Positions 1 through 64,000 of a stretch of DNA of 64,000 nucleotides are shown one piece after another. Origin of the DNA: Rhodocyclales bacterium. GTDB taxonomy: Bacteria; Pseudomonadota; Gammaproteobacteria; Burkholderiales; Rhodocyclaceae. The position numbers were made by a program, and so were the translations under genes. Numbering within the stretch: the stretch's first letter is position 1; each line of letters starts with the position of its first letter. Under the pieces are notes generated by a model, which did not search any database, was not told the origin of the DNA, and worked only from the letters and a program-made list of their open reading frames with translations. The stretch spans positions 248,001 to 312,000 of the forward strand of contig JACRLX010000021.1 of the NCBI GenBank assembly GCA_016235165.1, in the 5' to 3' direction.

Positions 1-646
1 ATTCCGCGCCGTGGGTCACCGGCAACATCGGCAGCCCGGCGGCAGCGTACTCCTTGGTGCGATACAGCGCCAGCGACCAGAAGTGGGGCGGCGTCCAGAC
101 GAAGATGATCAGGAACAGCAGCCATGCCTCGCCCGGCGCTTCGCCAGTCACGGCGGCCCAGCCGAGCACCGGCGGCATGGCACCCGAGGCACCACCTATG
201 ACGATGTTCTGCGAAGTGTTCGGCTTGAGGAACACGGTGTAGATCACCGCGTAGCCGACGAAGGTGGCGAAGGTCAACCACATGGTGTAAGGATTGACCC
301 AGTGATACAAGAGAAACAATCCGAAGCCGCCAAGCAGACCGGAAACCGCCAGGGTTTCCAGCGAATTGACCTCGCCCAGCGGCAGCGGACGGCCACGGGT
401 GCGCGCCATCAAGGCATCGATCTTCTGCTCGATCAGGCAATTCACGGCGGCGGCGGCGCCGGCCACCAATGCAATCCCGATGGTCGCGGCAATCAGGATG
501 CGCCAGGGCACCATGCCGGGGACGGCGAGGAACATGCCTATCACCGCGCAAAAAACGATCAGCGACACCACGCGCGGCTTGGTCAGCAGGAAATACTGCC
601 GCAAACGGTGGCTACCGCCTTGCAGTGCGAGGGCCGGAGTTTTCAC
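1..646 (-). CDS. ctaB: Haem O synthase (protoheme IX farnesyltransferase), partial at the left edge
   Basis: Membrane prenyltransferase of the UbiA superfamily that converts haem B to haem O, the first step toward haem A for the adjacent aa3-type oxidase. The first 215 codons are in the window; the C-terminus lies beyond base 1. The start is a GTG at 646-644, because an in-frame TAA lies 18 bases upstream and no other start is available. Visible signatures are the TKPRVV opening, the prenyl-diphosphate-binding stretch NCLIEQKID followed by RTRGRPLP, several hydrophobic helices, and [10 protein letters not shown] near the edge. The first acidic residue of the usual NxxxD motif is Glu here. It is the last gene of the oxidase group, 69 bp after the SCO gene, which fits co-expression. 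Confidence 0.93.
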
Positions 647-715
647 GCAGGATTCGGGGATTGTTTAAACCAAAAGTTGTGGCGAGTTTAGCATGCGCGC
701 CGCCCCGGCAAAGGC

Positions 716-1336
716 CTAGCGGCGCGCCAGACGAGCGAATTCGGCGGCCAGCGCGGCAGCCTGCTGGGGAGGCGGGAATACCGCCGCCGGCCGCCCCTGG
801 GGGTCGATCAGGTGTATCGCCGCACCGTGGTCCACCGTGTAGGTCCGGAGGTCCTTTTCGTCATTGCGGCGATAGTCCACCTTCAAGGCATTCGTCAGCG
901 GGCGCAGTGCTTCATCGCTGCCGCTGACTCCGATGAATGCCGGATCGAAGGCGGCCAGATAGTCGCGCAATAATTCCCTGGTATCGCGGCGCGGATCGAC
1001 GGAGACGAATACCACCCTGAAAGTCGGCGCCGGCGATACGGCGATTGCCTTGATTTCCTTCATCAGGGCCAATGCCGTGGGGCAGATATCGGGGCACTGG
1101 GTATAGCCGAAAAACATGAAGGTCCAGTGGCCGTGCAAATCCGTATTGCGAAACTCGCCGCGCGGCCCCTGGAGCTTGAAATCGGGCAGCCTGGCGGCGT
1201 CGCCGGCTTCCACCACGCGCGGGACTTCACCGGCGGGAGCCGGGCCGTTCGGCAGGTTGCGCCAGGTGAGCAGGCCGCCCGCCAGCACCAGCACCAGACC
1301 GCCGGCAAGCAAGACGGCACCCGCATTGAACTTCAT
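716..1336 (-). CDS. SCO1/SenC/PrrC family copper chaperone
   Basis: Membrane-anchored thioredoxin-fold protein of about 206 residues that delivers copper to, or reduces, the CuA site of oxidase subunit II. The N-terminus is one transmembrane helix (residues about 5-26). The copper-binding CxxxC lies in YTQCPDICP and the distal histidine in VDHGAAIH, so both copper-ligand elements are intact. I chose the ATG at 1336 over an in-frame ATG at 1351 because the longer form would begin inside the terminator hairpin at 1349-1374. It lies between the subunit I gene and ctaB and is the second SCO-like gene of this locus. Confidence 0.93.
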   Translation of the reverse strand: MKFNAGAVLLAGGLVLVLAGGLLTWRNLPNGPAPAGEVPRVVEAGDAARLPDFKLQGPRGEFRNTDLHGHWTFMFFGYTQCPDICPTALALMKEIKAIAVSPAPTFRVVFVSVDPRRDTRELLRDYLAAFDPAFIGVSGSDEALRPLTNALKVDYRRNDEKDLRTYTVDHGAAIHLIDPQGRPAAVFPPPQQAAALAAEFARLARR

Positions 1337-1348
1337 GTCGCCGAAGTA

Positions 1349-1374
1349 CAAAGCGCCCCGTTGGGGGCGCTTTG
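1349..1374 (-). terminator. Stem-loop between subunit I and SCO genes
   Basis: A perfect 11-bp inverted repeat (CAAAGCGCCCC / GGGGCGCTTTG) with the tetraloop GTTG lies 19 bases after the subunit I stop codon. It looks like an intrinsic terminator with only a short T run, so it may attenuate rather than end transcription into the SCO and ctaB genes. Confidence 0.65.
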
Positions 1375-1393
1375 CACGGGGCTGGCGGCCTGC

Positions 1394-2968
1394 TCAGCCC
1401 TTCTTGAATCCATACGGATGCCAGTCTTCCGCCACCGAAGGAGGCGAAGGCCAGTTGCCATGCGGCGGCGGCGAAACAGTGGTCCATTCCAGCGAGGGCG
1501 AACCCCAGGGATTGTCGCCCGCCGGTTCGCCGTTGATTGCGCCAAGTATCCAGTTCAGCACGGCAATCGCGAAGCCGACGGCGAGAATCGCGGCACCGAC
1601 GGTCATCCACTGATGCGCGCCCTCGAACTGCGGAAAGTGGGCGTAGTCGTAGTAGCGACGCGGCATGCCTTCGACGCCGATGTCCATCATGATCCAGAAC
1701 ACGATATTGACGCCGACGAAGGTGATCCAGAATCCCAGCTTGCCCCAGAACTCGTTGTACATGCGCCCGGTCATCTTGGGAAACCAGTGATAAACGCCAC
1801 CGAAGATGGCAAAGGTTCCGGCGACGGCCATCACGTAATGGAAGTGTCCCACCACGTAATAGGTATCGGAAACGCCGATGGTCAGCGAAGGCACCGCCAG
1901 CGGGATGCCGGTCAGGCCGCCGATCAGGAACAGGAAGACGACACCCAGTGCATACAACATCGGCGTATTGAAAGCGATCGAGCCCTTGTAGAGCGTACCG
2001 ATCAGGCCGATCATCATCAGGCCGACGGGAATCGAAATCATCAGCGTCGTCACCATCTGGCCGATGCGCAGCCAGTCGGCCATGCCGGACACGTAGAGGT
2101 GGTGCACCCATACCTCGCCGGCCAGCAGCACGATGCCGCCGACGCCGCCATACACCACCATCTTGTAGTTGAACACCATGTTCCTGGCATGCGCGGCGAT
2201 GATCTCGTAGACCACGCCGATGAAGGGCAGGAAGATCACATACACCGCCGGGTGCGAGTAGAACCAGAACAGGTTCTGGTAGGTCAGCACGTCACCACCC
2301 TTGGTCGGGTCGAAGAAGTTGGTACCGAGATACTTGTCCATCGAGATCAGCGTCACGGCGGTACCCAGCACCGGCACGAATATCAGCTGCAGCACGAAGG
2401 CGGCCAGGGTGCACCAGACGAAGATATTGAGCTTGTTGAGCTTGATGCCAGGCGCGCGCATGTAGGCGACTGTCGTCAGGAAGTTGACGCCGCCGATGAT
2501 CGAGGCAAAGCCCAGGATCAGCACGGTGAAGGAATACATCGCCGTATTGCCGGTGGTGATCGTCGAATAGGGCGGGTAGCCGGTCCACATCACATCGGGA
2601 GGATCGGGGATGAAGAAGGTCAGCACCGCGAGGATCACGCCGACGTAGAACAGCCAGACCGACAGCGCGTTGACGCGCGGGAAGGCGACGTCCTTGGCCC
2701 CGATCATCAGCGGGATGCAGTAGTTGGCGAAGAAACCGGTCAGCGCCGGGATCTGGAAGCCGAGGATCATCACCGCGCCGTGGGTATAGAGCCAGACGTT
2801 GTATTGCGTCGGATTGGCGGTGATGGTCGGGCCGATGGTGGAAAGCTCGGCGCGCATCAGCAGGGCCATGATCCCGGCCACGGCGAAGGCGAGCATCGAA
2901 CCGATCAGGTAAAGCACCCCGACGCGCTTGTGGTCGGTGGTGAAGATCCATTCCTTGAGATTCATCAT
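1394..2968 (-). CDS. ctaD: Cytochrome c oxidase subunit I (haem-copper oxidase, A2-like)
   Basis: Catalytic subunit of a haem-copper oxygen reductase, 524 residues with about 12 membrane helices. Haem and copper ligands are present: His63 (YTHG), CuB ligands His239 and HH289-290, haem ligands His375 and His377 (GHFHYV). The cross-linked tyrosine is present as Tyr243, and the D-channel entry Asp as Asp93 (GAKDVAFPR). Unusually, the HPEVY glutamate is Ala241 within YSHPAV, the A2-type pattern. The K-channel PTGIK motif aligns with PVGLM, so the lysine is missing. The start is one of two tandem ATGs (2968 or 2965) after AAGGA; an upstream in-frame ATG at 3058 would overlap subunit II. It starts 13 bases after the subunit II stop. 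Confidence 0.95.
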   Translation of the reverse strand: MMNLKEWIFTTDHKRVGVLYLIGSMLAFAVAGIMALLMRAELSTIGPTITANPTQYNVWLYTHGAVMILGFQIPALTGFFANYCIPLMIGAKDVAFPRVNALSVWLFYVGVILAVLTFFIPDPPDVMWTGYPPYSTITTGNTAMYSFTVLILGFASIIGGVNFLTTVAYMRAPGIKLNKLNIFVWCTLAAFVLQLIFVPVLGTAVTLISMDKYLGTNFFDPTKGGDVLTYQNLFWFYSHPAVYVIFLPFIGVVYEIIAAHARNMVFNYKMVVYGGVGGIVLLAGEVWVHHLYVSGMADWLRIGQMVTTLMISIPVGLMMIGLIGTLYKGSIAFNTPMLYALGVVFLFLIGGLTGIPLAVPSLTIGVSDTYYVVGHFHYVMAVAGTFAIFGGVYHWFPKMTGRMYNEFWGKLGFWITFVGVNIVFWIMMDIGVEGMPRRYYDYAHFPQFEGAHQWMTVGAAILAVGFAIAVLNWILGAINGEPAGDNPWGSPSLEWTTVSPPPHGNWPSPPSVAEDWHPYGFKKG

Positions 2969-2981
2969 CTGCGTCCTTGCT

Positions 2982-3767
2982 TCAGGTCTTTTTCGCCGCC
3001 AGCTTGGCGGGTTTGGTGGCGGTGGCCGGTTCCACCGCCGGGATGCTGGCGGCGGCAAGGCTGGTCTCTTCGCCCTTCATCCAGGCGGCGTATTCCTCGG
3101 GCGCCTTGACGATGATGCGACCGGCCATGTAGCCGTGCATCACGCCGCAGTACTCGGCACAGGTGACAACGTGCTCACCGGGCTTGGTCGGATTGAACCA
3201 GAGGTAGGTGATGCGGCCCGGCATCGAATCTTCCTTGACGCGGAAATCCGGAATGTAGTGGCTGTGCAAGGTATCGCGACTGGTCATGCGCAGCACCACC
3301 GGCGTGCCGGCGGGAACCACCAGCTGGTTCTGCGTACGCACGCCATTGGGGTAGGTGTAATCCCAGCTGTACATGCCGGCTTCGAGCTTGATTTCGAGCC
3401 GGTTGGCGGGAACGTCGCGGAATGTATTCCACAGCACCCAGCCGTTGGCGGCCGTGTAAAGGTCGATCGACAGAAAGACGAAGATCGGGATCACCACCCA
3501 GCCGACGGCCGACGCCGGAGAAAGCCTGGGCGAGGCGCCGACTTCGTTGCCCGGACGCCGCCGCGCCTGCCAGATGAACCAGGCGGTAACGATGGCGAAC
3601 AGGACGCCGATGATGGTGATATCGACGATCACCTCGCGCCAGAGGTGGTCCCAGTCGCGCGCCGGATCGACCACCTTGGGCTCCGACTTGGCGCCCGCGG
3701 CCCAAGCCGGTGCCGCCAGCAGGAGCGCGGCCAGCCCGGCGGCGCCTCGCCTGATCTTGTCATGCAT
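2982..3767 (-). CDS. ctaC: Cytochrome c oxidase subunit II (CuA)
   Basis: Subunit that takes electrons from cytochrome c through the binuclear CuA centre, 261 residues. It has a Sec signal peptide (ending about AAPAWAAG), two membrane helices (about 48-68 and 88-108) and a periplasmic cupredoxin domain. The CuA ligands are His in DTLHSHYIP plus CAEYCGVMHGYM, giving the usual C-x-E-x-C-x3-H-x2-M. There is no C-terminal cytochrome c domain, so this is aa3-like rather than caa3. The tail is an Ala/Lys-rich stretch. Its start overlaps the end of the SCO-like gene by 8 nt, suggesting translational coupling. The tryptophan often found after the first CuA His is replaced (HSHY), a minor departure. 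Confidence 0.95.
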   Translation of the reverse strand: MHDKIRRGAAGLAALLLAAPAWAAGAKSEPKVVDPARDWDHLWREVIVDITIIGVLFAIVTAWFIWQARRRPGNEVGASPRLSPASAVGWVVIPIFVFLSIDLYTAANGWVLWNTFRDVPANRLEIKLEAGMYSWDYTYPNGVRTQNQLVVPAGTPVVLRMTSRDTLHSHYIPDFRVKEDSMPGRITYLWFNPTKPGEHVVTCAEYCGVMHGYMAGRIIVKAPEEYAAWMKGEETSLAAASIPAVEPATATKPAKLAAKKT

Positions 3768-4644
3768 GCCTTTCCCCTTCGTTTTCCATCATTCCCGCGT
3801 CTCGCCGCGCCATGCGCCGGCGATACGTCCATGCTCCCAGCAGCATCAGTGTCAGCCCCATCACCAGGGAACCGACTCCCGCCAGCAGCGAGTAATTCAG
3901 CTGGTACCTGCCCTCGGCATAGTTGTAGCTGAAGCAGGCTCCCGTCAGCATGTCGAACACCGCCGTCGAATTGGAGATGCGCTCCCAATCGGCGTCGGTA
4001 ATCGCCAGTTCCAGCGTTCTTGCATCCATCCGCGTGCCGTAGATGTAGCGGGCAACACGTCCTTCCGGCGTCAAAAAAACCAAGACATTCGGATGCAGAA
4101 ACGCCTTTGCCGCATCCGACCAGAAGAAGCGGAATCCCACTTCCCCCGCAAACCCTTCCACTGTGCCCGTCTTGACCACAGCGTGACGCCATCCGGCCCT
4201 GATCGCTTCCGCCGCCAGCCCGTCACGGCCAGCCACGGCTCCCGTCTTGGCCAGAAACTCCCTTGCCGTTCCCGGCGTATCCCGCCTGTCGAAGGACACC
4301 GTGAGAACCCGGTAATCCTTGCCCAGTGAAAACCGCGTCACCTTCGCCAGGACTTTCGCCAACTCGGCGTTCATCGTCGGGCAGGTTCCGTCACACCCGT
4401 AATACGACAACAACAGGATCACCGGCTTGCCCAACATCTCGGCGACCCGAAAATCCCTTCCTTCCACATCCGTCAGCACGGTGTCGCCGATCATCCGATT
4501 GCCGAGAAATCTCGGCTCGTCGATCTGCATCACCGATCCGTCGGGGATGCTGTTCTGCGTCGGCGCGGTGACCGCACTGGCCACCGGCGCCAGCAGCGCA
4601 GCGGCGGCTACCAGTAATAAACCTGCGAAACGACGAAGAACCAA
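3760..4644 (-). CDS. SCO-like thioredoxin-fold protein with C-terminal membrane anchor
   Basis: Likely copper-handling or thiol-redox factor for CuA assembly, about 294 residues. It has a signal peptide (RRFAGLLLVAAAALL followed by APVASA), a redoxin domain with a CxxxC in YYGCDGTCP, and a C-terminal helix (GVGSLVMGLTLMLLGAW) followed by positively charged residues. Anchoring is thus at the opposite end from the downstream SCO protein. No ATG precedes the signal peptide in frame except one far upstream in the subunit III gene. The best start is TTG at 4644, which overlaps the end of the subunit III gene by 37 nt. It sits between subunits III and II and overlaps both. Function is by family resemblance; the start codon is inferred. 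Confidence 0.82.
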   Translation of the reverse strand: MVLRRFAGLLLVAAAALLAPVASAVTAPTQNSIPDGSVMQIDEPRFLGNRMIGDTVLTDVEGRDFRVAEMLGKPVILLLSYYGCDGTCPTMNAELAKVLAKVTRFSLGKDYRVLTVSFDRRDTPGTAREFLAKTGAVAGRDGLAAEAIRAGWRHAVVKTGTVEGFAGEVGFRFFWSDAAKAFLHPNVLVFLTPEGRVARYIYGTRMDARTLELAITDADWERISNSTAVFDMLTGACFSYNYAEGRYQLNYSLLAGVGSLVMGLTLMLLGAWTYRRRMARRDAGMMENEGERHA

Positions 4645-5369
4645 ATGATGTCCACAAAGTGCCAGTAGAGACCGGCGGTGCGCATGAAGCCCTGATCGAC
4701 ATCGCCGCCTCGCATCACCGATGGCAGGCCGGCAAGGAAGATCGCCAGGCCGACCACCACGTGTGACCCGTGCAGCCCGGTGACGGAGAAAAAGACCGTG
4801 CTGAAGGCATTGGTGCTGATGGTGAATCCACCATGGATCAGGTGCGACCACTCATACACCGACATGCCGAGGAAGCAGGCCCCGAGCACGATGGTCAACA
4901 GGTACCAGACACGGAATCCGCCCTTGTTGCCAAGGTGCAGCAGGTGCTCGGCATAATGGATGGTCAGCGAGGAAGCCACCAGGATGAAGGTCATCACCAT
5001 GGGCATGATGCGGGGCAACTCGACCGTGCCGGCGGGCGGCCAGACATCCACGTGCAGCTTGGTGTACCAGTAGCTGACGAAGAAGGAGGCAAAGATCATC
5101 GCCTCGGCGAGGATGAACCAGCCCATGGCGCCATAGGAAAGGCCTTCGCCCTTGCCCATAGCCTCGCTGGTCCAGCCGGCGACGCCGGCAATGATCATGG
5201 GAATGCCCAGCCCCAGGGAAAGGATTGCGGCGAAGCCGTTGTGATAGACGAACTTGAAGGAAAAGGCGACGGCCAGGAACAGGATGCCGAAGCTGATGAT
5301 GAAGGGATAGATGCTCGTATCCCAATGGGCGTGGGCATGTCCTTCAGCGTGATGGGCGTCGTGCGCCAT
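4608..5369 (-). CDS. ctaE: Cytochrome c oxidase subunit III
   Basis: Integral membrane subunit that stabilises the oxidase, 253 residues with about seven helices. Recognisable blocks are GWFILAEAMIFASFF, TGLHGSHVVVGL and the end YWHFVDIIWFF, all typical of subunit III. The N-terminus is His-rich (HDAHHAEGHAHAH). The start ATG at 5369 is preceded by GGGGAG at good spacing. It is the first gene of the minus-strand oxidase group, which is an unusual order (III, SCO, II, I, SCO, ctaB). Its promoter region is shared with the divergent cytochrome c4 gene and holds an FNR-like site. Confidence 0.95.
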   Translation of the reverse strand: MAHDAHHAEGHAHAHWDTSIYPFIISFGILFLAVAFSFKFVYHNGFAAILSLGLGIPMIIAGVAGWTSEAMGKGEGLSYGAMGWFILAEAMIFASFFVSYWYTKLHVDVWPPAGTVELPRIMPMVMTFILVASSLTIHYAEHLLHLGNKGGFRVWYLLTIVLGACFLGMSVYEWSHLIHGGFTISTNAFSTVFFSVTGLHGSHVVVGLAIFLAGLPSVMRGGDVDQGFMRTAGLYWHFVDIIWFFVVSQVYYW

Positions 5370-5461
5370 TGCGTCTCCCCGTGTTATCGCTTTGTTCTCG
5401 TCGTCGCCGGCGCCGAAAAATTCTTCGCGACGGTTGCCAGTCGAGCAATGTTAAAACATAA

Positions 5462-5475
5462 TTGACCTAAATCAA
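5462..5475. promoter_or_regulatory. FNR/ANR-like binding site between oxidase and cytochrome c4 genes
   Basis: TTGACCTAAATCAA matches the FNR/ANR half-site pair TTGAY-N4-ATCAA. It lies 64 bases upstream of the cytochrome c4 start and 92 bases upstream of the subunit III start, within a comparatively AT-rich divergent intergenic region. Control of either or both genes by oxygen level is inferred from the motif alone. Confidence 0.6.
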
Positions 5476-5538
5476 CTCCGCCGAATTATTTCAAGCTTCG
5501 GTAATTTTCGCAACCCGAATCAGGGGGAAGACAAAAAA

Positions 5539-6213
5539 ATGAGCACCCATCACCTGCTGGTCGCGCTGGCTTGCGCGACCCTGGCGACTTCGTCCTTCGC
5601 CGCGACGGCCAAGCCTGCCGGCAATGCGGCGGCCGGCCAGCAAAAGTCCGCCGCCTGCGGCGGCTGCCACGGGCCCGACGGCAACAACCCGCCCGAGATG
5701 TTTGCCGCAATCAAGGCTCCCAAGCTGGCGGGGCAAGTGCCCGAATACATCGTCAAATCCCTGCACGACTTCAAGGCGGCGCGACGCAGCAACGAGGTCA
5801 TGAGCCCGCAGGCCCAAGCCGTCGCCGAGAACGACATGGCCGACATTGCCGCCTGGTTCGGTAGCCAGAAGGCGCAAGCGAATCCGGCGCAGAACAAGGA
5901 TCTGCTGGCGCAGGGCGAAAAAATCTTCATGAAAGGCAAGGGGCGCCCCGACGTAGTTGCGGCCTGCATCGGCTGCCACGCTCCCAAGGGGGCCGGCAAC
6001 AAGGATTGGGCCAAAATCATGTCGAATCCCCCGGCGATCCTGGCACCGGCGATCGGCGGTCAGCATGCCGGCTACCTCAGCGACCAGCTCAAGGCCTACA
6101 AGACTGGCAAGCGTGCCACCGATCCGGCCAAGGTGATGCGCGATATCGCCGGCCGACTGGACGACAAGGACATCGCCGCGGTTTCCGAATACATCGCGAC
6201 CCTCGGCCGCTGA
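5539..6213 (+). CDS. Dihaem cytochrome c4
   Basis: Periplasmic or membrane-associated dihaem electron carrier, 224 residues, expected to pass electrons to the neighbouring terminal oxidase. It has a Sec signal peptide (cleavage after about SSFAA) and two cytochrome c domains with haem-attachment sites CGGCH (residues 40-44) and CIGCH (143-147). The pseudo-symmetric halves, each with a PKLAGQ- or PAIGGQ-like loop, are typical of cytochrome c4. The start ATG follows GGGGGAAG. The gene is divergent from the oxidase group, with an FNR-like site between them, and ends at a bidirectional terminator. Confidence 0.95.
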   Translation: MSTHHLLVALACATLATSSFAATAKPAGNAAAGQQKSAACGGCHGPDGNNPPEMFAAIKAPKLAGQVPEYIVKSLHDFKAARRSNEVMSPQAQAVAENDMADIAAWFGSQKAQANPAQNKDLLAQGEKIFMKGKGRPDVVAACIGCHAPKGAGNKDWAKIMSNPPAILAPAIGGQHAGYLSDQLKAYKTGKRATDPAKVMRDIAGRLDDKDIAAVSEYIATLGR

Positions 6214-6230
6214 TTCGGCTTCCATTAGGC

Positions 6231-6260
6231 AAAAAGCCCGCGCCACGGCGCGGGCTTTTT
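6231..6260. terminator. Bidirectional intrinsic terminator
   Basis: A perfect 13-bp inverted repeat (AAAAAGCCCGCGC / GCGCGGGCTTTTT) with loop CACG lies between the convergent cytochrome c4 and mpl genes. A-run and T-run flank it, so it can stop transcription from both sides. Confidence 0.92.
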
Positions 6261-6279
6261 CATTCCTGCAACCGCAGGC

Positions 6280-7629
6280 TCAGGTGGCCAGTTCGGTCAG
6301 CAGCTTCTCGTGCACGCCACCGAACCCCCCATTGCTCATGACCAGTATCTGGTCGCCGGCACGGGCATCGGCACATACCGCCTGCACCAGTCCGGCCAGA
6401 TCGTCGAAGCAGCGCGCCTTGGCTCCCAGCGGTGCCAGCGCCTCGGCGGCATCCCAACCCAGATTCGCGGCGTAGCAGTAGGTCGCATCGGCGTCGGCCA
6501 GGCTGGCGGGAAGCTGCGATTTCATCGTCCCCAGCTTCATGGTATTGGAACGCGGCTCCAGCACGGCAAGTATCCGCGCGCGCCCGACCCGTTGCCGCAG
6601 GCCCTCGATGGTGACGCGGATCGCCGTCGGGTGATGGGCGAAATCGTCGACCACGGCGACGCCGCGCACTTCGCCACGCGTTTCGAGGCGTCGCTTGACC
6701 CCCTGGAAGCCCGCCAAGGCCTTGAGGCCGACCTCCACCGGCACGCCGGCATGGCGTGCCGCCACCAGTGCCGCTATTGCGTTGGCACGGTTATGGGCTC
6801 CCGGCAGGGCGAACTGCTCTACCCGCCCCTGCATCCGGCCGGCCAGGGAAACCTCGAAGCCACCCACGGCATCCGGCTCCCCTGCCTGCCAGCCCGTCTC
6901 GCCATTGAACCATTCGACCGGGGTCCAGCAGCCGCGCGCCAGAACGCGCTCCAGCGCCGCCTCGGCGGCGTTGGCGACGATTAGGCCATTCCTTGGCAAA
7001 GTCCGCAGCAAATGATGGAATTGCGTCTCGATGGACGCAAGATCAGCGAAAATGTCCGCATGATCGAATTCAAGGTTGTTCAGGATCGCGGTTCGCGGTT
7101 GGTAATGGACAAACTTGGAACGCTTGTCGCAAAAGGCGGTGTCGTACTCGTCCGCCTCGATGACGAAGAAGGGGGAGTCGGTGAGCCGCGCCGAAACACC
7201 AAAGCCCTGCGGTACCCCGCCGACCAAAAAGCCCGGATTCAGGCCGGCATAGTCGAGAATCCAGGTCAGCAGGGATGTCGTCGTAGTCTTGCCGTGGGTG
7301 CCCGCCACGCCCAGCACCCAGCGCCCCCGCAGGATGCTCTGCGCCAGCCACTGCGGGCCCGACACATAGGCCAGGTTGCGCTCAAGAATCGCCTCCAGCA
7401 TAGGATTGCCGCGCGAAATCGCGTTGCCCACCACGAACAGATCCGGCGCCAGCGCCACCTGCCCGGCGTCGTATCCCGATACCAGTTCTATCCCCTGTTC
7501 TTCAAGCTGCGTACTCATCGGCGGATACACATTGGCATCGCAACCGGTGACGCGATGCCCGGCGGACCTTGCAAGCAGGGCGATGCCGCCCATGAAGGTG
7601 CCGCAGATGCCGAGGATGTGGATATGCAT
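6280..7629 (-). CDS. mpl: UDP-N-acetylmuramate:L-Ala-gamma-D-Glu-meso-DAP ligase
   Basis: Peptidoglycan-recycling enzyme that joins recovered tripeptide to UDP-MurNAc in the cytoplasm, 449 residues. The three Mur-ligase domains are visible: an N-terminal Rossmann part (HILGICGTFMGG), the ATP-binding central domain with GVAGTHGKTTT and EADEYDTAF, and a C-terminal domain with DDFAHHPTAI and LEPRSNTMKLG. The last two motifs distinguish Mpl from MurC. The start ATG at 7629 gives the family N-terminus exactly; a longer frame to 7785 would run into the divergent neighbour. It is divergent from the gene at 7694, with 64 bp between the starts. Confidence 0.95.
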   Translation of the reverse strand: MHIHILGICGTFMGGIALLARSAGHRVTGCDANVYPPMSTQLEEQGIELVSGYDAGQVALAPDLFVVGNAISRGNPMLEAILERNLAYVSGPQWLAQSILRGRWVLGVAGTHGKTTTTSLLTWILDYAGLNPGFLVGGVPQGFGVSARLTDSPFFVIEADEYDTAFCDKRSKFVHYQPRTAILNNLEFDHADIFADLASIETQFHHLLRTLPRNGLIVANAAEAALERVLARGCWTPVEWFNGETGWQAGEPDAVGGFEVSLAGRMQGRVEQFALPGAHNRANAIAALVAARHAGVPVEVGLKALAGFQGVKRRLETRGEVRGVAVVDDFAHHPTAIRVTIEGLRQRVGRARILAVLEPRSNTMKLGTMKSQLPASLADADATYCYAANLGWDAAEALAPLGAKARCFDDLAGLVQAVCADARAGDQILVMSNGGFGGVHEKLLTELAT

Positions 7630-7693
7630 GAAGCGGTTCCGTGAAATAATCGCCCTCGATTCTACCGTTCGCCGTTCGCCGCCACACCCAGTC

Positions 7694-8299
7694 ATGCCGC
7701 GCCGCAAGCCCACCGCTTCCGCCTCCAGCCACGCCCGGCGCGCCATTGCCAGCGCCGCCGCGCGCCTGATGGCCGAACACGGCATCGCGGATTACGGCAT
7801 GGCCAAGCGCAAGGCCGCCCGCAGCCTGGGTGTCGGCGAGGGCGAGGCGCTGCCGACCAACGAGGAGATCGAAGCCGAGTTGCGTGCCTGGCAATCCCTG
7901 TATCAGGAAGACGAACAGCGCGAGCGGGTGCATGACCTGCGCAGCACGGCGCTGGAGGTCATGGAAGCCTTGGCCGATTTTCGCCCCTACCTCACCGGCG
8001 GCGCCCTCAGTGGCACCGCAGGCCGCTATTCCGCAATCGAGCTCGAACTATATGCCGACAGCAGCAAAGATGTAGAGATTGCCCTATTATCTTCAGGCAT
8101 TTCCTACGAAGTACTACCCAACAGACGCCAGGACGTCGATGCCCAACTGAGCTTGGAATGGAATGAATTGCCGGTGCTGATCACCGTCTACCCGCTGACG
8201 GCCGAGCGCCAGCAGCCCAAGGGCACCGGACCGGGCCGTGGTCGGCCGCGTGCCCGCGCCGAAGCCGTTGAGGAATTGCTGCGCGAGGCGGGTGAGTGA
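7694..8299 (+). CDS. Conserved hypothetical protein, possible nucleotidyltransferase-like fold
   Basis: Soluble protein of 201 residues without signal peptide or membrane helix. The N-terminal third is basic and helical (MPRRKPTASASSHARR), followed by a charged helical segment. The middle carries GGALSGTAGRYSAIELELY, weakly reminiscent of a nucleotidyltransferase G-S pattern with downstream acidic residues. The C-terminus is rich in Pro, Arg and Gly. I do not recognise a characterised family. It lies between mpl and a TlpA-like gene and shares a GTGA overlap with the latter, so the two are probably translationally coupled. The start at 7694 is the ATG closest to the conserved-looking body; longer frames run into mpl. 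Confidence 0.75.
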   Translation: MPRRKPTASASSHARRAIASAAARLMAEHGIADYGMAKRKAARSLGVGEGEALPTNEEIEAELRAWQSLYQEDEQRERVHDLRSTALEVMEALADFRPYLTGGALSGTAGRYSAIELELYADSSKDVEIALLSSGISYEVLPNRRQDVDAQLSLEWNELPVLITVYPLTAERQQPKGTGPGRGRPRARAEAVEELLREAGE

Positions 8300-8835
8300 A
8301 ATCCGGCCGCGTCGGGCTGCTGCTTGCCGGCCTTGCACTGCTGATCGCCGGCATCGCCTATCACCTTGTTCCGACGGGTAAAACCAACGATGTGCCGGCA
8401 CCGACAGCAGCGCAGACCGCGATTTTCGATCTGGTGTTGACCGATGTCGATGGCAAGGCGCAAAGCTTCCAGCAATGGCGCGGCAAAATCCTGGTGCTCA
8501 ATTACTGGGCCACCTGGTGTTTCCCCTGTCGCGAAGAAATGCCCGGGTTTTCCCGCTTGCAGCTCAAGTACCAGGACAAAGGGGTTCAATTTGTTGGCAT
8601 CAGCATCGATGATGCAGCTAAAATCGTCGAATTCCTAAAAGAGACGCCGGTCAGCTACCCGCTTCTGATCGGCGACATGAAAACCATGACCAATAGCGCC
8701 GAACTGGGTAATTCGCGCCAGGCACTGCCCTTTACCGCCGTATTCGACCGCAACGGGCAGTTGGTCATGAGCCGGCTGGGGCGCTGGAACGAAGCCGACC
8801 TGGAGCCCAGGCTGCTCGACCTGATTTCGCGCTAG
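8296..8835 (+). CDS. TlpA/ResA-like thioredoxin-family protein
   Basis: Membrane-tethered periplasmic thiol-disulfide oxidoreductase, 179 residues. One N-terminal helix ([19 protein letters not shown]) serves as anchor. The thioredoxin domain has the WCFPC active site near residue 75 inside [11 protein letters not shown], and a cis-Pro loop at LPFTAVFD. It probably reduces periplasmic disulfides, for example in apocytochromes or copper chaperones. The start is GTG at 8296, which overlaps the stop of the previous gene by 4 nt. The aroQ start follows 38 bases after the stop. Confidence 0.88.
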
Positions 8836-8873
8836 CTGGACAAACTGCTGGTATTTGCGGCAAACTTGCACCC

Positions 8874-9362
8874 ATGACGAAGCAAACTCGCTCCAAAGCC
8901 AAGTCGACTGACGATGGCAACGGGACCATACTGGTACTCCACGGCCCCAATCTGAACCTGCTTGGCAGCCGCGAACCGGAGATCTACGGCCGCACCACGC
9001 TGGCCAGCATCCATGCCGCGATGGCAGCCCGGGCACAAGCCTCCGGGATGCGTCTGGAGAGCTTCCAGAGCAACCACGAGGGCGAGTTGATCGACCGCGT
9101 GCAGTCGGCGCGCGATCAGGGCGTACGCTTCATCATCATCAATCCGGCCGGTTATACCCATACCAGCGTCGCCCTGCGCGATGCCCTGGCGGCGGTGGCC
9201 ATTCCGTTCATTGAAATTCACCTGTCCAACGTGCATGCGCGGGAGCCCTTCCGCAAGCACTCCTATTTTTCGGACATCGCCGTCGGCGTCATCGCCGGCC
9301 TGGGCGCCCAGGGCTACGAACTCGCGCTGGAAGCCGCGCTGGCCCGCCTGCGGGCCGCCTGA
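8874..9362 (+). CDS. aroQ: Type II 3-dehydroquinate dehydratase
   Basis: Shikimate-pathway enzyme converting 3-dehydroquinate to 3-dehydroshikimate in the cytoplasm, 162 residues. Type II signatures are present: [16 protein letters not shown] with the catalytic Tyr, [26 protein letters not shown], and [17 protein letters not shown] with the catalytic His. The N-terminus has about 18 extra polar residues before the first strand ([17 protein letters not shown]), so a later start cannot be excluded. It directly precedes accB, an arrangement common in proteobacteria. Confidence 0.96.
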
Positions 9363-9414
9363 TCCTTCCGTTCCTGGCGGCGGCGGCCGCTGTTTCACTG
9401 TTTGAGGAGTCCCC

Positions 9415-9864
9415 ATGGACCTGAGAAAACTCAAGACCCTGATCGATCTCGTGCAGAACTCGGGCATTTCCGAGCTGGAGATCAGCGAGGGTGAGGAAAA
9501 AATCCGTATCGCCAAGCATCTGACGGCGGCACCGGCGACGACGGTGGTCAGCATGCCGGTAGCGGCGGCCCCGGTCGCCGTGGCGCCAGCGCCGACTCCT
9601 GCCGGCGCACCGGCGCCATCGCAGATCGACGGCCACGTGGTCAAGGCGCCGATGGTCGGCACCTTCTATCGTTCCAGCGGCCCCGACGCCGCCCCCTTTG
9701 TCGAAGTCGGCAAGACGGTCAAGGCCGGCGACACGCTGTGCATCATCGAGGCCATGAAACTGATGAACGAAATCGAAGCCGAGGTCTCCGGCGTGGTCAA
9801 GGCGATCCAGGTCGAGAACGGCCAGGCAGTGGAGTACGGACAGCCGATGTTCGTGATCGGCTGA
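9415..9864 (+). CDS. accB: Biotin carboxyl carrier protein of acetyl-CoA carboxylase
   Basis: Carrier subunit holding biotin for malonyl-CoA synthesis, 149 residues. An N-terminal helical region ([12 protein letters not shown]) is followed by an Ala/Pro-rich linker (about 40-68) and the biotinyl domain. The biotinylated Lys is in [12 protein letters not shown]. The start follows the strong site GAGGAG. The linker contains a 24-nt segment repeated exactly in the gene at 12130. accC begins 2 bases after the stop. Confidence 0.97.
9575..9598 (+). repeat. 24-nt exact repeat, copy 1 (inside accB linker)
   Basis: Identical over 24 bases to 12356-12379 and containing the word CCAGCGCCGACT (reverse complement AGTCGGCGCTGG), which also occurs at 16091-16102 and 17012-17023. 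It encodes AVAPAPT in the Ala/Pro linker. Confidence 0.7.
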
Positions 9865-9866
9865 TC

Positions 9867-11231
9867 ATGTTCGGCAAGGTTCTGATCGCCAACCGCGGCG
9901 AGATCGCCCTGCGCATCCTGCGCGCCTGCCGCGAGCTCGGCATACGTACCGTGGCCGTGCATTCCGAGGCCGACACTGAGGCGAAATACGTCAAACTGGC
10001 CGATGAATCGGTCTGCATCGGCCCGGCGCCCTCGGGGCAGAGCTACCTCAACATCCCGGCCATCATCTCCGCAGCCGAAGTCACCGACGCCGAAGCCATC
10101 CACCCCGGCTACGGCTTCCTCTCCGAAAACGCCGATTTCGGCGAGCGGGTCGAAAAATCCGGCTTCGCCTTCATCGGCCCGCGCCCGGAAACCATACGCC
10201 TGATGGGCGACAAGGTCAGCGCCAAGAATGCGATGAAGGCCGCCGGCGTGCCCTGCGTGCCCGGCTCGGACGGAGCCCTGCCCGACGACCCGAGGGAAAT
10301 CGTCAAGATCGGCCGTGCCGTGGGTTACCCGGTAATCATCAAGGCGGCCGGCGGCGGCGGCGGGCGCGGCATGCGCGTGGTGCACACCGAGGCAGCGCTG
10401 CTCAACGCGGTCAACATGACCCGCAGCGAAGCCGGAGCGGCCTTCAACAACCCGATGGTCTACATGGAAAAGTTCCTGGAAAATCCGCGTCACGTGGAAA
10501 TCCAGGTACTGTCCGACGCCTACCGCAACTCGGTTTATCTGGGCGAACGCGACTGCTCGATGCAGCGCCGGCACCAGAAGGTGATCGAGGAAGCTCCGGC
10601 GCCGGACATCAACCGCCGGGTGCTGGCGCGCGTCGGCGACCGCTGCGCCGAAGCCTGCCGCAAGATCAACTACCGTGGTGCCGGCACCTTCGAGTTCCTC
10701 TACGAGAACGGCGAGTTCTATTTCATCGAGATGAACACCCGGGTCCAGGTCGAGCATCCGGTCACCGAACTGATCACCGGCATCGACATCGTCCAGGCAC
10801 AGATTCGCATCGCGGCCGGCGAAAAGCTCTGGTTCCGCCAGCGCGATGTCGAGCTGCGCGGCCATGCCGTCGAATGCCGCATCAACGCCGAGGACCCCTT
10901 CAAGTTCACCCCCTCGCCGGGCAGGATCGTCAACTGGCATCCGCCCGGCGGCCCCGGCATTCGCGTCGACTCGCACGCCTACTCGGGCTACACGGTGCCC
11001 CCCCACTACGACTCGATGATAGGCAAAGTGATTGCTTACGGCGACACCCGCGAGCAGGCGCTCCGGCGCATGCACATCGCGCTCTCGGAAATGATGGTGG
11101 ATGGCATCAAGACCAATATCCCGCTGCACCAGGACCTGATGCTCGACCCGCGCTTCATCAAGGGCGGCACCAGCATCCACTATCTCGAAGAGAAGCTCGC
11201 CGCCCGCAGCGACGCCACCAAGGGGAAGTAA
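9867..11231 (+). CDS. accC: Biotin carboxylase subunit of acetyl-CoA carboxylase
   Basis: ATP-grasp enzyme that carboxylates the biotin on AccB, first step of fatty-acid synthesis, 454 residues. The family start [16 protein letters not shown] fixes the ATG at 9867, two bases after accB. Other signatures are the [10 protein letters not shown] block, the glycine-rich ATP loop [23 protein letters not shown], the catalytic [16 protein letters not shown] and the C-terminal AxECRINAE region. Length and motifs are normal. It is probably co-transcribed with accB and prmA. Confidence 0.98.
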
Positions 11232-11236
11232 GCGGC

Positions 11237-12136
11237 ATGTGGGTCAGCGTCGCCCTGGAAACCGACGCCGCGCATGCGGATGCGCTATCCGACGCGCTGA
11301 TGGCGGCCGGTGCGATTTCGGTCAGCGTCGAGGACGCGCTGGCCGGCACCGACCTCGAAACGCCCCAGTTCGGCGAGCCGGATGGCGCCGGCGGCATGCC
11401 GGCAACGCCGCTGTGGAACGAGAGCCGGGTGGTGGCGCTGTTCGACCCCGCGCCCGACCTGATAGGACGCATTGCCACCGCCGCAGCGAGCGCCGGCATC
11501 GACGACCTGCCGGAAATCGAATTGGAGGACGTCGCGGAGCAGGACTGGGTACGCCTCACCCAGGCCCAGTTCGACCCGATCCGCGTCGATAACCGCCTCT
11601 GGATCGTGCCGTCCTGGCACGCAGCACCCGATCCTGCCGCCGTCAGTCTGGTGCTCGATCCCGGCCTGGCCTTCGGCACCGGCTCGCATCCGACCACCTT
11701 CCTCTGCCTGCAATGGCTGTGCGAACACCTCCGCGCCGGGGAGTCGGTGCTCGACTATGGATGTGGCTCGGGCATACTCGGCATCGCCGCCGCGAAACTG
11801 GGCGCCGCTTCGGTGCTCGGCGTCGATATCGATGACAATGCCCTGGTCGCCGCGCGCAACAATGCCGCCAACAATCGGGTGGCGCTGGAATTGCGGCACT
11901 CGAAACAGGCGCTGGAGGAAAGCTTCGACATCGTGGTAGCCAACATCCTGACCAATCCGTTGTGCGTGCTGGCCCCGCTGCTGGCCGGGCGAGTCGCACC
12001 GGGCGGGCGCATCGTGCTGGCCGGGGTCCTCGCCACGCAAGCGGAACAGGTCATCGCCGCCTACGCCGCGCACCTGCCCCTGCACGCCGGCGCCGAGCGC
12101 GACGGCTGGGTGCGCCTGGAAGGTCGGCGGTGCTGA
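11237..12136 (+). CDS. prmA: Ribosomal protein L11 methyltransferase
   Basis: SAM-dependent enzyme that trimethylates ribosomal protein L11, 299 residues. The start MWVSVALE matches the family. The N-terminal substrate-binding domain is followed by LDPGLAFGTGSHPTT and the SAM-binding motif VLDYGCGSGILGIAAAKLGA, then VANILTNPL, the NxL/P-type catalytic strand. It begins 5 bases after accC. Its stop overlaps the next GTG start by 7 nt. Confidence 0.96.
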   Translation: MWVSVALETDAAHADALSDALMAAGAISVSVEDALAGTDLETPQFGEPDGAGGMPATPLWNESRVVALFDPAPDLIGRIATAAASAGIDDLPEIELEDVAEQDWVRLTQAQFDPIRVDNRLWIVPSWHAAPDPAAVSLVLDPGLAFGTGSHPTTFLCLQWLCEHLRAGESVLDYGCGSGILGIAAAKLGAASVLGVDIDDNALVAARNNAANNRVALELRHSKQALEESFDIVVANILTNPLCVLAPLLAGRVAPGGRIVLAGVLATQAEQVIAAYAAHLPLHAGAERDGWVRLEGRRC

Positions 12137-13068
12137 CCCGCTGCCCGGCTTGCGCCACGCATTTCCGCGTCACGCCGGATCAGCTCAAGCTGCGCTCCGG
12201 CCGCGTGCGCTGCGGTGAGTGCCAGCATGTGTTCAACGCTCTCGATACCCTGATCGAGGAGCCGCCGATCGTAATTGCCTCGGCGCCGGCTGCCGAGCCA
12301 CCGCCGCCGACTGCATCGACGCTGACCACTGCGGAACCGGGCCAAGCCGCAGAAATCGCCGTGGCGCCAGCGCCGACTCTTGACCCGATTCCCGCGCCTG
12401 ACGAGAACGCCCCTGACGCTACGTCAAGCGAGATGGCAGCTCCGGATGCCAGCGAATTTACAACCGGGGAGCCACCTCCCGTAGACAAGGTCCACGCGGC
12501 TACCGACGCCGCCGTGGTCGATATCGCAGTGCCCGCCTCGGACCAAGAGCAAATCGAGGCTTGGGAGGATGTGCTCGACGAACCCGCTCCGCCGCGCCGC
12601 TGGCCATGGCTGCTCGGCAGCCTGTGCGCGCTGGTCGCGCTCGGCGTCCAGGCCGCCGTCGTGTACCGAATCGAGCTTGCCGTGTTGTGGCCGGAAATCA
12701 AACCCGCCCTGGTCAGCGCATGCCAAACGCTAGGCTGCGAAGTCGGCCTGCCGGCCAAGGTCACCCTGATCGGCATAGAAGCTTCCGACCTGCATCCGGA
12801 TAGCGCACAGAAAGGCCGCCTGACGCTGACGGCAACGCTGAAGAATCGGGCGCCCTTTGCCCAGCAGTTTCCCAACATCGAACTCACGCTGACCGACACG
12901 GCGGACAAGGCCATCGTGCGCAAGGTGCTTGCCCCAGCCGACTACCTGCCGCGCAACACGCCGTTCGCCAGCGGCATGGCGCCGAATGTCGACGTCGCCA
13001 TCAACATCGGACTCGACGCCGGCGAACTGCCGGCCAGCGGTTACCGTCTCTACATTTTCTATCCCTGA
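12130..13068 (+). CDS. Zinc-ribbon (MJ0042-type) membrane protein with DUF3426-like C-terminal domain
   Basis: About 312 residues. The N-terminus is a zinc ribbon: TRCPACATHFRV with its pair of Cys and VRCGECQHVFNA with the second pair. A long acidic Ala/Pro-rich linker (about 45-150) follows, then one membrane helix (WPWLLGSLCALVALGVQAAV) and an extracytoplasmic beta-rich domain resembling DUF3426. The start is GTG at 12130, overlapping the prmA stop, because the first zinc-ribbon Cys follows directly. The family is often linked to prmA in betaproteobacteria; its role is not known to me. The linker holds copy 2 of a 24-nt repeat. Confidence 0.88.
   Translation: MLTRCPACATHFRVTPDQLKLRSGRVRCGECQHVFNALDTLIEEPPIVIASAPAAEPPPPTASTLTTAEPGQAAEIAVAPAPTLDPIPAPDENAPDATSSEMAAPDASEFTTGEPPPVDKVHAATDAAVVDIAVPASDQEQIEAWEDVLDEPAPPRRWPWLLGSLCALVALGVQAAVVYRIELAVLWPEIKPALVSACQTLGCEVGLPAKVTLIGIEASDLHPDSAQKGRLTLTATLKNRAPFAQQFPNIELTLTDTADKAIVRKVLAPADYLPRNTPFASGMAPNVDVAINIGLDAGELPASGYRLYIFYP
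12356..12379 (+). repeat. 24-nt exact repeat, copy 2
   Basis: Exact copy of 9575-9598, in the same reading phase (AVAPAPT) within the linker of the zinc-ribbon protein. The use of CCA for proline, unusual in this GC-rich DNA, is conserved between the copies. Confidence 0.7.
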
Positions 13069-13085
13069 CCCTTGCGGAAGACAGC

Positions 13086-14018
13086 ATGAAGACACTCATC
13101 TGCGGCTCCATGGCCTACGACACCATCATGGTGTTCGGCGACCGATTCAAGAACCACATCCTGCCCGAGCAGATCCACATCCTGAATGTCGCCTTCCTTG
13201 TCCCGGACATGCGACGCGAGTTCGGCGGCTGCGCCGGCAACATTGCCTACAACCTCAAGCTGCTGGGCGGCGAGCCGCTGATCATGGCCACCGTGGGCGA
13301 CGACAGCGCGCCCTACATGCATCGCTTGAAGCATCTCGGACTTGATGCCGCACATGTACGCGAAGTGGCCGGCAGCTTTACCGCCCAGGCCTTCATCACC
13401 ACCGACCTCGACGATAACCAGATCACGGCCTTCCACCCGGGGGCGATGACCCATTCGCATCTCAACAAGATCGACGATGCCCGTGGCGTCGGCCTCGGCA
13501 TCGTTTCGCCGGACGGGCGCGACGGCATGCTGCAACATGCCAGGGAGTTCAGGGCGGCAGGCATTCCCTTCGTCTTCGATCCAGGCCAGGGCCTGCCGAT
13601 GTTCGACGGCGCCGAACTGATGGCCTTCCTGAAACTTGCCGACTACTGCACGGTCAATGATTACGAAGCCAGGCTGCTGACCGAGCGCACCGGCCTGCCG
13701 CTGGAGCGACTGGCCGAAGAGGTAAAGGCACTGGTAGTGACGCTGGGCGGCAGCGGCTCGCGGATCTACACGTCCGGGCGTTGCATTGACATTCCCGTCG
13801 CGCCGCCGGAAGCCGTAATCGATCCGACGGGCTGCGGCGACGCCTACCGGGCCGGCTTGCTTTACGGCATCGGCAAGGGCTGGGAGTGGGAGAAGACGGG
13901 CCGGCTGGCATCGCTGATGGGCTCGCTTAAAATCGCCCATCGCGGCGGGCAAAATCACAAGCTCGCACGCACGGACATCGAAGCGCGATATCGCGCGGCC
14001 TTCGGCGAAATGCTGTAA
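13086..14018 (+). CDS. PfkB-family carbohydrate/adenosine kinase
   Basis: Ribokinase-fold sugar or nucleoside kinase, 310 residues. The N-terminal GG motif lies in EFGGCAGNIAYNLKLLGG. The catalytic PfkB signature 2 is DPTGCGDAYRAG, with the catalytic base Asp in GCGD. Close resemblance is to the bacterial adenosine-kinase-like branch, but the substrate cannot be decided from sequence. The start ATG at 13086 follows GGAAGACAGC. It lies 17 bases after the zinc-ribbon gene and 14 bases before the lipoprotein gene. Confidence 0.9.
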   Translation: MKTLICGSMAYDTIMVFGDRFKNHILPEQIHILNVAFLVPDMRREFGGCAGNIAYNLKLLGGEPLIMATVGDDSAPYMHRLKHLGLDAAHVREVAGSFTAQAFITTDLDDNQITAFHPGAMTHSHLNKIDDARGVGLGIVSPDGRDGMLQHAREFRAAGIPFVFDPGQGLPMFDGAELMAFLKLADYCTVNDYEARLLTERTGLPLERLAEEVKALVVTLGGSGSRIYTSGRCIDIPVAPPEAVIDPTGCGDAYRAGLLYGIGKGWEWEKTGRLASLMGSLKIAHRGGQNHKLARTDIEARYRAAFGEML

Positions 14019-14032
14019 CAAGGGAGAAGACC

Positions 14033-14491
14033 ATGACATCCAGCTTGACGCGCCTTGCCGCCACCGTCGTGGCAGCCCTGCTGCTGGCGGCTTGCGCCGG
14101 CAGCCAGTCGGGTTCCGCCTATTCCCGAGCCCAGACCCGCGGCGAAATGAATGTGCGCATGGGCGTCGTCGAATCGGTACGCAGCGTGACCATCGAAGGC
14201 AGCCAATCGGGCGTCGGCGCCGTTGCCGGTGGGGCGATAGGCGGCATCGCCGGCAGCAATGTCGGCCAGGGCCGGGGTTCGACGGTCGGCTCCATCCTTG
14301 GTGCGGTGGCCGGCGGCATCGCCGGGCAAGCCATCGAAGAGCGTGTCTCGAAGAAGGATGGCCTGGAAATCACCATCAAGCTGGACAGCGGCCAGATCAT
14401 CGCGGTCACGCAGGAGGCCGATGAAGCCTTTCGTGCCGGCGATCGCGTGCGCGTGCTATCGGGTAGCGGCGCCACCCGCGTCTCGCATTAA
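14033..14491 (+). CDS. Glycine-zipper outer-membrane lipoprotein (SlyB/Pcp-like)
   Basis: Probable lipoprotein of 152 residues. A signal peptide ends in the lipobox LLAAC, giving Cys22 as the lipidated residue. The mature part carries a glycine zipper with GxxxG repeats (GAVAGGAIGGIAGSNVGQG, then GSILGAVAGGIAGQAI), as in 2TM glycine-zipper proteins. The C-terminal segment (DSGQIIAVTQEAD) is the usual beta-rich tail. Such proteins act in envelope integrity. The start follows GGGAGAAGACC. It is convergent with apaH, 15 bases from its stop. Confidence 0.9.
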   Translation: MTSSLTRLAATVVAALLLAACAGSQSGSAYSRAQTRGEMNVRMGVVESVRSVTIEGSQSGVGAVAGGAIGGIAGSNVGQGRGSTVGSILGAVAGGIAGQAIEERVSKKDGLEITIKLDSGQIIAVTQEADEAFRAGDRVRVLSGSGATRVSH

Positions 14492-14506
14492 GGCAAGCCC
14501 GACACC

Positions 14507-15343
14507 TCAGTCCCAGCCGGAGGGCAGGACCTGTTGCGAGCAGGGCTGGCGGAACACGCGCCGGTCTTCCAGCCGCACAGCGGTAAGGCACCCGCCCCAG
14601 AGGCAACCGGTATCGAGGGCGAGCAGCCCGGGCTCGTCGCGAAAACCCAGCGCCGACCAGTGGCCGCAAACAATGGCGTGATCCGCGCTGGCGCGCCCTG
14701 GAACATCGAACCAGGGCCGACAACCGGCCGGCCCCTTTTCGGGCGGCCCCTTCGAGCCCTCGGCGCGAAACTCCATGGCACCGGAGGATGTCACGAAGCG
14801 CATCCGGGTCATGGCATTGACCACCACCCGCAACCGGTCCCAGCCGGCAAGATCGTCGTGCCATGTGGCCGGTTCCGACCCCCACATGTTGGCCAGGAAT
14901 TCTTCGAAGTTCGGCGCCTGCAACGCCGTCGACACCTCGTCGGACAGGGCTTGCGCCTGGGCCACCGTCCATTCCGGCAGCAAACCGGCATGGACCATGG
15001 CCCACTCGCCCTCGACATGGAACAGCGGTTGCGCACGCAGCCAGGAAAGCAACTCGTCCCGATCCGGGGCGGCAAGTATCGGCGCCAGGGTGTCCTCCCG
15101 ATTGGCCTTGCCGCACCCCTCCGACTGCATCACCAGATGCAGGTCGTGATTCCCGAGCACCACGCAGGCCATCGTGCCCAGGGATTTGACGAAGCGCAGC
15201 ACCTCCAGCGACGCCGGCCCGCGATTGACGAGATCGCCGACGAACCATAGCCGGTCGGCGGCCGGATCGAAGCTGATATAGTCGAGCAGGCGCCGCAGCG
15301 GATCGAAACAGCCCTGCAGGTCGCCGATTGCATAGGTAGCCAT
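14507..15343 (-). CDS. apaH: Symmetrical diadenosine tetraphosphatase
   Basis: Metallophosphatase that hydrolyses Ap4A to two ADP, 278 residues. The motifs are those of the calcineurin-like phosphoesterase family: GDLQGC near the N-terminus, FVGDLVNRGP, LGNHDLH, and the C-terminal GHWSALGF and ALDTGCLWGG typical of ApaH. The start MATYAIGDLQG places the ATG at 15343; a longer frame overlaps the divergent GT9 gene. Only 16 bp separate the two divergent start codons. Confidence 0.96.
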   Translation of the reverse strand: MATYAIGDLQGCFDPLRRLLDYISFDPAADRLWFVGDLVNRGPASLEVLRFVKSLGTMACVVLGNHDLHLVMQSEGCGKANREDTLAPILAAPDRDELLSWLRAQPLFHVEGEWAMVHAGLLPEWTVAQAQALSDEVSTALQAPNFEEFLANMWGSEPATWHDDLAGWDRLRVVVNAMTRMRFVTSSGAMEFRAEGSKGPPEKGPAGCRPWFDVPGRASADHAIVCGHWSALGFRDEPGLLALDTGCLWGGCLTAVRLEDRRVFRQPCSQQVLPSGWD

Positions 15344-15359
15344 AGCCGGCGAGTTTAGC

Positions 15360-16391
15360 TTGAGTCCCGATTCCGCCCCGAAGATCCTCGTCATCCGCCG
15401 CGACAACATCGGCGACCTGGTATGCACCACGCCGCTGATCGCCGCGCTGCGCCAGCACTTCCCCAGGGCCTGGTTGGGTGCGCTGGTCAATAGCTATAAC
15501 GCCCCAGTGCTCGCCGGCAATCCGGATCTCGACGAAGTGTTCGTCTATACCAAGGCCAAGCACCGCGCGGCGGGAGAATCGTTGCCGGCGATTTTCTGGC
15601 GCCGCTGGCGGATGATGCGGCGGTTGCGCGCCATGCAGCTCGACGACGTCATCATCGCCACCACCTCGCCGCAGCCGCGCGTGGCCAAGCAGGCGCGCTG
15701 GCTGCGACCCAGGCGCGTGATCGGATTCGGCGCGGTGCCGGCGCTCGACGTGTCGATCCCGGTCGACAGCGAGGAGTTGCACGAAGTCGAGGATGTGTTT
15801 CGCGTCGCCCGGCTTTATGGCATCGAAGGATCGCCGCCGGCCTGCCGCGTCGTCGCCCCCGAAAAGGTGCCAGCGTCAGCGCACGAACCCACTCCGGAAA
15901 CAATCACCGTCGCAATCCACATCAGCGCGCGCAAGCCCTCGCAGCGCTGGCCTGCGGAGCGCTTCGCCGAGGCGATGCGGCAACTGGCAGCCCAGGGCCC
16001 GATGCGCTTCATGCTGTTGTGGTCGCCGGGAGCGGACGACAATCCCCTGCATCCGGGCGACGACGCCAAGGCGGCGGAAGTGTTGGAAAAAGTCGGCGCT
16101 GGCGCGACGGTGATTGCGCAACCGACGCAGACACTGACGGACCTTATCAGGGCGTTGGCAGGCTGCCGGGCCATGATCTGCGCCGACGGCGGTGCCATGC
16201 ACCTCGCCGCTGGCCTGAGCCTGCCGATTGTCTGCCTGTTCGGAAATTCGGGCGCTACTCGCTGGCGACCCTGGGGGGTGCCTCAGCGCGTGCTGCAAAA
16301 GCCCTCTCTTGACGTTGCGGACATCGGGGTCGGCGAAGTCGTCGGAGCTTTCGCATCCTTGCGCGAGGAAATCGGTCGATCGGTTCGCTGA
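15360..16391 (+). CDS. Glycosyltransferase family 9 (heptosyltransferase-like)
   Basis: Probable lipopolysaccharide-core sugar transferase, 343 residues, GT-B fold. The N-terminal motif ILVIRRDNIGDLVCTTP is typical of GT9 enzymes such as WaaF/WaaC. The C-terminal nucleotide-sugar motif is CADGGAMHLAAGLSLPIVCLFG. The acceptor cannot be told. The start is taken as TTG at 15360, since the family N-terminus begins eight residues later and no ATG or GTG is placed well. It is the last plus-strand gene, convergent with the glycan block. It contains AGTCGGCGCTGG at 16091-16102. Confidence 0.9.
   Translation: MSPDSAPKILVIRRDNIGDLVCTTPLIAALRQHFPRAWLGALVNSYNAPVLAGNPDLDEVFVYTKAKHRAAGESLPAIFWRRWRMMRRLRAMQLDDVIIATTSPQPRVAKQARWLRPRRVIGFGAVPALDVSIPVDSEELHEVEDVFRVARLYGIEGSPPACRVVAPEKVPASAHEPTPETITVAIHISARKPSQRWPAERFAEAMRQLAAQGPMRFMLLWSPGADDNPLHPGDDAKAAEVLEKVGAGATVIAQPTQTLTDLIRALAGCRAMICADGGAMHLAAGLSLPIVCLFGNSGATRWRPWGVPQRVLQKPSLDVADIGVGEVVGAFASLREEIGRSVR
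16091..16102 (+). repeat. 12-nt dispersed word, copy 3
   Basis: AGTCGGCGCTGG, reverse complement of the core of the 24-nt repeat at 9575 and 12356, here encoding VGAG in the GT9 gene. Confidence 0.5.
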
Positions 16392-16407
16392 GTCTTGGCC
16401 GATCCGC

Positions 16408-17592
16408 TCAAAGCAGCTTGCGTTCGCGTGCCGCCTGACCGATCCGCTCTAGCTGAAAGGCGACGACTTTTTCTTCGTCGTAGAGCCGCAGCGCACGCTC
16501 CCGTCCCGCACTGCCGAGTTTGCGGGCCCATTCCGGATCTTCGACAAAGCGTTTCATCGCCCGGGCCAACGCTTCCGGCGCGCGCGTCGGCACCAGCAGC
16601 CCGGTGAGCTCGGGCACCACTTCCTCGCGCGCGCCGCGAATGTTGGTGGCCAGCACCGGCTTGCCCATCACCATCGCCTCGATGATGGTGCGCGGCATGC
16701 CCTCGCGCCAGGAAGGTAGACAGAAGAGGTCCATCGCCGCCAACAGCTGCGGCACATCGGAGCGCAATCCGGGCGCGACCAAGCGTGCGCCCAGTGCGGC
16801 CCGTGCGGTGGCGAACTCGGCGTCGATACCTACCGCATGGTCGCTGGCGAGACGCTCGCCGACGAGCAGAAACCAGACCTGCGGATAAGCTTGCGCGACC
16901 ATGGCGGCGGCGGCGAGAAACTCGGCAATGCCCTTCTCGCGTACCTGGCGCCCGATCATGCCGACAACAAATGCGTCGCGCGGAATCCCCAGCGCATCTC
17001 GCGCCGTGTCACCAGCGCCGACTCTTGCAGGATCGAAGCTAGCCACCTCGATGCCGTTGCCGATCGCCAGCACGCGCTCGCGTGGCGCAATGCGCTCACG
17101 CACGGCATCCTCGGCATCCTCGGCGCTCTGCGAAAACAGTAAATCGGTAAAGCGCCCGCCAAAGCGTTCGAGCACAACGAACAGCGCCCGCTTCCAGCGC
17201 GGCATCTCGTCGTGGAAGTAGAAGCCGTGGGCCGTGTAGACGATCAGCGGAACTCCCGCCAGGCGCGCCGCCAGGCGACCGATCAGTGCCGCCACTGGCG
17301 TATGGGCATGCAACACGTCGAAGCGTTCGCGACGAAACAAACGGGTCAAGGCCACCAGGCTGCGCACAGCGAGCAGCGGATTCATGCTGCGGGCGATAGG
17401 CAGGGTCTCGATCGTGTAGCCAGCGGCCCGCATCGCGCCGACTAGCGGGCCATCGCTGCATACGGCGGTAACCCTCCACCCCTGTGCGCGCATGCCATCG
17501 AGCAGGGGCAGGAGAAAATGCTTCAGCGTGAAATCGACGGCGCAGAGTTGGCAGACTTTCAAGTCATCATTCCGATCGACCATGCCGGACAT
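16408..17592 (-). CDS. Glycosyltransferase family 4
   Basis: Cytoplasmic GT-B glycosyltransferase, about 394 residues, likely adding a sugar to a lipid-linked glycan. The acceptor half carries HAHTPVAALIGRLAARL and YTAHGFYFH. The donor half has the GT4 E-x7-E pattern in SWREGMPRTIIEAMVMGKPVLA. The start is ATG at 17592 or, nine bases on, 17583; neither has a clear ribosome site. It follows the GT-C gene with 13 bases between. It is the last gene of the minus-strand glycan block and contains the dispersed 12-nt word at 17012-17023. Confidence 0.9.
   Translation of the reverse strand: MSGMVDRNDDLKVCQLCAVDFTLKHFLLPLLDGMRAQGWRVTAVCSDGPLVGAMRAAGYTIETLPIARSMNPLLAVRSLVALTRLFRRERFDVLHAHTPVAALIGRLAARLAGVPLIVYTAHGFYFHDEMPRWKRALFVVLERFGGRFTDLLFSQSAEDAEDAVRERIAPRERVLAIGNGIEVASFDPARVGAGDTARDALGIPRDAFVVGMIGRQVREKGIAEFLAAAAMVAQAYPQVWFLLVGERLASDHAVGIDAEFATARAALGARLVAPGLRSDVPQLLAAMDLFCLPSWREGMPRTIIEAMVMGKPVLATNIRGAREEVVPELTGLLVPTRAPEALARAMKRFVEDPEWARKLGSAGRERALRLYDEEKVVAFQLERIGQAARERKLL
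17012..17023 (-). repeat. 12-nt dispersed word, copy 4
   Basis: Plus-strand CCAGCGCCGACT, so AGTCGGCGCTGG on the coding strand of the GT4 gene, encoding VGAG. Fourth exact copy within 7.5 kb. Confidence 0.5.
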
Positions 17593-17605
17593 GTCGCCAT
17601 CGCAA

Positions 17606-18970
17606 TCACTCTCGTCCGCGCTCCGGATCGGGAGACCTGCGAAGCGAAACGTAGCCGATGGCTGCCAGCACCATAAGCACCGGTTCAATCGGCAATCTGT
17701 ACTTTGGTGACGCTACCGGGCCGTTAACCAGAAGAATGAATGCAGCCCACCCCAGCAACAACAGAACCGTCGGTAACTGGGGCTGTCGCACCAGAGCAAT
17801 TGTCATTCCACGCAGTTGAAGCAGCCGGTATGCAATGACACCAAGAATTCCAATCAGAGTGCTCCAGGCAAATGCGGCGCTGTCCGAATGAAACAGAAAA
17901 TTGATCACTTTCTCCGGTAGTGACGAACCGGATGTTGCAAAGAATCCCGTTCGCGGAAGTTGCGCCAGGGGCGGGAACACCGTCCCTATCGGCGCACCCA
18001 GGTTGATCGCGGCACCGTACAGCCAAGCCTTGACTACCGCCACCGCACCCAATTCAGCCATGGCCTCGGCAGCCACCAGCGAATGGCGCCGCGAATTCTC
18101 GGCGGCATCGTCGGTATCCGGGCCAAACCTGGACTCCACTCTTCGCCGCATTTCGGCAACTCCCTTTTCCCACGGAGTCCCATCTTTCGCTTGCATGACC
18201 AAGGGTACGACCCAGAATGCACTGTGCGCGCCGGCTTGGGTCGTCAGCGTCCAGGCACCCGCCTCGGCGTGGTTGCGCGCTACGATAGGGCTGGAGCACA
18301 GCAGCGCGATCAGCAGGGCAAACGTCAACTGCGTCACGTGAACGCGCTGCAGGGAACGCCGCAGGATCGAGATCACGCCGAGGTAAGCAACAAGGAACAC
18401 AATCCAGGGTGCTATCAGCACTCTTGAGAGCAGGGCCCCGCCAGCACCAACACCAACCAGCAGTGCCGATTGCCAGCTAGGGCGGCGCAGCCACCCGTTC
18501 GCGCCAAACAACAACAATGTAGCAAAGCACAGGAATATCGAATCGGTGTAATACAGGTCCGCCATCACGATCTGGGTCGGGTTGCCCGCTGCCATCAGAC
18601 CTGCCGGGAATGCAAAACGCGGGTCGATATGTTGCGCGATCCTGTAAATCAGCACGCAAGTCACGCCATCCATTGCCCCTTGGCAAAGCACCGATGTCAG
18701 GGCCGCAAGATCGCCGAATGCCAGCCCGTTGATTGCCCACAACCAGGAAGGCAGCGGCAGCAGCGAGACATTCGGCCCAAACCACTCCCACCCACCTACT
18801 TCACCCCTACTGATTTGCGCCACATAATCGGAAATCCATCCGTAATAACCACGCGAATCGGTCCCGAACAGGCCGTCGTTGCCCATCGCCGCGAAAAGAG
18901 CCAGGGCCACGGCCCACCTCAGGGCAACCGCAACGGTGAAGACAATGAACTGCCGGCGGCGCTCGGTCAT
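17606..18970 (-). CDS. GT-C type membrane glycosyltransferase (ArnT/PMT-like)
   Basis: Polytopic protein of about 454 residues with some ten hydrophobic helices. The first large loop after helix 1 carries acidic residues (FGTDSRGYYGWISDY), as expected for the catalytic loop of polyprenol-phosphate-sugar-dependent GT-C enzymes. It probably transfers a sugar or amino sugar on the periplasmic side of the membrane. The ATG at 18970 overlaps the FkbM stop by four bases (ATGA), which supports this start over an upstream one at 19033. Donor and acceptor are unknown. The polyprenol-phosphate GT2-like fusion at 20502 is a plausible donor-making partner. Confidence 0.82.
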   Translation of the reverse strand: MTERRRQFIVFTVAVALRWAVALALFAAMGNDGLFGTDSRGYYGWISDYVAQISRGEVGGWEWFGPNVSLLPLPSWLWAINGLAFGDLAALTSVLCQGAMDGVTCVLIYRIAQHIDPRFAFPAGLMAAGNPTQIVMADLYYTDSIFLCFATLLLFGANGWLRRPSWQSALLVGVGAGGALLSRVLIAPWIVFLVAYLGVISILRRSLQRVHVTQLTFALLIALLCSSPIVARNHAEAGAWTLTTQAGAHSAFWVVPLVMQAKDGTPWEKGVAEMRRRVESRFGPDTDDAAENSRRHSLVAAEAMAELGAVAVVKAWLYGAAINLGAPIGTVFPPLAQLPRTGFFATSGSSLPEKVINFLFHSDSAAFAWSTLIGILGVIAYRLLQLRGMTIALVRQPQLPTVLLLLGWAAFILLVNGPVASPKYRLPIEPVLMVLAAIGYVSLRRSPDPERGRE

Positions 18971-19785
18971 GGGGAAATCACCGCGCTCTCCCGTTCGTGA
19001 CGCGACGCCCCACCCGACACCGACGATTCGCACAAGAAAAGGACATCTGTATAACCTTTCCGCGAAAGGGCACGATCCAGCACTTCCGCTGTCAAGACAA
19101 CCGCTCCAGTTGACGTCACTTGATGCGGCAGATAGCCGAATCCGGCAAGATAGTCAAAAAGCCTGTCGGTGGTGGTGTCAAAGCGTTGCAATCCCCGCGG
19201 ATCGATTTCGATGAACAGCGCTGGCTTGTCCATTCGCAGTATCTCGGTCGCCCCTTCCAAGACTCGCTGCTCGGCACCCTGAACATCGATCTTGATCAAA
19301 CATACCGGCCGTGGCAGGTCGGAAATCAATTCGTCCAGCTTCCTGGCCGGCACCGGTATGCCCTGCGTACCAATCTTGTGATCTCCAGGATGGTCCGGGT
19401 TAACGTCCAGCATCACCTGACCAGATACCCGATCGGCAACTGCATGATAGGGCACGACGCGGGAGGCATATCCACGTGCCGCAAGGCGCCGGGTCAGTTC
19501 CTCGTAATTCTTCCGTTCGGGCTCGATTGCCACGACGCGCCCATGGCTGCCAACCCATTCCGCGAAACGCAGCGCAAAGAAACCGACATTCGATCCGACA
19601 TCGACCACCGTTCCGCCGGTGGGTATCCAAACCCGCAGCAAATCTATCTCGCCTGCCTCCAGCCACTCCTTATAGATGTCGTAGAGGCCGAAAAACATCC
19701 GCCGTCCCCAACCAAACTTCAACAAGCCTTGGGCAAACACGGCGCGATACAGCGCGAGCAGCGCGTTTTGCAGCAGCCGCCGCAT
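18967..19785 (-). CDS. FkbM-family SAM-dependent methyltransferase
   Basis: O-methyltransferase-like protein, 272 residues. The SAM-binding motif is VVDVGSNVGFFALRFA (about 60-75), followed by AIEPERKNYEEL and the FkbM-type CLIKIDVQGAEQRVLEG. In glycan clusters such enzymes commonly O-methylate sugars. The gene directly follows the methyltransferase at 19786-20502 with no gap, and its stop overlaps the GT-C start. The target sugar is unknown. Confidence 0.9.
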   Translation of the reverse strand: MRRLLQNALLALYRAVFAQGLLKFGWGRRMFFGLYDIYKEWLEAGEIDLLRVWIPTGGTVVDVGSNVGFFALRFAEWVGSHGRVVAIEPERKNYEELTRRLAARGYASRVVPYHAVADRVSGQVMLDVNPDHPGDHKIGTQGIPVPARKLDELISDLPRPVCLIKIDVQGAEQRVLEGATEILRMDKPALFIEIDPRGLQRFDTTTDRLFDYLAGFGYLPHQVTSTGAVVLTAEVLDRALSRKGYTDVLFLCESSVSGGASRHERESAVISP

Positions 19786-20502
19786 TCAGGTTTTCTCCAG
19801 GACAACCATCAGCCGGAAGCCCATAAAACCGCCCAGCATTGGCAACAGCAGGTCTTCCAGGCGCAACAACGGGGCCACGCATGCCGACGGCATCATTGAC
19901 CAGGACTTGAACCCTCCGGTCAGCGGATAGACGACTAGGCTCAGCCATCTCGCCTCCCTGATCTGCAAAGATGTTTCGGCAGCGGCAATCCAGTCCGGCG
20001 AGCGCTTGAACAGGATGGTCGGAATTGCCTGATTCGAGGCATAAGGATCCTTCCCCGGATCAGGCACGCAATCCGGATCAGGCTGCCAGCCCAGGTCAAC
20101 CGGCTCCTCATGCCCCAGTCGATACAACATGCCACTGACTGGGGTAATCCCGGGTTCAACCATGATCACTCGGCCGCCTACCCGCAGCACACGATCAGCC
20201 TCCGCAAAGAATCGCAGAGGACACTGAAGGTGATGCAACACATCGAACAGGAAGATGTTCGTGAAGCTGGCGTCGGCAAACGGCAAGCGATGCGCATCGG
20301 CGGCTAGATCTACCCCGGGTGAGCACTGGATATCCATGCGCAGCAGGTTGCCGCATCCGGAGGCCAGGTTGCCGATGCCGGCACCAATCTCCAGGCCGGG
20401 TCCGGATACCGCCGCGTCGGACATGCGGCGGTGCAGGTCGGCGTAAACAGCGCGTAGCGCCGGCTTCGATTCCCATCGGCGGCGGTATTCGTCGAGCTGC
20501 AT
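19786..20502 (-). CDS. Class I SAM-dependent methyltransferase
   Basis: Soluble protein of 238 residues. The N-terminal half is a Methyltransf_11-like domain: GLEIGAGIGNLASG for SAM binding, DIQCSPGVDLAADAHRLPF, then FDVLHHLQCPLRFFAEADRVLRVGG. The C-terminal part has hydrophobic segments (PLLRLEDLLLPMLGGFMGF) that may touch the membrane. It begins within one base of the end of the methyltransferase-GT2 fusion and is followed immediately by the FkbM gene. It probably modifies a lipid-linked glycan. Confidence 0.88.
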   Translation of the reverse strand: MQLDEYRRRWESKPALRAVYADLHRRMSDAAVSGPGLEIGAGIGNLASGCGNLLRMDIQCSPGVDLAADAHRLPFADASFTNIFLFDVLHHLQCPLRFFAEADRVLRVGGRVIMVEPGITPVSGMLYRLGHEEPVDLGWQPDPDCVPDPGKDPYASNQAIPTILFKRSPDWIAAAETSLQIREARWLSLVVYPLTGGFKSWSMMPSACVAPLLRLEDLLLPMLGGFMGFRLMVVLEKT

Positions 20503-21941
20503 CAGACGATCTTCAGTTTGCGATAGGCGAAGACAACCATTTTCAGCAACAACCAGCCATGGCGAAATCGGGAAATCTGGGTTTCGCCGTAAGCTCGGGC
20601 AGCGTACCGGATTGGCACTTCAACCACCTTGAGATTCAACTTTGCCGCACCGAAAATTAGATCAAAGTCGCCAAAGGGATCGAAATCCCCAAAGTAGGAG
20701 CGATTGGCCAGCAGCACTTCATAGTTCTTTCGCGTCAGCACCTTCGTCCCGCACAAGGTGTCCGTGTATCGCTGATTCAACAGCCACGTAAAGAGCCAGG
20801 AGAACGTCCGGTTGGCGAGGAAATTGAGAAAGCGCATCGCCTGATCCTGCATCGGATAAACCAGTCTGCTGCCATTGATGAACTCACCCTTGCCGTCCGC
20901 AATGGCCTTGTAAAACTTGGTCAGATCCTCGGGAGGTACCGTCAGATCCGCATCGAGAATCATCAGGATGTCGCCACGTGCGTTTGCAAATCCCTTGCGT
21001 ACCGCATCGCCTTTCCCTTTTCCATCCTGCACCAATACCTTGATGTCAAGCTCCGGGTAGACATCGATAACGCGCTTGATCTCATCGAGCGTGCCATCCT
21101 GACTATGGCCTTCCACATACAGGATTTCCATGTCGGAACAAAGTCGGGGCATGCGCTTGACCGCATTCTCGATATTGCCCCGCTCGTTTCGGCAAGGGAT
21201 CATCACGGTTACCGAGGGATCGCGCATCGCAATGTCCCGCATCGGCCGTGCAACGAGGTAGTTGCGCAGCGACAAACGCCGGATCACCGGCAGCGTGCCA
21301 ACGAAACGGTTCAGCAAGCTACCGAGTCCGAACAGGCTTCTTGGTACGATCTGTCGCCACTCGCGGCGCACCGGTTCGAAATCCGCAAGATGGAGAAACC
21401 CCATGGTGTCCTCGGTTGACAGCCAATTGACTTCGACCGATGGCATCTTCAAGCCGAGGATTTCGCCCAGTTTCAGGATGGGTTCCCAAAACCAGCCGAA
21501 ATAAGCGACCACCAGCCTTGTATCCGGTGTGCAGAATCTATGGAGGCTTTCGAGTGTCTGCGCACAATCATCGAGATAACCGATGGTATCGGACAGTACG
21601 ATCACGTCGAACTGTCCATGCACTCCGGAGAGCACGTCTGGATTCTCTATGTCGCCCTGGAAGAACTCCAGGCGTGGATAGCGATCGCGTGCGACCCTGA
21701 TCATCTCGCCGCTGAGGTCTACACCTACTCCCCGCGACGGCCCCAGAGCGTTAAGCAGTTCGCCGGTACCGCACCCCAGCTCAAGCACGCTCTGCCCCGG
21801 ACGAACCAGGAATTGCATGTACTTGCGATCGTCTCGGTAGTAGAACGAATTACGTCGAATCCATGTGTCGCGACTCGCCGCGAGCGTGTCGGCACTGGCT
21901 TGTATGGTTTGCTTACGCTTGCTCAGGTTCATCTGAGTCAC
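20502..21941 (-). CDS. Fused SAM methyltransferase and GT2 glycosyltransferase
   Basis: Two-domain protein of 479 residues. Residues about 35-230 form a SAM methyltransferase (SVLELGCGTGELLNALG, then VGVDLSGEMIRVARD and FDVIVLSDTIGYLDDC). Residues about 240-479 form a GT2 domain like dolichyl/polyprenyl-phosphate sugar synthases: VTVMIPCRNERGNIENAV, VEGHSQDGTLDEI, and the metal-binding ILDADLTVPPEDL. It could make a polyprenyl-phosphate sugar for the GT-C enzyme nearby while the first domain methylates a sugar. The start is GTG at 21941, overlapping the preceding stop (GTGA); an ATG lies nine bases on. The coupling of the two activities is inferred. Confidence 0.9.
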   Translation of the reverse strand: MTQMNLSKRKQTIQASADTLAASRDTWIRRNSFYYRDDRKYMQFLVRPGQSVLELGCGTGELLNALGPSRGVGVDLSGEMIRVARDRYPRLEFFQGDIENPDVLSGVHGQFDVIVLSDTIGYLDDCAQTLESLHRFCTPDTRLVVAYFGWFWEPILKLGEILGLKMPSVEVNWLSTEDTMGFLHLADFEPVRREWRQIVPRSLFGLGSLLNRFVGTLPVIRRLSLRNYLVARPMRDIAMRDPSVTVMIPCRNERGNIENAVKRMPRLCSDMEILYVEGHSQDGTLDEIKRVIDVYPELDIKVLVQDGKGKGDAVRKGFANARGDILMILDADLTVPPEDLTKFYKAIADGKGEFINGSRLVYPMQDQAMRFLNFLANRTFSWLFTWLLNQRYTDTLCGTKVLTRKNYEVLLANRSYFGDFDPFGDFDLIFGAAKLNLKVVEVPIRYAARAYGETQISRFRHGWLLLKMVVFAYRKLKIV

Positions 21942-22891
21942 CCATGATCATTGTCGCGCTGCTGCCGTCCGCCGAGCGCCCAAGCCAGTCCGCCTGGCAG
22001 CGCCACCACCAACAACAGTAGTCCGTAAAGGACGGAGAGAGCCATCGCACGCTCCGGACTGACCGAAGCGTAACCAAGCCCCACCACCATGACTCCCTCG
22101 CGAACCCCCCAACCCGCTACTGAAATCGGTATGGTCATCAGTAGCGTAGCTATCGGAAGCACCAGAATCAGCGCATCGAACGCGACATCGATGCTTGCTG
22201 CTTTGGCCAGGATGGCAATTGCCGCAATCGACAGGAGTTGGATCACTACGGACAGTCCCAGCACTTGCAGCCCGGGGCCCTTGCCAAACATCAGATGCCT
22301 GGCTTCCCTGGACATGGCAGTCAGGCCGCGTGCAAGCCGCCACTGCAAAAAATGGGTAGCTACGCGGTCGAGTAGCATCAGCAGAATCAGACCGAACAAT
22401 GCGCAGGCGACGACAGCCAGGACGCCTGAGCGAGCCGCACCGGCAGGAAGATATTTGAACGAAAGCGGAGACGTGATGACCACCAGGAGCACCAGACCTG
22501 AAATCCCCATCACACGATCCACCAGGACGGCAACGGAAGCCGCCCCGAGGCTGCACCCCTCGCGGACCAAGCTGTAGCCCCGAACCGCATCACCGCCAAC
22601 CGTCGACGGCAGGACCTGATTGAAGAACAGACCCAACCAAAGAAACCGAAGCAGCTTGGTGAAGTCAATGGCAATGCGCTTGTAGTGAAGAACCAGATTC
22701 CAGCGCCACGCGGCAAGGATGGCCTGAACCACCATGACCGCCATCCCGGCGATGAAAAGCCAGGGATCGGTTTCCTTCAGGTGATCGGTCATGCGGCCGA
22801 TATCGACGTTCTTTGCCAGAACTCCGATCAGGCCAATGGTTACGGCTCCCTTGATGACAAGCGGAATCCAGGTACGAAAGGAAAAAGCCAA
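21938..22891 (-). CDS. Flippase-like / LPG-synthase-type membrane protein (UPF0104, AglD-like)
   Basis: Integral membrane protein of 317 residues with about eight helices. It contains the typical LFFNQVLPSTVGGDAVRGY and AGWGVREGVMVVG blocks of the lysylphosphatidylglycerol-synthase transmembrane family. Members next to glycosyltransferases are proposed to translocate or handle polyprenyl-linked sugars. The start is TTG at 22891. The stop is overlapped by the GTG of the fusion gene. The exact role is unknown. Confidence 0.86.
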   Translation of the reverse strand: MAFSFRTWIPLVIKGAVTIGLIGVLAKNVDIGRMTDHLKETDPWLFIAGMAVMVVQAILAAWRWNLVLHYKRIAIDFTKLLRFLWLGLFFNQVLPSTVGGDAVRGYSLVREGCSLGAASVAVLVDRVMGISGLVLLVVITSPLSFKYLPAGAARSGVLAVVACALFGLILLMLLDRVATHFLQWRLARGLTAMSREARHLMFGKGPGLQVLGLSVVIQLLSIAAIAILAKAASIDVAFDALILVLPIATLLMTIPISVAGWGVREGVMVVGLGYASVSPERAMALSVLYGLLLLVVALPGGLAWALGGRQQRDNDHG

Positions 22892-22922
22892 GGCCGGAGA
22901 AGAAACGGGTTAGGATGAATCG

Positions 22923-24074
22923 TCAGCGGACGCCGAAAGTTTGCGACCGATACAACGACGTCGAAGCAACGGCATCAGCAAGCAAGCCGTGGGCATAGCC
23001 GTTCCAATGGGAATCGGTCGGAAATTCAAACCTCTTGTGATCCTTCGCAAATGCCCGTTCGAAGACCGGTTGCATGTCGATGACGGTATACCCGCGCATG
23101 GAGGCCTGCTCACTCATATAGACGCGCATTCTTCCCCAAAGGCTGCGCTCCAGTTCAGGCTTCTCGGCCGGACTATAGACCGCTTCGCGAATTCCATCGA
23201 TTGCGATCACGATTCGTTCCCGCGGCAATCCGGTCGCCTTCGGCAGGTGGTCGAGAAAGTTGCGAACCGCCCATTCATAGTCGGAGACCAATTCAGGCGA
23301 CGCATCGCGGGTAATGTTTCCCGCCCAACGCCGGTCGTCACCACCAAGGTGTTGAAGATCGATCTTCAGCACCGACTCGATCTTGACGTTGGTAACCAGA
23401 TAAGTGGCCAGCGCCGAATATCTCAACAGTCGTCTGAACATTCTCGGTTCGTAATCGACTCGCCGCATTACCGCCGATCCGTCCTGTGCCTTTTCGAAAT
23501 GATGAAAGCCTGGGCTGTGCTCCAGATGGTATAGCGACTCCGAAAAGTCGTTGCTAATGTTCAGGAACAGGAAGATATCGGGGCGGAATTTGTCGCGTGC
23601 ATACTCAGCCCAGACGAGATACTGGCTCAGGCCCGCTCCCGATGCGGCATAGCTGTATACCCTGCCGCCCTTGCCAATATTGCTTGCCAACCGCCCCTGA
23701 ATCGTCTCGCGAAACGGCACCATTGCGGCCTCGATGTAGCTATCGCCGACGACCGCGATCAGTGGCCGCGGCCCATCCGCTACGTAGTCCTGGTCATTGA
23801 CGAAGCCGTCGTTATTGACATGCACTTGGTTAACGATCGAGAAGTTCCAGCCGCGCGACCAAATGGAACTTCGGTTGGGCTGAAACCGGTGAATCGGGTT
23901 TTCCGCGTTTACCGGCTGTGTCCGCAACCCCTCGTTGACCGGCAACAAACGGCAGGCGATCTCACCGAGCATCAACAGTCCCGCCAACACCACGCCGACC
24001 CCGATACAGGCATACGCCACACGGCGCCACCACGGTATTGCAGCAAAAATTCGTTGCTCTTCGGTCTGGTCCAT
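22923..24074 (-). CDS. SGNH/GDSL hydrolase-type membrane-anchored protein
   Basis: Protein of about 383 residues with one N-terminal helix (VAYACIGVGVVLAGLLMLGEIAC) and a large extracytoplasmic domain. SGNH signs are VVGDSYIEAAMV (block I nucleophile Ser), a glycine in AASGAGLSQY, an Asn in LNISNDFSE, and the terminal DSHWNGYAHGLLADAV with the Asp/His pair. This resembles AlgJ/AlgX-like or acyl-transfer proteins of exopolysaccharide clusters, so O-acetylation or deacetylation of the glycan is plausible. The start ATG at 24074 lies 16 bases after the carbamoyltransferase stop. Confidence 0.8.
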   Translation of the reverse strand: MDQTEEQRIFAAIPWWRRVAYACIGVGVVLAGLLMLGEIACRLLPVNEGLRTQPVNAENPIHRFQPNRSSIWSRGWNFSIVNQVHVNNDGFVNDQDYVADGPRPLIAVVGDSYIEAAMVPFRETIQGRLASNIGKGGRVYSYAASGAGLSQYLVWAEYARDKFRPDIFLFLNISNDFSESLYHLEHSPGFHHFEKAQDGSAVMRRVDYEPRMFRRLLRYSALATYLVTNVKIESVLKIDLQHLGGDDRRWAGNITRDASPELVSDYEWAVRNFLDHLPKATGLPRERIVIAIDGIREAVYSPAEKPELERSLWGRMRVYMSEQASMRGYTVIDMQPVFERAFAKDHKRFEFPTDSHWNGYAHGLLADAVASTSLYRSQTFGVR

Positions 24075-24090
24075 GACAGTGGAAAGCCGC

Positions 24091-25929
24091 CTAGTCGAGT
24101 TCGAAAGCCGAGGAATAATCCTGGGCCAGCGCAGGATCTTGTTCGTCCTTCGCCACCCAGCAATTGCCGATCGCAAGCGCATCCAGGCCGGTTCCCATCA
24201 AGCAGCGGAATGCATCCTCAGGCGTGCATACGATGGGCTCTCCACGCACGTTGAAACTGGTATTGACCAGGATGGGGCAACCCGTCCGCCGCTTGAATGT
24301 CGTCAAGAGTTCGTGGTAACGCGGATTGGTGTCCTGATGCACCGTTTGAATTCTCGCCGAGTAATCGACATGAGTAACGGCGGGAATATCCGACCGGCAG
24401 ACATTGAGTTTGTCGATCCCGAACAGGTTTTCTTCCTGGTCGCTCATGGCAACCCGCCGCTCATTTCTCACTTCGGCAACCAACAGCATGTAGGGGCTGT
24501 CACCCTCCAGTTCGAACCAGTCGGCAACATCTTCACGCAACACCGATGGCGCGAACGGACGAAACGACTCGCGAAACTTTATCTTCAGGTTCAAAACCTT
24601 CTGCATTGTCGACGACCTGGGATCGGCAAGTATCGAGCGGCCGCCGAGTGCGCGCGGGCCGAATTCCATTCTTCCTTGAAACCAGCCGACCGCCTTTCCA
24701 TTTGCCAGAGCCTCGGCCGTCCTCTCGACCAGGGCACTGTGGGTAAACGTCTTGACTCTGGCACCAACAGCGGACAATCGACTTTGAATTTCCGAATCCT
24801 TGAATTCGGGACCGAGATAGCTTCCGGCCATCGAGTCCCTCCCTGGTGTCGTTTGGCGTGGCCGGCCGGAACGTGCGTAGTAAGCTGCCAGCGCGGCACC
24901 CAAAGCCCCCCCAGCGTCGCCAGCCGCCGGCTGTATCCAGAGGTTCTCGAAACTACCGTCACGAAGTATCTTGCCGTTGGCAACGCAATTGAGTGCAACT
25001 CCGCCAGCAAGGCATAGATTTCGCTGCCCCGTCCGCTTGGCGAGCGACCGGGTCAGGCGCAGCACGATTTCCTCGGTGACTGCCTGAATCGAAGCAGCGA
25101 TGTCCATGTGAAATGGCTCGAGATCGTCCACATCCGGTCGTCGCGGGGGGCGACCAAAAAGCTGCTCGAACCGCTTGTTGGTCATGCGCAGACCAGTCAC
25201 GTAATCAAAGTAAGACTGGTTCAGACGGAAACTGCCATCTTCTTTGATATCAACCAGGTGTGACTTGATCGCTTCGACAAATCTAGGTTTTCCGTATGGT
25301 GCCAAGCCCATCAGCTTGTATTCACCAGAATTGACTTTGAATCCGACGTAATAAGTGAATGCGGAATACAGCAGGCCGAGTGAATGAGGAAAATGAATTT
25401 CCTTGATGACGTTTAACTTGTTGCCGGAGCCTAGGGCAGCGGAGGTTGTCACCCACTCCCCCACGCCATCCAGGGTAAGCACCAGTGCTTCGTCGAAAGG
25501 CGACGGAAAGAAGGCGGAGGCAGCATGAGCCTGATGGTGCTCTGTAAATAGCAGCTTATCTGCCGAGGCAAATCCATCGTCAAACTCGGAGAATTCCCGC
25601 AGCAGCAAATCTTTCTGGAACAGCTTTTCGCGAAGCCAGACAGGCATTGCCGCACGAAATGACTGAAAGCCCCAAGGGACGGAAGCGATGTAACTTTCCA
25701 GCAAGCGCTCGAATTTAAGGAAAGGTTTATCGTAAAACACGACGTGGTCGATATCGCTCAGGCGCAGTCCGACGTGTCCAAGGCAGAATTGCACCGCCTC
25801 GCGCGGGAATGCGGAATCGTGCTTTTTTCTTGTGAAGCGTTCTTCCTGGGCCGCAGCCACGGGCTGGCCATCAATCACCAGGGCTGCGGCGCTGTCATGA
25901 TAGAGCGCTGAAATTCCGAGAATATTCAT
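24091..25929 (-). CDS. NodU/CmcH-family O-carbamoyltransferase
   Basis: Enzyme of 612 residues expected to transfer a carbamoyl group from carbamoyl phosphate to a sugar hydroxyl. It starts MNILGISALYHDSAAALV, the standard N-terminus. Conserved blocks are TEHHQAHAASAFFPS (metal-binding His residues of the Kae1-like domain), YKLMGLAPYGKP, LAGGVALNCVANGKI, and the C-terminal YrdC-like domain with GRMEFGPRALGGRSILADP and ILVNTSFNVRGEPIV. Length is normal. It is upstream of the SGNH gene and downstream of the DUF5989 and SxtJ genes, a grouping known from several carbamoylated-product clusters. Confidence 0.95.
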   Translation of the reverse strand: MNILGISALYHDSAAALVIDGQPVAAAQEERFTRKKHDSAFPREAVQFCLGHVGLRLSDIDHVVFYDKPFLKFERLLESYIASVPWGFQSFRAAMPVWLREKLFQKDLLLREFSEFDDGFASADKLLFTEHHQAHAASAFFPSPFDEALVLTLDGVGEWVTTSAALGSGNKLNVIKEIHFPHSLGLLYSAFTYYVGFKVNSGEYKLMGLAPYGKPRFVEAIKSHLVDIKEDGSFRLNQSYFDYVTGLRMTNKRFEQLFGRPPRRPDVDDLEPFHMDIAASIQAVTEEIVLRLTRSLAKRTGQRNLCLAGGVALNCVANGKILRDGSFENLWIQPAAGDAGGALGAALAAYYARSGRPRQTTPGRDSMAGSYLGPEFKDSEIQSRLSAVGARVKTFTHSALVERTAEALANGKAVGWFQGRMEFGPRALGGRSILADPRSSTMQKVLNLKIKFRESFRPFAPSVLREDVADWFELEGDSPYMLLVAEVRNERRVAMSDQEENLFGIDKLNVCRSDIPAVTHVDYSARIQTVHQDTNPRYHELLTTFKRRTGCPILVNTSFNVRGEPIVCTPEDAFRCLMGTGLDALAIGNCWVAKDEQDPALAQDYSSAFELD

Positions 25930-25956
25930 TGTTCGCCGGTAAACGGTCGGCTGGCT

Positions 25957-26109
25957 TCAGAATAGCGTGTAAATGAATGGCGCCACGGCGGACCCCTGAG
26001 TCACCACGACCAACCCGCCGAAGAGTGCCAGCACAACCAGCACCGGAATCAGCCAGTACTTCTTTCGGGCTCGCAGATAGACCCATAGCTCCGCGATAAA
26101 ACTTTTCAT
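25957..26109 (-). CDS. Small membrane protein, DUF5989 family
   Basis: A 50-residue protein: a short basic amphipathic segment (ELWVYLRARKKYW), one membrane helix (LIPVLVVLALFGGLVVV) and the conserved tail TQGSAVAPFIYTLF. The ATG at 26109 is preceded by GGAG. The family is regularly found between SxtJ and a NodU-type carbamoyltransferase, which is the arrangement here. Its function is unknown; it could anchor or regulate the carbamoyltransferase at the membrane. Confidence 0.88.
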   Translation of the reverse strand: MKSFIAELWVYLRARKKYWLIPVLVVLALFGGLVVVTQGSAVAPFIYTLF

Positions 26110-26125
26110 AGTCGCTCCAAATGGT

Positions 26126-26560
26126 TCAGAACTGCCGGGGCAAACTTTCCGGCCCAGGACCAGGAGGATCGCGATCGATCCAGTAACTTTCCCTATCAGG
26201 CTCAAATGATCTCTGCAGGGGATCCTTGCCAAGCATACGCATGACCAGTCCAACCGGAATGATCGTGGTGAGATAGACAACGCCCAGGATGACTGGCGTA
26301 ACGATGCGGTGCAACAGCTCACCGAAACTGAACCAAAGGCGATTCAGGGGCCTGAGCACGCCCGGCCATGCCAACGCTGCAACCAAGAGAATCGTGGCGC
26401 CGCCAAGCCCCCACCAGTGAGGAGTTTGTCCGCGGGTTATCGGCCAAGCGGCGATCACCACCAACACCGAGCCAATCACCAAGCCGAAAGATCGATCGGA
26501 ACCGATCTGGACGACCTCATGCCGCTTTACCGTTTCGTGGTGGCTGCCCTTATCCGCCAA
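26126..26560 (-). CDS. SxtJ-family membrane protein
   Basis: A 144-residue protein with three or four hydrophobic segments (FGLVIGSVLVVIAAWPIT, GLGGATILLVAALAWPGVL, VTPVILGVVYLTTIIPVGLVMR) and the typical end MLGKDPLQRSF followed by a charged tail. It matches the small membrane protein named after SxtJ of saxitoxin clusters, which travels with carbamoyltransferases. The start is TTG at 26560, with GAGG about 12 bases upstream. Its molecular role is not known. The 96 bases between it and asnB hold no gene. Confidence 0.86.
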   Translation of the reverse strand: MADKGSHHETVKRHEVVQIGSDRSFGLVIGSVLVVIAAWPITRGQTPHWWGLGGATILLVAALAWPGVLRPLNRLWFSFGELLHRIVTPVILGVVYLTTIIPVGLVMRMLGKDPLQRSFEPDRESYWIDRDPPGPGPESLPRQF

Positions 26561-26656
26561 TTTCAGTCGTCCTCAACCCGCCGTACCGTGCGCCCGCTCC
26601 TTTGGGAGAATCCGCGCTGGCCCGGCCAAAGCTGCCGATTATCCTACGATCTGCCA

Positions 26657-28597
26657 CTATCGGCCCAGCTGTTCGAGCCACGCCTGGAACATCAGGACAC
26701 TCCATAACTCGTATTGCCGGTTGAAGCGTCCGGAAAGGTGCTGCTCCCACGACGACCTGACCGCATCGGGATCGAAATAGCCTTCGTCCTTGAGTCGGTC
26801 CCTTGCCAAAAGCGCCTCGGCCCAGTCGCGCAAGGGCCCCCTGAGATAGTCGTGAAGCGGAAGCGCAAAGCCCGATTTCGGCCGGTCGAGCAGATTCCTG
26901 GGCAGATAGCGATAGGCAACGTGCCGCAAGACGGCCTTGGTCTCCCCGCCGCGGATTCGGAAATCCAACGGTAGCGACCAGGCGAACTCGAACACCCGAT
27001 GATCGAGAAAGGGGGCGCGGGTTTCCAGGCCGACCCCCATTGCTGCCCGATCGACTTTCACCAGAACATCGTCCGTGAGATAGGTTAGCGCATCGGCCAG
27101 CATCATCCGTTCGGGGAAGGACAGTCCAGGCACCCAGGCTGCGTCGTCCCAGGGGTGCCATTCGGTGGCGGTGCCGCTCCCGACAACCGGAACTCCGCGG
27201 TGCCAGAAACCCGCCATCCGGCGATAGAGTTCCCTGTCGTCACGGGCGTCGAGCACGCCTGCCAGCTTGTGCATCTTCTCTCCGGGGTGACGCACCCTGG
27301 CGCCGAACGGAAGCCGATGGAGAGCGCTATCCCATTCGGCCGGACCGACCCCGGAAATCAGTGCCTGCGCCCCGCGCCTCAGGCAAAGCGGCAGCCCGCG
27401 AATGCCCTTCCACACCCGGCCGCCCCAGAGATAACGGTTATAACCGCCGAAAAGCTCGTCGCCACCGTCGCCGGACAAGGCAACGGTCACGTGCTGCCGC
27501 GCGAAGCCCGACACCAGTGCCGTAGGCAATTGCGAAGCGTCGGCGAACGGTTCGTCGTAAAGGGAGGGCAACCGCGGAATCAACCGCAGGATGTCCGCGG
27601 TTTCGAGCCGCAACGACCGATGCTCGGCGTGAAGGTGTCCGGCAACACGCCGCGCCTCTTCCGATTCGTCATAGGCCTGGTCGGCAAAGCCGATGGTATA
27701 GGTTTGTACCGGACGCTTCGATGCATTTTGCATCAAGGCAACGATGACACTCGAATCGATTCCGCCCGAAAGGAAAGCGCCAAGCGGAACATCGGCCTCC
27801 ATCGATCCGCCGATGGCATTGGTAAGCAGCGCATCCAGGGCCTCGACCGAGTCCTCGAACGAGCCCCTGAATCCGTTCGCCCGGGCTTCCCTGGCCGTCT
27901 CCGCCGCCGACCAATAGATGCCTTCTTCCGTCGTCCACCCGGACCCCGAGGATCTCAGGCGCAACCAGGTTCCCGGCCGCAATTTCGCAATGCCGGGATG
28001 TATGCTCAGGTTTCCCGGGATGTAGTTGTAGCGAGCAAGCAATGCGACGGCACGGCGGTCGACCCCCCCTTTCCATGCCGGATGCACACGCAGGGCCTTC
28101 AACTCCGAGCCGAACAGGAAGGTTTGTTCCTGCCAGCCGAAATAGAGCGGCTTTTCGCCGAACCGGTCACGCGCCAACACTAGGCTGCGGTCGACACGAT
28201 CGAACCAGGCGAAGGCGAACATGCCGATCACGCGCCGCAATGCCGCGTCGACTCCCCAGTGTTCGATCGCCGCAAGAAGGACCTCGGTGTCCGAGCCGCC
28301 GCAAAAGCTCAGCCCCGCGGCTTCGAGCTCCCTCCGCAGGGCACGATGGTTGTAGATCTCGCCGTTGTAGGCGATCACCGAGCGACCGGAAGCCGCGATC
28401 ATGGGTTGCCGGCCTTCCGGGCCGAGTTCAATCACGGCAAGCCGGCGATGGGCCAGACCGACACCAGCCTCGGCGTCGAACCAGTGCCCCGCCTCGTCCG
28501 GACCGCGCGCCGCCAGTTGCGCGGCCATGCGCACCAAGGTTGCCTCGCCCGCCAGTTGAAGCTCGGGAAGCCCTACGAATCCGGCAAAGCCGCACAT
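26657..28597 (-). CDS. asnB: Asparagine synthase (glutamine-hydrolysing)
   Basis: Full-length AsnB-type amidotransferase, 646 residues. The mature N-terminal Cys of the glutaminase domain is present (MCGFAGFVG), with GHWFDAEAGVGLAHRRLAV and YNGEIYNH. The synthase domain has the PP-loop SGGIDSSVIVALM and GDGGDELFGGYNRY. In polysaccharide clusters such enzymes may amidate uronic acids or related carboxylates rather than make asparagine. Here the neighbours on both sides are glycan genes, so a glycan substrate is likely. The start is adjacent to the stop of the upstream GT4 gene. Confidence 0.94.
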   Translation of the reverse strand: MCGFAGFVGLPELQLAGEATLVRMAAQLAARGPDEAGHWFDAEAGVGLAHRRLAVIELGPEGRQPMIAASGRSVIAYNGEIYNHRALRRELEAAGLSFCGGSDTEVLLAAIEHWGVDAALRRVIGMFAFAWFDRVDRSLVLARDRFGEKPLYFGWQEQTFLFGSELKALRVHPAWKGGVDRRAVALLARYNYIPGNLSIHPGIAKLRPGTWLRLRSSGSGWTTEEGIYWSAAETAREARANGFRGSFEDSVEALDALLTNAIGGSMEADVPLGAFLSGGIDSSVIVALMQNASKRPVQTYTIGFADQAYDESEEARRVAGHLHAEHRSLRLETADILRLIPRLPSLYDEPFADASQLPTALVSGFARQHVTVALSGDGGDELFGGYNRYLWGGRVWKGIRGLPLCLRRGAQALISGVGPAEWDSALHRLPFGARVRHPGEKMHKLAGVLDARDDRELYRRMAGFWHRGVPVVGSGTATEWHPWDDAAWVPGLSFPERMMLADALTYLTDDVLVKVDRAAMGVGLETRAPFLDHRVFEFAWSLPLDFRIRGGETKAVLRHVAYRYLPRNLLDRPKSGFALPLHDYLRGPLRDWAEALLARDRLKDEGYFDPDAVRSSWEQHLSGRFNRQYELWSVLMFQAWLEQLGR

Positions 28598-29749
28598 CTA
28601 GGCGCGCCCCGATCCCAGGTAGGTCTTGCGATACATCTCGGCGATCCGGTCCAGCGCAAAGTGGTCGCGGATTCGCTCACGTGCGCACCTGCCCAAGTTC
28701 GTCCTTGTGCTATCGTCGAAATTCAGCACCTCGTCCATGGCATGCGCCAGTGCCACGGGATCGCGCACAGGGACGACACGCCCGCAGTCTCCCACCAGCA
28801 TCGCCGAGTCACCGACGTCGGTAACAACGCAGGGCACGCCGGTGGCCATCGCCTCGCCCACCGCATTGGGAAACCCCTCACCCCATGCCGACGGCAATAC
28901 CGCCAGGTCGATCGCCGCCATGATCCGCGGCACATCGGACCGTTCGCCGGCGAAGATCACGTTCCGCTCCAGTGCCAGGCGGCGAACCATGGCGGACAAC
29001 TCGGCGTTTCCATTCGTCACGCCATGTCCGACCAGCAGGAATTTCGCATCGCCGATGCGGTCGACAAGCAAGCGTGCCGCCTCCAGCAGCGTCGCGTGAT
29101 CCTTCATCGGATGGAAGCGGGAGACATGAGCGATCAGCCTGGCTGCCGGATCCAGATTGAATTCCGCCCTGACCTGCGCCCTGGCATCGGGATCCGGCTT
29201 CAGCACGTCGAGATCGAATCCATTCGGGATCAATACCCGCTTTTCGGGCCGGTAACCGACGGCCTCATGCTGTCTGGCGCTGAGCACCGAGTTGTAGACA
29301 ACCGCATCCGCTGCGGCCGACAACACCGCTCCGGCCCTGATCACATGGCGCGTCAGCAAACGTTCGCGAGAAAAATCATAGAGGGTCTGGCGCACATTCA
29401 TCACGAACCTAGGATTTCCGCCAAGGACGCGGCTTACCAGCCAGGCGGCAAGGTTGCCGTGATACATCCAGCCCTGCACGACATTCGGCCTGAACTTCCG
29501 CGCTGCCGCAACCAGCCGAAGAATGGCTTGCGGCCCGGGCAACCCGTTCCGACGCACCCCCAGAAAATGCACGGGAACGGCAAGTTCCTCGATCCGCGAC
29601 GCCAGGGGCCCGCGATCCTTCAGCGCGACCACAGCCGAAGGAACATCGGCGGCCAACTCCTGCAACAGCTTTACAAGCATCGTCTCGGCACCGCCGACAT
29701 CGAGGCTGGTGATCACGTGAAGCACGCGGAGCGGTTGCAGCTCAGGCAT
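28598..29749 (-). CDS. Glycosyltransferase family 4
   Basis: GT-B glycosyltransferase of 383 residues. It opens with VLHVITSLDVGGAETMLVKLL, the acceptor-side glycine loop of GT4 enzymes. The donor side carries VSRFHPMKDHATLLEAA and the E-x7-E block WGEGFPNAVGEAMATGVPCV. It starts eight bases inside the end of the upstream GT4 gene and runs directly into asnB with no gap. Linkage and sugar are unknown. Confidence 0.92.
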   Translation of the reverse strand: MPELQPLRVLHVITSLDVGGAETMLVKLLQELAADVPSAVVALKDRGPLASRIEELAVPVHFLGVRRNGLPGPQAILRLVAAARKFRPNVVQGWMYHGNLAAWLVSRVLGGNPRFVMNVRQTLYDFSRERLLTRHVIRAGAVLSAAADAVVYNSVLSARQHEAVGYRPEKRVLIPNGFDLDVLKPDPDARAQVRAEFNLDPAARLIAHVSRFHPMKDHATLLEAARLLVDRIGDAKFLLVGHGVTNGNAELSAMVRRLALERNVIFAGERSDVPRIMAAIDLAVLPSAWGEGFPNAVGEAMATGVPCVVTDVGDSAMLVGDCGRVVPVRDPVALAHAMDEVLNFDDSTRTNLGRCARERIRDHFALDRIAEMYRKTYLGSGRA

Positions 29750-30860
29750 GTTCCGCCAACCACGAATCGAATGTGGCAGCAACGGATTCGATCCCGAATT
29801 CTGCAGGAAGCAGGCTTGCAACGAGCGGACCCTCCGGTTTCGGGCGTACCGCCGCCATTGCCGCCGCAAATGGCGCACCAAACCCGGCAACAGTAACTGC
29901 CGCAGGGACCGACTTGGCCGCAAGTTCGGCAATACCGCCCGATTCCGGCGTCGCGATGACCGGGGTCCCCACTGCCAGCGCCTCAAGAACCGCATTGGGC
30001 ATCCCCTCCCAGCGCGACGGAAGCAGAAGCGCGTCGGCAATCGCAAAGTGGCCCCAGGGGTTTTTCACGAAGCCTTCGAACATAACCCGGCCCGTCATCC
30101 CCAAATCCCGGGCCAGGCCGACCAGTTCGTCGCGTTGCGGTCCGTCACCCAGAATTGTCAGCCTGGAGTCCGCATCCGGCATTTCCGCCATCAGTCGCAG
30201 AAGGCGGTCGAATCCCTTCTGATGCGTCAGCCGGCCTGCGGCGACAAACAGGCGCCCGCCGGTTTCCCGATTCGGGCGGGTAGCAGCCAGTCGCCTGATT
30301 TCGGCCTCATCGACGGGATTGGGAAGAATCCTGATCGCCGCTGGCGGCACGGCAAAATCCCTGGTCAGTTCGTCGGCCATCCGCTGCGAGGAGCAGATAA
30401 GCAGGTCGGCACGGGGATACAGCCGGCGATATCCCAATCGCATCATCCGGGGCGCCCGGTTGTTTGCAAGGCTGATCGACGGCAGGTTGGCTTCGCGAAT
30501 CCACACCCTCGTATTCCGCGGAAAAAAAAGTCGAAGCGCCAGGACGGCGAGATTGACGTAGCCCAGGGTCGAAAAGACCACCCTGGGCCGGACACGGCGA
30601 ACCTCCGCCAATAAGGGAAGCAGAGAGCGACGCAGGCTGGTGGTCGCGAGGTTTGTCACCCGCGCCCGTGGATCAAGTCTGTCCCACAAGGGCCCACCCT
30701 GGGTGAACGCGGTGACTGAAACGGCACGCCCCTGCTGCGCGAGGTGATTGACGAGATTGAGCACGACACGCTCCGCCCCGCCGCCGTTAAGGTCGGGTAT
30801 TGCGACGAGGAGGTCAGGCGCTGCCTTCTGCCGGCCCGGAGGGAGGTTGCTGCCGGGCAT
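29742..30860 (-). CDS. Glycosyltransferase family 4
   Basis: GT-B glycosyltransferase of about 372 residues. The N-terminal motif is IPDLNGGGAERVVLNLVNHLA. The donor-binding half has AAGRLTHQKGFDRLLRL, LTILGDGPQRDEL and WEGMPNAVLEALAVGTPVIA. The ATG at 30860 lies five bases after the preceding gene; a longer frame to 30950 would overlap it heavily. It overlaps the next GT4 gene by 8 nt. Substrate unknown. Confidence 0.92.
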   Translation of the reverse strand: MPGSNLPPGRQKAAPDLLVAIPDLNGGGAERVVLNLVNHLAQQGRAVSVTAFTQGGPLWDRLDPRARVTNLATTSLRRSLLPLLAEVRRVRPRVVFSTLGYVNLAVLALRLFFPRNTRVWIREANLPSISLANNRAPRMMRLGYRRLYPRADLLICSSQRMADELTRDFAVPPAAIRILPNPVDEAEIRRLAATRPNRETGGRLFVAAGRLTHQKGFDRLLRLMAEMPDADSRLTILGDGPQRDELVGLARDLGMTGRVMFEGFVKNPWGHFAIADALLLPSRWEGMPNAVLEALAVGTPVIATPESGGIAELAAKSVPAAVTVAGFGAPFAAAMAAVRPKPEGPLVASLLPAEFGIESVAATFDSWLAEHA

Positions 30861-30865
30861 CAGGA

Positions 30866-32086
30866 TTACCCGGCAGACACAGGAGCGCGCAGCGAGTAGG
30901 CGGCACGCCACGCGTCGGCCAGATCGGCCGCCCGCCCCGGTCCGTTGCACTCGACCATGACCTTGTTTCGGGCTGCCGCCGACATCCGTTGACGCAGGTC
31001 GTCATCGGAGGCCAGCGCGTCGATGTCCGCTGCCACCCGGCCCGGATCGAATCGATCGTCATGCGGATGAAGGTAGCCGCTGACGCCCGGCTGCACGAAC
31101 TTTTCGTAAGAGCCGCAAGCCAGCACGGGAAGTCCGAAGGACATCGCCTCCAGGATATCGCGGCCCCATGGATTGTCTTCGCGGGAGGGCTTGATCAATG
31201 CATGGCATGCCGAGAGCACGCTCTCGGGAACGTCGACATGGCCGAGAAACACGAACATGTTGCCAACACCACAGTCGACGGCGTAGTCCGCGAGACTTCC
31301 GCCGCTGGCGGCAATGTCCCCCAACCGTCCAGGCAGGGACCCGGAAAGTCGCATGTCGCCGGCGACGACGAAACGGATGTCTGCGCGCCCGATGGCCTTG
31401 AGCGCAACCGCCACATCGACGATGCGGTCGATGCCGCGACCCCAGGAGAAGTTGGACAGGCAGGCGACGCGAAACGTCGAATCCATTGGAACCGCAGCAT
31501 GCGGCGCAGGCTCGGCGGCCGGTATCTCGACCACGTTGTGGATGATCCGTCCGCCGGACCACCGCGCCAGCCTGCAAATGTTCTCCTTCTCGCGTTCGGT
31601 GATGAAGACATTCAGGTCGTTGTCTGCCACCAGCCGGCGCGCTTGCATCCGAGCGAATCCCGTGTCCCACAGCTGCGTCCGGTTGTGCATGACGAATGCC
31701 GCCCTGGTCCGGCGGCGCAGCCAGCTCGCGAGCAAGTACAGCGCCTCGTGGTTGAAATGCACGACGTCGAAACGCCGGTTGATCTCCTCGACCAGGGCAC
31801 GCCGTAGCCTGCGCGCGCGGACAAAGTCAAGGGCAAAGCGCAGATGGGCCCAGGCGCTGCGCGACGGCCGGGGCAAGGCGCTGACCTTCGGCAGATCGGG
31901 CACAACCCTGACAGTCACTCCGATCTCCCTGTATTTCTCGACTATCGGCCCTTGTCGCCGGCACCAGACCTCGACCCGGTTGTGTGTGGAATCGACGTGC
32001 CTGAGCAGGTAAAACAGGCTCCGTGACGAACCGCCATAGCCGCCCTCGATGTCGAGGCACAGCACGCGCAGGGGATCCGGGATCAT
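30866..32086 (-). CDS. Glycosyltransferase family 4
   Basis: GT-B type protein of about 406 residues. The N-terminus VLCLDIEGGYGGSSRSLFYLL contains the glycine loop. The donor half holds NFSWGRGIDRIVDVA, VVAGDMRLSG and the motif SREDNPWGRDILEAMSFGLPVLA, where the usual first Glu is followed by DNPWGRD instead of GxPxxxx. The ATG at 32086 overlaps the WbqC stop by four bases. It is the first of three consecutive GT4 genes in the direction of transcription. Confidence 0.9.
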   Translation of the reverse strand: MIPDPLRVLCLDIEGGYGGSSRSLFYLLRHVDSTHNRVEVWCRRQGPIVEKYREIGVTVRVVPDLPKVSALPRPSRSAWAHLRFALDFVRARRLRRALVEEINRRFDVVHFNHEALYLLASWLRRRTRAAFVMHNRTQLWDTGFARMQARRLVADNDLNVFITEREKENICRLARWSGGRIIHNVVEIPAAEPAPHAAVPMDSTFRVACLSNFSWGRGIDRIVDVAVALKAIGRADIRFVVAGDMRLSGSLPGRLGDIAASGGSLADYAVDCGVGNMFVFLGHVDVPESVLSACHALIKPSREDNPWGRDILEAMSFGLPVLACGSYEKFVQPGVSGYLHPHDDRFDPGRVAADIDALASDDDLRQRMSAAARNKVMVECNGPGRAADLADAWRAAYSLRAPVSAG

Positions 32087-32775
32087 CCCGCTTCCCCGCG
32101 CAGGTACTGCGCCGTTGCATCCCATCCGGTATTGAACAAGGCATCGGCAATCGACAGGCCTGGCAGGTGGGCGCCGGAATTGAACTGGGGGTAAACCGGC
32201 GGTCGGTACGACGAATACATGAAACCGAGCCCCGCGGCGGAAAACTTTTCAGGGTCCTGATAGTTCGCCGCGCCTCGTCCCGAATAGTAGGTGGCATCCT
32301 TGCCCACCGCGGCGACGATGTCGATCAGCCTGTCGTCGGAGGCGGAGGAAAGACCAAGCTCCGAGGAACGGCGGAACTCGCAGCTCAATCCGAGCCGGAG
32401 GGCAAGCTGCGACACCAGCCAGCAGTTCGCAGCCGCCAGGTCGCCGGTCGGCAGCTTGCGCAACAGCTCGCCGACAACCGGCCACACCTCGGCAAATGCC
32501 GGGGCGCGCCGGTAATAGCCGCGCAGGCTCTCCGCATGGGCGCGCTGCCAGTCCTGACTGGCAAAGGCAACCTGGTTGATGGCCTGGCCCAAATGCAGCC
32601 GGATCGGTACGGTAAGCCACTTCGGACCGGTCGGTGACAGCACCTGGACCCGGTTGGTATAGCTGCCTTTCGAAAACTGAACGTCGTCGAGGAAGACAAA
32701 CACGTCCGCTTTCGCAATTTTGTGGAAATACCCGAGCCAGGGCAGGTAATTTGGCTGATGGATCGCAACGAGCAT
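32083..32775 (-). CDS. WbqC-family protein
   Basis: A 230-residue soluble protein beginning MLVAIHQPNYLPWLGYFHKI, the hallmark of the WbqC family, followed by FLDDVQFSKGSYTNRVQV. Such proteins occur in O-antigen and capsule clusters, often near DegT aminotransferases, and may be acyl- or amide-transfer enzymes, but the activity is not established to my knowledge. The start ATG at 32775 lies 59 bases after the SGNH/Rossmann gene. The stop overlaps the GT4 start (ATGA). Confidence 0.88.
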   Translation of the reverse strand: MLVAIHQPNYLPWLGYFHKIAKADVFVFLDDVQFSKGSYTNRVQVLSPTGPKWLTVPIRLHLGQAINQVAFASQDWQRAHAESLRGYYRRAPAFAEVWPVVGELLRKLPTGDLAAANCWLVSQLALRLGLSCEFRRSSELGLSSASDDRLIDIVAAVGKDATYYSGRGAANYQDPEKFSAAGLGFMYSSYRPPVYPQFNSGAHLPGLSIADALFNTGWDATAQYLRGEAG

Positions 32776-32834
32776 CGTGACGGCGAGGAAAGAAGGCAGC
32801 AGTGCAGACAGCGGGGAAACAGGGTGCAGCGAGA

Positions 32835-33944
32835 CTAGCCGTCGGCGCCGCGCCCTACCGGATTCGAAAGCTCGTCCATCTCGTCGGGATAAAGCAGGAC
32901 ACCACCCCCGGCGCAGAATCCGGCGGCGATCCCGGCTTCCGTGGCCCACGGGGTCCGGTGGCCGTCCGGCAGCACGATGACTCGCGCGGCAGTCGTCGCC
33001 ACCGCGTCGATGCCGATGAGCGGTATTCCCTCTGCCAAGGTATCGCCTGCCATCCCGTCCACCACGTATCCCACCACGCGATGTTCCGGATGCGACCGAA
33101 CCCAATCCCTCGCCGCTTCCCCCGTTCCGAGCACGAGGCAAGCATCGTCAAGACGCACACCCGGCATGAAGTATTTTTGCTGGACGCCGGAAAGACGTTG
33201 ACGGACCGGTATTCCCAGGATGCACTCGCGGAGGTGTCGCGCGATCTCGCGGTGGAAATGTCGGCTGAAATGCCACTGGTCGATCAGGCACTCGCTCGCG
33301 CCGCCAGACGCGCCCATCAGCGCATCGGTATCGAAATAGCGGCAACCGTAAACCCGTGACAACTCCTGCATTTCGGCATTCAGCGCCTCCAGGCAGCGCC
33401 CCCATCCGGGGAGGCAGCGATAGTTGCCGGCGAAATGGATGCCGTCGAGATGATGCGGCGGCGTCACCGGAAGACCGAAGACGACGGCGCCACGCCCACG
33501 GCGGAGAAAGAAGGAACATATCCGGCGCTCGCGCTCGATGTACTTCGCCGGGGAATTGGCAAGTTTGTCGGCGAGGAACAGGCGCACCAGTTCTTCCCCG
33601 GAAAAGCTGAAGTCGAGGGGTTCGCCCGACGGCTCGCGCTTTTGGCCGATTTCCCCCTTCACGTAATCGAGGAACATCTCCCTGGTCAGCAGGGTTTCCC
33701 ATATGCCATTGACCAGCACGATCAGTTCGGGATTCGTCAGGGCCAGGCGGATGATGTTGTTCTGCACCGTCCCGCCCCGGTAGTGATCGGGAATATGGAC
33801 CAGCTCGTGGCTTCCCTCGGCGGCGAATTCCCGGCTCAACAGGTAAGGGAAAGTCTCGTGGTAACCATAGCTTTCGACGTAGCGGGAATTCACGTAATAG
33901 GTATCGAAGCCGCGCGAATCGGCAAGCACCGAAACTCTCACCAC
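32835..33944 (-). CDS. SGNH-like hydrolase domain joined to a Rossmann-like C-terminal domain
   Basis: A 369-residue protein I do not recognise as a single known family. Residues 1-240 look SGNH-like: SVLADSRGFDTYYV at the N-terminus (possible Ser nucleophile), a possible Asn in VNGIWETLL, and CLIDQWHFSRHFHREIARHL with the Asp-x-x-His arrangement. From about residue 265 a second domain starts with DACLVLGTGEAARDWV, followed by VVGYVVDG and IPLIGIDAV. This resembles the nucleotide-binding N-terminal part of PglD-type acetyltransferases. The start is one of two tandem GTGs (33944 or 33941); the second overlaps the preceding stop as GTGA. Possibly a glycan or acyl-transfer enzyme. Confidence 0.7.
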   Translation of the reverse strand: MVRVSVLADSRGFDTYYVNSRYVESYGYHETFPYLLSREFAAEGSHELVHIPDHYRGGTVQNNIIRLALTNPELIVLVNGIWETLLTREMFLDYVKGEIGQKREPSGEPLDFSFSGEELVRLFLADKLANSPAKYIERERRICSFFLRRGRGAVVFGLPVTPPHHLDGIHFAGNYRCLPGWGRCLEALNAEMQELSRVYGCRYFDTDALMGASGGASECLIDQWHFSRHFHREIARHLRECILGIPVRQRLSGVQQKYFMPGVRLDDACLVLGTGEAARDWVRSHPEHRVVGYVVDGMAGDTLAEGIPLIGIDAVATTAARVIVLPDGHRTPWATEAGIAAGFCAGGGVLLYPDEMDELSNPVGRGADG

Positions 33945-34858
33945 GCCGCTCCCCGTGCCTGGACGCCACGCAGGTACATTTCCAGCGCTTCCTCGAAGCG
34001 TTCTGGCGTGAAGCCCATTTCACGTTCGAACTGCCCTGTCGCGAGCACCCGGTACTTCGGGCATCGTGGTTCGGCAATCTCGACAGTGCTGGACGATCCT
34101 GTCTTGCACACGATCGTGCGCGCTAGATCCTCGACCGACATCGGCGTGTCTCCGGCGACGTTGTAGCTGGAAAACGGGCGGCAAACGGGTCGCCGTGCCG
34201 CCATTTCGACGGCCCTGGCGGCATCGTCGATGAACAGGTAATTGAACACCAATTGCGGCGAGGATACCCGCAGCGGCTCGTTGCGCATCGCCTGTCTGGC
34301 GAAACCGGCGATCGCGCCCGAGTTGCGGCCGGCGCCATGAATGCCGCCCAGGCGCAGGGCAATCCCCTCCATCGCGGAACCGGCGACCGCTTCCTGCAAA
34401 AGCAGTTCGCCAGCCACCTTGCTCATGCCATAGGGCGTCGTGGGCCGCGTCGGCAAGTCCTCGGTGAAGCCGCCTGCCGGCGACTCGTCACCGTAAACAC
34501 CGACGCTGGAACAAAACACGAAACGTCGAACGCCATGCTCGCGGCTGGATCGAACGAGATTCGCGGTACCGATCAGATTCGCGGATGTCATCATACCCAC
34601 GGCGTCGGCGGTGGTACTCGTCGAAATTGCCGCCGCGGCGTGGATCACCACCGTCGGTCGTTCCTGCGCGACGATCCGCGCCACGGCGTCGGCATCGGCG
34701 ATGTCGAGCCGCACCGTCCGCACATTGGCCCGATCGGCCGAATCGGCTACCTGGCGATGCCAGGTAGCCAGCACGCGAGCCTCGGGATCGCGGGAAAGCG
34801 CCTCGACAATCCGGCTTCCCAGCCAGCCAGCCGCACCGACGACCAGATGGATTGTCAT
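33938..34858 (-). CDS. NAD-dependent epimerase/dehydratase (extended SDR)
   Basis: Nucleotide-sugar modifying enzyme of 306 residues. The NAD-binding loop is VVGAAGWLGSRIVEAL (GxxGxxG type) and the active site is Tyr/Lys in TPYGMSKVAGELL with Ser in FCSSVGVYGD. It could be a 4-epimerase, 4-reductase or dehydratase; the sequence does not decide. It overlaps the DegT aminotransferase stop by four bases upstream and the SGNH/Rossmann gene downstream, so it probably acts in the same amino-sugar route. Confidence 0.9.
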   Translation of the reverse strand: MTIHLVVGAAGWLGSRIVEALSRDPEARVLATWHRQVADSADRANVRTVRLDIADADAVARIVAQERPTVVIHAAAAISTSTTADAVGMMTSANLIGTANLVRSSREHGVRRFVFCSSVGVYGDESPAGGFTEDLPTRPTTPYGMSKVAGELLLQEAVAGSAMEGIALRLGGIHGAGRNSGAIAGFARQAMRNEPLRVSSPQLVFNYLFIDDAARAVEMAARRPVCRPFSSYNVAGDTPMSVEDLARTIVCKTGSSSTVEIAEPRCPKYRVLATGQFEREMGFTPERFEEALEMYLRGVQARGAAW

Positions 34859-35979
34859 TGCGATTGGTTGCCGTCGACCGTCGTCCGCAGGGCGCTAACG
34901 ACCCTGGCAACGTCTTCATCGCTCATGGTCGCGTGCACTGGCAGGCAGAGCGAGCGATGAAGCATGTCGGCGGCATTGACCAGCGAGCCATCGTCCAGGT
35001 GCCGGAAGCAGACTTCCTCATGGGTCGGCGTATAGATCTTCTTGGACTGGATGCCGAACTCGTCGTTGAGGCGCCTTGCGACGCGCTGTTGCAGTTCGCG
35101 CGAGGAAAGGAAGACAGGGAACTGGTAATAGCTGGGCCTACTCTGCTCCGGTACCCGGGGAAAGCCGATCCCGGGCACCCCGGCCAGCCCCTTGCGGAAA
35201 GCGTGGGCGATGGCGTCCCGTCGTGCCGACTGTTGCGGCATGCAGGACAGATGATGCCTGGCGACGCAGGCACGGATTTCGTCCAGAAACCAGTCGTTTC
35301 CAAGCGCATCCACCTGCCCGTCGCCCGGGCGCTTGCCGAACAAGCGCATCTTGCGCACATGCGCATCGAGACCTGGGTTGCTGGTGACCACCGCACCACC
35401 GGTACCGGACGTCACGATTTTCGTCGGGTAGAAGCTGAAACAGCCGGCATCGCCCAGCGAGCCCGCCTTGCGCCCCCCATACGAGGCGCCGAGCGCATGG
35501 GCACAATCCTCGACGACGAACAAGCCGTGCTCCCTGGCGAACTCCAGGATATCGTCGGCCTCCGCGGAAATGACTCCCGTCAGGTGCACCCACAGCATAC
35601 CGCGGGTTCGCGGCGTGATCTTCCGTCGCAGGTCTTCCAGCGAGAACGAGAGTGTCTCCGGGTTTGCGTCGACCAGTACCGGCGACCCGCCGGCGAACAA
35701 GACCGAACTGACCGAGGTGATGAAGGACGCGCTGGGAACCAGCACCTCGTTCCCTCTCGCACCGAAAAAGTCCAGCGCGAGGGTAAGCGCCGTGGTGCAG
35801 GAATTGACGGTCGCGGCACAGGTCGTTGCCGCTGTTTCGGCCAGTGCGGCCTCCAGCGCAGTGTTGTGGGCGCCAAGCATCAAGGCGCCGTCGCGCAAAA
35901 TCGAATCAATGTCTTGCGTGATCGCCTGCCGAACCACTTCGGGAAAGCTGGGGCGAAACAAGGGAATCATCGGGCTCAT
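34855..35979 (-). CDS. DegT/DnrJ/EryC1/StrS sugar aminotransferase
   Basis: PLP-dependent enzyme that aminates a keto-sugar nucleotide, about 374 residues. Signs are the N-terminal IPLFRPSFPEV, the cofactor region VEDCAHALGASYGG, and the lysine that binds PLP in FSFYPTKIVTSGTGG. The ATG at 35979 was chosen; an ATG nine bases later is equally possible. It overlaps the following epimerase by four bases. The upstream PIG-L gene is 72 bases away. The product could carry the amino group used by the adjacent deacetylase or acyltransferase. Confidence 0.93.
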   Translation of the reverse strand: MSPMIPLFRPSFPEVVRQAITQDIDSILRDGALMLGAHNTALEAALAETAATTCAATVNSCTTALTLALDFFGARGNEVLVPSASFITSVSSVLFAGGSPVLVDANPETLSFSLEDLRRKITPRTRGMLWVHLTGVISAEADDILEFAREHGLFVVEDCAHALGASYGGRKAGSLGDAGCFSFYPTKIVTSGTGGAVVTSNPGLDAHVRKMRLFGKRPGDGQVDALGNDWFLDEIRACVARHHLSCMPQQSARRDAIAHAFRKGLAGVPGIGFPRVPEQSRPSYYQFPVFLSSRELQQRVARRLNDEFGIQSKKIYTPTHEEVCFRHLDDGSLVNAADMLHRSLCLPVHATMSDEDVARVVSALRTTVDGNQSQ

Positions 35980-36051
35980 GTATGTCACGTGGAAAAGGGA
36001 AACGCTACTCGGGCACGCTGCCAGCCGGCGGATTGCCGTACGATTCGCCCG

Positions 36052-36687
36052 TCAGATCACCCAGCGGAGTACCTCGAAGCATTCCGCGAACTCGGAACCG
36101 ATCTGGACGCCCCGTGTGCGCGCCAGGGACATCACGAACTCGGACGACACATAGGACCTTCCGCGCTGCGACTCGTAGGCACCCAATGCCGCGATCTTTC
36201 GCTCCAGATGCCGCTGCTGCAGACGGACGAATGAGGTCGTATTGAATGTCAGATTGTTCCAGATCAACTCGTAGCCGAGCACCGTCCTGTCCTTGAATGC
36301 CCGCAGGCCCTCGGCAGCAACCGTTGAATGGTCCTGGTGTATGTCCTGCAGGCAGGGCATGAACACCACGTCAATCGGGCGTTCCCGCTTGATCCGCACC
36401 AGGGTTTCCAGAATTTCCTGGCGCACGTAGTTGAGCTTGCGCACTTCGAAGTCGAACACCAGCACATTGGCCGCGGGAATGCCAAGGCGCTGCGTCGCCT
36501 CCTTCACCTCCAGCTTCAGGGTATTCGGGGGAAATCCTGGGGGCAGCGAGAGCTCCGCCGTGGAAAATGCCACGTAAGTCACGTTGCAACCCTCTTCCAG
36601 CAGCCGCACGATAGTGCCGCCGCAGCCAAGCTCTCCGTCATCGGTATGGGGGGCGAGCACAAGGACATTGCTGTTCGGCTTAATCAT
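36052..36687 (-). CDS. PIG-L/LmbE-family deacetylase-like protein
   Basis: A 211-residue metal-dependent N-deacetylase fold. The metal motif is APHTDDGELGCGGT, where the usual HPDDE reads HTDDG: the His and Asp ligands remain but Pro and Glu are changed. A second metal site is IHQDHSTVAAEG. It probably removes an acetyl group from an amino sugar, or acts on a related amide. Its start overlaps the end of the acyltransferase gene by 8 nt, and a DegT aminotransferase follows, which suggests amino-sugar remodelling. Confidence 0.87.
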   Translation of the reverse strand: MIKPNSNVLVLAPHTDDGELGCGGTIVRLLEEGCNVTYVAFSTAELSLPPGFPPNTLKLEVKEATQRLGIPAANVLVFDFEVRKLNYVRQEILETLVRIKRERPIDVVFMPCLQDIHQDHSTVAAEGLRAFKDRTVLGYELIWNNLTFNTTSFVRLQQRHLERKIAALGAYESQRGRSYVSSEFVMSLARTRGVQIGSEFAECFEVLRWVI

Positions 36688-37147
36688 CTCGACTCCCTCG
36701 CTCGAGAATGCGGGCCGGGTTGCCGGCGATCACGCTGTTGTCCGGAAACGACCTGGTAACGATGCTGCCCGCGCCGACAAGGACGTTCCTCCCCAGCGTC
36801 ACACCGGGCAGTATGACCGCCGCCGCGCCAATCCAGCATCCATCGCCGAGACGGATGGGTTTGCCGACGTGGAGGCGCCTGCCGGTCGACCGCAGTTCGT
36901 CGAAATCCAGGCCGGCGTCCAGCAGCATCACGTTCGGCGACAGAACGACATTGTTTCCGACGTCGATCCCGCTGTGCCCCTGCAGGATCACTCCGCGATT
37001 GATCGAGCAGTTCGCCCCGACCCGGATGTTCTCCCTGTATCCCACCTGGATTGGGCCATGGACGAAGGAATCGAAGTGCCGGAAGTGGTAGAACGAACGC
37101 AAGCGCTTCAGGACATGCCTGTAATAGCCCCGGATATGTCTCAGCAT
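36680..37147 (-). CDS. Hexapeptide-repeat acyltransferase (WbbJ/LacA-like)
   Basis: A 155-residue left-handed beta-helix acyltransferase. Hexapeptide turns are visible from ENIRVGANCSINRGVIL to the catalytic-region sequence DGCWIGAAAVILPGVTLGRN and VIAGNPARILE at the end. It probably O- or N-acetylates a sugar. The gene starts one base after the radical SAM gene and overlaps the PIG-L gene by eight bases. Confidence 0.92.
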   Translation of the reverse strand: MLRHIRGYYRHVLKRLRSFYHFRHFDSFVHGPIQVGYRENIRVGANCSINRGVILQGHSGIDVGNNVVLSPNVMLLDAGLDFDELRSTGRRLHVGKPIRLGDGCWIGAAAVILPGVTLGRNVLVGAGSIVTRSFPDNSVIAGNPARILERGSRDD

Positions 37148-37148
37148 C

Positions 37149-38222
37149 TTACTTGCCGCAGACCTTGCAGATCGGGTACTGGCGATTGGCGCCCCGCTCC
37201 CTGATCGTCGCGTACTTCTGCGACCCCCAGAGTTCCACCAGGTTGTTGTTCTCGATGTTCCCGATCTTCACCGAGTTGTTCAGGTCATGGCAGCACATCA
37301 GGATTTCGCCGTCACCCCGTATCACCGGGGTCTGCACGATCGAGCAGGGAGCACGCTTCTTCTCCACCTCGATGGCACCGGAAGCCTCATCCGTCTTGTA
37401 CAGCGTCATCTTGCTCTTTCTGGGCAGCCAATGCACCAGGTCATGCTCCTTCTTGTCGTCCGAGCGCCGATGCACGTTCAGGTTGATCGGCTTGTCGAAG
37501 AAGTAGTTCACTCCCCTATTTTCCAGCCAGTAGCTCCTGGCGGACTCGACCTCGTCTTCGTTGTAGGAGTTGACCAGGAAGGTGATGGTGACCACCGGCA
37601 GCCCCAGGCCGGCGCGCTGCTTGGCGTCGATGACGGCATTCACGTTGGCCAGCACCGAATCGTAGTTGGCGCCGACGCGATACTTTTCGTAACTTTCCTT
37701 GGACAAGCCATCGAACGAGAACTGGAGGTAATCGATTCCGTCCACGAGGGCTTCCAGGCGTCCGCCCTTTATGACTGTGCCATTGGAAATCGTGGACAGG
37801 TAGAACCTAGTCTTGGCGTATTCGACGATTTCCTTGAAACTCGGGTGCAGCAACGGCTCGCCGGAATAAACGAGAGACAGATCGGTGACATGGCCTTCGA
37901 GTTCATCGGCGATCCTCTTGAACTCCACCAGGTCCAGGTGCTTCTTCTGCGTCGCCCCGATGGCTATGTCCGGCGGCACCGAGCACATCGGGCACCGCAG
38001 GTTGCACACCGAGACGAGGTCGATCATGACGCGGCGCGGCCGCCTCTTGAGCTTCGATGCCAACAGCCGGAACGGGTACAAGGTCGCCTTTCTCACCTGT
38101 CCCCGCCTCATGGTCCGGACGATGCGGTTCAGCACAAAGTCCGGCAGCGCATAGCGGAAAAAGCGATATACGTCGGCCAGGACCGTCGTGCTGAGTTGTT
38201 TTCTGAGAGTGCCGACATCCAT
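37149..38222 (-). CDS. Radical SAM / SPASM-domain protein
   Basis: A 357-residue iron-sulfur enzyme. The SAM cluster motif CxxxCxxC is SVCNLRCPMCSVP (near residues 73-80). The C-terminal SPASM-like region has Cys residues in APCSIVQTP, ILMCCHDLN and ICKVCGK, likely binding auxiliary clusters. The N-terminus is basic and amphipathic. Radical SAM/SPASM proteins of this type in glycan clusters have been linked to sugar dehydrogenation or epimerisation, but the substrate here is unknown. It lies between the acyltransferase and the asparagine-synthase-like gene. Confidence 0.9.
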   Translation of the reverse strand: MDVGTLRKQLSTTVLADVYRFFRYALPDFVLNRIVRTMRRGQVRKATLYPFRLLASKLKRRPRRVMIDLVSVCNLRCPMCSVPPDIAIGATQKKHLDLVEFKRIADELEGHVTDLSLVYSGEPLLHPSFKEIVEYAKTRFYLSTISNGTVIKGGRLEALVDGIDYLQFSFDGLSKESYEKYRVGANYDSVLANVNAVIDAKQRAGLGLPVVTITFLVNSYNEDEVESARSYWLENRGVNYFFDKPINLNVHRRSDDKKEHDLVHWLPRKSKMTLYKTDEASGAIEVEKKRAPCSIVQTPVIRGDGEILMCCHDLNNSVKIGNIENNNLVELWGSQKYATIRERGANRQYPICKVCGK

Positions 38223-38241
38223 GTCAAGTCACCAAAATTGT

Positions 38242-39867
38242 TTAGGACCGAAGTTCTGCGAGCAAAGTTTCAGCATAGCGCCCCAGCGGCGACTGCAGCC
38301 GGCGAAAGTCGCGCAAATGTGCTCCAAACCCATACGGCGCATAGTGGTTTGAATATTTCCCGAAGTAGGCTGCCAGGCGGTAGGTCTGGTTCTTGGCTCC
38401 CGTCCCGGCAAGCATCCCGACCATGCGGGCAAAGGGAAATATCGCGCGGCCCCAGCCGTGGAAATTCTCGACCGGAAACTCGCGGCCCCTGAACATCCCG
38501 CAAGGATTCGTCTGCCGCAGGTAAGCCTTGTACAGCGACTGGCCTGTCTTGAAGCGATAGGGCACGGCCCGCCAGAAGTTGAAAAGCTCACGGTCCCACA
38601 GGGGGAGCCGCCACTGCAGGCCTATGTAGTCGTAGGAGCGCTGGCCGTTAACGACATATTTTGCCTGTCGCTCTTCGGCCTCCCAGAACTCGTAGAGCTT
38701 GGCCAACTCTTGTCCTCGATAGGGGCCCTGGTCGGTTCCGATTTTCTCCAGGACGAGCCGGGAAAACGCCTGCCTCCCGGCGTCGGAAAGGGGGCGCTGC
38801 GCATAGTGCTTCTTCAGGATCCCCTCGACGATCACGGACAGTGAGTAGCGCTGCTCGGGGTCTAACCGTTCCAGGTGCTTGCCCAGCAGGTGCCCGCCGG
38901 AGGTGAAGTCACCAGACTGGCCGTTGATGATGATCGCCTGCGTCGGATCCGCCATTTGCCGGCTGGACACAAGGTGCCTGAGCGCAACTTCGTCGACCAT
39001 GAAAGGCACCGAGACTCCGCAGGACGCATAGCGCCAGTACTTCCTGCGCTCCTCGGACCAGAAGTAGTCCCGCACCGCACGTCCCTCGTAGGCAACGAAA
39101 GTCCAGGGCACGCCAAGTTCCCGCGCGATCCGGGAAGCGCCACGCGCGTCGTCGTTGCCGGACGGACCATAGGAGAACGTGCGCAGTCTCTCGTAGCCAA
39201 GGGACTTCAGCTTCGCGAGCACCAGCCGCGAATCCAGTCCCGCCGACAGGGGTATCCAGATTTCGCGACCGGCAGCATCGTCCACGATGCGCCGGAAGAT
39301 GGCCGACACTGCCGCGTCGTGCTCCTCGATCAGTTCGGCCTCGGTCCGTTCCGCAAGCTCTTCCGTCAGGTAGTTCGTGTATTTGCAGCGAACGGGGGGC
39401 GTGCCGTCCTTGCGAAACAGGATCGCCTCCCCCGGCTGCAACTGCATGACATCGCAATAGAGGGTTCTTGCCCCGGTAACATAGTTCGTCGTCGCCAGTT
39501 CGAGGCAGGCAGTTTCTTCGAGCACCAGTCCTTGCTGATCTCCAAGGTCATAGGGAGAATTCGAGACCTGCGGCACCCCGGGGCCGATGCGGTAAATGAT
39601 CGGGTAGCTGCGAATGCGGTCGACAAACGCGAGGACATGGTTTGCGCTTTCGAGAATGCAGGCGAAGTGGCCCGGCCAAGCCTCGACCTGTCGCATCAAT
39701 CGCGGCAAATCGGGCCGCGACTGATCGGGGGCTTCCAGCTCGGCAACGATGTCCGCCATGTTTCCCGGTGTCCCGGCCCAGGCCAGTACCTGGCCCTGTC
39801 CCGCCGACTCCTGCCAGCCATGACGTGCCTGCAGGCGAACGTGCCGCCACGCCGGCCGGCTAGACAT
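38242..39867 (-). CDS. Asparagine-synthase-related protein lacking the glutaminase cysteine
   Basis: A protein of about 541 residues with the two-domain layout of AsnB. The N-terminal Ntn domain is degenerate: the sequence starts MSSRPAWRHVRL and has no Cys at position 2. The C-terminal domain keeps the PP-loop IPLSAGLDSRLVLAKL (SGGxDS variant) and the second ATP block INGQSGDFTSGGHL. It may use free ammonia or another amine, or form an amide in the glycan, as in beta-lactam- and capsule-type homologues. The ATG at 39867 overlaps the KpsS-like stop by 8 nt, and a longer frame would overlap further. Confidence 0.87.
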   Translation of the reverse strand: MSSRPAWRHVRLQARHGWQESAGQGQVLAWAGTPGNMADIVAELEAPDQSRPDLPRLMRQVEAWPGHFACILESANHVLAFVDRIRSYPIIYRIGPGVPQVSNSPYDLGDQQGLVLEETACLELATTNYVTGARTLYCDVMQLQPGEAILFRKDGTPPVRCKYTNYLTEELAERTEAELIEEHDAAVSAIFRRIVDDAAGREIWIPLSAGLDSRLVLAKLKSLGYERLRTFSYGPSGNDDARGASRIARELGVPWTFVAYEGRAVRDYFWSEERRKYWRYASCGVSVPFMVDEVALRHLVSSRQMADPTQAIIINGQSGDFTSGGHLLGKHLERLDPEQRYSLSVIVEGILKKHYAQRPLSDAGRQAFSRLVLEKIGTDQGPYRGQELAKLYEFWEAEERQAKYVVNGQRSYDYIGLQWRLPLWDRELFNFWRAVPYRFKTGQSLYKAYLRQTNPCGMFRGREFPVENFHGWGRAIFPFARMVGMLAGTGAKNQTYRLAAYFGKYSNHYAPYGFGAHLRDFRRLQSPLGRYAETLLAELRS

Positions 39868-41347
39868 GATCGTCGCTCCCCGCGCCGGCAGGCCTGCCAT
39901 CAAGGATATCGCCATGAAACCTCAGCAGTGCCCGGTAGGCATGCTCGGCCACTTCCGGTTGCGGTTGCCGCGAGGCATAGGTCTTCTCGAACCCGGGCAC
40001 CGAAAAGGACACGTCGAGCTGAGCCTGACGTAGCGCCCGTCGCGAACGCGCACGGACCTCGTCGTCGATCTCGCCGCCTAACAGCGATTCGATCGCCTGG
40101 CGGGTACTCGGGTAATCGCTGGCGAAACGGACCGAGGGCAAGTGATTGACAACCTGGTGCCGGCCATAGGAGAGCACCGGCTTGCCGTGATGGACGGCCT
40201 CGATGGCGGCCGTTCCCGTTATCGTCGCGACCACCGTCGCGTGCTCGATCCAGTCCCAGCTGGGCACCTGCGGATCCGCCCAGCAGGCATTGGGAATCCG
40301 CAGCACACGTTCGTAATAGCGGCGCGAGCGAACGCCAAACGACAGCGGATGCTCCTTGATCACCAGCACGGCATCGGCCGGCAAAGCCTTGCTTATCCAA
40401 CTGACCATCTCGATCGAGTTGTTGAATTCCGGGGATACGCTGAGCAAGGCCACTTCCGGTTCGAGGTGCAGCGGGAAATAGACGATCCGCCGCCCCGTCA
40501 GGTCCTGCGGACGCTTGCCGTGCGCGGCGACGAATCGGTGGTTGGCAACGCTGGCAAACAAGGAGGGAACCCAGCCGAACAGCGGGTAGGAATCCTCCTT
40601 CGAGCTTCCCTTGAGCAGGCGATAGACATCCTTGACGGCGATGCGCATCGCCTTGCGGACGGCGTCGGAATAGCTGAACCTGATCTTCGAGTGGTTGAGC
40701 TTCGATCCCGCTTCCTGCTCGTAGGCGGAGTCGTCCGGGACCCCTGTAGCGGCGTCCGCAAGGAGCCGCTGCTTGATGGCGGACACATACTCCCGGCTCG
40801 AATACTCGGGACAATCCACCCAGAACAGGCGTGTTCCATACTTGATCAGGCCGGGTGCCAGATAGGGGACTTCCCTGCGGCGCGTGATCAGCCAGAGCGT
40901 CCGCAAGATGGTCTGCGAAATCACCAGGTCGGGCTGCACGCGCTCGACCAGATCTTCGTAATAGGCGATCTCGCCAACGATGCCGGCGTACTTCTTTGTC
41001 ATGCCCCAGTCCGCCCGGCTGGCCATCGGATACCCGTCGATGTTCAACAGGTAGGCATGCCCCAGCGCGCGGTCCTGGGAGCAGAGCATGGCAAGGGTCT
41101 CGCCATAGGCGCCTTCCACCCGCAGGCTCTCGCGCAGCACCTCCGCATCGCTCCCGGGCGCGCCGCGCCGGAAGTCCATGACCTCGATGTCGATTCCGGG
41201 CAGGCAGGGCCGCAGGACATCCGCGATGTCGGCCTTGAAGACCGCTATCTTGACGTCCGCGCTTTTCGCCAGGCGCTGCGCCAACGAGATAAAGAAACCC
41301 TTCTGCTGGGTTCCCACCACGATCAATACCTTCTTTTTTGCCATCAT
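39860..41347 (-). CDS. Capsule polysaccharide biosynthesis protein (KpsS/KpsC-like)
   Basis: About 495 residues, GT-B-like. Signs of the Capsule_synth family are LVIKEHPLSFGVRSRRYYE, the glycine/Thr block VATITGTAAIEAVHHGKPVLSYGRH and the N-terminal VLIVVGTQQKGFF. Relatives add the Kdo linker of group 2 capsules or other sugars; the donor here is not known. The start is one of two tandem ATGs (41347 or 41344), 40 bases after the APS kinase stop. It overlaps the asparagine-synthase-like gene. Confidence 0.8.
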   Translation of the reverse strand: MMAKKKVLIVVGTQQKGFFISLAQRLAKSADVKIAVFKADIADVLRPCLPGIDIEVMDFRRGAPGSDAEVLRESLRVEGAYGETLAMLCSQDRALGHAYLLNIDGYPMASRADWGMTKKYAGIVGEIAYYEDLVERVQPDLVISQTILRTLWLITRRREVPYLAPGLIKYGTRLFWVDCPEYSSREYVSAIKQRLLADAATGVPDDSAYEQEAGSKLNHSKIRFSYSDAVRKAMRIAVKDVYRLLKGSSKEDSYPLFGWVPSLFASVANHRFVAAHGKRPQDLTGRRIVYFPLHLEPEVALLSVSPEFNNSIEMVSWISKALPADAVLVIKEHPLSFGVRSRRYYERVLRIPNACWADPQVPSWDWIEHATVVATITGTAAIEAVHHGKPVLSYGRHQVVNHLPSVRFASDYPSTRQAIESLLGGEIDDEVRARSRRALRQAQLDVSFSVPGFEKTYASRQPQPEVAEHAYRALLRFHGDILDGRPAGAGSDDHV

Positions 41348-41387
41348 CACGGGTCGTTGTTGGTCGCGGGGCCGGACGAAGAAGCGT

Positions 41388-42005
41388 TCACTTTCTGGAG
41401 GCATGTGGCAGCAACTCTTCGAGCAACCGATCCATGCACTCACGTCTGTTGAGGGCGCTGGTATCGAGTCGGATCGACGGATCGGTCGGCGTCTCGTAGG
41501 GGGCGGATACTCCTGTGAAGTCGGGAATCCGCCCTTGCCTGGCCTTTTCGTAGAGCCCCTTCGGGTCCCTTTGCTCGCATATCTCGATCGGCGTGCTGAG
41601 ATAGATCTCGACGAAGCGTTCTTCGCCGATGACGCGCCGCGCGCCATCGCGATCCCGCCGATAGGGCGATATGAATGCCGAGATCACGATGAGCCCGGCA
41701 TCGTTCATCAGGCGCGCCACTTCCGCCACGCGACGAATGTTTTCCGCCCTGTCGTCCGCCGAAAAGCCCAGGTCGCCGCACAGGCCGTGCCTGACGTTGT
41801 CGCCGTCGAGGACGAAAGCCTTGAAGCCGCGATCGAGCAGCTCGTACTCGAGATCGTAGGCAACCGTCGACTTTCCGGAGCCACTGAGACCGGTCAGCCA
41901 GATGGTCAGCGGATTCTGCGCCAGGCTGCCGCGGCGGTCGTCCTCGGAAACCCGGCCCTGGTGCCAGACCACGTTGCCCGAGGATGTCTTGGCAATGTCA
42001 TTCAT
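41388..42005 (-). CDS. cysC: Adenylylsulfate (APS) kinase
   Basis: A 205-residue kinase that phosphorylates APS to PAPS, the sulfate donor for sulfotransferases. The P-loop is GLSGSGKST (residues 39-47), followed by LDGDNVRHGLCGDLGFS and the FISPYRRDRD region with the active-site Ser. The gene overlaps the end of the sulfotransferase gene by 8 nt. No ATP sulfurylase gene lies in the window, so APS must come from elsewhere. Confidence 0.96.
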   Translation of the reverse strand: MNDIAKTSSGNVVWHQGRVSEDDRRGSLAQNPLTIWLTGLSGSGKSTVAYDLEYELLDRGFKAFVLDGDNVRHGLCGDLGFSADDRAENIRRVAEVARLMNDAGLIVISAFISPYRRDRDGARRVIGEERFVEIYLSTPIEICEQRDPKGLYEKARQGRIPDFTGVSAPYETPTDPSIRLDTSALNRRECMDRLLEELLPHASRK

Positions 42006-42885
42006 AGCGAAACGCCTTCCTGAAGGGGCCGAGGTGCCTGTCGATCAGGACACGCTTGGCCGGCGACAGCACATCCTGCCTCTGCATTTCCAGCCCGGTA
42101 CCGCCCGTGCCGGCGCCGAAACTGGAATTGTTGGTCCATGGCTGCCCCAGCATGCTGGGCGCCATCAGGGCCTCGGAAAACGGGATGTCCAACCACTGGC
42201 ACAGGCGCTCCATCACACCGCGCTGGTCCGCCAGGAGATCTTCGTAGCGAACGACGTGAAGTCGCTCGTCGCCGATCGCCTGCATCGAGGCTTCGGCCAA
42301 CGAGTTCATCGCCGCCATGGCATGCACCAAGGTAGGCCAGCTCAGAAGTTTTTCATTGCGGTTCAACCGGTACTGGTGCAGGCTGTTCAACGCGGCCTTC
42401 GGCTCCCTGACGACGACGATACCCTTCGCGTCCGGAATCAGCCCGAGCGCACCGAAGACCGATCGGCCGTAGTCGGCTGCCTTCATGCAAGTGAATTTGC
42501 CGCTGTGCGACTGCCCCAGCGCTGCAAGGTAGGCTGTCGAGGTGACTACCCAAAGTTCGTCCAGGGACTGGCATTGGTCGAGGGCAAGCAGTCTGCGGAA
42601 CAAGGATTCGTCCCACTGGTAGTCGAGCGTGGGGAAATCGGAGAAAGGCCGGTGCGTCAACGGAAACAGCGACCTGTCGCGCACGCCATCGACATAGGTA
42701 TCGACATCGAGCCTGGCAGCATCCAGGAACAGCTCGCGGCTCACCGCTCCCAGATTGTGGATGTGCTCGAAGAAGAATCCCTCGTCGGGAAGCCAGTTGA
42801 CCTGTTCGTGGCCATCCAGCAAGGCGGAAAAAAATGTCGTCCCGGACCTTGGCGGCCCGCTGATGATAAGGGGAATCGGTTTCAT
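41998..42885 (-). CDS. Sulfotransferase
   Basis: PAPS-dependent sulfotransferase-like protein of 295 residues. The 5'-phosphosulfate loop is ISGPPRSGTTFFSALL at the N-terminus and the 3'-phosphate region is VVVREPKAALNSLHQYR. It probably sulfates a hydroxyl or amino group of the glycan. It overlaps cysC, which makes its donor, a clear functional pairing. It starts 78 bases after the hisH-like stop, beyond a small hairpin. Confidence 0.92.
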   Translation of the reverse strand: MKPIPLIISGPPRSGTTFFSALLDGHEQVNWLPDEGFFFEHIHNLGAVSRELFLDAARLDVDTYVDGVRDRSLFPLTHRPFSDFPTLDYQWDESLFRRLLALDQCQSLDELWVVTSTAYLAALGQSHSGKFTCMKAADYGRSVFGALGLIPDAKGIVVVREPKAALNSLHQYRLNRNEKLLSWPTLVHAMAAMNSLAEASMQAIGDERLHVVRYEDLLADQRGVMERLCQWLDIPFSEALMAPSMLGQPWTNNSSFGAGTGGTGLEMQRQDVLSPAKRVLIDRHLGPFRKAFRYE

Positions 42886-42907
42886 GGCAGATATCGGTAT
42901 GTTGCGG

Positions 42908-42925
42908 CCGGAGCGGTTGCTCCGG
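42908..42925 (-). other. Intercistronic hairpin between hisH-like and sulfotransferase genes
   Basis: A 7-bp perfect inverted repeat CCGGAGC / GCTCCGG with a four-base loop lies in the 78-bp spacer, the largest gap in this part of the block. There is no T run on the transcribed side, so it is not a standard terminator; it may mark an mRNA-processing or pausing point. Confidence 0.4.
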
Positions 42926-42963
42926 TTCTCTCGGTCAAACTCAAACGAATCGGGTACGGCAGA

Positions 42964-43605
42964 TCAGGATTCGAGCGCAACGGAAGTCCGCAGGAAGCCG
43001 GCGAGGACCTGAAGGCCGGTGGCCCCGCTGCGCTCCGGGTGAAACTGGCAGGCGGTGATGCCACCTCGCCGGACTGCGGCGCAGATTCTCACTCCCTGGT
43101 AGTCGACGTGGCTCAGCTCGTCGTCGGAATCTGCCGGCTGTGCCGCGTAGGAATGGGAGAAATAGGCTCCCGCCGGTTCCTGCACGGCTTCGAAGGCTGT
43201 CTGGGTCCAAGGGCGCGCCGGCACCAGTGCCGCCCAACCCACATGCGGCACCTTCCTTCCGCCACCGCCCGGAATGCGCGTCACCCGACCACGGAACAAG
43301 CCGATACCCTCATGCAGGCCGAATTCGTCCCCTTCCTCGAACAGGACTTGCATGCCCACGCAGATCCCAAGCAGGGGGGTTCCCGCGGCGACGGCGTCGC
43401 GGATCGGATCAATCAGTCTGCGGCGGCGAAGATTGTCCATGCAGTCGCCAAAGGCGCCGACTCCAGGCAGCAGCAGTCGGCGCGCGGTGCGAATGCCATC
43501 CGCCGCATCGGTCACGGCAGTGGAAGCGCCGCAATGCTCGAACGCCCGTTTTACGGAGAACAGATTGCCCATTCCGTAATCGATGATAGTGACATCACTC
43601 ATCAT
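42964..43605 (-). CDS. HisH-like glutamine amidotransferase (nonulosonate amidination)
   Basis: Class I glutaminase of 213 residues resembling the HisH subunit of imidazole-glycerol-phosphate synthase. The nucleophile is Cys82 in LLGICVGMQVLFE and the catalytic His/Glu is in CQFHPERSG. Its context is not histidine synthesis: it overlaps the HisF-like gene and follows an N-acetyl-sugar amidotransferase and legionaminic-acid genes. It likely supplies ammonia for making an acetamidino sugar, as in WbpG/HisH2/HisF2-type systems. The start is at one of two overlapping ATGs. Confidence 0.93.
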   Translation of the reverse strand: MMSDVTIIDYGMGNLFSVKRAFEHCGASTAVTDAADGIRTARRLLLPGVGAFGDCMDNLRRRRLIDPIRDAVAAGTPLLGICVGMQVLFEEGDEFGLHEGIGLFRGRVTRIPGGGGRKVPHVGWAALVPARPWTQTAFEAVQEPAGAYFSHSYAAQPADSDDELSHVDYQGVRICAAVRRGGITACQFHPERSGATGLQVLAGFLRTSVALES

Positions 43606-44363
43606 ATCGGCCTTGCGTAGTAGCCAGCGCCGGAGAGCAGCGCGCGGATCGACTGCAGGCTGGCCTGCCCATAGTGCAGGACGCGGGCAACAGCCACGGC
43701 ATCCGCCGCGCCCGCATCGACCGCCTGCACGATATCCCCGGCCGATCCAGCCCCACCCGACAGGATTACGGGAATGTCCACCGCGCCCGCAACCGCCCTG
43801 CCGAGTTCGATGTCGAATCCCTTTCCGGTGCCCTCGCGATCGACCGAAGTCAGCAGGATTTCACCGGCGCCGAGTTCGGCGCCCCTGATCCCCCACTCCA
43901 CGGCATCCAGCCCGCTGTGTTCCCGCCCGCCATCCGTATACGCTTCCCAGCGGCCGGACCCGCTGGCCTTGGCCTCGATATAGAGGACCATGCACTGACG
44001 GCCAAAGCGCCTGGCGATTTCGGAAATCAGCGCGGGATTCTTCACGGCAGCCGTGTTTACGGCCACCTTGTCGGCACCGGCACGCAGCAGGGCAGTCACA
44101 TCATCGACAGAGCGGATTCCGCCGCCCACGGTCAACGGTACGAAGAGCTTGTCGGCAGTGGCCCTGACCAGGTCAATCAGACTGTTCCGGCCATAGAGGG
44201 AAGCAACGGCATCGACATACAGCAGTTCGTCCGCGCCTTCGCGATAGTAGCGCTCGGCGAACTCCCTGGGATCGCCAACCACCCGCAGGCCTTCAAGATT
44301 GATCCCCTTGATCAGGTTGGCGCCCTTGATGTCCAGGCGCGCAATCACGCGGACGTTCCTCAT
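43602..44363 (-). CDS. HisF-like ammonia-channelling subunit (nonulosonate amidination)
   Basis: TIM-barrel protein of 253 residues similar to HisF. Asp11 is present (IARLDIKGANLIKG), but the second catalytic Asp of authentic HisF is Glu130 in VLYIEAKAS. Phosphate-binding segments VGGGIRSVDD and ILSGGAGSAGDI are kept. This supports a role in passing ammonia to the partner amidotransferase rather than in imidazole-ring closure. The start at 44363 overlaps the amidotransferase stop (ATGA) and the stop overlaps hisH. Confidence 0.93.
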   Translation of the reverse strand: MRNVRVIARLDIKGANLIKGINLEGLRVVGDPREFAERYYREGADELLYVDAVASLYGRNSLIDLVRATADKLFVPLTVGGGIRSVDDVTALLRAGADKVAVNTAAVKNPALISEIARRFGRQCMVLYIEAKASGSGRWEAYTDGGREHSGLDAVEWGIRGAELGAGEILLTSVDREGTGKGFDIELGRAVAGAVDIPVILSGGAGSAGDIVQAVDAGAADAVAVARVLHYGQASLQSIRALLSGAGYYARPI

Positions 44364-45721
44364 GCCCCGGTATTGCCCCGCCAGGATGCGGCGGAACGTT
44401 CCTGGTCGCCGCTGGCCACCTCGTCCCAGACCTTGTGGCGCAATGCCCAGCGCCCTTCCTGTTGCCCCCAGAGGTGGGGCGAACGGAAGCTGTCGGCGAG
44501 CCGGTCGAAATACGCGCGGTCGAACACCGGCCGTTCGAAGCCCTTGCATGCCACCGGAAACTCGCGCTGCGGAATCGAAAGATAGCGGAATATCTCGTCG
44601 GCGAAGCGTTCCGGAAACTCGCCGTCGTAGCGCTTCACCAGCGCAACGCCCTCCTCGCGGGTGATGTCCCCCGAGCGTACCTCCTGGGCCGCATCGTAAG
44701 TGGCACGTCCGATTCCGAACTTGACGAAGGTGGTGTAGTAATGGAAGTCGTCGATCCGGTCATCAATGCTGTTGTACTTGCTGTAAGTACCCGGCGTGCG
44801 TTCCGGAGAAGCCTGGAAGCCGCCATGCTCGACCGAATAGTAGTAGCAGCCCTGGGGGTGCCACTTCAGGTAGTAACCCAGGTAATGCACCTCGATGCTC
44901 TTGTCGCGCATCTGCTCCTGAGCCAGCGGCAGGTAGGGCTCAAGGTCGATCAGCTCCAGCCCCCAGTCGGCAAGCAGTTCCGACACCGGTACCCCGCCCA
45001 ATGCGAGATTTTCGAGATCCGAGGCGGCGAAGTAGCTGGCGTCACGGGTCGCCGCCGCCGCGCTCTCCTTGCGGTTTCCGTACTCGGCCTCGTTCTCCCC
45101 ATAGAAAACCAGGGGAATGTCGAATCTCGCCGCCATCCGGGGAGCGAGGTTCTTCTGGCCCAGAATGAAGGGCTGGAACGGGTGGAACAGCTTGTCGACC
45201 GCGAAGCGGGTCAGCAGCCGATGCACGCGCCCATTCGGCGTCATCAGCAGGTTGTCGAACCCGGCATGGATCCACGCCTGGTGGTTGCGCCATCCCCAAT
45301 CGGTATAGATGTGGGGCGCCCAGGTCACCGTCAGCGGATGCATCCCGTACTTGTACTTGAGCACATGGGCGGCGTAGAAGCTGTCCTTGCCGCCCGACCC
45401 GGGCACCAAGCAATCGTAGTGCCCATCCTTGCGCCGGTAGCGATCGCACAGCTCGCGCAACTCCTCTTCGCGTTGCCGCCAGTCGATCTGCATCTTCATC
45501 TCCGCCACACGACAGGCGTCGCAGACTCCCTCATGATCGAAATTGATCGTCTGCTTGAGCGAGTCCGGCCGATTGCGGAATTCGACGGTCGAGTTCGGGC
45601 GCTGGTTGGAAATCACGCACCGGCGGCAGAATTTGACCTCGCGCGGCAGGCCGTAGCGCGTCTCGGTGCCCTGATCGAAGCGCGAAGCATCGATCGACTG
45701 GGGGTACTGAACTATTTGCAT
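44360..45721 (-). CDS. N-acetyl sugar amidotransferase (WbpG/PseA/PtmG-like)
   Basis: PP-loop ATP pyrophosphatase of 453 residues that activates the N-acetyl carbonyl of a sugar and replaces its oxygen by nitrogen, giving an acetamidino group. The PP-loop is LVPGSGGKDSFYAA. Cys pairs in FCRRCVISNQ and VCDACRVAE probably bind zinc. With the downstream HisF/HisH-like pair it forms the usual three-gene amidination unit. Its start overlaps the end of the CMP-sugar synthase by 10 nt, so CMP-legionaminic acid or its precursor is the likely substrate. Confidence 0.94.
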   Translation of the reverse strand: MQIVQYPQSIDASRFDQGTETRYGLPREVKFCRRCVISNQRPNSTVEFRNRPDSLKQTINFDHEGVCDACRVAEMKMQIDWRQREEELRELCDRYRRKDGHYDCLVPGSGGKDSFYAAHVLKYKYGMHPLTVTWAPHIYTDWGWRNHQAWIHAGFDNLLMTPNGRVHRLLTRFAVDKLFHPFQPFILGQKNLAPRMAARFDIPLVFYGENEAEYGNRKESAAAATRDASYFAASDLENLALGGVPVSELLADWGLELIDLEPYLPLAQEQMRDKSIEVHYLGYYLKWHPQGCYYYSVEHGGFQASPERTPGTYSKYNSIDDRIDDFHYYTTFVKFGIGRATYDAAQEVRSGDITREEGVALVKRYDGEFPERFADEIFRYLSIPQREFPVACKGFERPVFDRAYFDRLADSFRSPHLWGQQEGRWALRHKVWDEVASGDQERSAASWRGNTGA

Positions 45722-46392
45722 GGTGGGGCGTTCCTGATCAGAAATTCACAAAGCTGGAAATCGAACTCGGTATCGATGTCGACCGACCGCTCGCGCGGCA
45801 TGAGATACGGCACCATGTCGGGCCGCAGGAAACTCCCCTGCTCCGCCAGACGCCGGGCATTCGCAACGTAGATGGCCCCATTCACCGTGACGACGCGGGG
45901 CAGATCCTGGCGCCGCAGGGGCACCTGATCGCCCAGCACCGGCCGCAACGCTCCACCGTCCATGTAGTACGACCAACAGGGCGAATCGGCCGCCTCCGTC
46001 ATGGCGACGCAGTTGCGCTGCTGCGATGCCTCGTGAAGCCGCACCGCGGTGGCCACATCTGCGGCGGTACGCAAGGGCGACGTCGGCTGGAGCAGCACCA
46101 AGGTATCGAAATCCGGCAACAGTTCGAGTGCATGGCGCACCACCCCGATGGTTGGCGTCTCGTCGCCGGCCAGCCGGGGCGGCCTCATGAACGGTATCTC
46201 CGCACCCCAGGTCGCGCCGACTCCTGCGATTTCCTCGTCGTCCGTCGACACCACCACCCGGTCGATCACCCCTGAGGCCAGTGCCGCCTCGATGGTCCAG
46301 GCAATCAGCGGCTTGCCGGCCAGTGGGCGTACGTTCTTCCGGGGCACGCCCTTGCTGCCACCGCGTGCCGGTACAAGTCCCAGAGTCCGCAT
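45712..46392 (-). CDS. legF: CMP-legionaminic/acylneuraminate cytidylyltransferase
   Basis: Transferase of 226 residues that activates a nonulosonic acid with CTP. The nucleotide motif is LVPARGGSKGVPRKN, followed by KPLIAWTIEAAL and TSPLRTAADV. The Asp near VDIDTEFDFQL matches the metal site of NeuA-like enzymes. The position at the end of a legionaminic-type cassette suggests LegF/PtmB; sequence alone cannot exclude neuraminic or pseudaminic acid. Start at 46392, 14 bases after the ptmE-like stop. Confidence 0.9.
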   Translation of the reverse strand: MRTLGLVPARGGSKGVPRKNVRPLAGKPLIAWTIEAALASGVIDRVVVSTDDEEIAGVGATWGAEIPFMRPPRLAGDETPTIGVVRHALELLPDFDTLVLLQPTSPLRTAADVATAVRLHEASQQRNCVAMTEAADSPCWSYYMDGGALRPVLGDQVPLRRQDLPRVVTVNGAIYVANARRLAEQGSFLRPDMVPYLMPRERSVDIDTEFDFQLCEFLIRNAPPCK

Positions 46393-46406
46393 ATGACGTC
46401 GTGCCG

Positions 46407-47459
46407 CTAGGACCGCCGGCGCGCCGTTTCCAGGTCCTGCGGCCTGCCGACATCCAGCCAGGGCTCGTGCATCGGATAGGCAATCACCCGCCTGCCTTCG
46501 AGTATCGCCCGTTCAAACAGTTCCGGCATCTCGCAGCGCTGGTTGGCCTCCAGCAAGGCAATCACGGCGGGCTCCAGCACGTAGATTCCGGCATTGACCT
46601 GGCTTCGGTGGACCGGCTTTTCCGCAAGACCGGTGATGTTTATTCCTTCCGTCTGGATCACGCCGAAGGGATGCTGCCATTCATAAGCGCGCACGGCCAT
46701 CGTCGCGTCGGCGTGGTGACGGCCATGGAAATCGAGGATCTCGCCGTAGCTCACGTCGGTAAGGACATCGCCATTGCTGACCAGTACCGGCAACGACGGC
46801 AGGGGCGAAAACAGGCAAAGCGCTCCGGCGGTACCCAGGCTCGACTCTTCGCGCAGATAGGAAATCTCGACACCCTTCGCCGAGCCGTCGCCGAAGTAGT
46901 TCTCGATCATGTGTCCGAGGTAATTGACCGCAATGACGAAACGGCGGAAACCCTCACTCACCGCCCGGTCGACGATGTGCTCCAGCATCGGCTTGCCGGC
47001 AACCGCGATCATCGGCTTCGGACAGGTCTCGGTCAGCGGCCGCAGGCGCTCGCCCTTGCCACCGGCCATGATCACCATGGCATTGGGCCGCAACTGCGGT
47101 TCCGTCAGATGGCTCCAAAGGTGCAGACCGACGACCTTGCGCACCGAATCGACGACGGGAATCTGCAGGATCTTGTTGACTCGCATCAGTTCGATCACCG
47201 CCTCGTAGGGCAGGCCCGGCGGAACGACCAGGGGCGTGCGATGCACGATGTCACGCAGGCGGGAACCGAGATCGAGACCGCGCAACAGGCCGCGCCGGAT
47301 GTCCCCGTCCGACACCGTGCCCACCAGTTCGCCCGCACCGGACACGACGAGGACGATCTTGAACGCGGTCTCGTCCAGGTTGCGTATCGCGACCTGCAGG
47401 GTGTCGTCCTGACCCAGTTGCGCCTTTTGCCAATCGATGGTCGACTCGGCGGTATTCAT
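46407..47459 (-). CDS. ptmE: CBS-domain sugar-1-phosphate nucleotidyltransferase (PtmE-like)
   Basis: A 350-residue protein with an N-terminal CBS pair (about 10-115, with VSDGDIRRGLLRG and VVGLHLWSHL) and a nucleotidyltransferase domain with MAGGKGERLRPLTETCPKP and VSNGDVLTDV. This architecture is that of PtmE, the glucosamine-1-phosphate guanylyltransferase that starts the GDP-linked legionaminic acid route in Campylobacter. The ATG at 47459 overlaps the LegI stop by four bases. Substrate is inferred from architecture and context. Confidence 0.88.
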   Translation of the reverse strand: MNTAESTIDWQKAQLGQDDTLQVAIRNLDETAFKIVLVVSGAGELVGTVSDGDIRRGLLRGLDLGSRLRDIVHRTPLVVPPGLPYEAVIELMRVNKILQIPVVDSVRKVVGLHLWSHLTEPQLRPNAMVIMAGGKGERLRPLTETCPKPMIAVAGKPMLEHIVDRAVSEGFRRFVIAVNYLGHMIENYFGDGSAKGVEISYLREESSLGTAGALCLFSPLPSLPVLVSNGDVLTDVSYGEILDFHGRHHADATMAVRAYEWQHPFGVIQTEGINITGLAEKPVHRSQVNAGIYVLEPAVIALLEANQRCEMPELFERAILEGRRVIAYPMHEPWLDVGRPQDLETARRRS

Positions 47460-48574
47460 GGGGCTGTCATCTCGCTGTTTCTCCCGTCCGGCACTGGGCC
47501 GATCGGCTCGTCCTGCCCGATATCCCGCTCCGCCTTCCTGCCCAGGAGATCCCAGGTCCACATCGGCGAGAGGCCATCGCCGGGACGCTTGGCGGCGATG
47601 TCGGACTCGGTCAATCGGCTTCCCTGCTGGATCGGCCGTGCCGCCACGAGGCTTTTGCGGGCGGCTGTGCGGTTGGCGATTTCCGCGGGCGATGGCCGTT
47701 TGACACCGTCACCCAGGGCAAGCTCGACAGCCCGAATCCCTGAAACCATGGCCTGCAACTCACCGGGTTCGAGCGATGCCGCATGATCGGGACCCAGCAT
47801 CGTCCGGTCCAGCGTGAAATGCTTTTCGATCACCGTGGCACCGCACGCGACGGCCGCAAGCGGAATCGCGATGCCGGGCGTGTGGTCCGACAATCCGACC
47901 GGGATCCCCCAGGCATCGCGCATCGTCGCCATGGCGCGAAGGTTCGTGTCGGCATAGTCCGCCGGATACTCGGTCGTGCAATGGAGCAGGGTAAGCTTGG
48001 CGCGAAGGCGGGAAAGGGTCTCGGCGGACGGCCGGTAGTCCTGCAGTTCGTGGCGCGACCCGGGGCATCCTGCGGCCCGGTCCAGGCCCCATGCCAGCAA
48101 ACGTATCGCCTCACCCACTTCGTCGAGCGTGCTCATTCCGGTTGAAAGGATCAACTGCCCGGCCCGGCGAATCGCATGCAACAGCAAGGGCCCGTTCGTT
48201 ACCTCGCCCGACGAGAGCTTGATGGTCCGCAGTCCCATCGCATCGACCAGGAAGTCGAGGCTTTCCAGATCGAAGGGCGTCGACAGGAATCGGATCCCGC
48301 GCCGCGCACAGTGCCGGGCTATCGCATCGTGCATGACCGGCGAAAGTTCGAGCCGCCGCAGCATTTCGAACTGGCCCTCGCCCGCTCCCGCAGACCGTCT
48401 CTGGTAGGCCGCCTTCTGCGCACTCGCCGTAACCAGTTCGGCGGTGCGGAAGGTCTGGAACTTGACGGCATCGGCCCCGGCATTCGCGGCAACATCGACC
48501 AGCGCCATGGCCAGCGCCAGTTCACCGTTGTGATTGACGCCCGCCTCGGCAATGATGAAAGTATGTTCAGTCAT
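47456..48574 (-). CDS. legI: Legionaminic acid synthase (NeuB family)
   Basis: Condenses a six-carbon 2,4-diamino sugar with phosphoenolpyruvate to the nine-carbon acid. 372 residues: NeuB TIM barrel with IIAEAGVNHNGELALA, VKFQTFRTAEL, STGMSTLDEVGEA, LLHCTTEYPADY and VIEKHFTLDRTMLGPDHAAS, then a C-terminal SAF domain (about 290-355). The ATG at 48574 overlaps the LegG stop by 8 nt. It sits beside a NeuC-like epimerase, which defines the legionaminic or neuraminic branch, and differs clearly from the second NeuB homologue at 57096. Confidence 0.94.
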   Translation of the reverse strand: MTEHTFIIAEAGVNHNGELALAMALVDVAANAGADAVKFQTFRTAELVTASAQKAAYQRRSAGAGEGQFEMLRRLELSPVMHDAIARHCARRGIRFLSTPFDLESLDFLVDAMGLRTIKLSSGEVTNGPLLLHAIRRAGQLILSTGMSTLDEVGEAIRLLAWGLDRAAGCPGSRHELQDYRPSAETLSRLRAKLTLLHCTTEYPADYADTNLRAMATMRDAWGIPVGLSDHTPGIAIPLAAVACGATVIEKHFTLDRTMLGPDHAASLEPGELQAMVSGIRAVELALGDGVKRPSPAEIANRTAARKSLVAARPIQQGSRLTESDIAAKRPGDGLSPMWTWDLLGRKAERDIGQDEPIGPVPDGRNSEMTAP

Positions 48575-49745
48575 GCGACGCCCCAGGCAGGTCATGAAAG
48601 CGCTTCAGCAGCAGGCCGTCCAGGGGGTGGTCGAGCAGCACGCGGGCGATGCGCGGTGCCGCCTTGCCGTCTCCGTACGGAGTGCCCGCTGCGGCCGCCA
48701 GCTGCCTGAAGGCGGGATCGAGCGCGCGCCGCAGCGCATCGGCAATCGCGATTTCCTCCTCGGCGCAATCGATGACCGAACCGGGCCGCAGCCGGCCCAA
48801 CTGCCTGTCCCCGATGTTTACGGTCGGCACGCCCAGTGCCGGCGCTTCGAGAATCCCGCTCGACGAATTCCCGACCACGCAATCCGCATGGCGCATCAGG
48901 CTCAAATAGCGTTGCTGACCAAGGGACTTCACCGCGATGGCGCGCCCGGCATGGTCGGCCACAAACCGCTCGATCGTCCGGTTGATCACCTCGCCGTCCG
49001 GATCCGCATTGGCCATGGAGAAAACGCAGCTTGCAGTCGGGAACTGCTGCAGGGCTCCGAGCAGGGCGGCAATCGCCGGCCCGGCACCCGAGCGACTCAG
49101 GGTTGCCGGATGATAGGTAACGGCAAACAGGGGCTCGTGCAAGCGGATACCCAGGCTTCGTTCGAGATCATCCCTCGTCAGCAGCGGTTGGCCGATGATG
49201 TTGTCGAGGCCCAAGGCGCCGACGTTGAAGACCCGCTCCGGCTGTTCTCCGAGCTGGATGACACGCCGGCGATGCGGCTTGGCCGACGTGAAATGGAGGT
49301 GCGACATCTTGCTCAGCGAATGACGAATGGCTTCGTCGATCGCTCCTTCCGTCGTCTCGCCGCCATGGATGTGCGCGATCGGCAGGCGGGCCAGCATCGC
49401 GGCCTGTGCCGCGGCGAGTATCTCGTAGCGATCCCCGAGCACGACCACGAGATCGGGCCTCGACGCCGCGAAAACATCGGCAAAGCCCATCACGGCCAGC
49501 CCCATGGAACGCGCAATCCCGGTCGGCGTATCGCTCGACAGGAGCATTTCCACCCTGGCGTGGATCTCGAAACCGTCCGCCTCGATCGCCCGGCAGGTCA
49601 AGCCGAACTCGGGCGCCAGATGCGCACCGGTAACGGCCAGCTGGACCTCTGCTGCGGGCTCCGTCACCAGTTGGCGCAGCAGCGGGGTCAGCAGGCCATA
49701 GTCGGCCCGCGAGCCGGTGACCACGCAGATGCGGCGACGCTTCAT
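48567..49745 (-). CDS. legG: Hydrolysing UDP/GDP-sugar 2-epimerase (NeuC/LegG-like)
   Basis: GT-B-fold enzyme of 392 residues that removes the nucleotide and inverts C2 to give the mannosamine-type precursor. It shows ICVVTGSRADYGLL, VLGDRYEILAAAQAA, AHIHGGETTEGAIDE, and VVGNSSSGILEAPALGVPTVNIGDRQLGR, all typical of NeuC/LegG. Genes on both sides overlap it (ATGA with the aminotransferase, 8 nt with legI). The nucleotide used is inferred from the neighbouring PtmE-like gene. Confidence 0.94.
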   Translation of the reverse strand: MKRRRICVVTGSRADYGLLTPLLRQLVTEPAAEVQLAVTGAHLAPEFGLTCRAIEADGFEIHARVEMLLSSDTPTGIARSMGLAVMGFADVFAASRPDLVVVLGDRYEILAAAQAAMLARLPIAHIHGGETTEGAIDEAIRHSLSKMSHLHFTSAKPHRRRVIQLGEQPERVFNVGALGLDNIIGQPLLTRDDLERSLGIRLHEPLFAVTYHPATLSRSGAGPAIAALLGALQQFPTASCVFSMANADPDGEVINRTIERFVADHAGRAIAVKSLGQQRYLSLMRHADCVVGNSSSGILEAPALGVPTVNIGDRQLGRLRPGSVIDCAEEEIAIADALRRALDPAFRQLAAAAGTPYGDGKAAPRIARVLLDHPLDGLLLKRFHDLPGASHD

Positions 49746-50881
49746 GCTTCCTCCACCGCTGCCGTGACGGCCGCGACCACGGTTTCGAGCTCCGCGTCGG
49801 CGATGCCGGTCGACGCAGGAAGCGTGACTATTCGCGACCAGAGCGCTTCGGTAAGCACAAGCTCATCGCGTGGTGCATCGGCATACGGCGCCTGCTGGTG
49901 TATCGGTCGCCAGAAGGAACGCGACTCGACGCCCCGTGCATTCAGGGCAGCCCGAACGGCGGCCGGATCTCCCCGCTCCACCACGAATCCCGATAGCCAG
50001 CAGGCGCTGTCGGTCCATTCCGGCCAAGGGAAGGCCCGCAACCCTGCCTTGCCTGCCAGGCGCGAATCGTAGAAGCGCCTGATCTGGCGCTTCCTGGCGA
50101 CGAACTCGTCCAGGCGCTCGAGCTGGGCGCAGCCGACCGCCGCCTGCAGGTTGGTCATGCGGTAGTTGAAACCAACCCGGTCATGGACATAATCCGGCCC
50201 CAGTCGCGCCGTCGTCGTCAGATGGCGGACGAGGTTGACCAGCGTGCGATCGTTGCCGACGACGGCGCCGCCTCCACCCGCCGTGATGGTCTTGTTGCCG
50301 TTGAATGAAATGATCGACAGGTCGGCCAGTTCCCCAAGCGGGCGCCCTCGATAGGTGGCCCCGATCGCCGCCGCCGCGTCGGCGACGACCGGAATCCCGA
50401 ATTCATGCGCCAGGCTGACGATGGCCTGCATGTCCGCCACGTTGCCGAGCACGTGTACCGGCATGATGGCCGCCAGGCGCCGTCCCGATCTGGCATGCAC
50501 CAGTTTTCCGCCGCGCATCGCGCATTCCTTGCGCAAGGCTGCTTCGAGACGTTGCGGACACATGCACCATGAGTCGGGCGCAATGTCGACGAACCACGGC
50601 GTGGCGCCGCAATGGGCGATTGCATTGGCGCTGGCGATGAAGGAGAACGACGGTGCCAGCACCAGGTCGCCGTGGACCACGCCAAGCGCGGTCAGGGCCG
50701 CGTGCAGTCCCGTGGTGCCGCTCGACGTCGCCGCGCAGGCGAGAGCCCCGGTGGCCTCGGCCGTCATTTCCTCCAGTTTCGTCACGAACGGGCCGACCGA
50801 TGAAACGAAGCCGGTGCGAACGCATTCCATGAGGTAGTCCGCTTCCCGCCCGCTGATGTTGGGTATGGCTGCCGGAATCAT
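49742..50881 (-). CDS. legC: LegC-like PLP aminotransferase
   Basis: DegT-family enzyme of 379 residues, the C4 aminotransferase of the legionaminic route. It opens IPAAIPNISGREADYL, a LegC-type N-terminus. The PLP lysine is in ISFNGNKTITAGGGG. Further blocks are VADAAAAIGATY and GFNYRMTNLQAAVG. It starts four bases after the acetyltransferase stop and overlaps legG. Confidence 0.92.
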   Translation of the reverse strand: MIPAAIPNISGREADYLMECVRTGFVSSVGPFVTKLEEMTAEATGALACAATSSGTTGLHAALTALGVVHGDLVLAPSFSFIASANAIAHCGATPWFVDIAPDSWCMCPQRLEAALRKECAMRGGKLVHARSGRRLAAIMPVHVLGNVADMQAIVSLAHEFGIPVVADAAAAIGATYRGRPLGELADLSIISFNGNKTITAGGGGAVVGNDRTLVNLVRHLTTTARLGPDYVHDRVGFNYRMTNLQAAVGCAQLERLDEFVARKRQIRRFYDSRLAGKAGLRAFPWPEWTDSACWLSGFVVERGDPAAVRAALNARGVESRSFWRPIHQQAPYADAPRDELVLTEALWSRIVTLPASTGIADAELETVVAAVTAAVEEA

Positions 50882-50885
50882 GCCG

Positions 50886-51515
50886 TCATCCCCCCGCCCG
50901 CCTGGAAACCAGCTTCGCGCCGGCAGCCACGTCCCGATCGACGATGCAACCCATGCCGACCACCGCCCGCTCGCCGATCCGGATGCCCTGTTTCAGCACC
51001 GCACCGCTGCCGATGAAAGCCCCGGTGCCGATGGTGCAGCCGCCGTTTACCAATGCGCCGGTCGCCACGTGGCAATGATCGCCGACCCGGACATCGTGTT
51101 CGACGAGGGCCCGCGAATTGATGATGCAGTTGACGCCGATCCGCGCCGCCGGCCCGACCATTGCCATCTGCATGACGATCGTCCCGCCACCGACTTCGGC
51201 GTCGCCCGCCACGTGCGCCGTCCGCGCGACCACCGCGGGAAGCCTGGCCTCCAGTTCGAGCAGTCGGGAGTACAGGCGAATTCGCGGATCCGGCGACAGG
51301 ATCTGGCCGACAGTCACCAGCGCGGCATTGCCGGCGGCGATCAGCCCGGGCAGGTCGCTGTCGCTGCCGACAACCGGCACGCCCGCCACGTCGCCTCCTT
51401 GGTACTCCCGCCTTTCGACGATTCCCGCCGCCCTGAAGGCATCGAGGGACGCAAGCACATCGAGGCAGGCTCTGGCATGTCCGCCGCCTCCGATCAGTAT
51501 CAAGTCTATCGCCAC
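50886..51515 (-). CDS. legH: NeuD/PglD-type sugar O/N-acetyltransferase (LegH-like)
   Basis: A 209-residue protein with the two-part PglD structure: N-terminal nucleotide-sugar domain (LILIGGGGHARACLDVL) and C-terminal left-handed beta-helix of hexapeptide repeats ending in VVGMGCIVDRDVAAGAKLV. The catalytic His is in INSRALVEHDVRVGDHCHVATG. Start is GTG at 51515. Between LegB and LegC it most likely N-acetylates the 4-amino sugar; O-acetylation of the final nonulosonate (NeuD role) is an alternative. Confidence 0.9.
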   Translation of the reverse strand: MAIDLILIGGGGHARACLDVLASLDAFRAAGIVERREYQGGDVAGVPVVGSDSDLPGLIAAGNAALVTVGQILSPDPRIRLYSRLLELEARLPAVVARTAHVAGDAEVGGGTIVMQMAMVGPAARIGVNCIINSRALVEHDVRVGDHCHVATGALVNGGCTIGTGAFIGSGAVLKQGIRIGERAVVGMGCIVDRDVAAGAKLVSRRAGG

Positions 51516-51536
51516 GATGCGTCTGCGCCGAGCCGG

Positions 51537-52547
51537 CTAGATGTTGTAGACATGGGCCTTGTAGGCGGACAGGTTGTCGCCGGAGGCAAACCAGGCCACG
51601 GTGTTCTCCAGCCCGCGCCGGAAGCCTTCGCGCCCGCCGTAGGCCGGCGCCCAGCCCGTGAGTTGGCGCAGGCGTTCGGCCGAGGCAAACAGGCGCTCGA
51701 CCTCGCTTTTTTCGGGCCGGACCCGCTGCGGATCGCAGACGAGCTCGATCTCCCTGCCCATCACCTCGGCGATCAGGCGGGCCGTATCCTCGATCGATAT
51801 CTCGAAACCGCTGCCCGAATTGAGCACCTCGCCAATGCTTGCATCGCATTCGGCGACGCTGACGAAGGCCTGGACCGTATCGGCCACATAGCTGAAATCG
51901 CGTGTCGGATGCAGGGTGCCGAGCTGAACCCGGCGCTGCCCGTTCGCCAGTTGCGATATCACGGTCGGAATCACGGCGCGGGCACTCTGCCGCGGACCAT
52001 AGGTATTGAACGGCCGCAAAACCGCAACCGGCGTACCGAACGAACGCTGGAATGAAAGCGCGATCTGGTCGGCACCGATCTTCGACGCCGAGTAGGGCGA
52101 CTGCCCCTGCAGCGGATGACTCTCGTCGATCGGCACGTAGGTTGCGGTGCCATAGACTTCGCTGGTCGAGGTATGCACGACCTTGGCCACGCCCAGTTCG
52201 CGGGCAGCCTGAACGACATTCAGCGTTCCCTTGATGTTGGTATCGACATAGGTATCCGGGGAATGGTACGAGTACGGAATCGCGATCAAGGCCGCAAGGT
52301 GCAGTACCACGTCGCATCCTGCCATCGCCGTGCGCACTCCGTGCGGGTCCCGGATGTCGCCGGCAAACACCTCGATGGCATCACGGACTTCCTTGCGGCT
52401 CGCGTCCAGCCATCCCCAGGAATTGAAGGAGTTGTAGCAAACGAAAGCCCGGACGTCGTAGCCGCGTCCGACCAGGGCCTCTACCAGGTGCGAGCCGATG
52501 AATCCGTCGGCGCCGGTTACCAGGATTTTCTTGCCGCTCAGTTCCAT
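51537..52547 (-). CDS. legB: NAD-dependent 4,6-dehydratase (LegB-like)
   Basis: Extended SDR of 336 residues producing the 4-keto-6-deoxy sugar nucleotide. The NAD loop is VTGADGFIGSHLVEAL and the active site Tyr/Lys is in SPYSASKIGADQIALSF, with Thr-Ser-Thr in VHTSTSEVYGTA. FNSWGWLD and FAGDIRDP match the LegB/PtmC-type family. Start ATG at 52547 with GAGG upstream. It is the first gene of the legionaminic cassette and follows the ABC transporter by 16 bases. Confidence 0.93.
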   Translation of the reverse strand: MELSGKKILVTGADGFIGSHLVEALVGRGYDVRAFVCYNSFNSWGWLDASRKEVRDAIEVFAGDIRDPHGVRTAMAGCDVVLHLAALIAIPYSYHSPDTYVDTNIKGTLNVVQAARELGVAKVVHTSTSEVYGTATYVPIDESHPLQGQSPYSASKIGADQIALSFQRSFGTPVAVLRPFNTYGPRQSARAVIPTVISQLANGQRRVQLGTLHPTRDFSYVADTVQAFVSVAECDASIGEVLNSGSGFEISIEDTARLIAEVMGREIELVCDPQRVRPEKSEVERLFASAERLRQLTGWAPAYGGREGFRRGLENTVAWFASGDNLSAYKAHVYNI

Positions 52548-52563
52548 GACCTGTGACCTCGAT

Positions 52564-54369
52564 TCAGATCGCGGCAGCCTGGAGTCCGGCCACTCGCGCA
52601 TACCAGTCTTCATTCGTGGCAAGCTCGTCGTGCATGCCTTCCTCCGTTACTCGCCCATCCTGCAGCACAATGATCTTGTCCGCATTGCGGATCGTCGACA
52701 GGCGGTGAGCAATGATGATCACAGTCCTGTCGCCCCTGGCGCGAAGCTCGGCAAGCGCCTTCTGCACGCCCGCCTCGGTCTCGTAATCCAGCGCGCTGGT
52801 CGGTTCGTCGAGAACCAGGATGCTGTTGCCCTGGAGCAAGGCACGCGCCAGCGAAAGGCGTTGGCGTTGCCCGCCCGAAAGACGGGTTCCGCGCTCGCCA
52901 AGCTCGGTATCCAGCCCGTTCGGAAAGGCGCTCACGAATTCCGCCGCCTGGGCTCCGGCCAGCGCACGCCAGAGGTCGTCTTCACCGGCCTCGGGCCGCA
53001 CGAAGCGCAGGTTCTCGCGCACGGTATCGTCGAGTAGCGAGGCTTCCTGCGAAACGAAGGCGATCTCCCGGCGCAAGGATCCGAGATCGAACTCCGTCGC
53101 GTCGACGCCGTCGAAAAGGATGCGGCCGCGCTGGGGCACGAGCAGCCGGGGAAGCACGTCCGCCAGGGTCGTCTTGCCTGCGCCGGACGGACCGACGAGC
53201 GCCGTGACCTTTCCCGCCGGAATCTCCAGGCTGACATCCTGCAGGGCTTCGACGGTACCCCCCTCATAGGCGAAGCCGACGCCGACCAGCCGGATCGAAT
53301 CACGCAGGCCGGTAAAGCTTCGGCCGCCACCGCCCGGCTCGATGGCAGATCTCGCGCCCGCATAGGCACCGGTGACTGCGGCAATGCTGCCGACGCAGGC
53401 CATGTACGACTGGCGCGACTTCATCACCTCCTTGGCCAAAGGCAACAGCCGCAACAAGATGAGGAGGAACAGCCCGACCTCGGAGAGGCTCATGCCCAAT
53501 GCGGTAACGGCGAGAAACAGGATCGCGCCGCCGCAGAGCAGGATCATGGGCTCCATGATCAGGTCGACGCTTGCCACGATCTTGGATAGCCAGAACAGCC
53601 GGTCGCGGACATCCTCCGATGCCAGCCGGGTCTTTCCCGCTTCGCGCGACGCCGTCGCCGTAAGCTTGAGCAGCCTGAAGGCGCCGAGGCGATCCAGCGC
53701 AATCCGCGAATAGCGATCATTGGCCCCCGACGCGGCGTGGCTCAGGCGGCGGGTGTGGCGAACGTAATAGCTGACGACGAGCCCGGCGCTGCCGAGGAAG
53801 GCGACCGACAACACGGTCAGCGGAGCCGACAGCCAGAGCAGCACGGCAACGAACCCCAACCCGACCGCCGCGTTGGCTGCCAGCGCGAACAGGGCGTTGA
53901 AACTCCCCGCCGCGCGTTGCGCCTCGGTGGTCAGGACATTGATCATGCTGCCGCTGGACTGGCGCCCGAAGGACGCGTACGCCATCCCGACATAGGCATC
54001 GAACAGATTGCTGCGCGTCGTATGCTGGATTTCCTGGCTGAGCCAGGTCGAATATACCTGGCGTGCATAAATCACCACGACCCGGACCAGCATGGTCCCG
54101 ATCGCCGCGGCCAGGAGCGTGAACAGGCTGACATCGATGCCCAGTGCCGAATAGATCCCGATCAAGCGGCGCCAACTGTCGGACACGGCGGCGAGTTGCC
54201 TGATGTCCTGGCCCTTTTCCACGAACTCGAGCACGGGCAAGAACATGGCCATGCCGAAGCCTTCGAATATCGCGGCCGCAACGCTGAGCCCGGCTAACGC
54301 CGACAGGCGGCTCCGCGTAAGGCCGAACAGTCCCGGTGGGCCAAGCAGCGAATCGATCGAGAAGCGCAT
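52564..54369 (-). CDS. ABC transporter, fused permease/ATPase (PglK/MsbA-like flippase)
   Basis: Half-transporter of 601 residues. The N-terminal two-thirds is a six-helix membrane domain. The ATPase has Walker A GPSGAGKTT, signature LSGGQRQRLSLARALL and Walker B ILVLDEPTSALD with the switch His in IIAHRLST. This fits flippases of lipid-linked oligosaccharides such as PglK, which would export the glycan unit across the inner membrane. No Wzx was seen in the window. It follows the PIG-L gene by 20 bases. Confidence 0.93.
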   Translation of the reverse strand: MRFSIDSLLGPPGLFGLTRSRLSALAGLSVAAAIFEGFGMAMFLPVLEFVEKGQDIRQLAAVSDSWRRLIGIYSALGIDVSLFTLLAAAIGTMLVRVVVIYARQVYSTWLSQEIQHTTRSNLFDAYVGMAYASFGRQSSGSMINVLTTEAQRAAGSFNALFALAANAAVGLGFVAVLLWLSAPLTVLSVAFLGSAGLVVSYYVRHTRRLSHAASGANDRYSRIALDRLGAFRLLKLTATASREAGKTRLASEDVRDRLFWLSKIVASVDLIMEPMILLCGGAILFLAVTALGMSLSEVGLFLLILLRLLPLAKEVMKSRQSYMACVGSIAAVTGAYAGARSAIEPGGGGRSFTGLRDSIRLVGVGFAYEGGTVEALQDVSLEIPAGKVTALVGPSGAGKTTLADVLPRLLVPQRGRILFDGVDATEFDLGSLRREIAFVSQEASLLDDTVRENLRFVRPEAGEDDLWRALAGAQAAEFVSAFPNGLDTELGERGTRLSGGQRQRLSLARALLQGNSILVLDEPTSALDYETEAGVQKALAELRARGDRTVIIIAHRLSTIRNADKIIVLQDGRVTEEGMHDELATNEDWYARVAGLQAAAI

Positions 54370-54389
54370 CTTCGGTTCCGGATCCCGGC

Positions 54390-55073
54390 TCAGAGTCGCC
54401 GCCAGATGGTCTGAAACGCCTCGGCGGCCGCCACCCCGACGCAGACGCCGCGATCGACGGCCTGCGCTTCCACCGCCCGCAGCGAGCGTGGGTGGGGAAA
54501 CGCGCGGATTTCGCTGCCATAGGCACGGAGCGCGTCCAGCTTATTGGCAAGGAAGGCGGAAATATCCACGTAGGTGTCGGGCACGAACGCGGGCGAGAAC
54601 TTGCCGAACGCCCATTCCGACGAGGATGCCACCTCGAAGGCCCGCAGCTCCCGGGCGCGGGTCCCTGGCAGCGGGCGAAAGGCCGTCATCGCGGCGCGAA
54701 ACGTCAGTTCGTGGTCGCGGTTGAGATCGCCACCGTGCTGGACCAGCACCAGCTCAGGATCGAAGCGCGCGGCCAGTTCCTCGACCACCTTCACGATATC
54801 CAGCAGATCCAGCGCATCGAAGCGGTTGTCGGCCAGGCCGCAATGGACAAGGTCGCGCACGCCGAGGATGCGTGCCGCCTCGCGACTGCACTGTTTCAAG
54901 GCGGCAACCTCGGCCGCTCCCTCGGCGCTGCCCACAGAATGGCGCGACGTACCACCCTCGCCCAGGATCGCGACGGCGACCGATCTGCCTTCGGCCGACA
55001 TGCGTGCAATGCTCCCGCCGCAGCCCAGGACTTCGTCATCCGGATGCGCGGCGATCACCAGAACGTCGCTCAT
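54390..55073 (-). CDS. PIG-L/LmbE-family N-deacetylase
   Basis: A 227-residue protein with the intact metal motif AAHPDDEVLGCGGSIA and the second site GGDLNRDHELTF. It should remove an N-acetyl group from an amino sugar, exposing the amine. The ATG at 55073 overlaps the dehydrogenase stop (ATGA) at 55070. Position next to an ATP-grasp ligase suggests the amine is then coupled to another acyl group. The longer frame extending to 55550 is not supported. Confidence 0.92.
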   Translation of the reverse strand: MSDVLVIAAHPDDEVLGCGGSIARMSAEGRSVAVAILGEGGTSRHSVGSAEGAAEVAALKQCSREAARILGVRDLVHCGLADNRFDALDLLDIVKVVEELAARFDPELVLVQHGGDLNRDHELTFRAAMTAFRPLPGTRARELRAFEVASSSEWAFGKFSPAFVPDTYVDISAFLANKLDALRAYGSEIRAFPHPRSLRAVEAQAVDRGVCVGVAAAEAFQTIWRRL

Positions 55074-56035
55074 TGCGCCATCTCCTCCTGCCAACCGGCA
55101 ATCAGCCCGCACATGTCGCGGGCGAGCGTCACGGCGATCCTCTCCTGGGCTTCGTCGGTCGAGGCGGCCATGTGGGGGAAAACCACGACGCGCGGATGAT
55201 GCAGATAGGGATGATCGTAACCATGGCTGCCCGGCTCGGCATTGAAGGGCGGCTCCGGTGCCAGCGTATCGATGGCCAGGCCGGCCAGCCGGCCGGAATC
55301 CAATGCGGCGAGCACGTCCTGGTCCACCATCAGGCCGCCGCGGGCGATATTCACCAGCCATAGCCCTGGCCGCGCATGCTGCAGGATTTCGCGGTTGATG
55401 ATCCCTTTCGACTGGTCGTTGTACGTGGCATGCAGGCTGACGATCTCGCTCGCCGCCAGCAGTTCGGCAACACTCGCCACCGGGGTCGCCCCCTCGGCAA
55501 CGGCTTCCTGCATCTTCTGCGCTACGGAATCGTGGACCAGTACCTTGCATCCGAATCCCCTCAGGCGCTCGGCTGCCAGTCGGCCGACATTGCCGTAGCC
55601 CAGCAGGCCGACACGCAGGCCCTGCAGTTCGCGTCCTTCAAGCAGGTCGCGCCGGAAATCCCCCGCACGAACGGCATCGATCGCCGGCACTGCCCGTTTC
55701 GCCAGCATCAGGATGCACATGACCGCGAACTCGGCGGCGGAAACCGAATTGCCGCGCGGAACGGTCAGCAAGGGAATGTTCTTCTGCGCCAGGTAGGGCT
55801 TGTCGAAATTGTCGGTACCGGTGCCGGCCCGGCCGACCAGCTTGAGTCTGGGGGCCGCATCGATGAACTCGCGGTCGACGTGCGTCACGCTCTTGCAGAC
55901 CACCGCGTCCGCACGATGCAACTGCGCCAAGATTCGCTCCCGCGGCCAACCGATCATGTTTTCCACCTTGCCGGCGTCGCGCAGGACATCGATCCCGCTT
56001 TGGTGGATGCTTTCCAATACGAATATCGTGACCAT
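55070..56035 (-). CDS. D-isomer-specific 2-hydroxyacid dehydrogenase (SerA-like)
   Basis: NAD-dependent dehydrogenase of 321 residues. Rossmann loop LGYGNVGRLAAERL, catalytic Arg in VNIARGGLMVDQD, Glu in DTLAPEPPF and His in VFPHMAAST are all present. The N-terminal RAGTGTDNFD resembles phosphoglycerate dehydrogenases, but there is no ACT domain. In this context it may make or use a hydroxy acid needed for sugar acylation. Neighbours are a PIG-L gene (overlap 4) and an ATP-grasp gene (gap 2). Confidence 0.92.
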   Translation of the reverse strand: MVTIFVLESIHQSGIDVLRDAGKVENMIGWPRERILAQLHRADAVVCKSVTHVDREFIDAAPRLKLVGRAGTGTDNFDKPYLAQKNIPLLTVPRGNSVSAAEFAVMCILMLAKRAVPAIDAVRAGDFRRDLLEGRELQGLRVGLLGYGNVGRLAAERLRGFGCKVLVHDSVAQKMQEAVAEGATPVASVAELLAASEIVSLHATYNDQSKGIINREILQHARPGLWLVNIARGGLMVDQDVLAALDSGRLAGLAIDTLAPEPPFNAEPGSHGYDHPYLHHPRVVVFPHMAASTDEAQERIAVTLARDMCGLIAGWQEEMAQ

Positions 56036-56037
56036 AC

Positions 56038-57099
56038 TCAGGCGCCTGAAGACTCGATCACGGGTACCAGGTCGAATACCGGCTTGCCGCCCTTACCCCA
56101 GGGAACAGCCACCTCGGGGACCTTTTCACCCAGGAGCATCAGTACCGCGAACTCCAGGAGATTGACGCCGTGCAGCACCGACACCGCGACGCTGGCGCTC
56201 ATCCGCGGATTGACTTCCAGCAGCCAGGGGCGGCCGTTCGCATCCTGGATGATGTCGTAGTCGAACAGGTTGGGCAGGCGCAACATGCCCTGGACCTGGG
56301 CAGCCAGTTCCAAGACCTCCGGATTGCGGTCGATCCAGCAGCCGCGAAACGGCGTCGTCCTGACGTGGTAACGATGGCGGGGGACGAGATAGCTGGGGCT
56401 GCCCTGTGCATCGGCCAGCACATCCACGTCAAACATGTCACCGGCAAGCATGGGCATTGCCAGCAGTTCGTCAATGCGGTCGTCCTGCGCCGATCCCAGG
56501 TAGGTTTCCAGGTCGAGGGCATCGATCGCCAGGCCCTTGTTCCGCTCCGCCATGGTCGGCACGCGGGCCGAAATCACCCAGACGCCGCGCCCGCCGCGAC
56601 CGACGGTCGGTTTCACCACGAAGTCGCGCCCGGGATAGCCGAATTCCGCGGCAACCTGGCGCAGTTCGGCGGCGCTCCGCACGCGACGGTAGGCCGGCAG
56701 GGCCAGCCCCTTGTCCGCCAGGTGATCGTACATGTCCGCCTTGTTCCGCATCAACCCGGCCATTTCCGCCGGAGGGCAGGAAACCTTCACCTTCTCCGCC
56801 GCGAAGCGTTGCTGATGCACCGCCAGGGCGAGCGCCTCCTCGTCGGAGGTGGGGAAGAGGACGTCGATCCTTTCCCGGACGCAGAGTTCCAGCATGCGGT
56901 CGATGTACGACGGATCGTCGCCGAAAGGAACCTGATGAAAGCTGTCCGCATAGCCACGTCCGAGGGCGTCGGCGCGGCCGTCGGTGCCGACCGCGCTGAT
57001 GCGCAGCCGTTCGCTGCGTTTCAGCGCCTGCAACAGCCACGGCGACAGTTGCCCGCCGACGCAGGTCATCAGGACTCTTACGCTTTCCTTCATGGTCAT
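56038..57099 (-). CDS. ATP-grasp ligase
   Basis: A 353-residue carboxylate-amine/thiol ligase-like protein. N-terminal VLMTCVGGQLSPWLLQALKR is a carbamoyl-phosphate-synthase-like start. The ATP-grasp region has FVVKPTVGRGGRGVWVI and the metal-binding PWLLEVNPRMSASV. It probably joins an acid to an amine on a sugar. The ATG at 57099 overlaps the second NeuB stop by four bases. The substrate cannot be told. Confidence 0.88.
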   Translation of the reverse strand: MTMKESVRVLMTCVGGQLSPWLLQALKRSERLRISAVGTDGRADALGRGYADSFHQVPFGDDPSYIDRMLELCVRERIDVLFPTSDEEALALAVHQQRFAAEKVKVSCPPAEMAGLMRNKADMYDHLADKGLALPAYRRVRSAAELRQVAAEFGYPGRDFVVKPTVGRGGRGVWVISARVPTMAERNKGLAIDALDLETYLGSAQDDRIDELLAMPMLAGDMFDVDVLADAQGSPSYLVPRHRYHVRTTPFRGCWIDRNPEVLELAAQVQGMLRLPNLFDYDIIQDANGRPWLLEVNPRMSASVAVSVLHGVNLLEFAVLMLLGEKVPEVAVPWGKGGKPVFDLVPVIESSGA

Positions 57100-58139
57100 T
57101 TCCCTGGTTCCCCCTGTTCAAGGTCCTCTGGTCGAATCGCCTGGTAGCGCCGCAGCGGGCGCAGGGTGCGACGACCGCACCACTGTTCCCAACGGGCCGG
57201 TTCCGCCCCGCGCTGCTGGGGCAGGGTCCGCATGAAGCCGACGTTTTCCAGCGACAGCACCTCTCCCGCATCGATGTCGCGGCGCGCGACGATGCTCCGG
57301 AAGTATCGCGTTCCCGCCTGAACCTGCTCCGCCGAGCGCGACTTGGCGGCCGAGCCCATGATGGCTTCCGCCCGGCGCACGGCAGTAACCAGGGCGGCGA
57401 GGCCTTCCGCGTCCACCGAGAGGCGATGGTCGAATCCGGGTCGCGACGGGTCGGAACTGAAATGCTTTTCGATGACGCAGGCGCCTGCCGCAACCGCAAG
57501 GGCCGCCGCGTCTTGGCCGATCGAATGATCCGAGAACCCGCAGGGCACGCCGAAGGTTTCCGCAAGGATACGGATCGCCGCCAGGTTCAGCATTTCCGGC
57601 TCGGCCGGATAGATCGAGGTGCATTGCAGCAGGCACAGGTTTTCGTTACCCGCGGCGCGTGCGGCACCGACCGCCTGCGTCACCTGTGGCAGATCCGACA
57701 TCCCCGTGGACATGATCAACGTCCGCTTCGTTGCAGCCGTTGCGGCAATCAGCGGAAGATGCGTCAGAAGGCCGGACGAAATCTTGTGCGCCGCCGGATT
57801 CAATGCCTCGACCCACGCGAGGGTCGCCAGGTCGCCGCAGGTCGTCAAGGCGTCCATTCCCAAAGAGCGCGCAAGTCGAAACGCAGCCGCCGTATCCTCC
57901 GGCCCCAGCCACGCCCGGCTGAACAGATCGTGCGATTCGGTGCCGGGAACGTAGTTTTCGTCGGCATCCAAGGTTTGCAACTTGATCGCGTCGGCCCCGG
58001 CACGTGCAGCGTCGCGGATCAGGCGCATGCATTCTTCGGCATCCCCTTCGTGGTTGATCCCGATTTCGGCGATCACGGCCACGGGATTGTCCTGACCGAG
58101 GGATCGCGTACCGAAGGCTACGGTCTTGTGTCCTGTCAT
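57096..58139 (-). CDS. NeuB-family nonulosonate synthase (second, PseI/SpsE-like)
   Basis: PEP-condensing synthase of 347 residues: VIAEIGINHEGDAEECM, IKLQTLDADENYV, MSTGMSDLPQVTQAV, LLQCTSIYPAEPEMLN, CGFSDHSIGQDAAA and VIEKHFSSDPSRPGFDH, then a C-terminal SAF domain. It is clearly different from LegI at 47456. Start ATG at 58139 overlaps the PseG-GNAT stop (ATGA). Partners are PseG-like, SpsF-like and a class III aminotransferase, so the acid made is neither obviously legionaminic nor pseudaminic. Confidence 0.92.
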   Translation of the reverse strand: MTGHKTVAFGTRSLGQDNPVAVIAEIGINHEGDAEECMRLIRDAARAGADAIKLQTLDADENYVPGTESHDLFSRAWLGPEDTAAAFRLARSLGMDALTTCGDLATLAWVEALNPAAHKISSGLLTHLPLIAATAATKRTLIMSTGMSDLPQVTQAVGAARAAGNENLCLLQCTSIYPAEPEMLNLAAIRILAETFGVPCGFSDHSIGQDAAALAVAAGACVIEKHFSSDPSRPGFDHRLSVDAEGLAALVTAVRRAEAIMGSAAKSRSAEQVQAGTRYFRSIVARRDIDAGEVLSLENVGFMRTLPQQRGAEPARWEQWCGRRTLRPLRRYQAIRPEDLEQGEPGK

Positions 58140-59665
58140 GTCCTTGCCGGCGTCAGCGCCAGGCCAAAGCCCCTGCAATCCCGGCCCTGTTTGCGGCGGG
58201 GACCGAGATCGCGATATCCGGCCGCAAGAAACGCGCGCCGCGACGCCGCATTGTCGTCGATCACCACACCGGTCGCTTCGCCGATCCCCAGCCGCGATGC
58301 CGCAAGCGCGGCACCGTCGCGCAACAGGCGCCTGCCAAGCCCGCGCCTGCGGAATGCCGGATGGATCGCGTAATCGATTTCGGCGCCGCCCCCGGTCCGA
58401 TCGAAACGGATCAGCCCGGCCACGACGGCCTCGACCTCGATGACGAACAGGGCGCAGTCCGTGCGCCCCAGGCGATCGATGAACCAACGCGTGTGATCCT
58501 CAAGGCCGATCGGCTCCGGTGAAAAGGAATTCGCGCGCACCTCGCGGTCGTTGGCGATCCGATGCACGGCTTCGAGATCGTCGATGCGCGCCGGCCGGAT
58601 CGACCAACCATGCTTCGGTTCCTCGCCATCCAGCGTCGCCAGGACGGCGCATACCCGCTGGGCACCGAGACCGTCGCATGCCTGCGGGCCGGCCAGTGCC
58701 ATCGCCGATCGGCGACCTTCGTCCCCGAGCAGGCCGGCCAGCAAGTCCGTGAATTCGGATGAAACGAGATCCTGCGGGCCACCCAGACTGACTGCGACGC
58801 CGGCGGCGGCCAGGAAAGCCGCGCCTGCTTCCTGGTTCGACGCCACCGGAACAAGAATCGCCGGCAGGCCACAGGCCGCCATTTCCCACGCCGCGCCACC
58901 GGCGGCACTCAGGGCGATATCCGCCCGTGCATACAGTGTCGCCATATCGGCGACATCGCGGTGCAACTCTTGCCGGCAGGCAAGCCCGGACAAGGCCGCA
59001 GCAACCGCATCGCCATGCCGGTTCAAGGGCCCGAGCACGACGATGACCAGATCCCGGGCATCGAGCAGGGGAGCAAGCGCCCCCAGCGCACGGCAGGTCA
59101 CGTTGGCCGAATCGGCAGCGCCAAAGGCGACGAGAACCGTCGTTCCGCCGAGGGATGAACCGGTATCCCTTCTGCATTCCATGAATCCTGCGCGCAGCGG
59201 CCTGAACTTGAGTCCGGCCATGACGACCGTGGCCGGAAGCGTCGCGTAACGCGAAATCCTGGCGTCGTGCCCCGGCGCCAGCACGGCCTGGACCGGATAC
59301 GCGGAAAGCTTCGCCTCGTCATCGACCACCAGCACCCTGTATCCCTCCGCCACGAGGCTGGAATGCCAGTCGGTGCTGAAATGATAGCCGTCGAGCACCA
59401 CCCAGCTGCCGTCGAGTCCGTTGTCACGCAGGCAGGCCGCAGTATCTTCCGCCGCGGGGCCGGGCACCAGGCATTCGAAGCCCTCGGCCTCCATGCGCTC
59501 GCGCAGCGAGGCCGAGTCGATCCGGCCGCAGAACACGGCGCGACCGTGAGCGGCCTTCCATGCCTGGGCCAGAGCCAGGCTGCGCATGACATGGCCGGCG
59601 CCGATCCGCGCATCGGCGTCGGCGCGAAGAACCAGGACGGATCGGCAAGGCAACGGGTCTGACAT
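58136..59665 (-). CDS. PseG-like UDP-sugar hydrolase fused to a GNAT acetyltransferase
   Basis: A 509-residue fusion. Residues about 1-345 resemble PseG: LRADADARIGAGHVMRSLALA, LDGYHFSTDWHSSL and LSAAGGAAWEMAACGLPAILV, the GT-B-like site that removes UDP. Residues about 350-509 are a GNAT domain (IRPARIDDLEAVHRIAND, DYAIHPAFRRRGLGRRLL, VIDDNAASRRAFLAAGY) with the acetyl-CoA loop RRRGLG. This couples two steps found as separate PseG and PseH enzymes elsewhere. Its ATG shares one base with the preceding stop (TGATG). Confidence 0.9.
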   Translation of the reverse strand: MSDPLPCRSVLVLRADADARIGAGHVMRSLALAQAWKAAHGRAVFCGRIDSASLRERMEAEGFECLVPGPAAEDTAACLRDNGLDGSWVVLDGYHFSTDWHSSLVAEGYRVLVVDDEAKLSAYPVQAVLAPGHDARISRYATLPATVVMAGLKFRPLRAGFMECRRDTGSSLGGTTVLVAFGAADSANVTCRALGALAPLLDARDLVIVVLGPLNRHGDAVAAALSGLACRQELHRDVADMATLYARADIALSAAGGAAWEMAACGLPAILVPVASNQEAGAAFLAAAGVAVSLGGPQDLVSSEFTDLLAGLLGDEGRRSAMALAGPQACDGLGAQRVCAVLATLDGEEPKHGWSIRPARIDDLEAVHRIANDREVRANSFSPEPIGLEDHTRWFIDRLGRTDCALFVIEVEAVVAGLIRFDRTGGGAEIDYAIHPAFRRRGLGRRLLRDGAALAASRLGIGEATGVVIDDNAASRRAFLAAGYRDLGPRRKQGRDCRGFGLALTPART

Positions 59666-60984
59666 CAGGACAAACGCTTGAACCCGGAAGCGGCCGGTTC
59701 GCCCCTGAGCGCACGGCCGAGCCCGCCCTCGGCCGCCAGTCTGGCGATTTCGGCGAAAGCCGCATCGCTGGCAGCCAGATAGAACTCGACGTCGTCCATT
59801 GCATGGGCATACATGGAATAGAAGCTGGTCGAGGCAAGAATGCCCTGGTCCAGCATCGACTGGATGTAATAGGCCTTTGCCGACAGGGGCTCTTCGAGTT
59901 CGAACGAAAAATGCGAAAGCGGTGGAATCCCGCCGATCGCCAGGCGCAAACCGTGCTTCTCACCCAGCCTGCGCCAACCCGCCTGAACGGCTTCCCCAAT
60001 CGCCACCAGGTGCCGATGCACGTCCTTCGCGCGGAACTTGCGGATCATGGCCAACGCCGCACTGGGGCCCACCCGTTCGGTCCAGTTGGTCGAGCTGATG
60101 AAGCTGCGCTGCGCCGCCTCCATGACGTTGCCGCGGCCGATGATGGCGGCGATCGGGTAGCCGTTGCCCAGCGCCTTGGAAAACACCGCAAGGTCGGGTA
60201 CCAACCCCAGTTCGAGATGGGCACCGCCGCAATTCAGACGAAAGCCGGCCGAAACCTCGTCGATCACCAGCACTGCACCGCAGGCATCGGCAAGCTCGCG
60301 CACGGTCTGCAGAAACCCCGGGGCCGGCTGCGCACTGCGGATCGGCTCCATCACGATCGCCGCGAGATCGCGGCCATGTTCGGCGATGATCGCCCGCAAA
60401 CCGGCCTCGTCGTTGTACGAGAATGGAAACGCGGTCCCGGCAAGGCTGCGGGGCACACCGGCCGGATCGAGCCCGGAAATCAGGTGCTCGCCCAGCGCAT
60501 TTTCGGTTCCCAGGTTGGCCGCGAGATACCAGTCGTGCCACCCGTGGTACCCGCAAAACGCCAGCTTTTCCCTTCCCGTCGCGGCACGGGCAATGCGCAC
60601 CGCGATCGCCATGCCTTCGCCGCCACCGCGGCAGAACCTGACCATCTCGGCCCAGGGATGCAGCTCGCAAAGCAGGTCGGCAAGCTCGACTTCCTCGGGA
60701 CAGTTCAGCGACGACGCGACTCCCCTGCCGATCGCGGCGAGCACCGCGGCATCCACGTCGGGATCCTGGTAGCCGAGCACGGTTGCCCCGATGCCGCCGA
60801 TCGACATGTCGAGGTAGCGATTGCCGTCCATGTCCCAAACGGTCGCCCCCTTCGCCGCGCTGCTGTAACCCGGCCACACTCCGTAGGAAAAGCGGTCGGG
60901 CCGCTTCGACAGCAGTTGTGCCAGGCCGGGAATCCTGGCCTTCGCGTGTTCCTGCAGGGCGAGACTTTTCGCGATCTGTTTCAC
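59665..60984 (-). CDS. Class III PLP aminotransferase (glutamate-1-semialdehyde-aminomutase-like)
   Basis: A 439-residue enzyme with VLVIDEVSAGFR and the PLP lysine in AVFSKALGNGYPIAAI. The fold is that of HemL, but context and sequence (SSTNWTERVGPSAALAM) differ. No haem genes are near, so a role in making an amino sugar or its precursor is more likely. It takes the place that a DegT-type aminotransferase (PseC/LegC) has in known nonulosonate routes. Overlaps: four bases with the cytidylyltransferase gene upstream and one with the PseG fusion. Confidence 0.92.
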   Translation of the reverse strand: MKQIAKSLALQEHAKARIPGLAQLLSKRPDRFSYGVWPGYSSAAKGATVWDMDGNRYLDMSIGGIGATVLGYQDPDVDAAVLAAIGRGVASSLNCPEEVELADLLCELHPWAEMVRFCRGGGEGMAIAVRIARAATGREKLAFCGYHGWHDWYLAANLGTENALGEHLISGLDPAGVPRSLAGTAFPFSYNDEAGLRAIIAEHGRDLAAIVMEPIRSAQPAPGFLQTVRELADACGAVLVIDEVSAGFRLNCGGAHLELGLVPDLAVFSKALGNGYPIAAIIGRGNVMEAAQRSFISSTNWTERVGPSAALAMIRKFRAKDVHRHLVAIGEAVQAGWRRLGEKHGLRLAIGGIPPLSHFSFELEEPLSAKAYYIQSMLDQGILASTSFYSMYAHAMDDVEFYLAASDAAFAEIARLAAEGGLGRALRGEPAASGFKRLS

Positions 60985-61727
60985 TTCGAAATCGATCCCT
61001 CGTTGCGTTGAATGCCTTGGTTGATCAGCGTCAGTTCCGGACGTTCCCGAACCAGCGCCAGTACGTCCCTGAAGCCGAATGCCGGCGATGCCGGGTACAA
61101 CGACTCATACACCCGGCGCACGAATTCGAGGTCCGTCGGGCGATCGACCGTCCAGCGCATCGCCGACAGGTCTTCCGTCCAGGTCCAGTTCGCGGTACGA
61201 AAGCGCTCGGGCCTGCGGATGATGAAGGGAACCACGTGCTCCCTTTCGAACGGATCCGTGGCTTCGCGCCAGGCCTGCGCCAGCGCCTTCATGCCGAAGA
61301 TCTCCGCATCAAGCCCGTCCGGCAAGCTCGGGGGCCGGCAATTCGATGCGTAGTCGACTTCCCGTTCGAGATACAGGTCCGCCAACGCATCGATCAATTC
61401 CGGATCGGCAAGCGGGCAATCGCCGGTCAGCCTGAGCACGTGTGCCGCATCGAACTGCCGGGCGCATTGGTAAAAACGGTCGAGCACGTCCTCCAGACTG
61501 CCGCGGAAGCAGTCGACGCCTTCGCTCGCGCACAGCGCGGCAACGGGCGCATCTTCCGGCCGGTCGCTGGTGGCCACCACCAGCCTGCCAATGGCGCGGC
61601 TGCGCCGTACTCGCTCGATCTGCATGCCCAGCATGGGCCGGCCGAGGATGGGTGCAAGAACCTTGCCCGGCAAGCGCGAGGACGACATCCGCGCTTGCAG
61701 GATTGCCACGATCCCGCCGTCAGCCAT
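60981..61727 (-). CDS. SpsF/cytidylyltransferase-family protein
   Basis: A 248-residue nucleotidyltransferase: VAILQARMSSSRLPGKVLAP, RGSLEDVLDRFYQCAR, LRLTGDCPLADPELID and the C-terminal RWTVDRPTDLEFVRRVY. This is the family of SpsF in Bacillus spore-coat polysaccharide synthesis and similar CMP-sugar makers. It probably activates the nonulosonate of this module. ATG at 61727; overlaps the GNAT gene by 8 nt. Confidence 0.93.
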   Translation of the reverse strand: MADGGIVAILQARMSSSRLPGKVLAPILGRPMLGMQIERVRRSRAIGRLVVATSDRPEDAPVAALCASEGVDCFRGSLEDVLDRFYQCARQFDAAHVLRLTGDCPLADPELIDALADLYLEREVDYASNCRPPSLPDGLDAEIFGMKALAQAWREATDPFEREHVVPFIIRRPERFRTANWTWTEDLSAMRWTVDRPTDLEFVRRVYESLYPASPAFGFRDVLALVRERPELTLINQGIQRNEGSISK

Positions 61728-62256
61728 CGTGAAACTCCGATGCCAGCAGGCCGACCAGGGTTTCGTCGCGCCAGGTCGACTCGCACAGATTCTGTTGCCG
61801 CCGCACACCCTCGACGACGAATCCGTTCTTCAGGAAGGCTTTCAACGATGCCTCGTTGCCATCGATGATCCCGGCCGTGAGCTTGTGCAGTCGAAGCGGG
61901 CCGAACGCATGTCTTGCCGCAAGACGGATCGCTTCGGACGCATAGCCCCTGTTCCAGCAGGTTCTTTCGCCAATCACAAGACCAAGGCTCGCGGTCCGGT
62001 GTATGGCGTTGACCGGTCCGATCTTGATGTTGCCAACATGGCGGCCGCCCTCGGTCTCGAACAGTCCCATCAGGAATTCGCTGTCGCTCACACCCAGTTT
62101 ATCGACATACGCAAGCAGGCTTTCGTAGGTATGGACGCCATGCCTGGCTTCCGTAAAGCGCACTACCTCGGGGTCGTTCATCCAGGCGACATAGCCGGCC
62201 CCGACATCGGCCCGGGTCAGTCTGCGCAGATGCAGCCGTTCGGGGAAAACGTCCAG
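61720..62256 (-). CDS. GNAT-family N-acetyltransferase (RimJ/RimL type), probable CTG start
   Basis: Acetyltransferase of about 178 residues if it begins at the CTG at 62256-62254, or 153 if it begins at the ATG at 62181. The longer form supplies the family start (RLHLRRLTRADVGAGYVAW, then MNDPEVVRFTEARH); the shorter loses the first strand. The AcCoA motif region is VIGERTCWNRGYASEAIRLA. AAGGAG lies seven bases before the CTG. The stop overlaps the SpsF-like gene by 8 nt. It may N-acetylate the amino sugar of this module, as PseH does. Confidence 0.85.
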   Translation of the reverse strand: MDVFPERLHLRRLTRADVGAGYVAWMNDPEVVRFTEARHGVHTYESLLAYVDKLGVSDSEFLMGLFETEGGRHVGNIKIGPVNAIHRTASLGLVIGERTCWNRGYASEAIRLAARHAFGPLRLHKLTAGIIDGNEASLKAFLKNGFVVEGVRRQQNLCESTWRDETLVGLLASEFHDG

Positions 62257-62260
62257 CGGA

Positions 62261-62947
62261 CTACTCCTTGACCGCGCTGACGATCCATTCGTTGATCCGG
62301 CGTCCGAACAGCTTGTGCGCCGAAAACCCCGAATCGACCACTTTCAGGTGGGGGCTCACGAGATCCACGAATGCCTGCTCGGTCGGCAGGCAATAGCACC
62401 GCACCGGCGGCTCGTTGCCTTTCATGCCCCGGAACAGGAATACGTTCGGCTCCACCTGTTCCTGGTTCGTCGAGAATTCCGAATCGTGGTCGTTGATATC
62501 GAGAACCACCTTGCCGCCCGGCTTCAGCACGCGCCGGAATTCCGCTAGCAAGTGCTTCACCGCGGACTCGCCGCCCAGCAACGAAAGGATGCTGATGCCA
62601 ACCACGAAATCGAAGCTTTCATCGGGATACGGAAGCGCACTTGCCTCGGGATCGATGCGCGACAGGTGCAGCCGTGACCTCAGCTCCGGGCGCGTCGCCA
62701 GTTTCCGACCCACCAGGTCGATGGCACCCTGCGCCGCATCGACCGCCTCGACCTCATACCCGCATTCGAGCAGGTGGATCGTGTTTACTCCCGTGCCACA
62801 GGCATATTCGAGCACCCGGCCGCGTCCGGGATGACCGAACAGCCAGTATTCGAGGCGAACCAGTTCGAGCGAGGGATAGCGCTTGTCCGATCCCGAGGCA
62901 TACACGCCTTCCCACTTCTTGAGCACATCCGCTTGCACCAGTTTCAT
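62261..62947 (-). CDS. Class I SAM-dependent methyltransferase
   Basis: A 228-residue methyltransferase: VLEYACGTGVNTIHLLECGY for SAM binding, VDAAQGAIDL, DESFDFVVGISILSLLGG and RRVLKPGGKVVLDIND. It has no membrane segments. The ATG at 62947 is preceded by GGAG with six bases between; a TTG 12 bases upstream is the only longer choice. It could methylate an N or O position of the sugar or a carboxyl group. Confidence 0.9.
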   Translation of the reverse strand: MKLVQADVLKKWEGVYASGSDKRYPSLELVRLEYWLFGHPGRGRVLEYACGTGVNTIHLLECGYEVEAVDAAQGAIDLVGRKLATRPELRSRLHLSRIDPEASALPYPDESFDFVVGISILSLLGGESAVKHLLAEFRRVLKPGGKVVLDINDHDSEFSTNQEQVEPNVFLFRGMKGNEPPVRCYCLPTEQAFVDLVSPHLKVVDSGFSAHKLFGRRINEWIVSAVKE

Positions 62948-62962
62948 CGAGTTCTCCAAGGC

Positions 62963-63940
62963 TCAGTAGCCCAGTTGCTTGTTGACGGGATTGAACAGGT
63001 TCTCGCCCCGCAGGTGGCGGGCGATGTTGTTGCGCACCAGTTCGAAGCTCCTGCGCCGATTGTGATCCGACGGTCCCGCCATGTGCGGCGTGATCAGGAC
63101 ATGGGGGTAGGACCAGAGGGGATGCGCGGCAGGCAGCGGCTCCGGATCGGTGACGTCGAGTCCGACTCCGCGGAACTTGCCGGCGGCGACCGCCTCGGTC
63201 AGCGCGGCCGTATCGACCACCGCACCGCGCGACACATTGACGAAAATGCTGTCGTTTTTCATCGCGGCAAAGTGGCTGCGATCGATCACCTGCAGGGTGC
63301 GCGCCGTGGTGGGCGCGGCGCAGACCACCACATCCGCGCGCGGCAGCTGGGCCAGGAAGTCCTCCGGTCCGTAGAACTCGTCGACCATCGAGAGCATTGG
63401 CGGCAGGTCGTTTGCTATGCCGATCACCGACATGCCGAATGCCTTGACGCGTTCGGCTACCAGCAGCCCGATGCCGCCGAGGCCGAACACCAGGCAGGTC
63501 TTCTTGCGCAGCTCTATCGCCCGCGGCATCTCCTGGCGCGGCTGCCCGCGCAGCAGGCGCGCCACGTTCCGCGACAGGGCAAGGATCAAGGCCACGGCGT
63601 GGTCGGCCACTTCGGGACCCTGAATGATGCGTCCGTTGGTGAACACGAACTCGCCATCGACGAACTCGGGGAAAATGAACTGTTCGACGCCCGCGCCGGT
63701 GCTGTGCACCCAGGCGAGCCGCGGTGCCCGCGCCAGAAGCTCTGCGGAAAAGATGTGCCGGGGACAGCCGACCAGCACGCTGGCGTCGGGCAAGGCAGCA
63801 AGGATCGCCTCGCGGTTGTCGTCCGCGGCGATGAAATCCGCCTCCGGAAAGGTGGCCGTCATTTCATCGATCCACTCCTGGGGAAAACCTGCCGACCTCA
63901 CCAGGAGGATCTTCGGTCTAGTCTGTGTGCCTGCGTGCAT
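62963..63940 (-). CDS. D-isomer-specific 2-hydroxyacid dehydrogenase
   Basis: A 325-residue dehydrogenase with LVFGLGGIGLLVAERV (NAD site), catalytic Arg in VNVSRGAVVDT, Glu in DVTDPEPLP and His in LITPHMAGPSD. It is more like the hydroxypyruvate/glyoxylate-reductase side of the family than the dehydrogenase at 55070. The start ATG at 63940 follows GGAGCAGGA. It is the first complete gene of the nonulosonate-like module in this window. Confidence 0.92.
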   Translation of the reverse strand: MHAGTQTRPKILLVRSAGFPQEWIDEMTATFPEADFIAADDNREAILAALPDASVLVGCPRHIFSAELLARAPRLAWVHSTGAGVEQFIFPEFVDGEFVFTNGRIIQGPEVADHAVALILALSRNVARLLRGQPRQEMPRAIELRKKTCLVFGLGGIGLLVAERVKAFGMSVIGIANDLPPMLSMVDEFYGPEDFLAQLPRADVVVCAAPTTARTLQVIDRSHFAAMKNDSIFVNVSRGAVVDTAALTEAVAAGKFRGVGLDVTDPEPLPAAHPLWSYPHVLITPHMAGPSDHNRRRSFELVRNNIARHLRGENLFNPVNKQLGY

Positions 63941-63949
63941 TCCTGCTCC

Positions 63950-64000
63950 TCAGTCAATGTGCGATTCGTACCATTCGGCGACGCTCCAGAGCTTCCAGAG
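63950..64000 (-). CDS. C-terminal end of an upstream gene, partial
   Basis: Seventeen codons ending in TGA at 63952-63950, giving LWKLWSVAEWYESHID before the stop. The stop lies nine bases before the next ATG, and the ribosome site GGAG follows it directly, so this frame is the natural one. The Trp-rich tail is weakly reminiscent of asparagine-synthase ends; no identification can be made from so little. Confidence 0.45.
   Translation of the reverse strand, partial: LWKLWSVAEWYESHID

Follow-up and report, generated by a model that had tools for sequence, protein, structure and literature searches.

The canonical pathway to CMP-pseudaminic acid runs through PseB, PseC, PseH, PseG, PseI, and PseF. 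In the group I flagellin glycosylation islands of Aeromonas, the published gene order is pseB-pseC-alpha/keto reductase-pseF-class III aminotransferase-pseG-pseI (PMC7874193). Some of these islands also carry a deacetylase and a methyltransferase, and PseG/PseH chimeras have been noted; the likeness to our locus is one of published gene content and order, the genes being named by annotation and given no chemistry in the passages on the islands (PMC7874193). In the nab cluster of Vibrio B9-25K2, an SpsF-type cytidylyltransferase and an aldo/keto reductase (AKR) adjoin PseC and have been proposed to replace NeuA; the two are fused there, whereas they are separate in our locus, and the passages on that cluster do not mention a class III aminotransferase (PMC7371886). 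The O-antigen locus of L. pneumophila Sg6 has adjacent genes for PseG, a "glutamate-1-semialdehyde aminomutase," a cytidylyltransferase, and an acetyltransferase, although in other surroundings and with no function assigned in the passages on the locus (PMC3694923). The gene arrangement is already in print for Aeromonas, and related sets are in print for Vibrio and Legionella; in the open-access PMC literature, to which the search was confined (subscription papers were outside its scope), we found no assignment of chemistry to an AKR-SpsF-class III aminotransferase set. Papers on Shewanella and A. caviae flagellins and on Ferroplasma had no bearing on the cassette, and a Vibrio capsule paper contained none of the relevant terms.

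A biochemical parallel is provided by the Kdo8N route, in which KdnA and KdsB are the aminotransferase and the cytidylyltransferase, and in which an oxidoreductase, a pyridoxal phosphate (PLP) aminotransferase, and a cytidylyltransferase likewise exchange a hydroxyl of an ulosonate for an amine. However, KdnB is an Fe-dependent alcohol dehydrogenase and not an AKR, KdnA is not a class III enzyme, and the sugar has eight carbons. KdnB is the Kdo 8-oxidase that catalyzes the first step of this route (PMC5125639). By analogy, the set described here may oxidize, aminate, and CMP-activate a finished nonulosonate, most likely at C8.

The locus belongs to a Rhodocyclales bacterium (GCA_016235165.1, contig JACRLX010000021.1, positions 248,001 to 312,000); this whole stretch of 64,000 nt is referred to as the window. 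As the original prediction had it, a module of ten genes lies at 54390 to 63940; all are on the minus strand, and the families named for these genes were borne out by Pfam and NCBIfam (Table 1). Also as predicted, there are two NeuB synthases in the window, NeuB2 in the module and LegI in a legionaminic-type cassette, where PtmE, LegB, LegI, LegF, and LegC matched at the broad-family level and LegG was recognized by reading the sequence; a third NeuB copy is on another contig. Nearly all junctions in the module had been said to overlap by 1 to 8 nt. This holds for six of the nine internal junctions, with the nearest ATG taken as the start for NeuB2 and PIG-L, and at the remaining three the genes stand 3 nt, 2 nt, and 79 nt apart. 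The 79-nt gap may be smaller if the GNAT gene uses a non-standard start, and the true start of this gene is probably such a codon further upstream, where the frame is open.

Table 1. Positions and profile matches of the genes at the locus (window numbering unless indicated)
Feature	Position	Strand	Match and remarks
2-Hydroxyacid dehydrogenase 1	62963..63940	-	PF02826, 157 bits; putative role in decoration
SAM methyltransferase	62261..62959	-	PF08241, 56 bits
GNAT acetyltransferase, weakly PseH-like	61720..62181	-	PF13302, 60.3 bits; PseH TIGR03585, 31.2 (cut-off 93.1)
SpsF-like cytidylyltransferase, predicted CMP-nonulosonate synthase	60981..61727	-	PF02348, 108.7 bits
Class III aminotransferase (AMT), predicted keto-nonulosonate aminase	59665..60984	-	PF00202, 136.9 bits
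PseG-type UDP-sugar hydrolase-GNAT fusion	58136..59665	-	TIGR03590, 163.8 bits (cut-off 153.55)
NeuB2 nonulosonate synthase, divergent	57096..58139	-	PF03102, 213.6 bits; PseI TIGR03586, 223 (cut-off 340.25)
ATP-grasp ligase, predicted sugar N-acylation	56038..57099	-	PF15632, 65.4 bits; PylC-like N domain
2-Hydroxyacid dehydrogenase 2, phosphoglycerate-dehydrogenase-like	55070..56035	-	PF02826, 152.7 bits
PIG-L type N-deacetylase	54390..55073	-	PF02585, 83.1 bits
ABC exporter	52564..54369	-	PF00005 and PF00664; lower end of the run, 20-nt gap
Legionaminic-type cassette	45712-52547		Next after the ABC exporter, separate from the module
AKR	L004:4219-5139	Same as PseB, PseC, SpsF, and AMT	Same run
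PseC	Window-equivalent 68635-69804	Same as module	TIGR03588, 544.6 bits (cut-off 423.5)
PseB	Window-equivalent 70577-71575	Same as module	TIGR03589, 514.9 bits (cut-off 407.75)

The original prediction further held that PseB and a DegT aminotransferase were missing and that the class III aminotransferase (AMT) had replaced the DegT step. Neither gene is among the ten of the module, but when homologues of PseB and PseC were sought just past the right edge of the window, both were found in the flanking sequence 4.6 to 7.6 kb away, on the same contig and in an almost gap-free run. The module is the lower part of 16 genes that extend on one strand from PseB to PIG-L, with gaps of no more than 20 nt except for the one before the GNAT gene. 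The apparent lack of PseB and PseC was a product of the window edge. Since both score over their cut-offs and are in the same run, replacement of the DegT enzyme by AMT is rejected, as is AMT as a PseC substitute; moreover, AMT is beside both PseB and PseC in 29 of 80 AMT loci, and a route that dispenses with the two is hardly credible. What survives of the proposed single pathway to an unusual amino ketose acid is its product, which is probably an unusual amino nonulosonate.

Compared with the canonical pathway, the run has the same gene order, and its PseB, PseC, and PseG all exceed the NCBIfam cut-offs. In contrast, NeuB2 does not reach the PseI cut-off, the two GNATs score only 31.2 and 21.7 bits against the PseH cut-off of 93.1, and SpsF does not reach that of PseF (TIGR03584, 27.2 versus 205.7 bits). 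The run has the AKR-SpsF-AMT set where the pathway has PseF, and it adds the ATP-grasp ligase, PIG-L, and the dehydrogenases. AKR, SpsF, AMT, PseB, and PseC share one strand and one run, five genes separating AKR from SpsF. The closest solved chain to SpsF is the cytidylyltransferase 6oew (134 bits), and a PF02348 search of the organism's own genome returned only SpsF, LegF, a strong match on contig C37 (putative KdsB), and one match below the cut-off. In the PseG-GNAT fusion, Pfam places the Acetyltransf_3 domain at residues 356 to 484.

The grouping of AMT, an SpsF-like protein, and a PseG-type hydrolase with a NeuB synthase recurs in relatives, and this part of the original prediction survives. 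We sampled 76 PseC loci from the phylum and 80 AMT loci (156 in total), calling genes with profiles built from the window proteins and from sampled loci, by which divergent genes may be missed. The usual operon in the PseC loci is PseB-PseC-PseF-PseG-PseI, whereas in a minority AKR, a cytidylyltransferase, and AMT replace PseF. AKR and AMT occur together in 10 of the 76 (in one, L152, with AMT on the opposite strand), AKR alone in 1 (L169, a 7.7-kb stretch ended by the contig end), AMT alone in 0, and neither in 65. Among the 45 loci with PseB, PseC, and NeuB2, 32 have a NeuA-type protein (counted here as PseF) and neither AKR nor AMT, 6 have AKR, AMT, and SpsF, 1 has AKR, AMT, and a NeuA-type protein, 2 have SpsF alone, and in 4 no cytidylyltransferase was found. 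AKR, AMT, and SpsF sit between PseC and NeuB2 in all six of the loci with the three.

Fusions of SpsF with AMT were found in 21 of the 156 loci (18 of the AMT loci and 3 of the PseC loci), and SpsF is fused with AKR in 1 of 156. Where AMT and a cytidylyltransferase lie within 4 kb of each other (62 loci), AKR is present in 46, a Gfo/Idh oxidoreductase instead in 6, both in 0, and neither in 10, some of which are short contigs. SpsF can thus be exchanged for NeuA-type proteins and AKR for Gfo/Idh oxidoreductases. The AKR catalytic D-Y-K-H residues are conserved in 52 of 52. In 24 of 90 AMT loci, the 4 kb around AMT contain none of the three partners (cytidylyltransferase, AKR, or Gfo/Idh) on its strand, and therefore the AMT family has other uses. 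The close AMT type occurs in 5 of 398 phylum-sample genomes, one of them (G475) outside the 86 PseC genomes, while 7 of the 10 PseC-sample AMTs are of a second, divergent type (profile scores, 321 to 355 versus 642 to 707); that the two types share one function is an assumption. On plasmids, AMT relatives were found in 8 records, none with more than 57% identity.

Families, gene order, association, fusions, exclusivity, and intact catalytic residues were computed, and from these we infer all of the cassette reactions, the aminated carbon, and the decorations. We consider it quite possible, though just short of probable, that the module forms the lower section of a nonulosonate (NulO) operon of pseudaminic type whose cassette adds an amine, with C8 as the favored position. 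PseB and PseC, probably with a GNAT, would make a UDP-diamino sugar, which PseG would free and NeuB2 would join with phosphoenolpyruvate (PEP). The AKR-SpsF-AMT cassette, standing where PseF would be, would then act on the completed NulO: AKR would turn a free hydroxyl into a ketone, AMT would convert the ketone to an amine, and SpsF would yield the CMP-sugar. The predicted product is CMP-5,7,8-triamino-3,5,7,8,9-pentadeoxy-nonulosonate, and the ATP-grasp ligase, GNAT, PIG-L, dehydrogenases, and methyltransferase may carry out N-acyl tailoring. Against this scheme weigh the usual operation of AKRs as reductases, the AMT loci that lack the other cassette genes, the small number of genomes with the close AMT type, the second AMT type, the triad synthases that are not PseI-like, and the lower frequency of PseG in triad operons. 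Amination at C3 of the UDP-hexose was rejected, since the C3 oxygen later becomes the NulO ring oxygen.

The only free hydroxyls of a Pse-type sugar are those at C4 and C8. C8 is favored, as oxidation there would give a methyl ketone and a natural 8-amino sugar of such a kind is known. Flexibacter maritimus is the organism in which this 8-amino nonulosonate was described (PMC3210612). Lipopolysaccharide (LPS) and nonulosonate terms gave no match in the genome paper of T. maritimum. AKR and AMT could instead change the NulO otherwise, by amination at C4 or by removal or inversion of an amine via a keto intermediate. The C4 hydroxyl is the sole other candidate, and the association data do not separate it from C8, but we know of no natural 4-amino nonulosonate, whereas an 8-amino one has been described, and we regard this alternative as improbable.

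The identity of AMT bears on a further alternative. Among solved structures, its best relative is glutamate-1-semialdehyde aminomutase (GSAM), and those that follow closely include an aminopentol aminotransferase as well as C-6' sugar aminotransferases. The PLP lysine K270 and D242 are conserved in all 53 triad AMTs (those of operons with the AKR-cytidylyltransferase-AMT cassette), the window's included, while the columns of Escherichia coli HemL R24, W59, and E399, which we take to be substrate-binding residues, are not conserved in the 53. AMT also does not reach the HemL equivalog cut-off (TIGR00713, 181.7 versus 527.3 bits), and on these two grounds its identification as HemL was rejected. 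An arginine (R28) one column before HemL R24 is present in 46 of the 53, including 46 of 46 of the close type, and this conserved neighbor leaves the apparent loss of GSAM substrate binding not proven. GSAM-like aminotransferases commonly use amino acids. Together with this arginine and the first rank of GSAM, this would suit a pathway in which the sugar is ordinary pseudaminic acid, SpsF simply replaces PseF, and AKR, AMT, the 2-hydroxyacid dehydrogenases, and the ATP-grasp ligase make a hydroxy or amino acid and attach it to the two existing amines as an unusual N-acyl group. The two loci with SpsF alone are consistent with such a pathway, as is the requirement of spsF for legionaminic acid on the spore surface of Bacillus subtilis, a mutant phenotype that was not restored by complementation (PMC7439481). 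On the other hand, the fusion of AKR and AMT to the cytidylyltransferase, or their position beside it, suggests that they act on the sugar undergoing activation and do not serve acyl supply.

Accessory genes were compared between 26 triad and 27 PseF operons, which remained of the 156 loci after removal of 87 without PseB, PseC, or NeuB2 by profile, 8 with genes on different strands, and 8 of another kind. PseG is present in 14 of the triad operons and in all 27 PseF operons. Relatives of the ATP-grasp ligase occur in 5 of 26 versus 0 of 27 (P = 0.023, uncorrected, one of six families tested, and with three of the five positives having served as seeds). This association favors an acyl-building role, but only these five triad operons have the ligase, and hydroxyacid dehydrogenases, relatives of 2-hydroxyacid dehydrogenase 1 near NeuB2 included, were found in none of the 26 searched. 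Many members of the Gfo/Idh family, which stands in for AKR in 6 of the 62 loci, are sugar dehydrogenases, and this also argues against the N-acyl alternative, which we consider rather unlikely. GNATs average 1.0 per triad operon (n = 26) versus 0.41 per PseF operon (n = 27; Mann-Whitney P = 0.008), but the mean is 0.57 in the 7 triad operons that the PseC sample contributed, and the surplus of acyltransferases that was expected is not clear. No significant association with the triad emerged for PIG-L, SDR, or metallophosphoesterase in the same comparison, and a Pfam scan of the unassigned genes (54 in triad and 25 in PseF operons) revealed no family clearly separating the two.

NeuB2 itself is divergent, with leucine (L122) in the column of NmNeuB E134, which is occupied by Glu or Asp in 98 of 102 synthases, and with a very long branch in the NeuB tree (102 rows). 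These features would be expected if NeuB2 had lost its function and the dying operon left the module without a product. However, the open reading frames are intact in all 17 genes read, as are the NeuB2 residues that we presume to be PEP and metal ligands, and a divergent yet active NeuB2 is just as likely; decay of the operon as a whole is very unlikely. Triad synthases are nested among those of PseF operons, the triad label (40 of the 102 rows) requiring 22 changes in the tree, of which at least 13 are forced by well-supported branches. Six picked triad synthases score 501 to 513 bits against TIGR03586, over the PseI cut-off of 340.25. A custom PseI profile gives scores of 335 to 588 for 30 of 42 triad synthases and scores below 300 for the other 12, as it does for the window's NeuB2 (222.7) and LegI (236.3). 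Most, though not all, synthases of cassette operons thus appear PseI-like, and an unusual NeuB as the general origin of the cassette was rejected.

Flagella, capsules, and O-antigens are coated with nonulosonic acids, and pseudaminic acid is often ascribed to a genome from its PseB, PseC, and PseI genes. As a broader and more tentative proposal, a widespread cassette of an oxidoreductase, a cytidylyltransferase, and a class III aminotransferase, exchangeable with PseF and accompanied by PseB and PseC in at least 10 bacterial phyla, may yield CMP-activated 8-amino (triamino) nonulosonates from pseudaminic acid. If the cassette adds a third amine, pseudaminic calls would be wrong in product for 7 of the 45 complete loci of our sample. 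The proposal, if true, would give a biosynthetic route for the Flexibacter maritimus 8-amino nonulosonate and enzymes, already fused in nature, with which such sugars could be made, and triamino nonulosonates would be common surface sugars and not one fish pathogen's curiosity.

The ten genes of the module form the lower part of a 16-gene run from PseB to PIG-L, and their open frames and Pfam and NCBIfam matches agree with the families originally named. The PseG part of the PseG-GNAT fusion is above the NCBIfam PseG cut-off (163.8 versus 153.55 bits); the SpsF-like protein is unlike PseF (27.2 versus the 205.7 bits needed), and the nonulosonate synthase NeuB2 lies below the cut-offs of both NeuB (242.8 versus 399.65 bits) and PseI (223 versus 340.25 bits). 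Elsewhere in the genome, PF02348 matches LegF in the adjacent cassette, strongly a protein on contig C37 taken as putative KdsB, and one further protein below the cut-off. The frame of the separate GNAT gene is open 5' of the first ATG, and what resembles the absent N terminus of the domain is encoded there, pointing to translation that probably starts at a non-standard codon directly after the methyltransferase stop.

In the 19 kb of contig C17 next to the window (C17:248001-312000; genome size, 4.47 Mb), the module is preceded, in upstream order, by an asparagine-synthase-like gene, a gene for a ~608-residue protein that matches nothing in Pfam or NCBIfam at E 0.001, an aldo/keto reductase (AKR) gene, PseC (544.6 bits; cut-off, 423.5), a sulfotransferase-like gene, and PseB (514.9 bits; cut-off, 407.75). 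All are on the strand of the module, with gaps of ≤20 nt down to PIG-L except for 79 nt before GNAT. PseB and the DegT aminotransferase (PseC), which the original prediction described as absent from the module, are both encoded beyond the right edge in the same gene run. This is the outcome that the prediction itself named as refuting it, and therefore the class III aminotransferase (AMT) is no stand-in for the DegT enzyme. The canonical pseudaminic acid pathway was also rejected for this locus because its synthase and cytidylyltransferase fell short of PseI and PseF.

A sample independent of AMT was obtained by a PseC search of 398 genomes of the phylum, of which 86 matched; 76 loci above the curated cut-off, excluding our genome, were annotated, a NeuA-type protein being taken as PseF. 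AKR and AMT were both present in 10 loci, AKR only in 1, AMT only in 0, and neither in 65 (Fisher P = 1.2e-11, with related genomes not independent). In one of the 10 (L152), AMT is on the opposite strand, and the single AKR-only locus (L169) is a 7.7-kb stretch that stops at a contig end. Among 45 loci with PseB, PseC, and a NeuB2-type synthase, 32 had a NeuA-type protein without AKR or AMT, and 6 had the triad of AKR, SpsF, and AMT; the rest had AKR, AMT, and a NeuA-type protein (1 locus), SpsF alone (2 loci), or no cytidylyltransferase that was found (4 loci). The triad was located between PseC and NeuB2 in 6/6 cases, in the order AKR-SpsF-AMT in five and AKR-AMT-SpsF in one. Seven of the 10 AMTs belong to a divergent second type (profile scores, 321 to 355 versus 642 to 707), which shares the AKR and cytidylyltransferase context (e.g., L100, L130, L143, and L148). 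The close type occurs in 5 of the 398 genomes; four of these also have PseC, and the fifth, G475, gave no PseC match at the threshold applied. The AMTs of two same-family loci (L010 and L012) are 35 to 39% identical to that of the window.

The AMT alignment was also searched against one-genome-per-species contigs, and the best 80 of at least 581 relatives were taken, a set that is skewed to close AMT relatives and consists mostly of metagenome bins. By profiles, these loci contained SpsF (51), AKR (44), PseB (36), PseC (33), and a NeuB2-type synthase (44); 29 had both PseB and PseC, 25 of them with AKR and 27 with SpsF. Among the matches listed, record titles and gene lists place PseB, PseC, AKR, AMT, and a cytidylyltransferase together in Pseudomonadota, Bacteroidota, Bacillota, Cyanobacteriota, Campylobacterota, and Aquificota and also in Nitrospirota, Omnitrophota, Fibrobacterota, a Pseudodesulfovibrio, and candidate-phylum bacteria. 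SpsF-AMT fusions are encoded in 18/80 AMT loci and 3/76 PseC loci, and an SpsF-AKR fusion is encoded in one locus; the natural SpsF-AMT proteins of L173 and L101 have ~680 residues. Where AMT and a cytidylyltransferase lie no more than 4 kb apart (62 loci), the oxidoreductase was AKR in 46 and Gfo/Idh in 6; 10 had neither, and none had both. In L038, L148, and, at a greater distance, L066, AKR and AMT occur with a NeuA-type protein. The oxidoreductase and cytidylyltransferase families are therefore both exchangeable, and the oxidoreductase/aminotransferase/CMP-transferase logic is constant. Since 24/90 AMT loci had no cytidylyltransferase, AKR, or Gfo/Idh within 4 kb, the AMT family also has uses outside the triad.

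Coordinates of the features discussed
Feature	Location	Context
Ten-gene module	window 54390-63940	minus strand
NeuB2	window 57096-58139	module
GNAT	window 61720-62310 (including frame open 5' of first ATG)	module
~608-residue protein	L004:2382-4208 (window-equivalent 65881-67707)	own contig, beyond right edge
HisH/HisF-like + N-acetyl-sugar amidotransferase trio	window 42964-45721	beside legionaminic cassette
Same trio	L171:13218-15873	same-genus relative, inside AKR-SpsF-AMT operon
SpsF-AMT fusion	L173:8735-10780
SpsF-AMT fusion	L101:9718-11754
SDR/phosphoesterase/ATP-grasp trio	L073:12552-13247	Polaribacter
SDR/phosphoesterase/ATP-grasp trio	L101:6018-6749	methyltransferase-like gene in between
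SDR/phosphoesterase/ATP-grasp trio	L041:14638-15348	a Kaiserbacterium
Third NeuB	L005:8707-9795	contig C5, same genome

In a tree of 102 NeuB sequences, 40 of them labelled triad, this label requires 22 changes, with well-supported branches forcing at least 13; the triad synthases nest among those of PseF operons (PseB-PseC-PseF-PseG-PseI), e.g., L100 with L099 and L103 (support, 100/95). Six hand-picked triad synthases exceed the PseI cut-off (501 to 513 bits), and on a PseI profile of our own, for which 31 PseF-operon synthases were used, 30/42 triad synthases scored 335 to 588. As most are PseI-like and interspersed with PseF-operon synthases, the cassette seems, in the majority of cases, to have been swapped downstream of an enzyme that makes pseudaminic acid and would then act on the product of that step. 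The other 12/42 scored 133 to 289, a range that includes NeuB2 (222.7) and the LegI of the window (236.3). These 12 slightly raise the odds of an alternative that we consider less likely, namely, that AKR and AMT supply an unusual N-acyl group and SpsF substitutes for PseF on ordinary pseudaminic acid.

In the tree, NeuB2 itself sits on a branch of length 3.75, its best identity being 39%, and it keeps 40/69 PseI-invariant columns (neighbouring LegI, 47/69); 26 triad synthases, preselected by a profile score of ≥450, keep 83 to 100%. It has Leu122 at the NmNeuB E134 column, where 98/102 synthases have Glu or Asp, and the residues that we presume to be its metal and PEP ligands are intact. NeuB2 may take another substrate or be impaired. 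A distant third NeuB of the genome (100.5 bits on the PseI profile) has as neighbours, named by sequence reading, glycosyltransferases, a methyltransferase, and a thiamine-diphosphate-type enzyme.

The Asp-Tyr-Lys-His residues, which we take to be catalytic, are present in 52/52 triad AKRs, including that of the window's run, and lysine K270 is present in 53/53 triad AMTs. None of these AMTs keeps the columns of Escherichia coli HemL R24, W59, and E399, presumably the GSAM substrate-binding residues. One column ahead of R24, R28 is Arg in 46/46 close-type and Ser in 7/7 divergent-type AMTs; being adjacent to the GSAM Arg column, this Arg may still be within reach of the substrate site, as would suit the supply of an acyl group. 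Because GSAMs (157 bits) lead only narrowly over C-6' aminotransferases (146) and an aminopentol aminotransferase (145), the ranking of solved relatives by sequence does not decide AMT function.

In the mechanism that we favour, AKR would oxidise the finished nonulosonate to a keto-nonulosonate, AMT would aminate it, and SpsF would CMP-activate the product. The same logic is found in the Kdo8N route, where KdnB, KdnA, and KdsB oxidise, aminate, and activate, respectively. In pseudaminic-type sugars, the free hydroxyls are at C4 and C8, the hexose C3-OH becoming the ring oxygen. HisH/HisF-like and amidotransferase trios, found in the window and in a relative, are associated with acetamidino groups. 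As excerpted, one report describes KdnB as a Kdo 8-oxidase (PMC5125639), and a review describes a natural 8-amino-3,5,7,8,9-pentadeoxynonulosonate in Flexibacter maritimus, with its acyl groups given two ways and its C8 configuration left undetermined (PMC3210612). Because of this sugar, C8 is the most likely site, and we give oxidation, amination, and activation by the triad slightly less than even confidence.

A Polaribacter (Flavobacteriaceae) locus, L073, holds PseB, PseC, GNAT, AKR, SpsF, AMT, a second GNAT, SDR, a calcineurin-like phosphoesterase, ATP-grasp, and PseI. Comparable SDR, phosphoesterase, and ATP-grasp genes lie a short way upstream of NeuB2 in three distantly related bacteria. 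PseG was found in 14/26 triad versus 27/27 PseF operons, a misfit for the proposed mechanism; the phosphoesterase may replace PseG where it is missing. GNAT genes averaged 1.0 per triad and 0.41 per PseF operon (Mann-Whitney P = 0.008), but only 0.57 in the 7 triad operons of the PseC sample, so that an excess is not clear. ATP-grasp relatives were found in 5/26 triad versus 0/27 PseF operons (P = 0.023, uncorrected, one of six families), a distribution weakly compatible with acylation of the added amine; three of the five positive operons are themselves profile seeds, a point in favour of the acyl-supply alternative.

The gene arrangement is already in print, and the locus in the window is a variant of it. 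In the excerpted text, subgroup IA by itself counts 39 Aeromonas strains with the order pseB-pseC-alpha/keto reductase-pseF-class III aminotransferase-pseG-pseI (PMC7874193), and related gene sets appear in excerpts on Vibrio B9-25K2 (PMC7371886) and L. pneumophila Sg6 (PMC3694923); no assignment of the chemistry of the AKR-SpsF-AMT set was found in the open-access literature. R28, the 12 synthases with low scores on the PseI profile, and the seeded ATP-grasp test lower the weight of C8 amination and of its wider extension. We therefore propose only tentatively, and with rather low confidence, that a widespread oxidoreductase-cytidylyltransferase-AMT cassette would make CMP-activated 8-amino (triamino) nonulosonates from pseudaminic acid.
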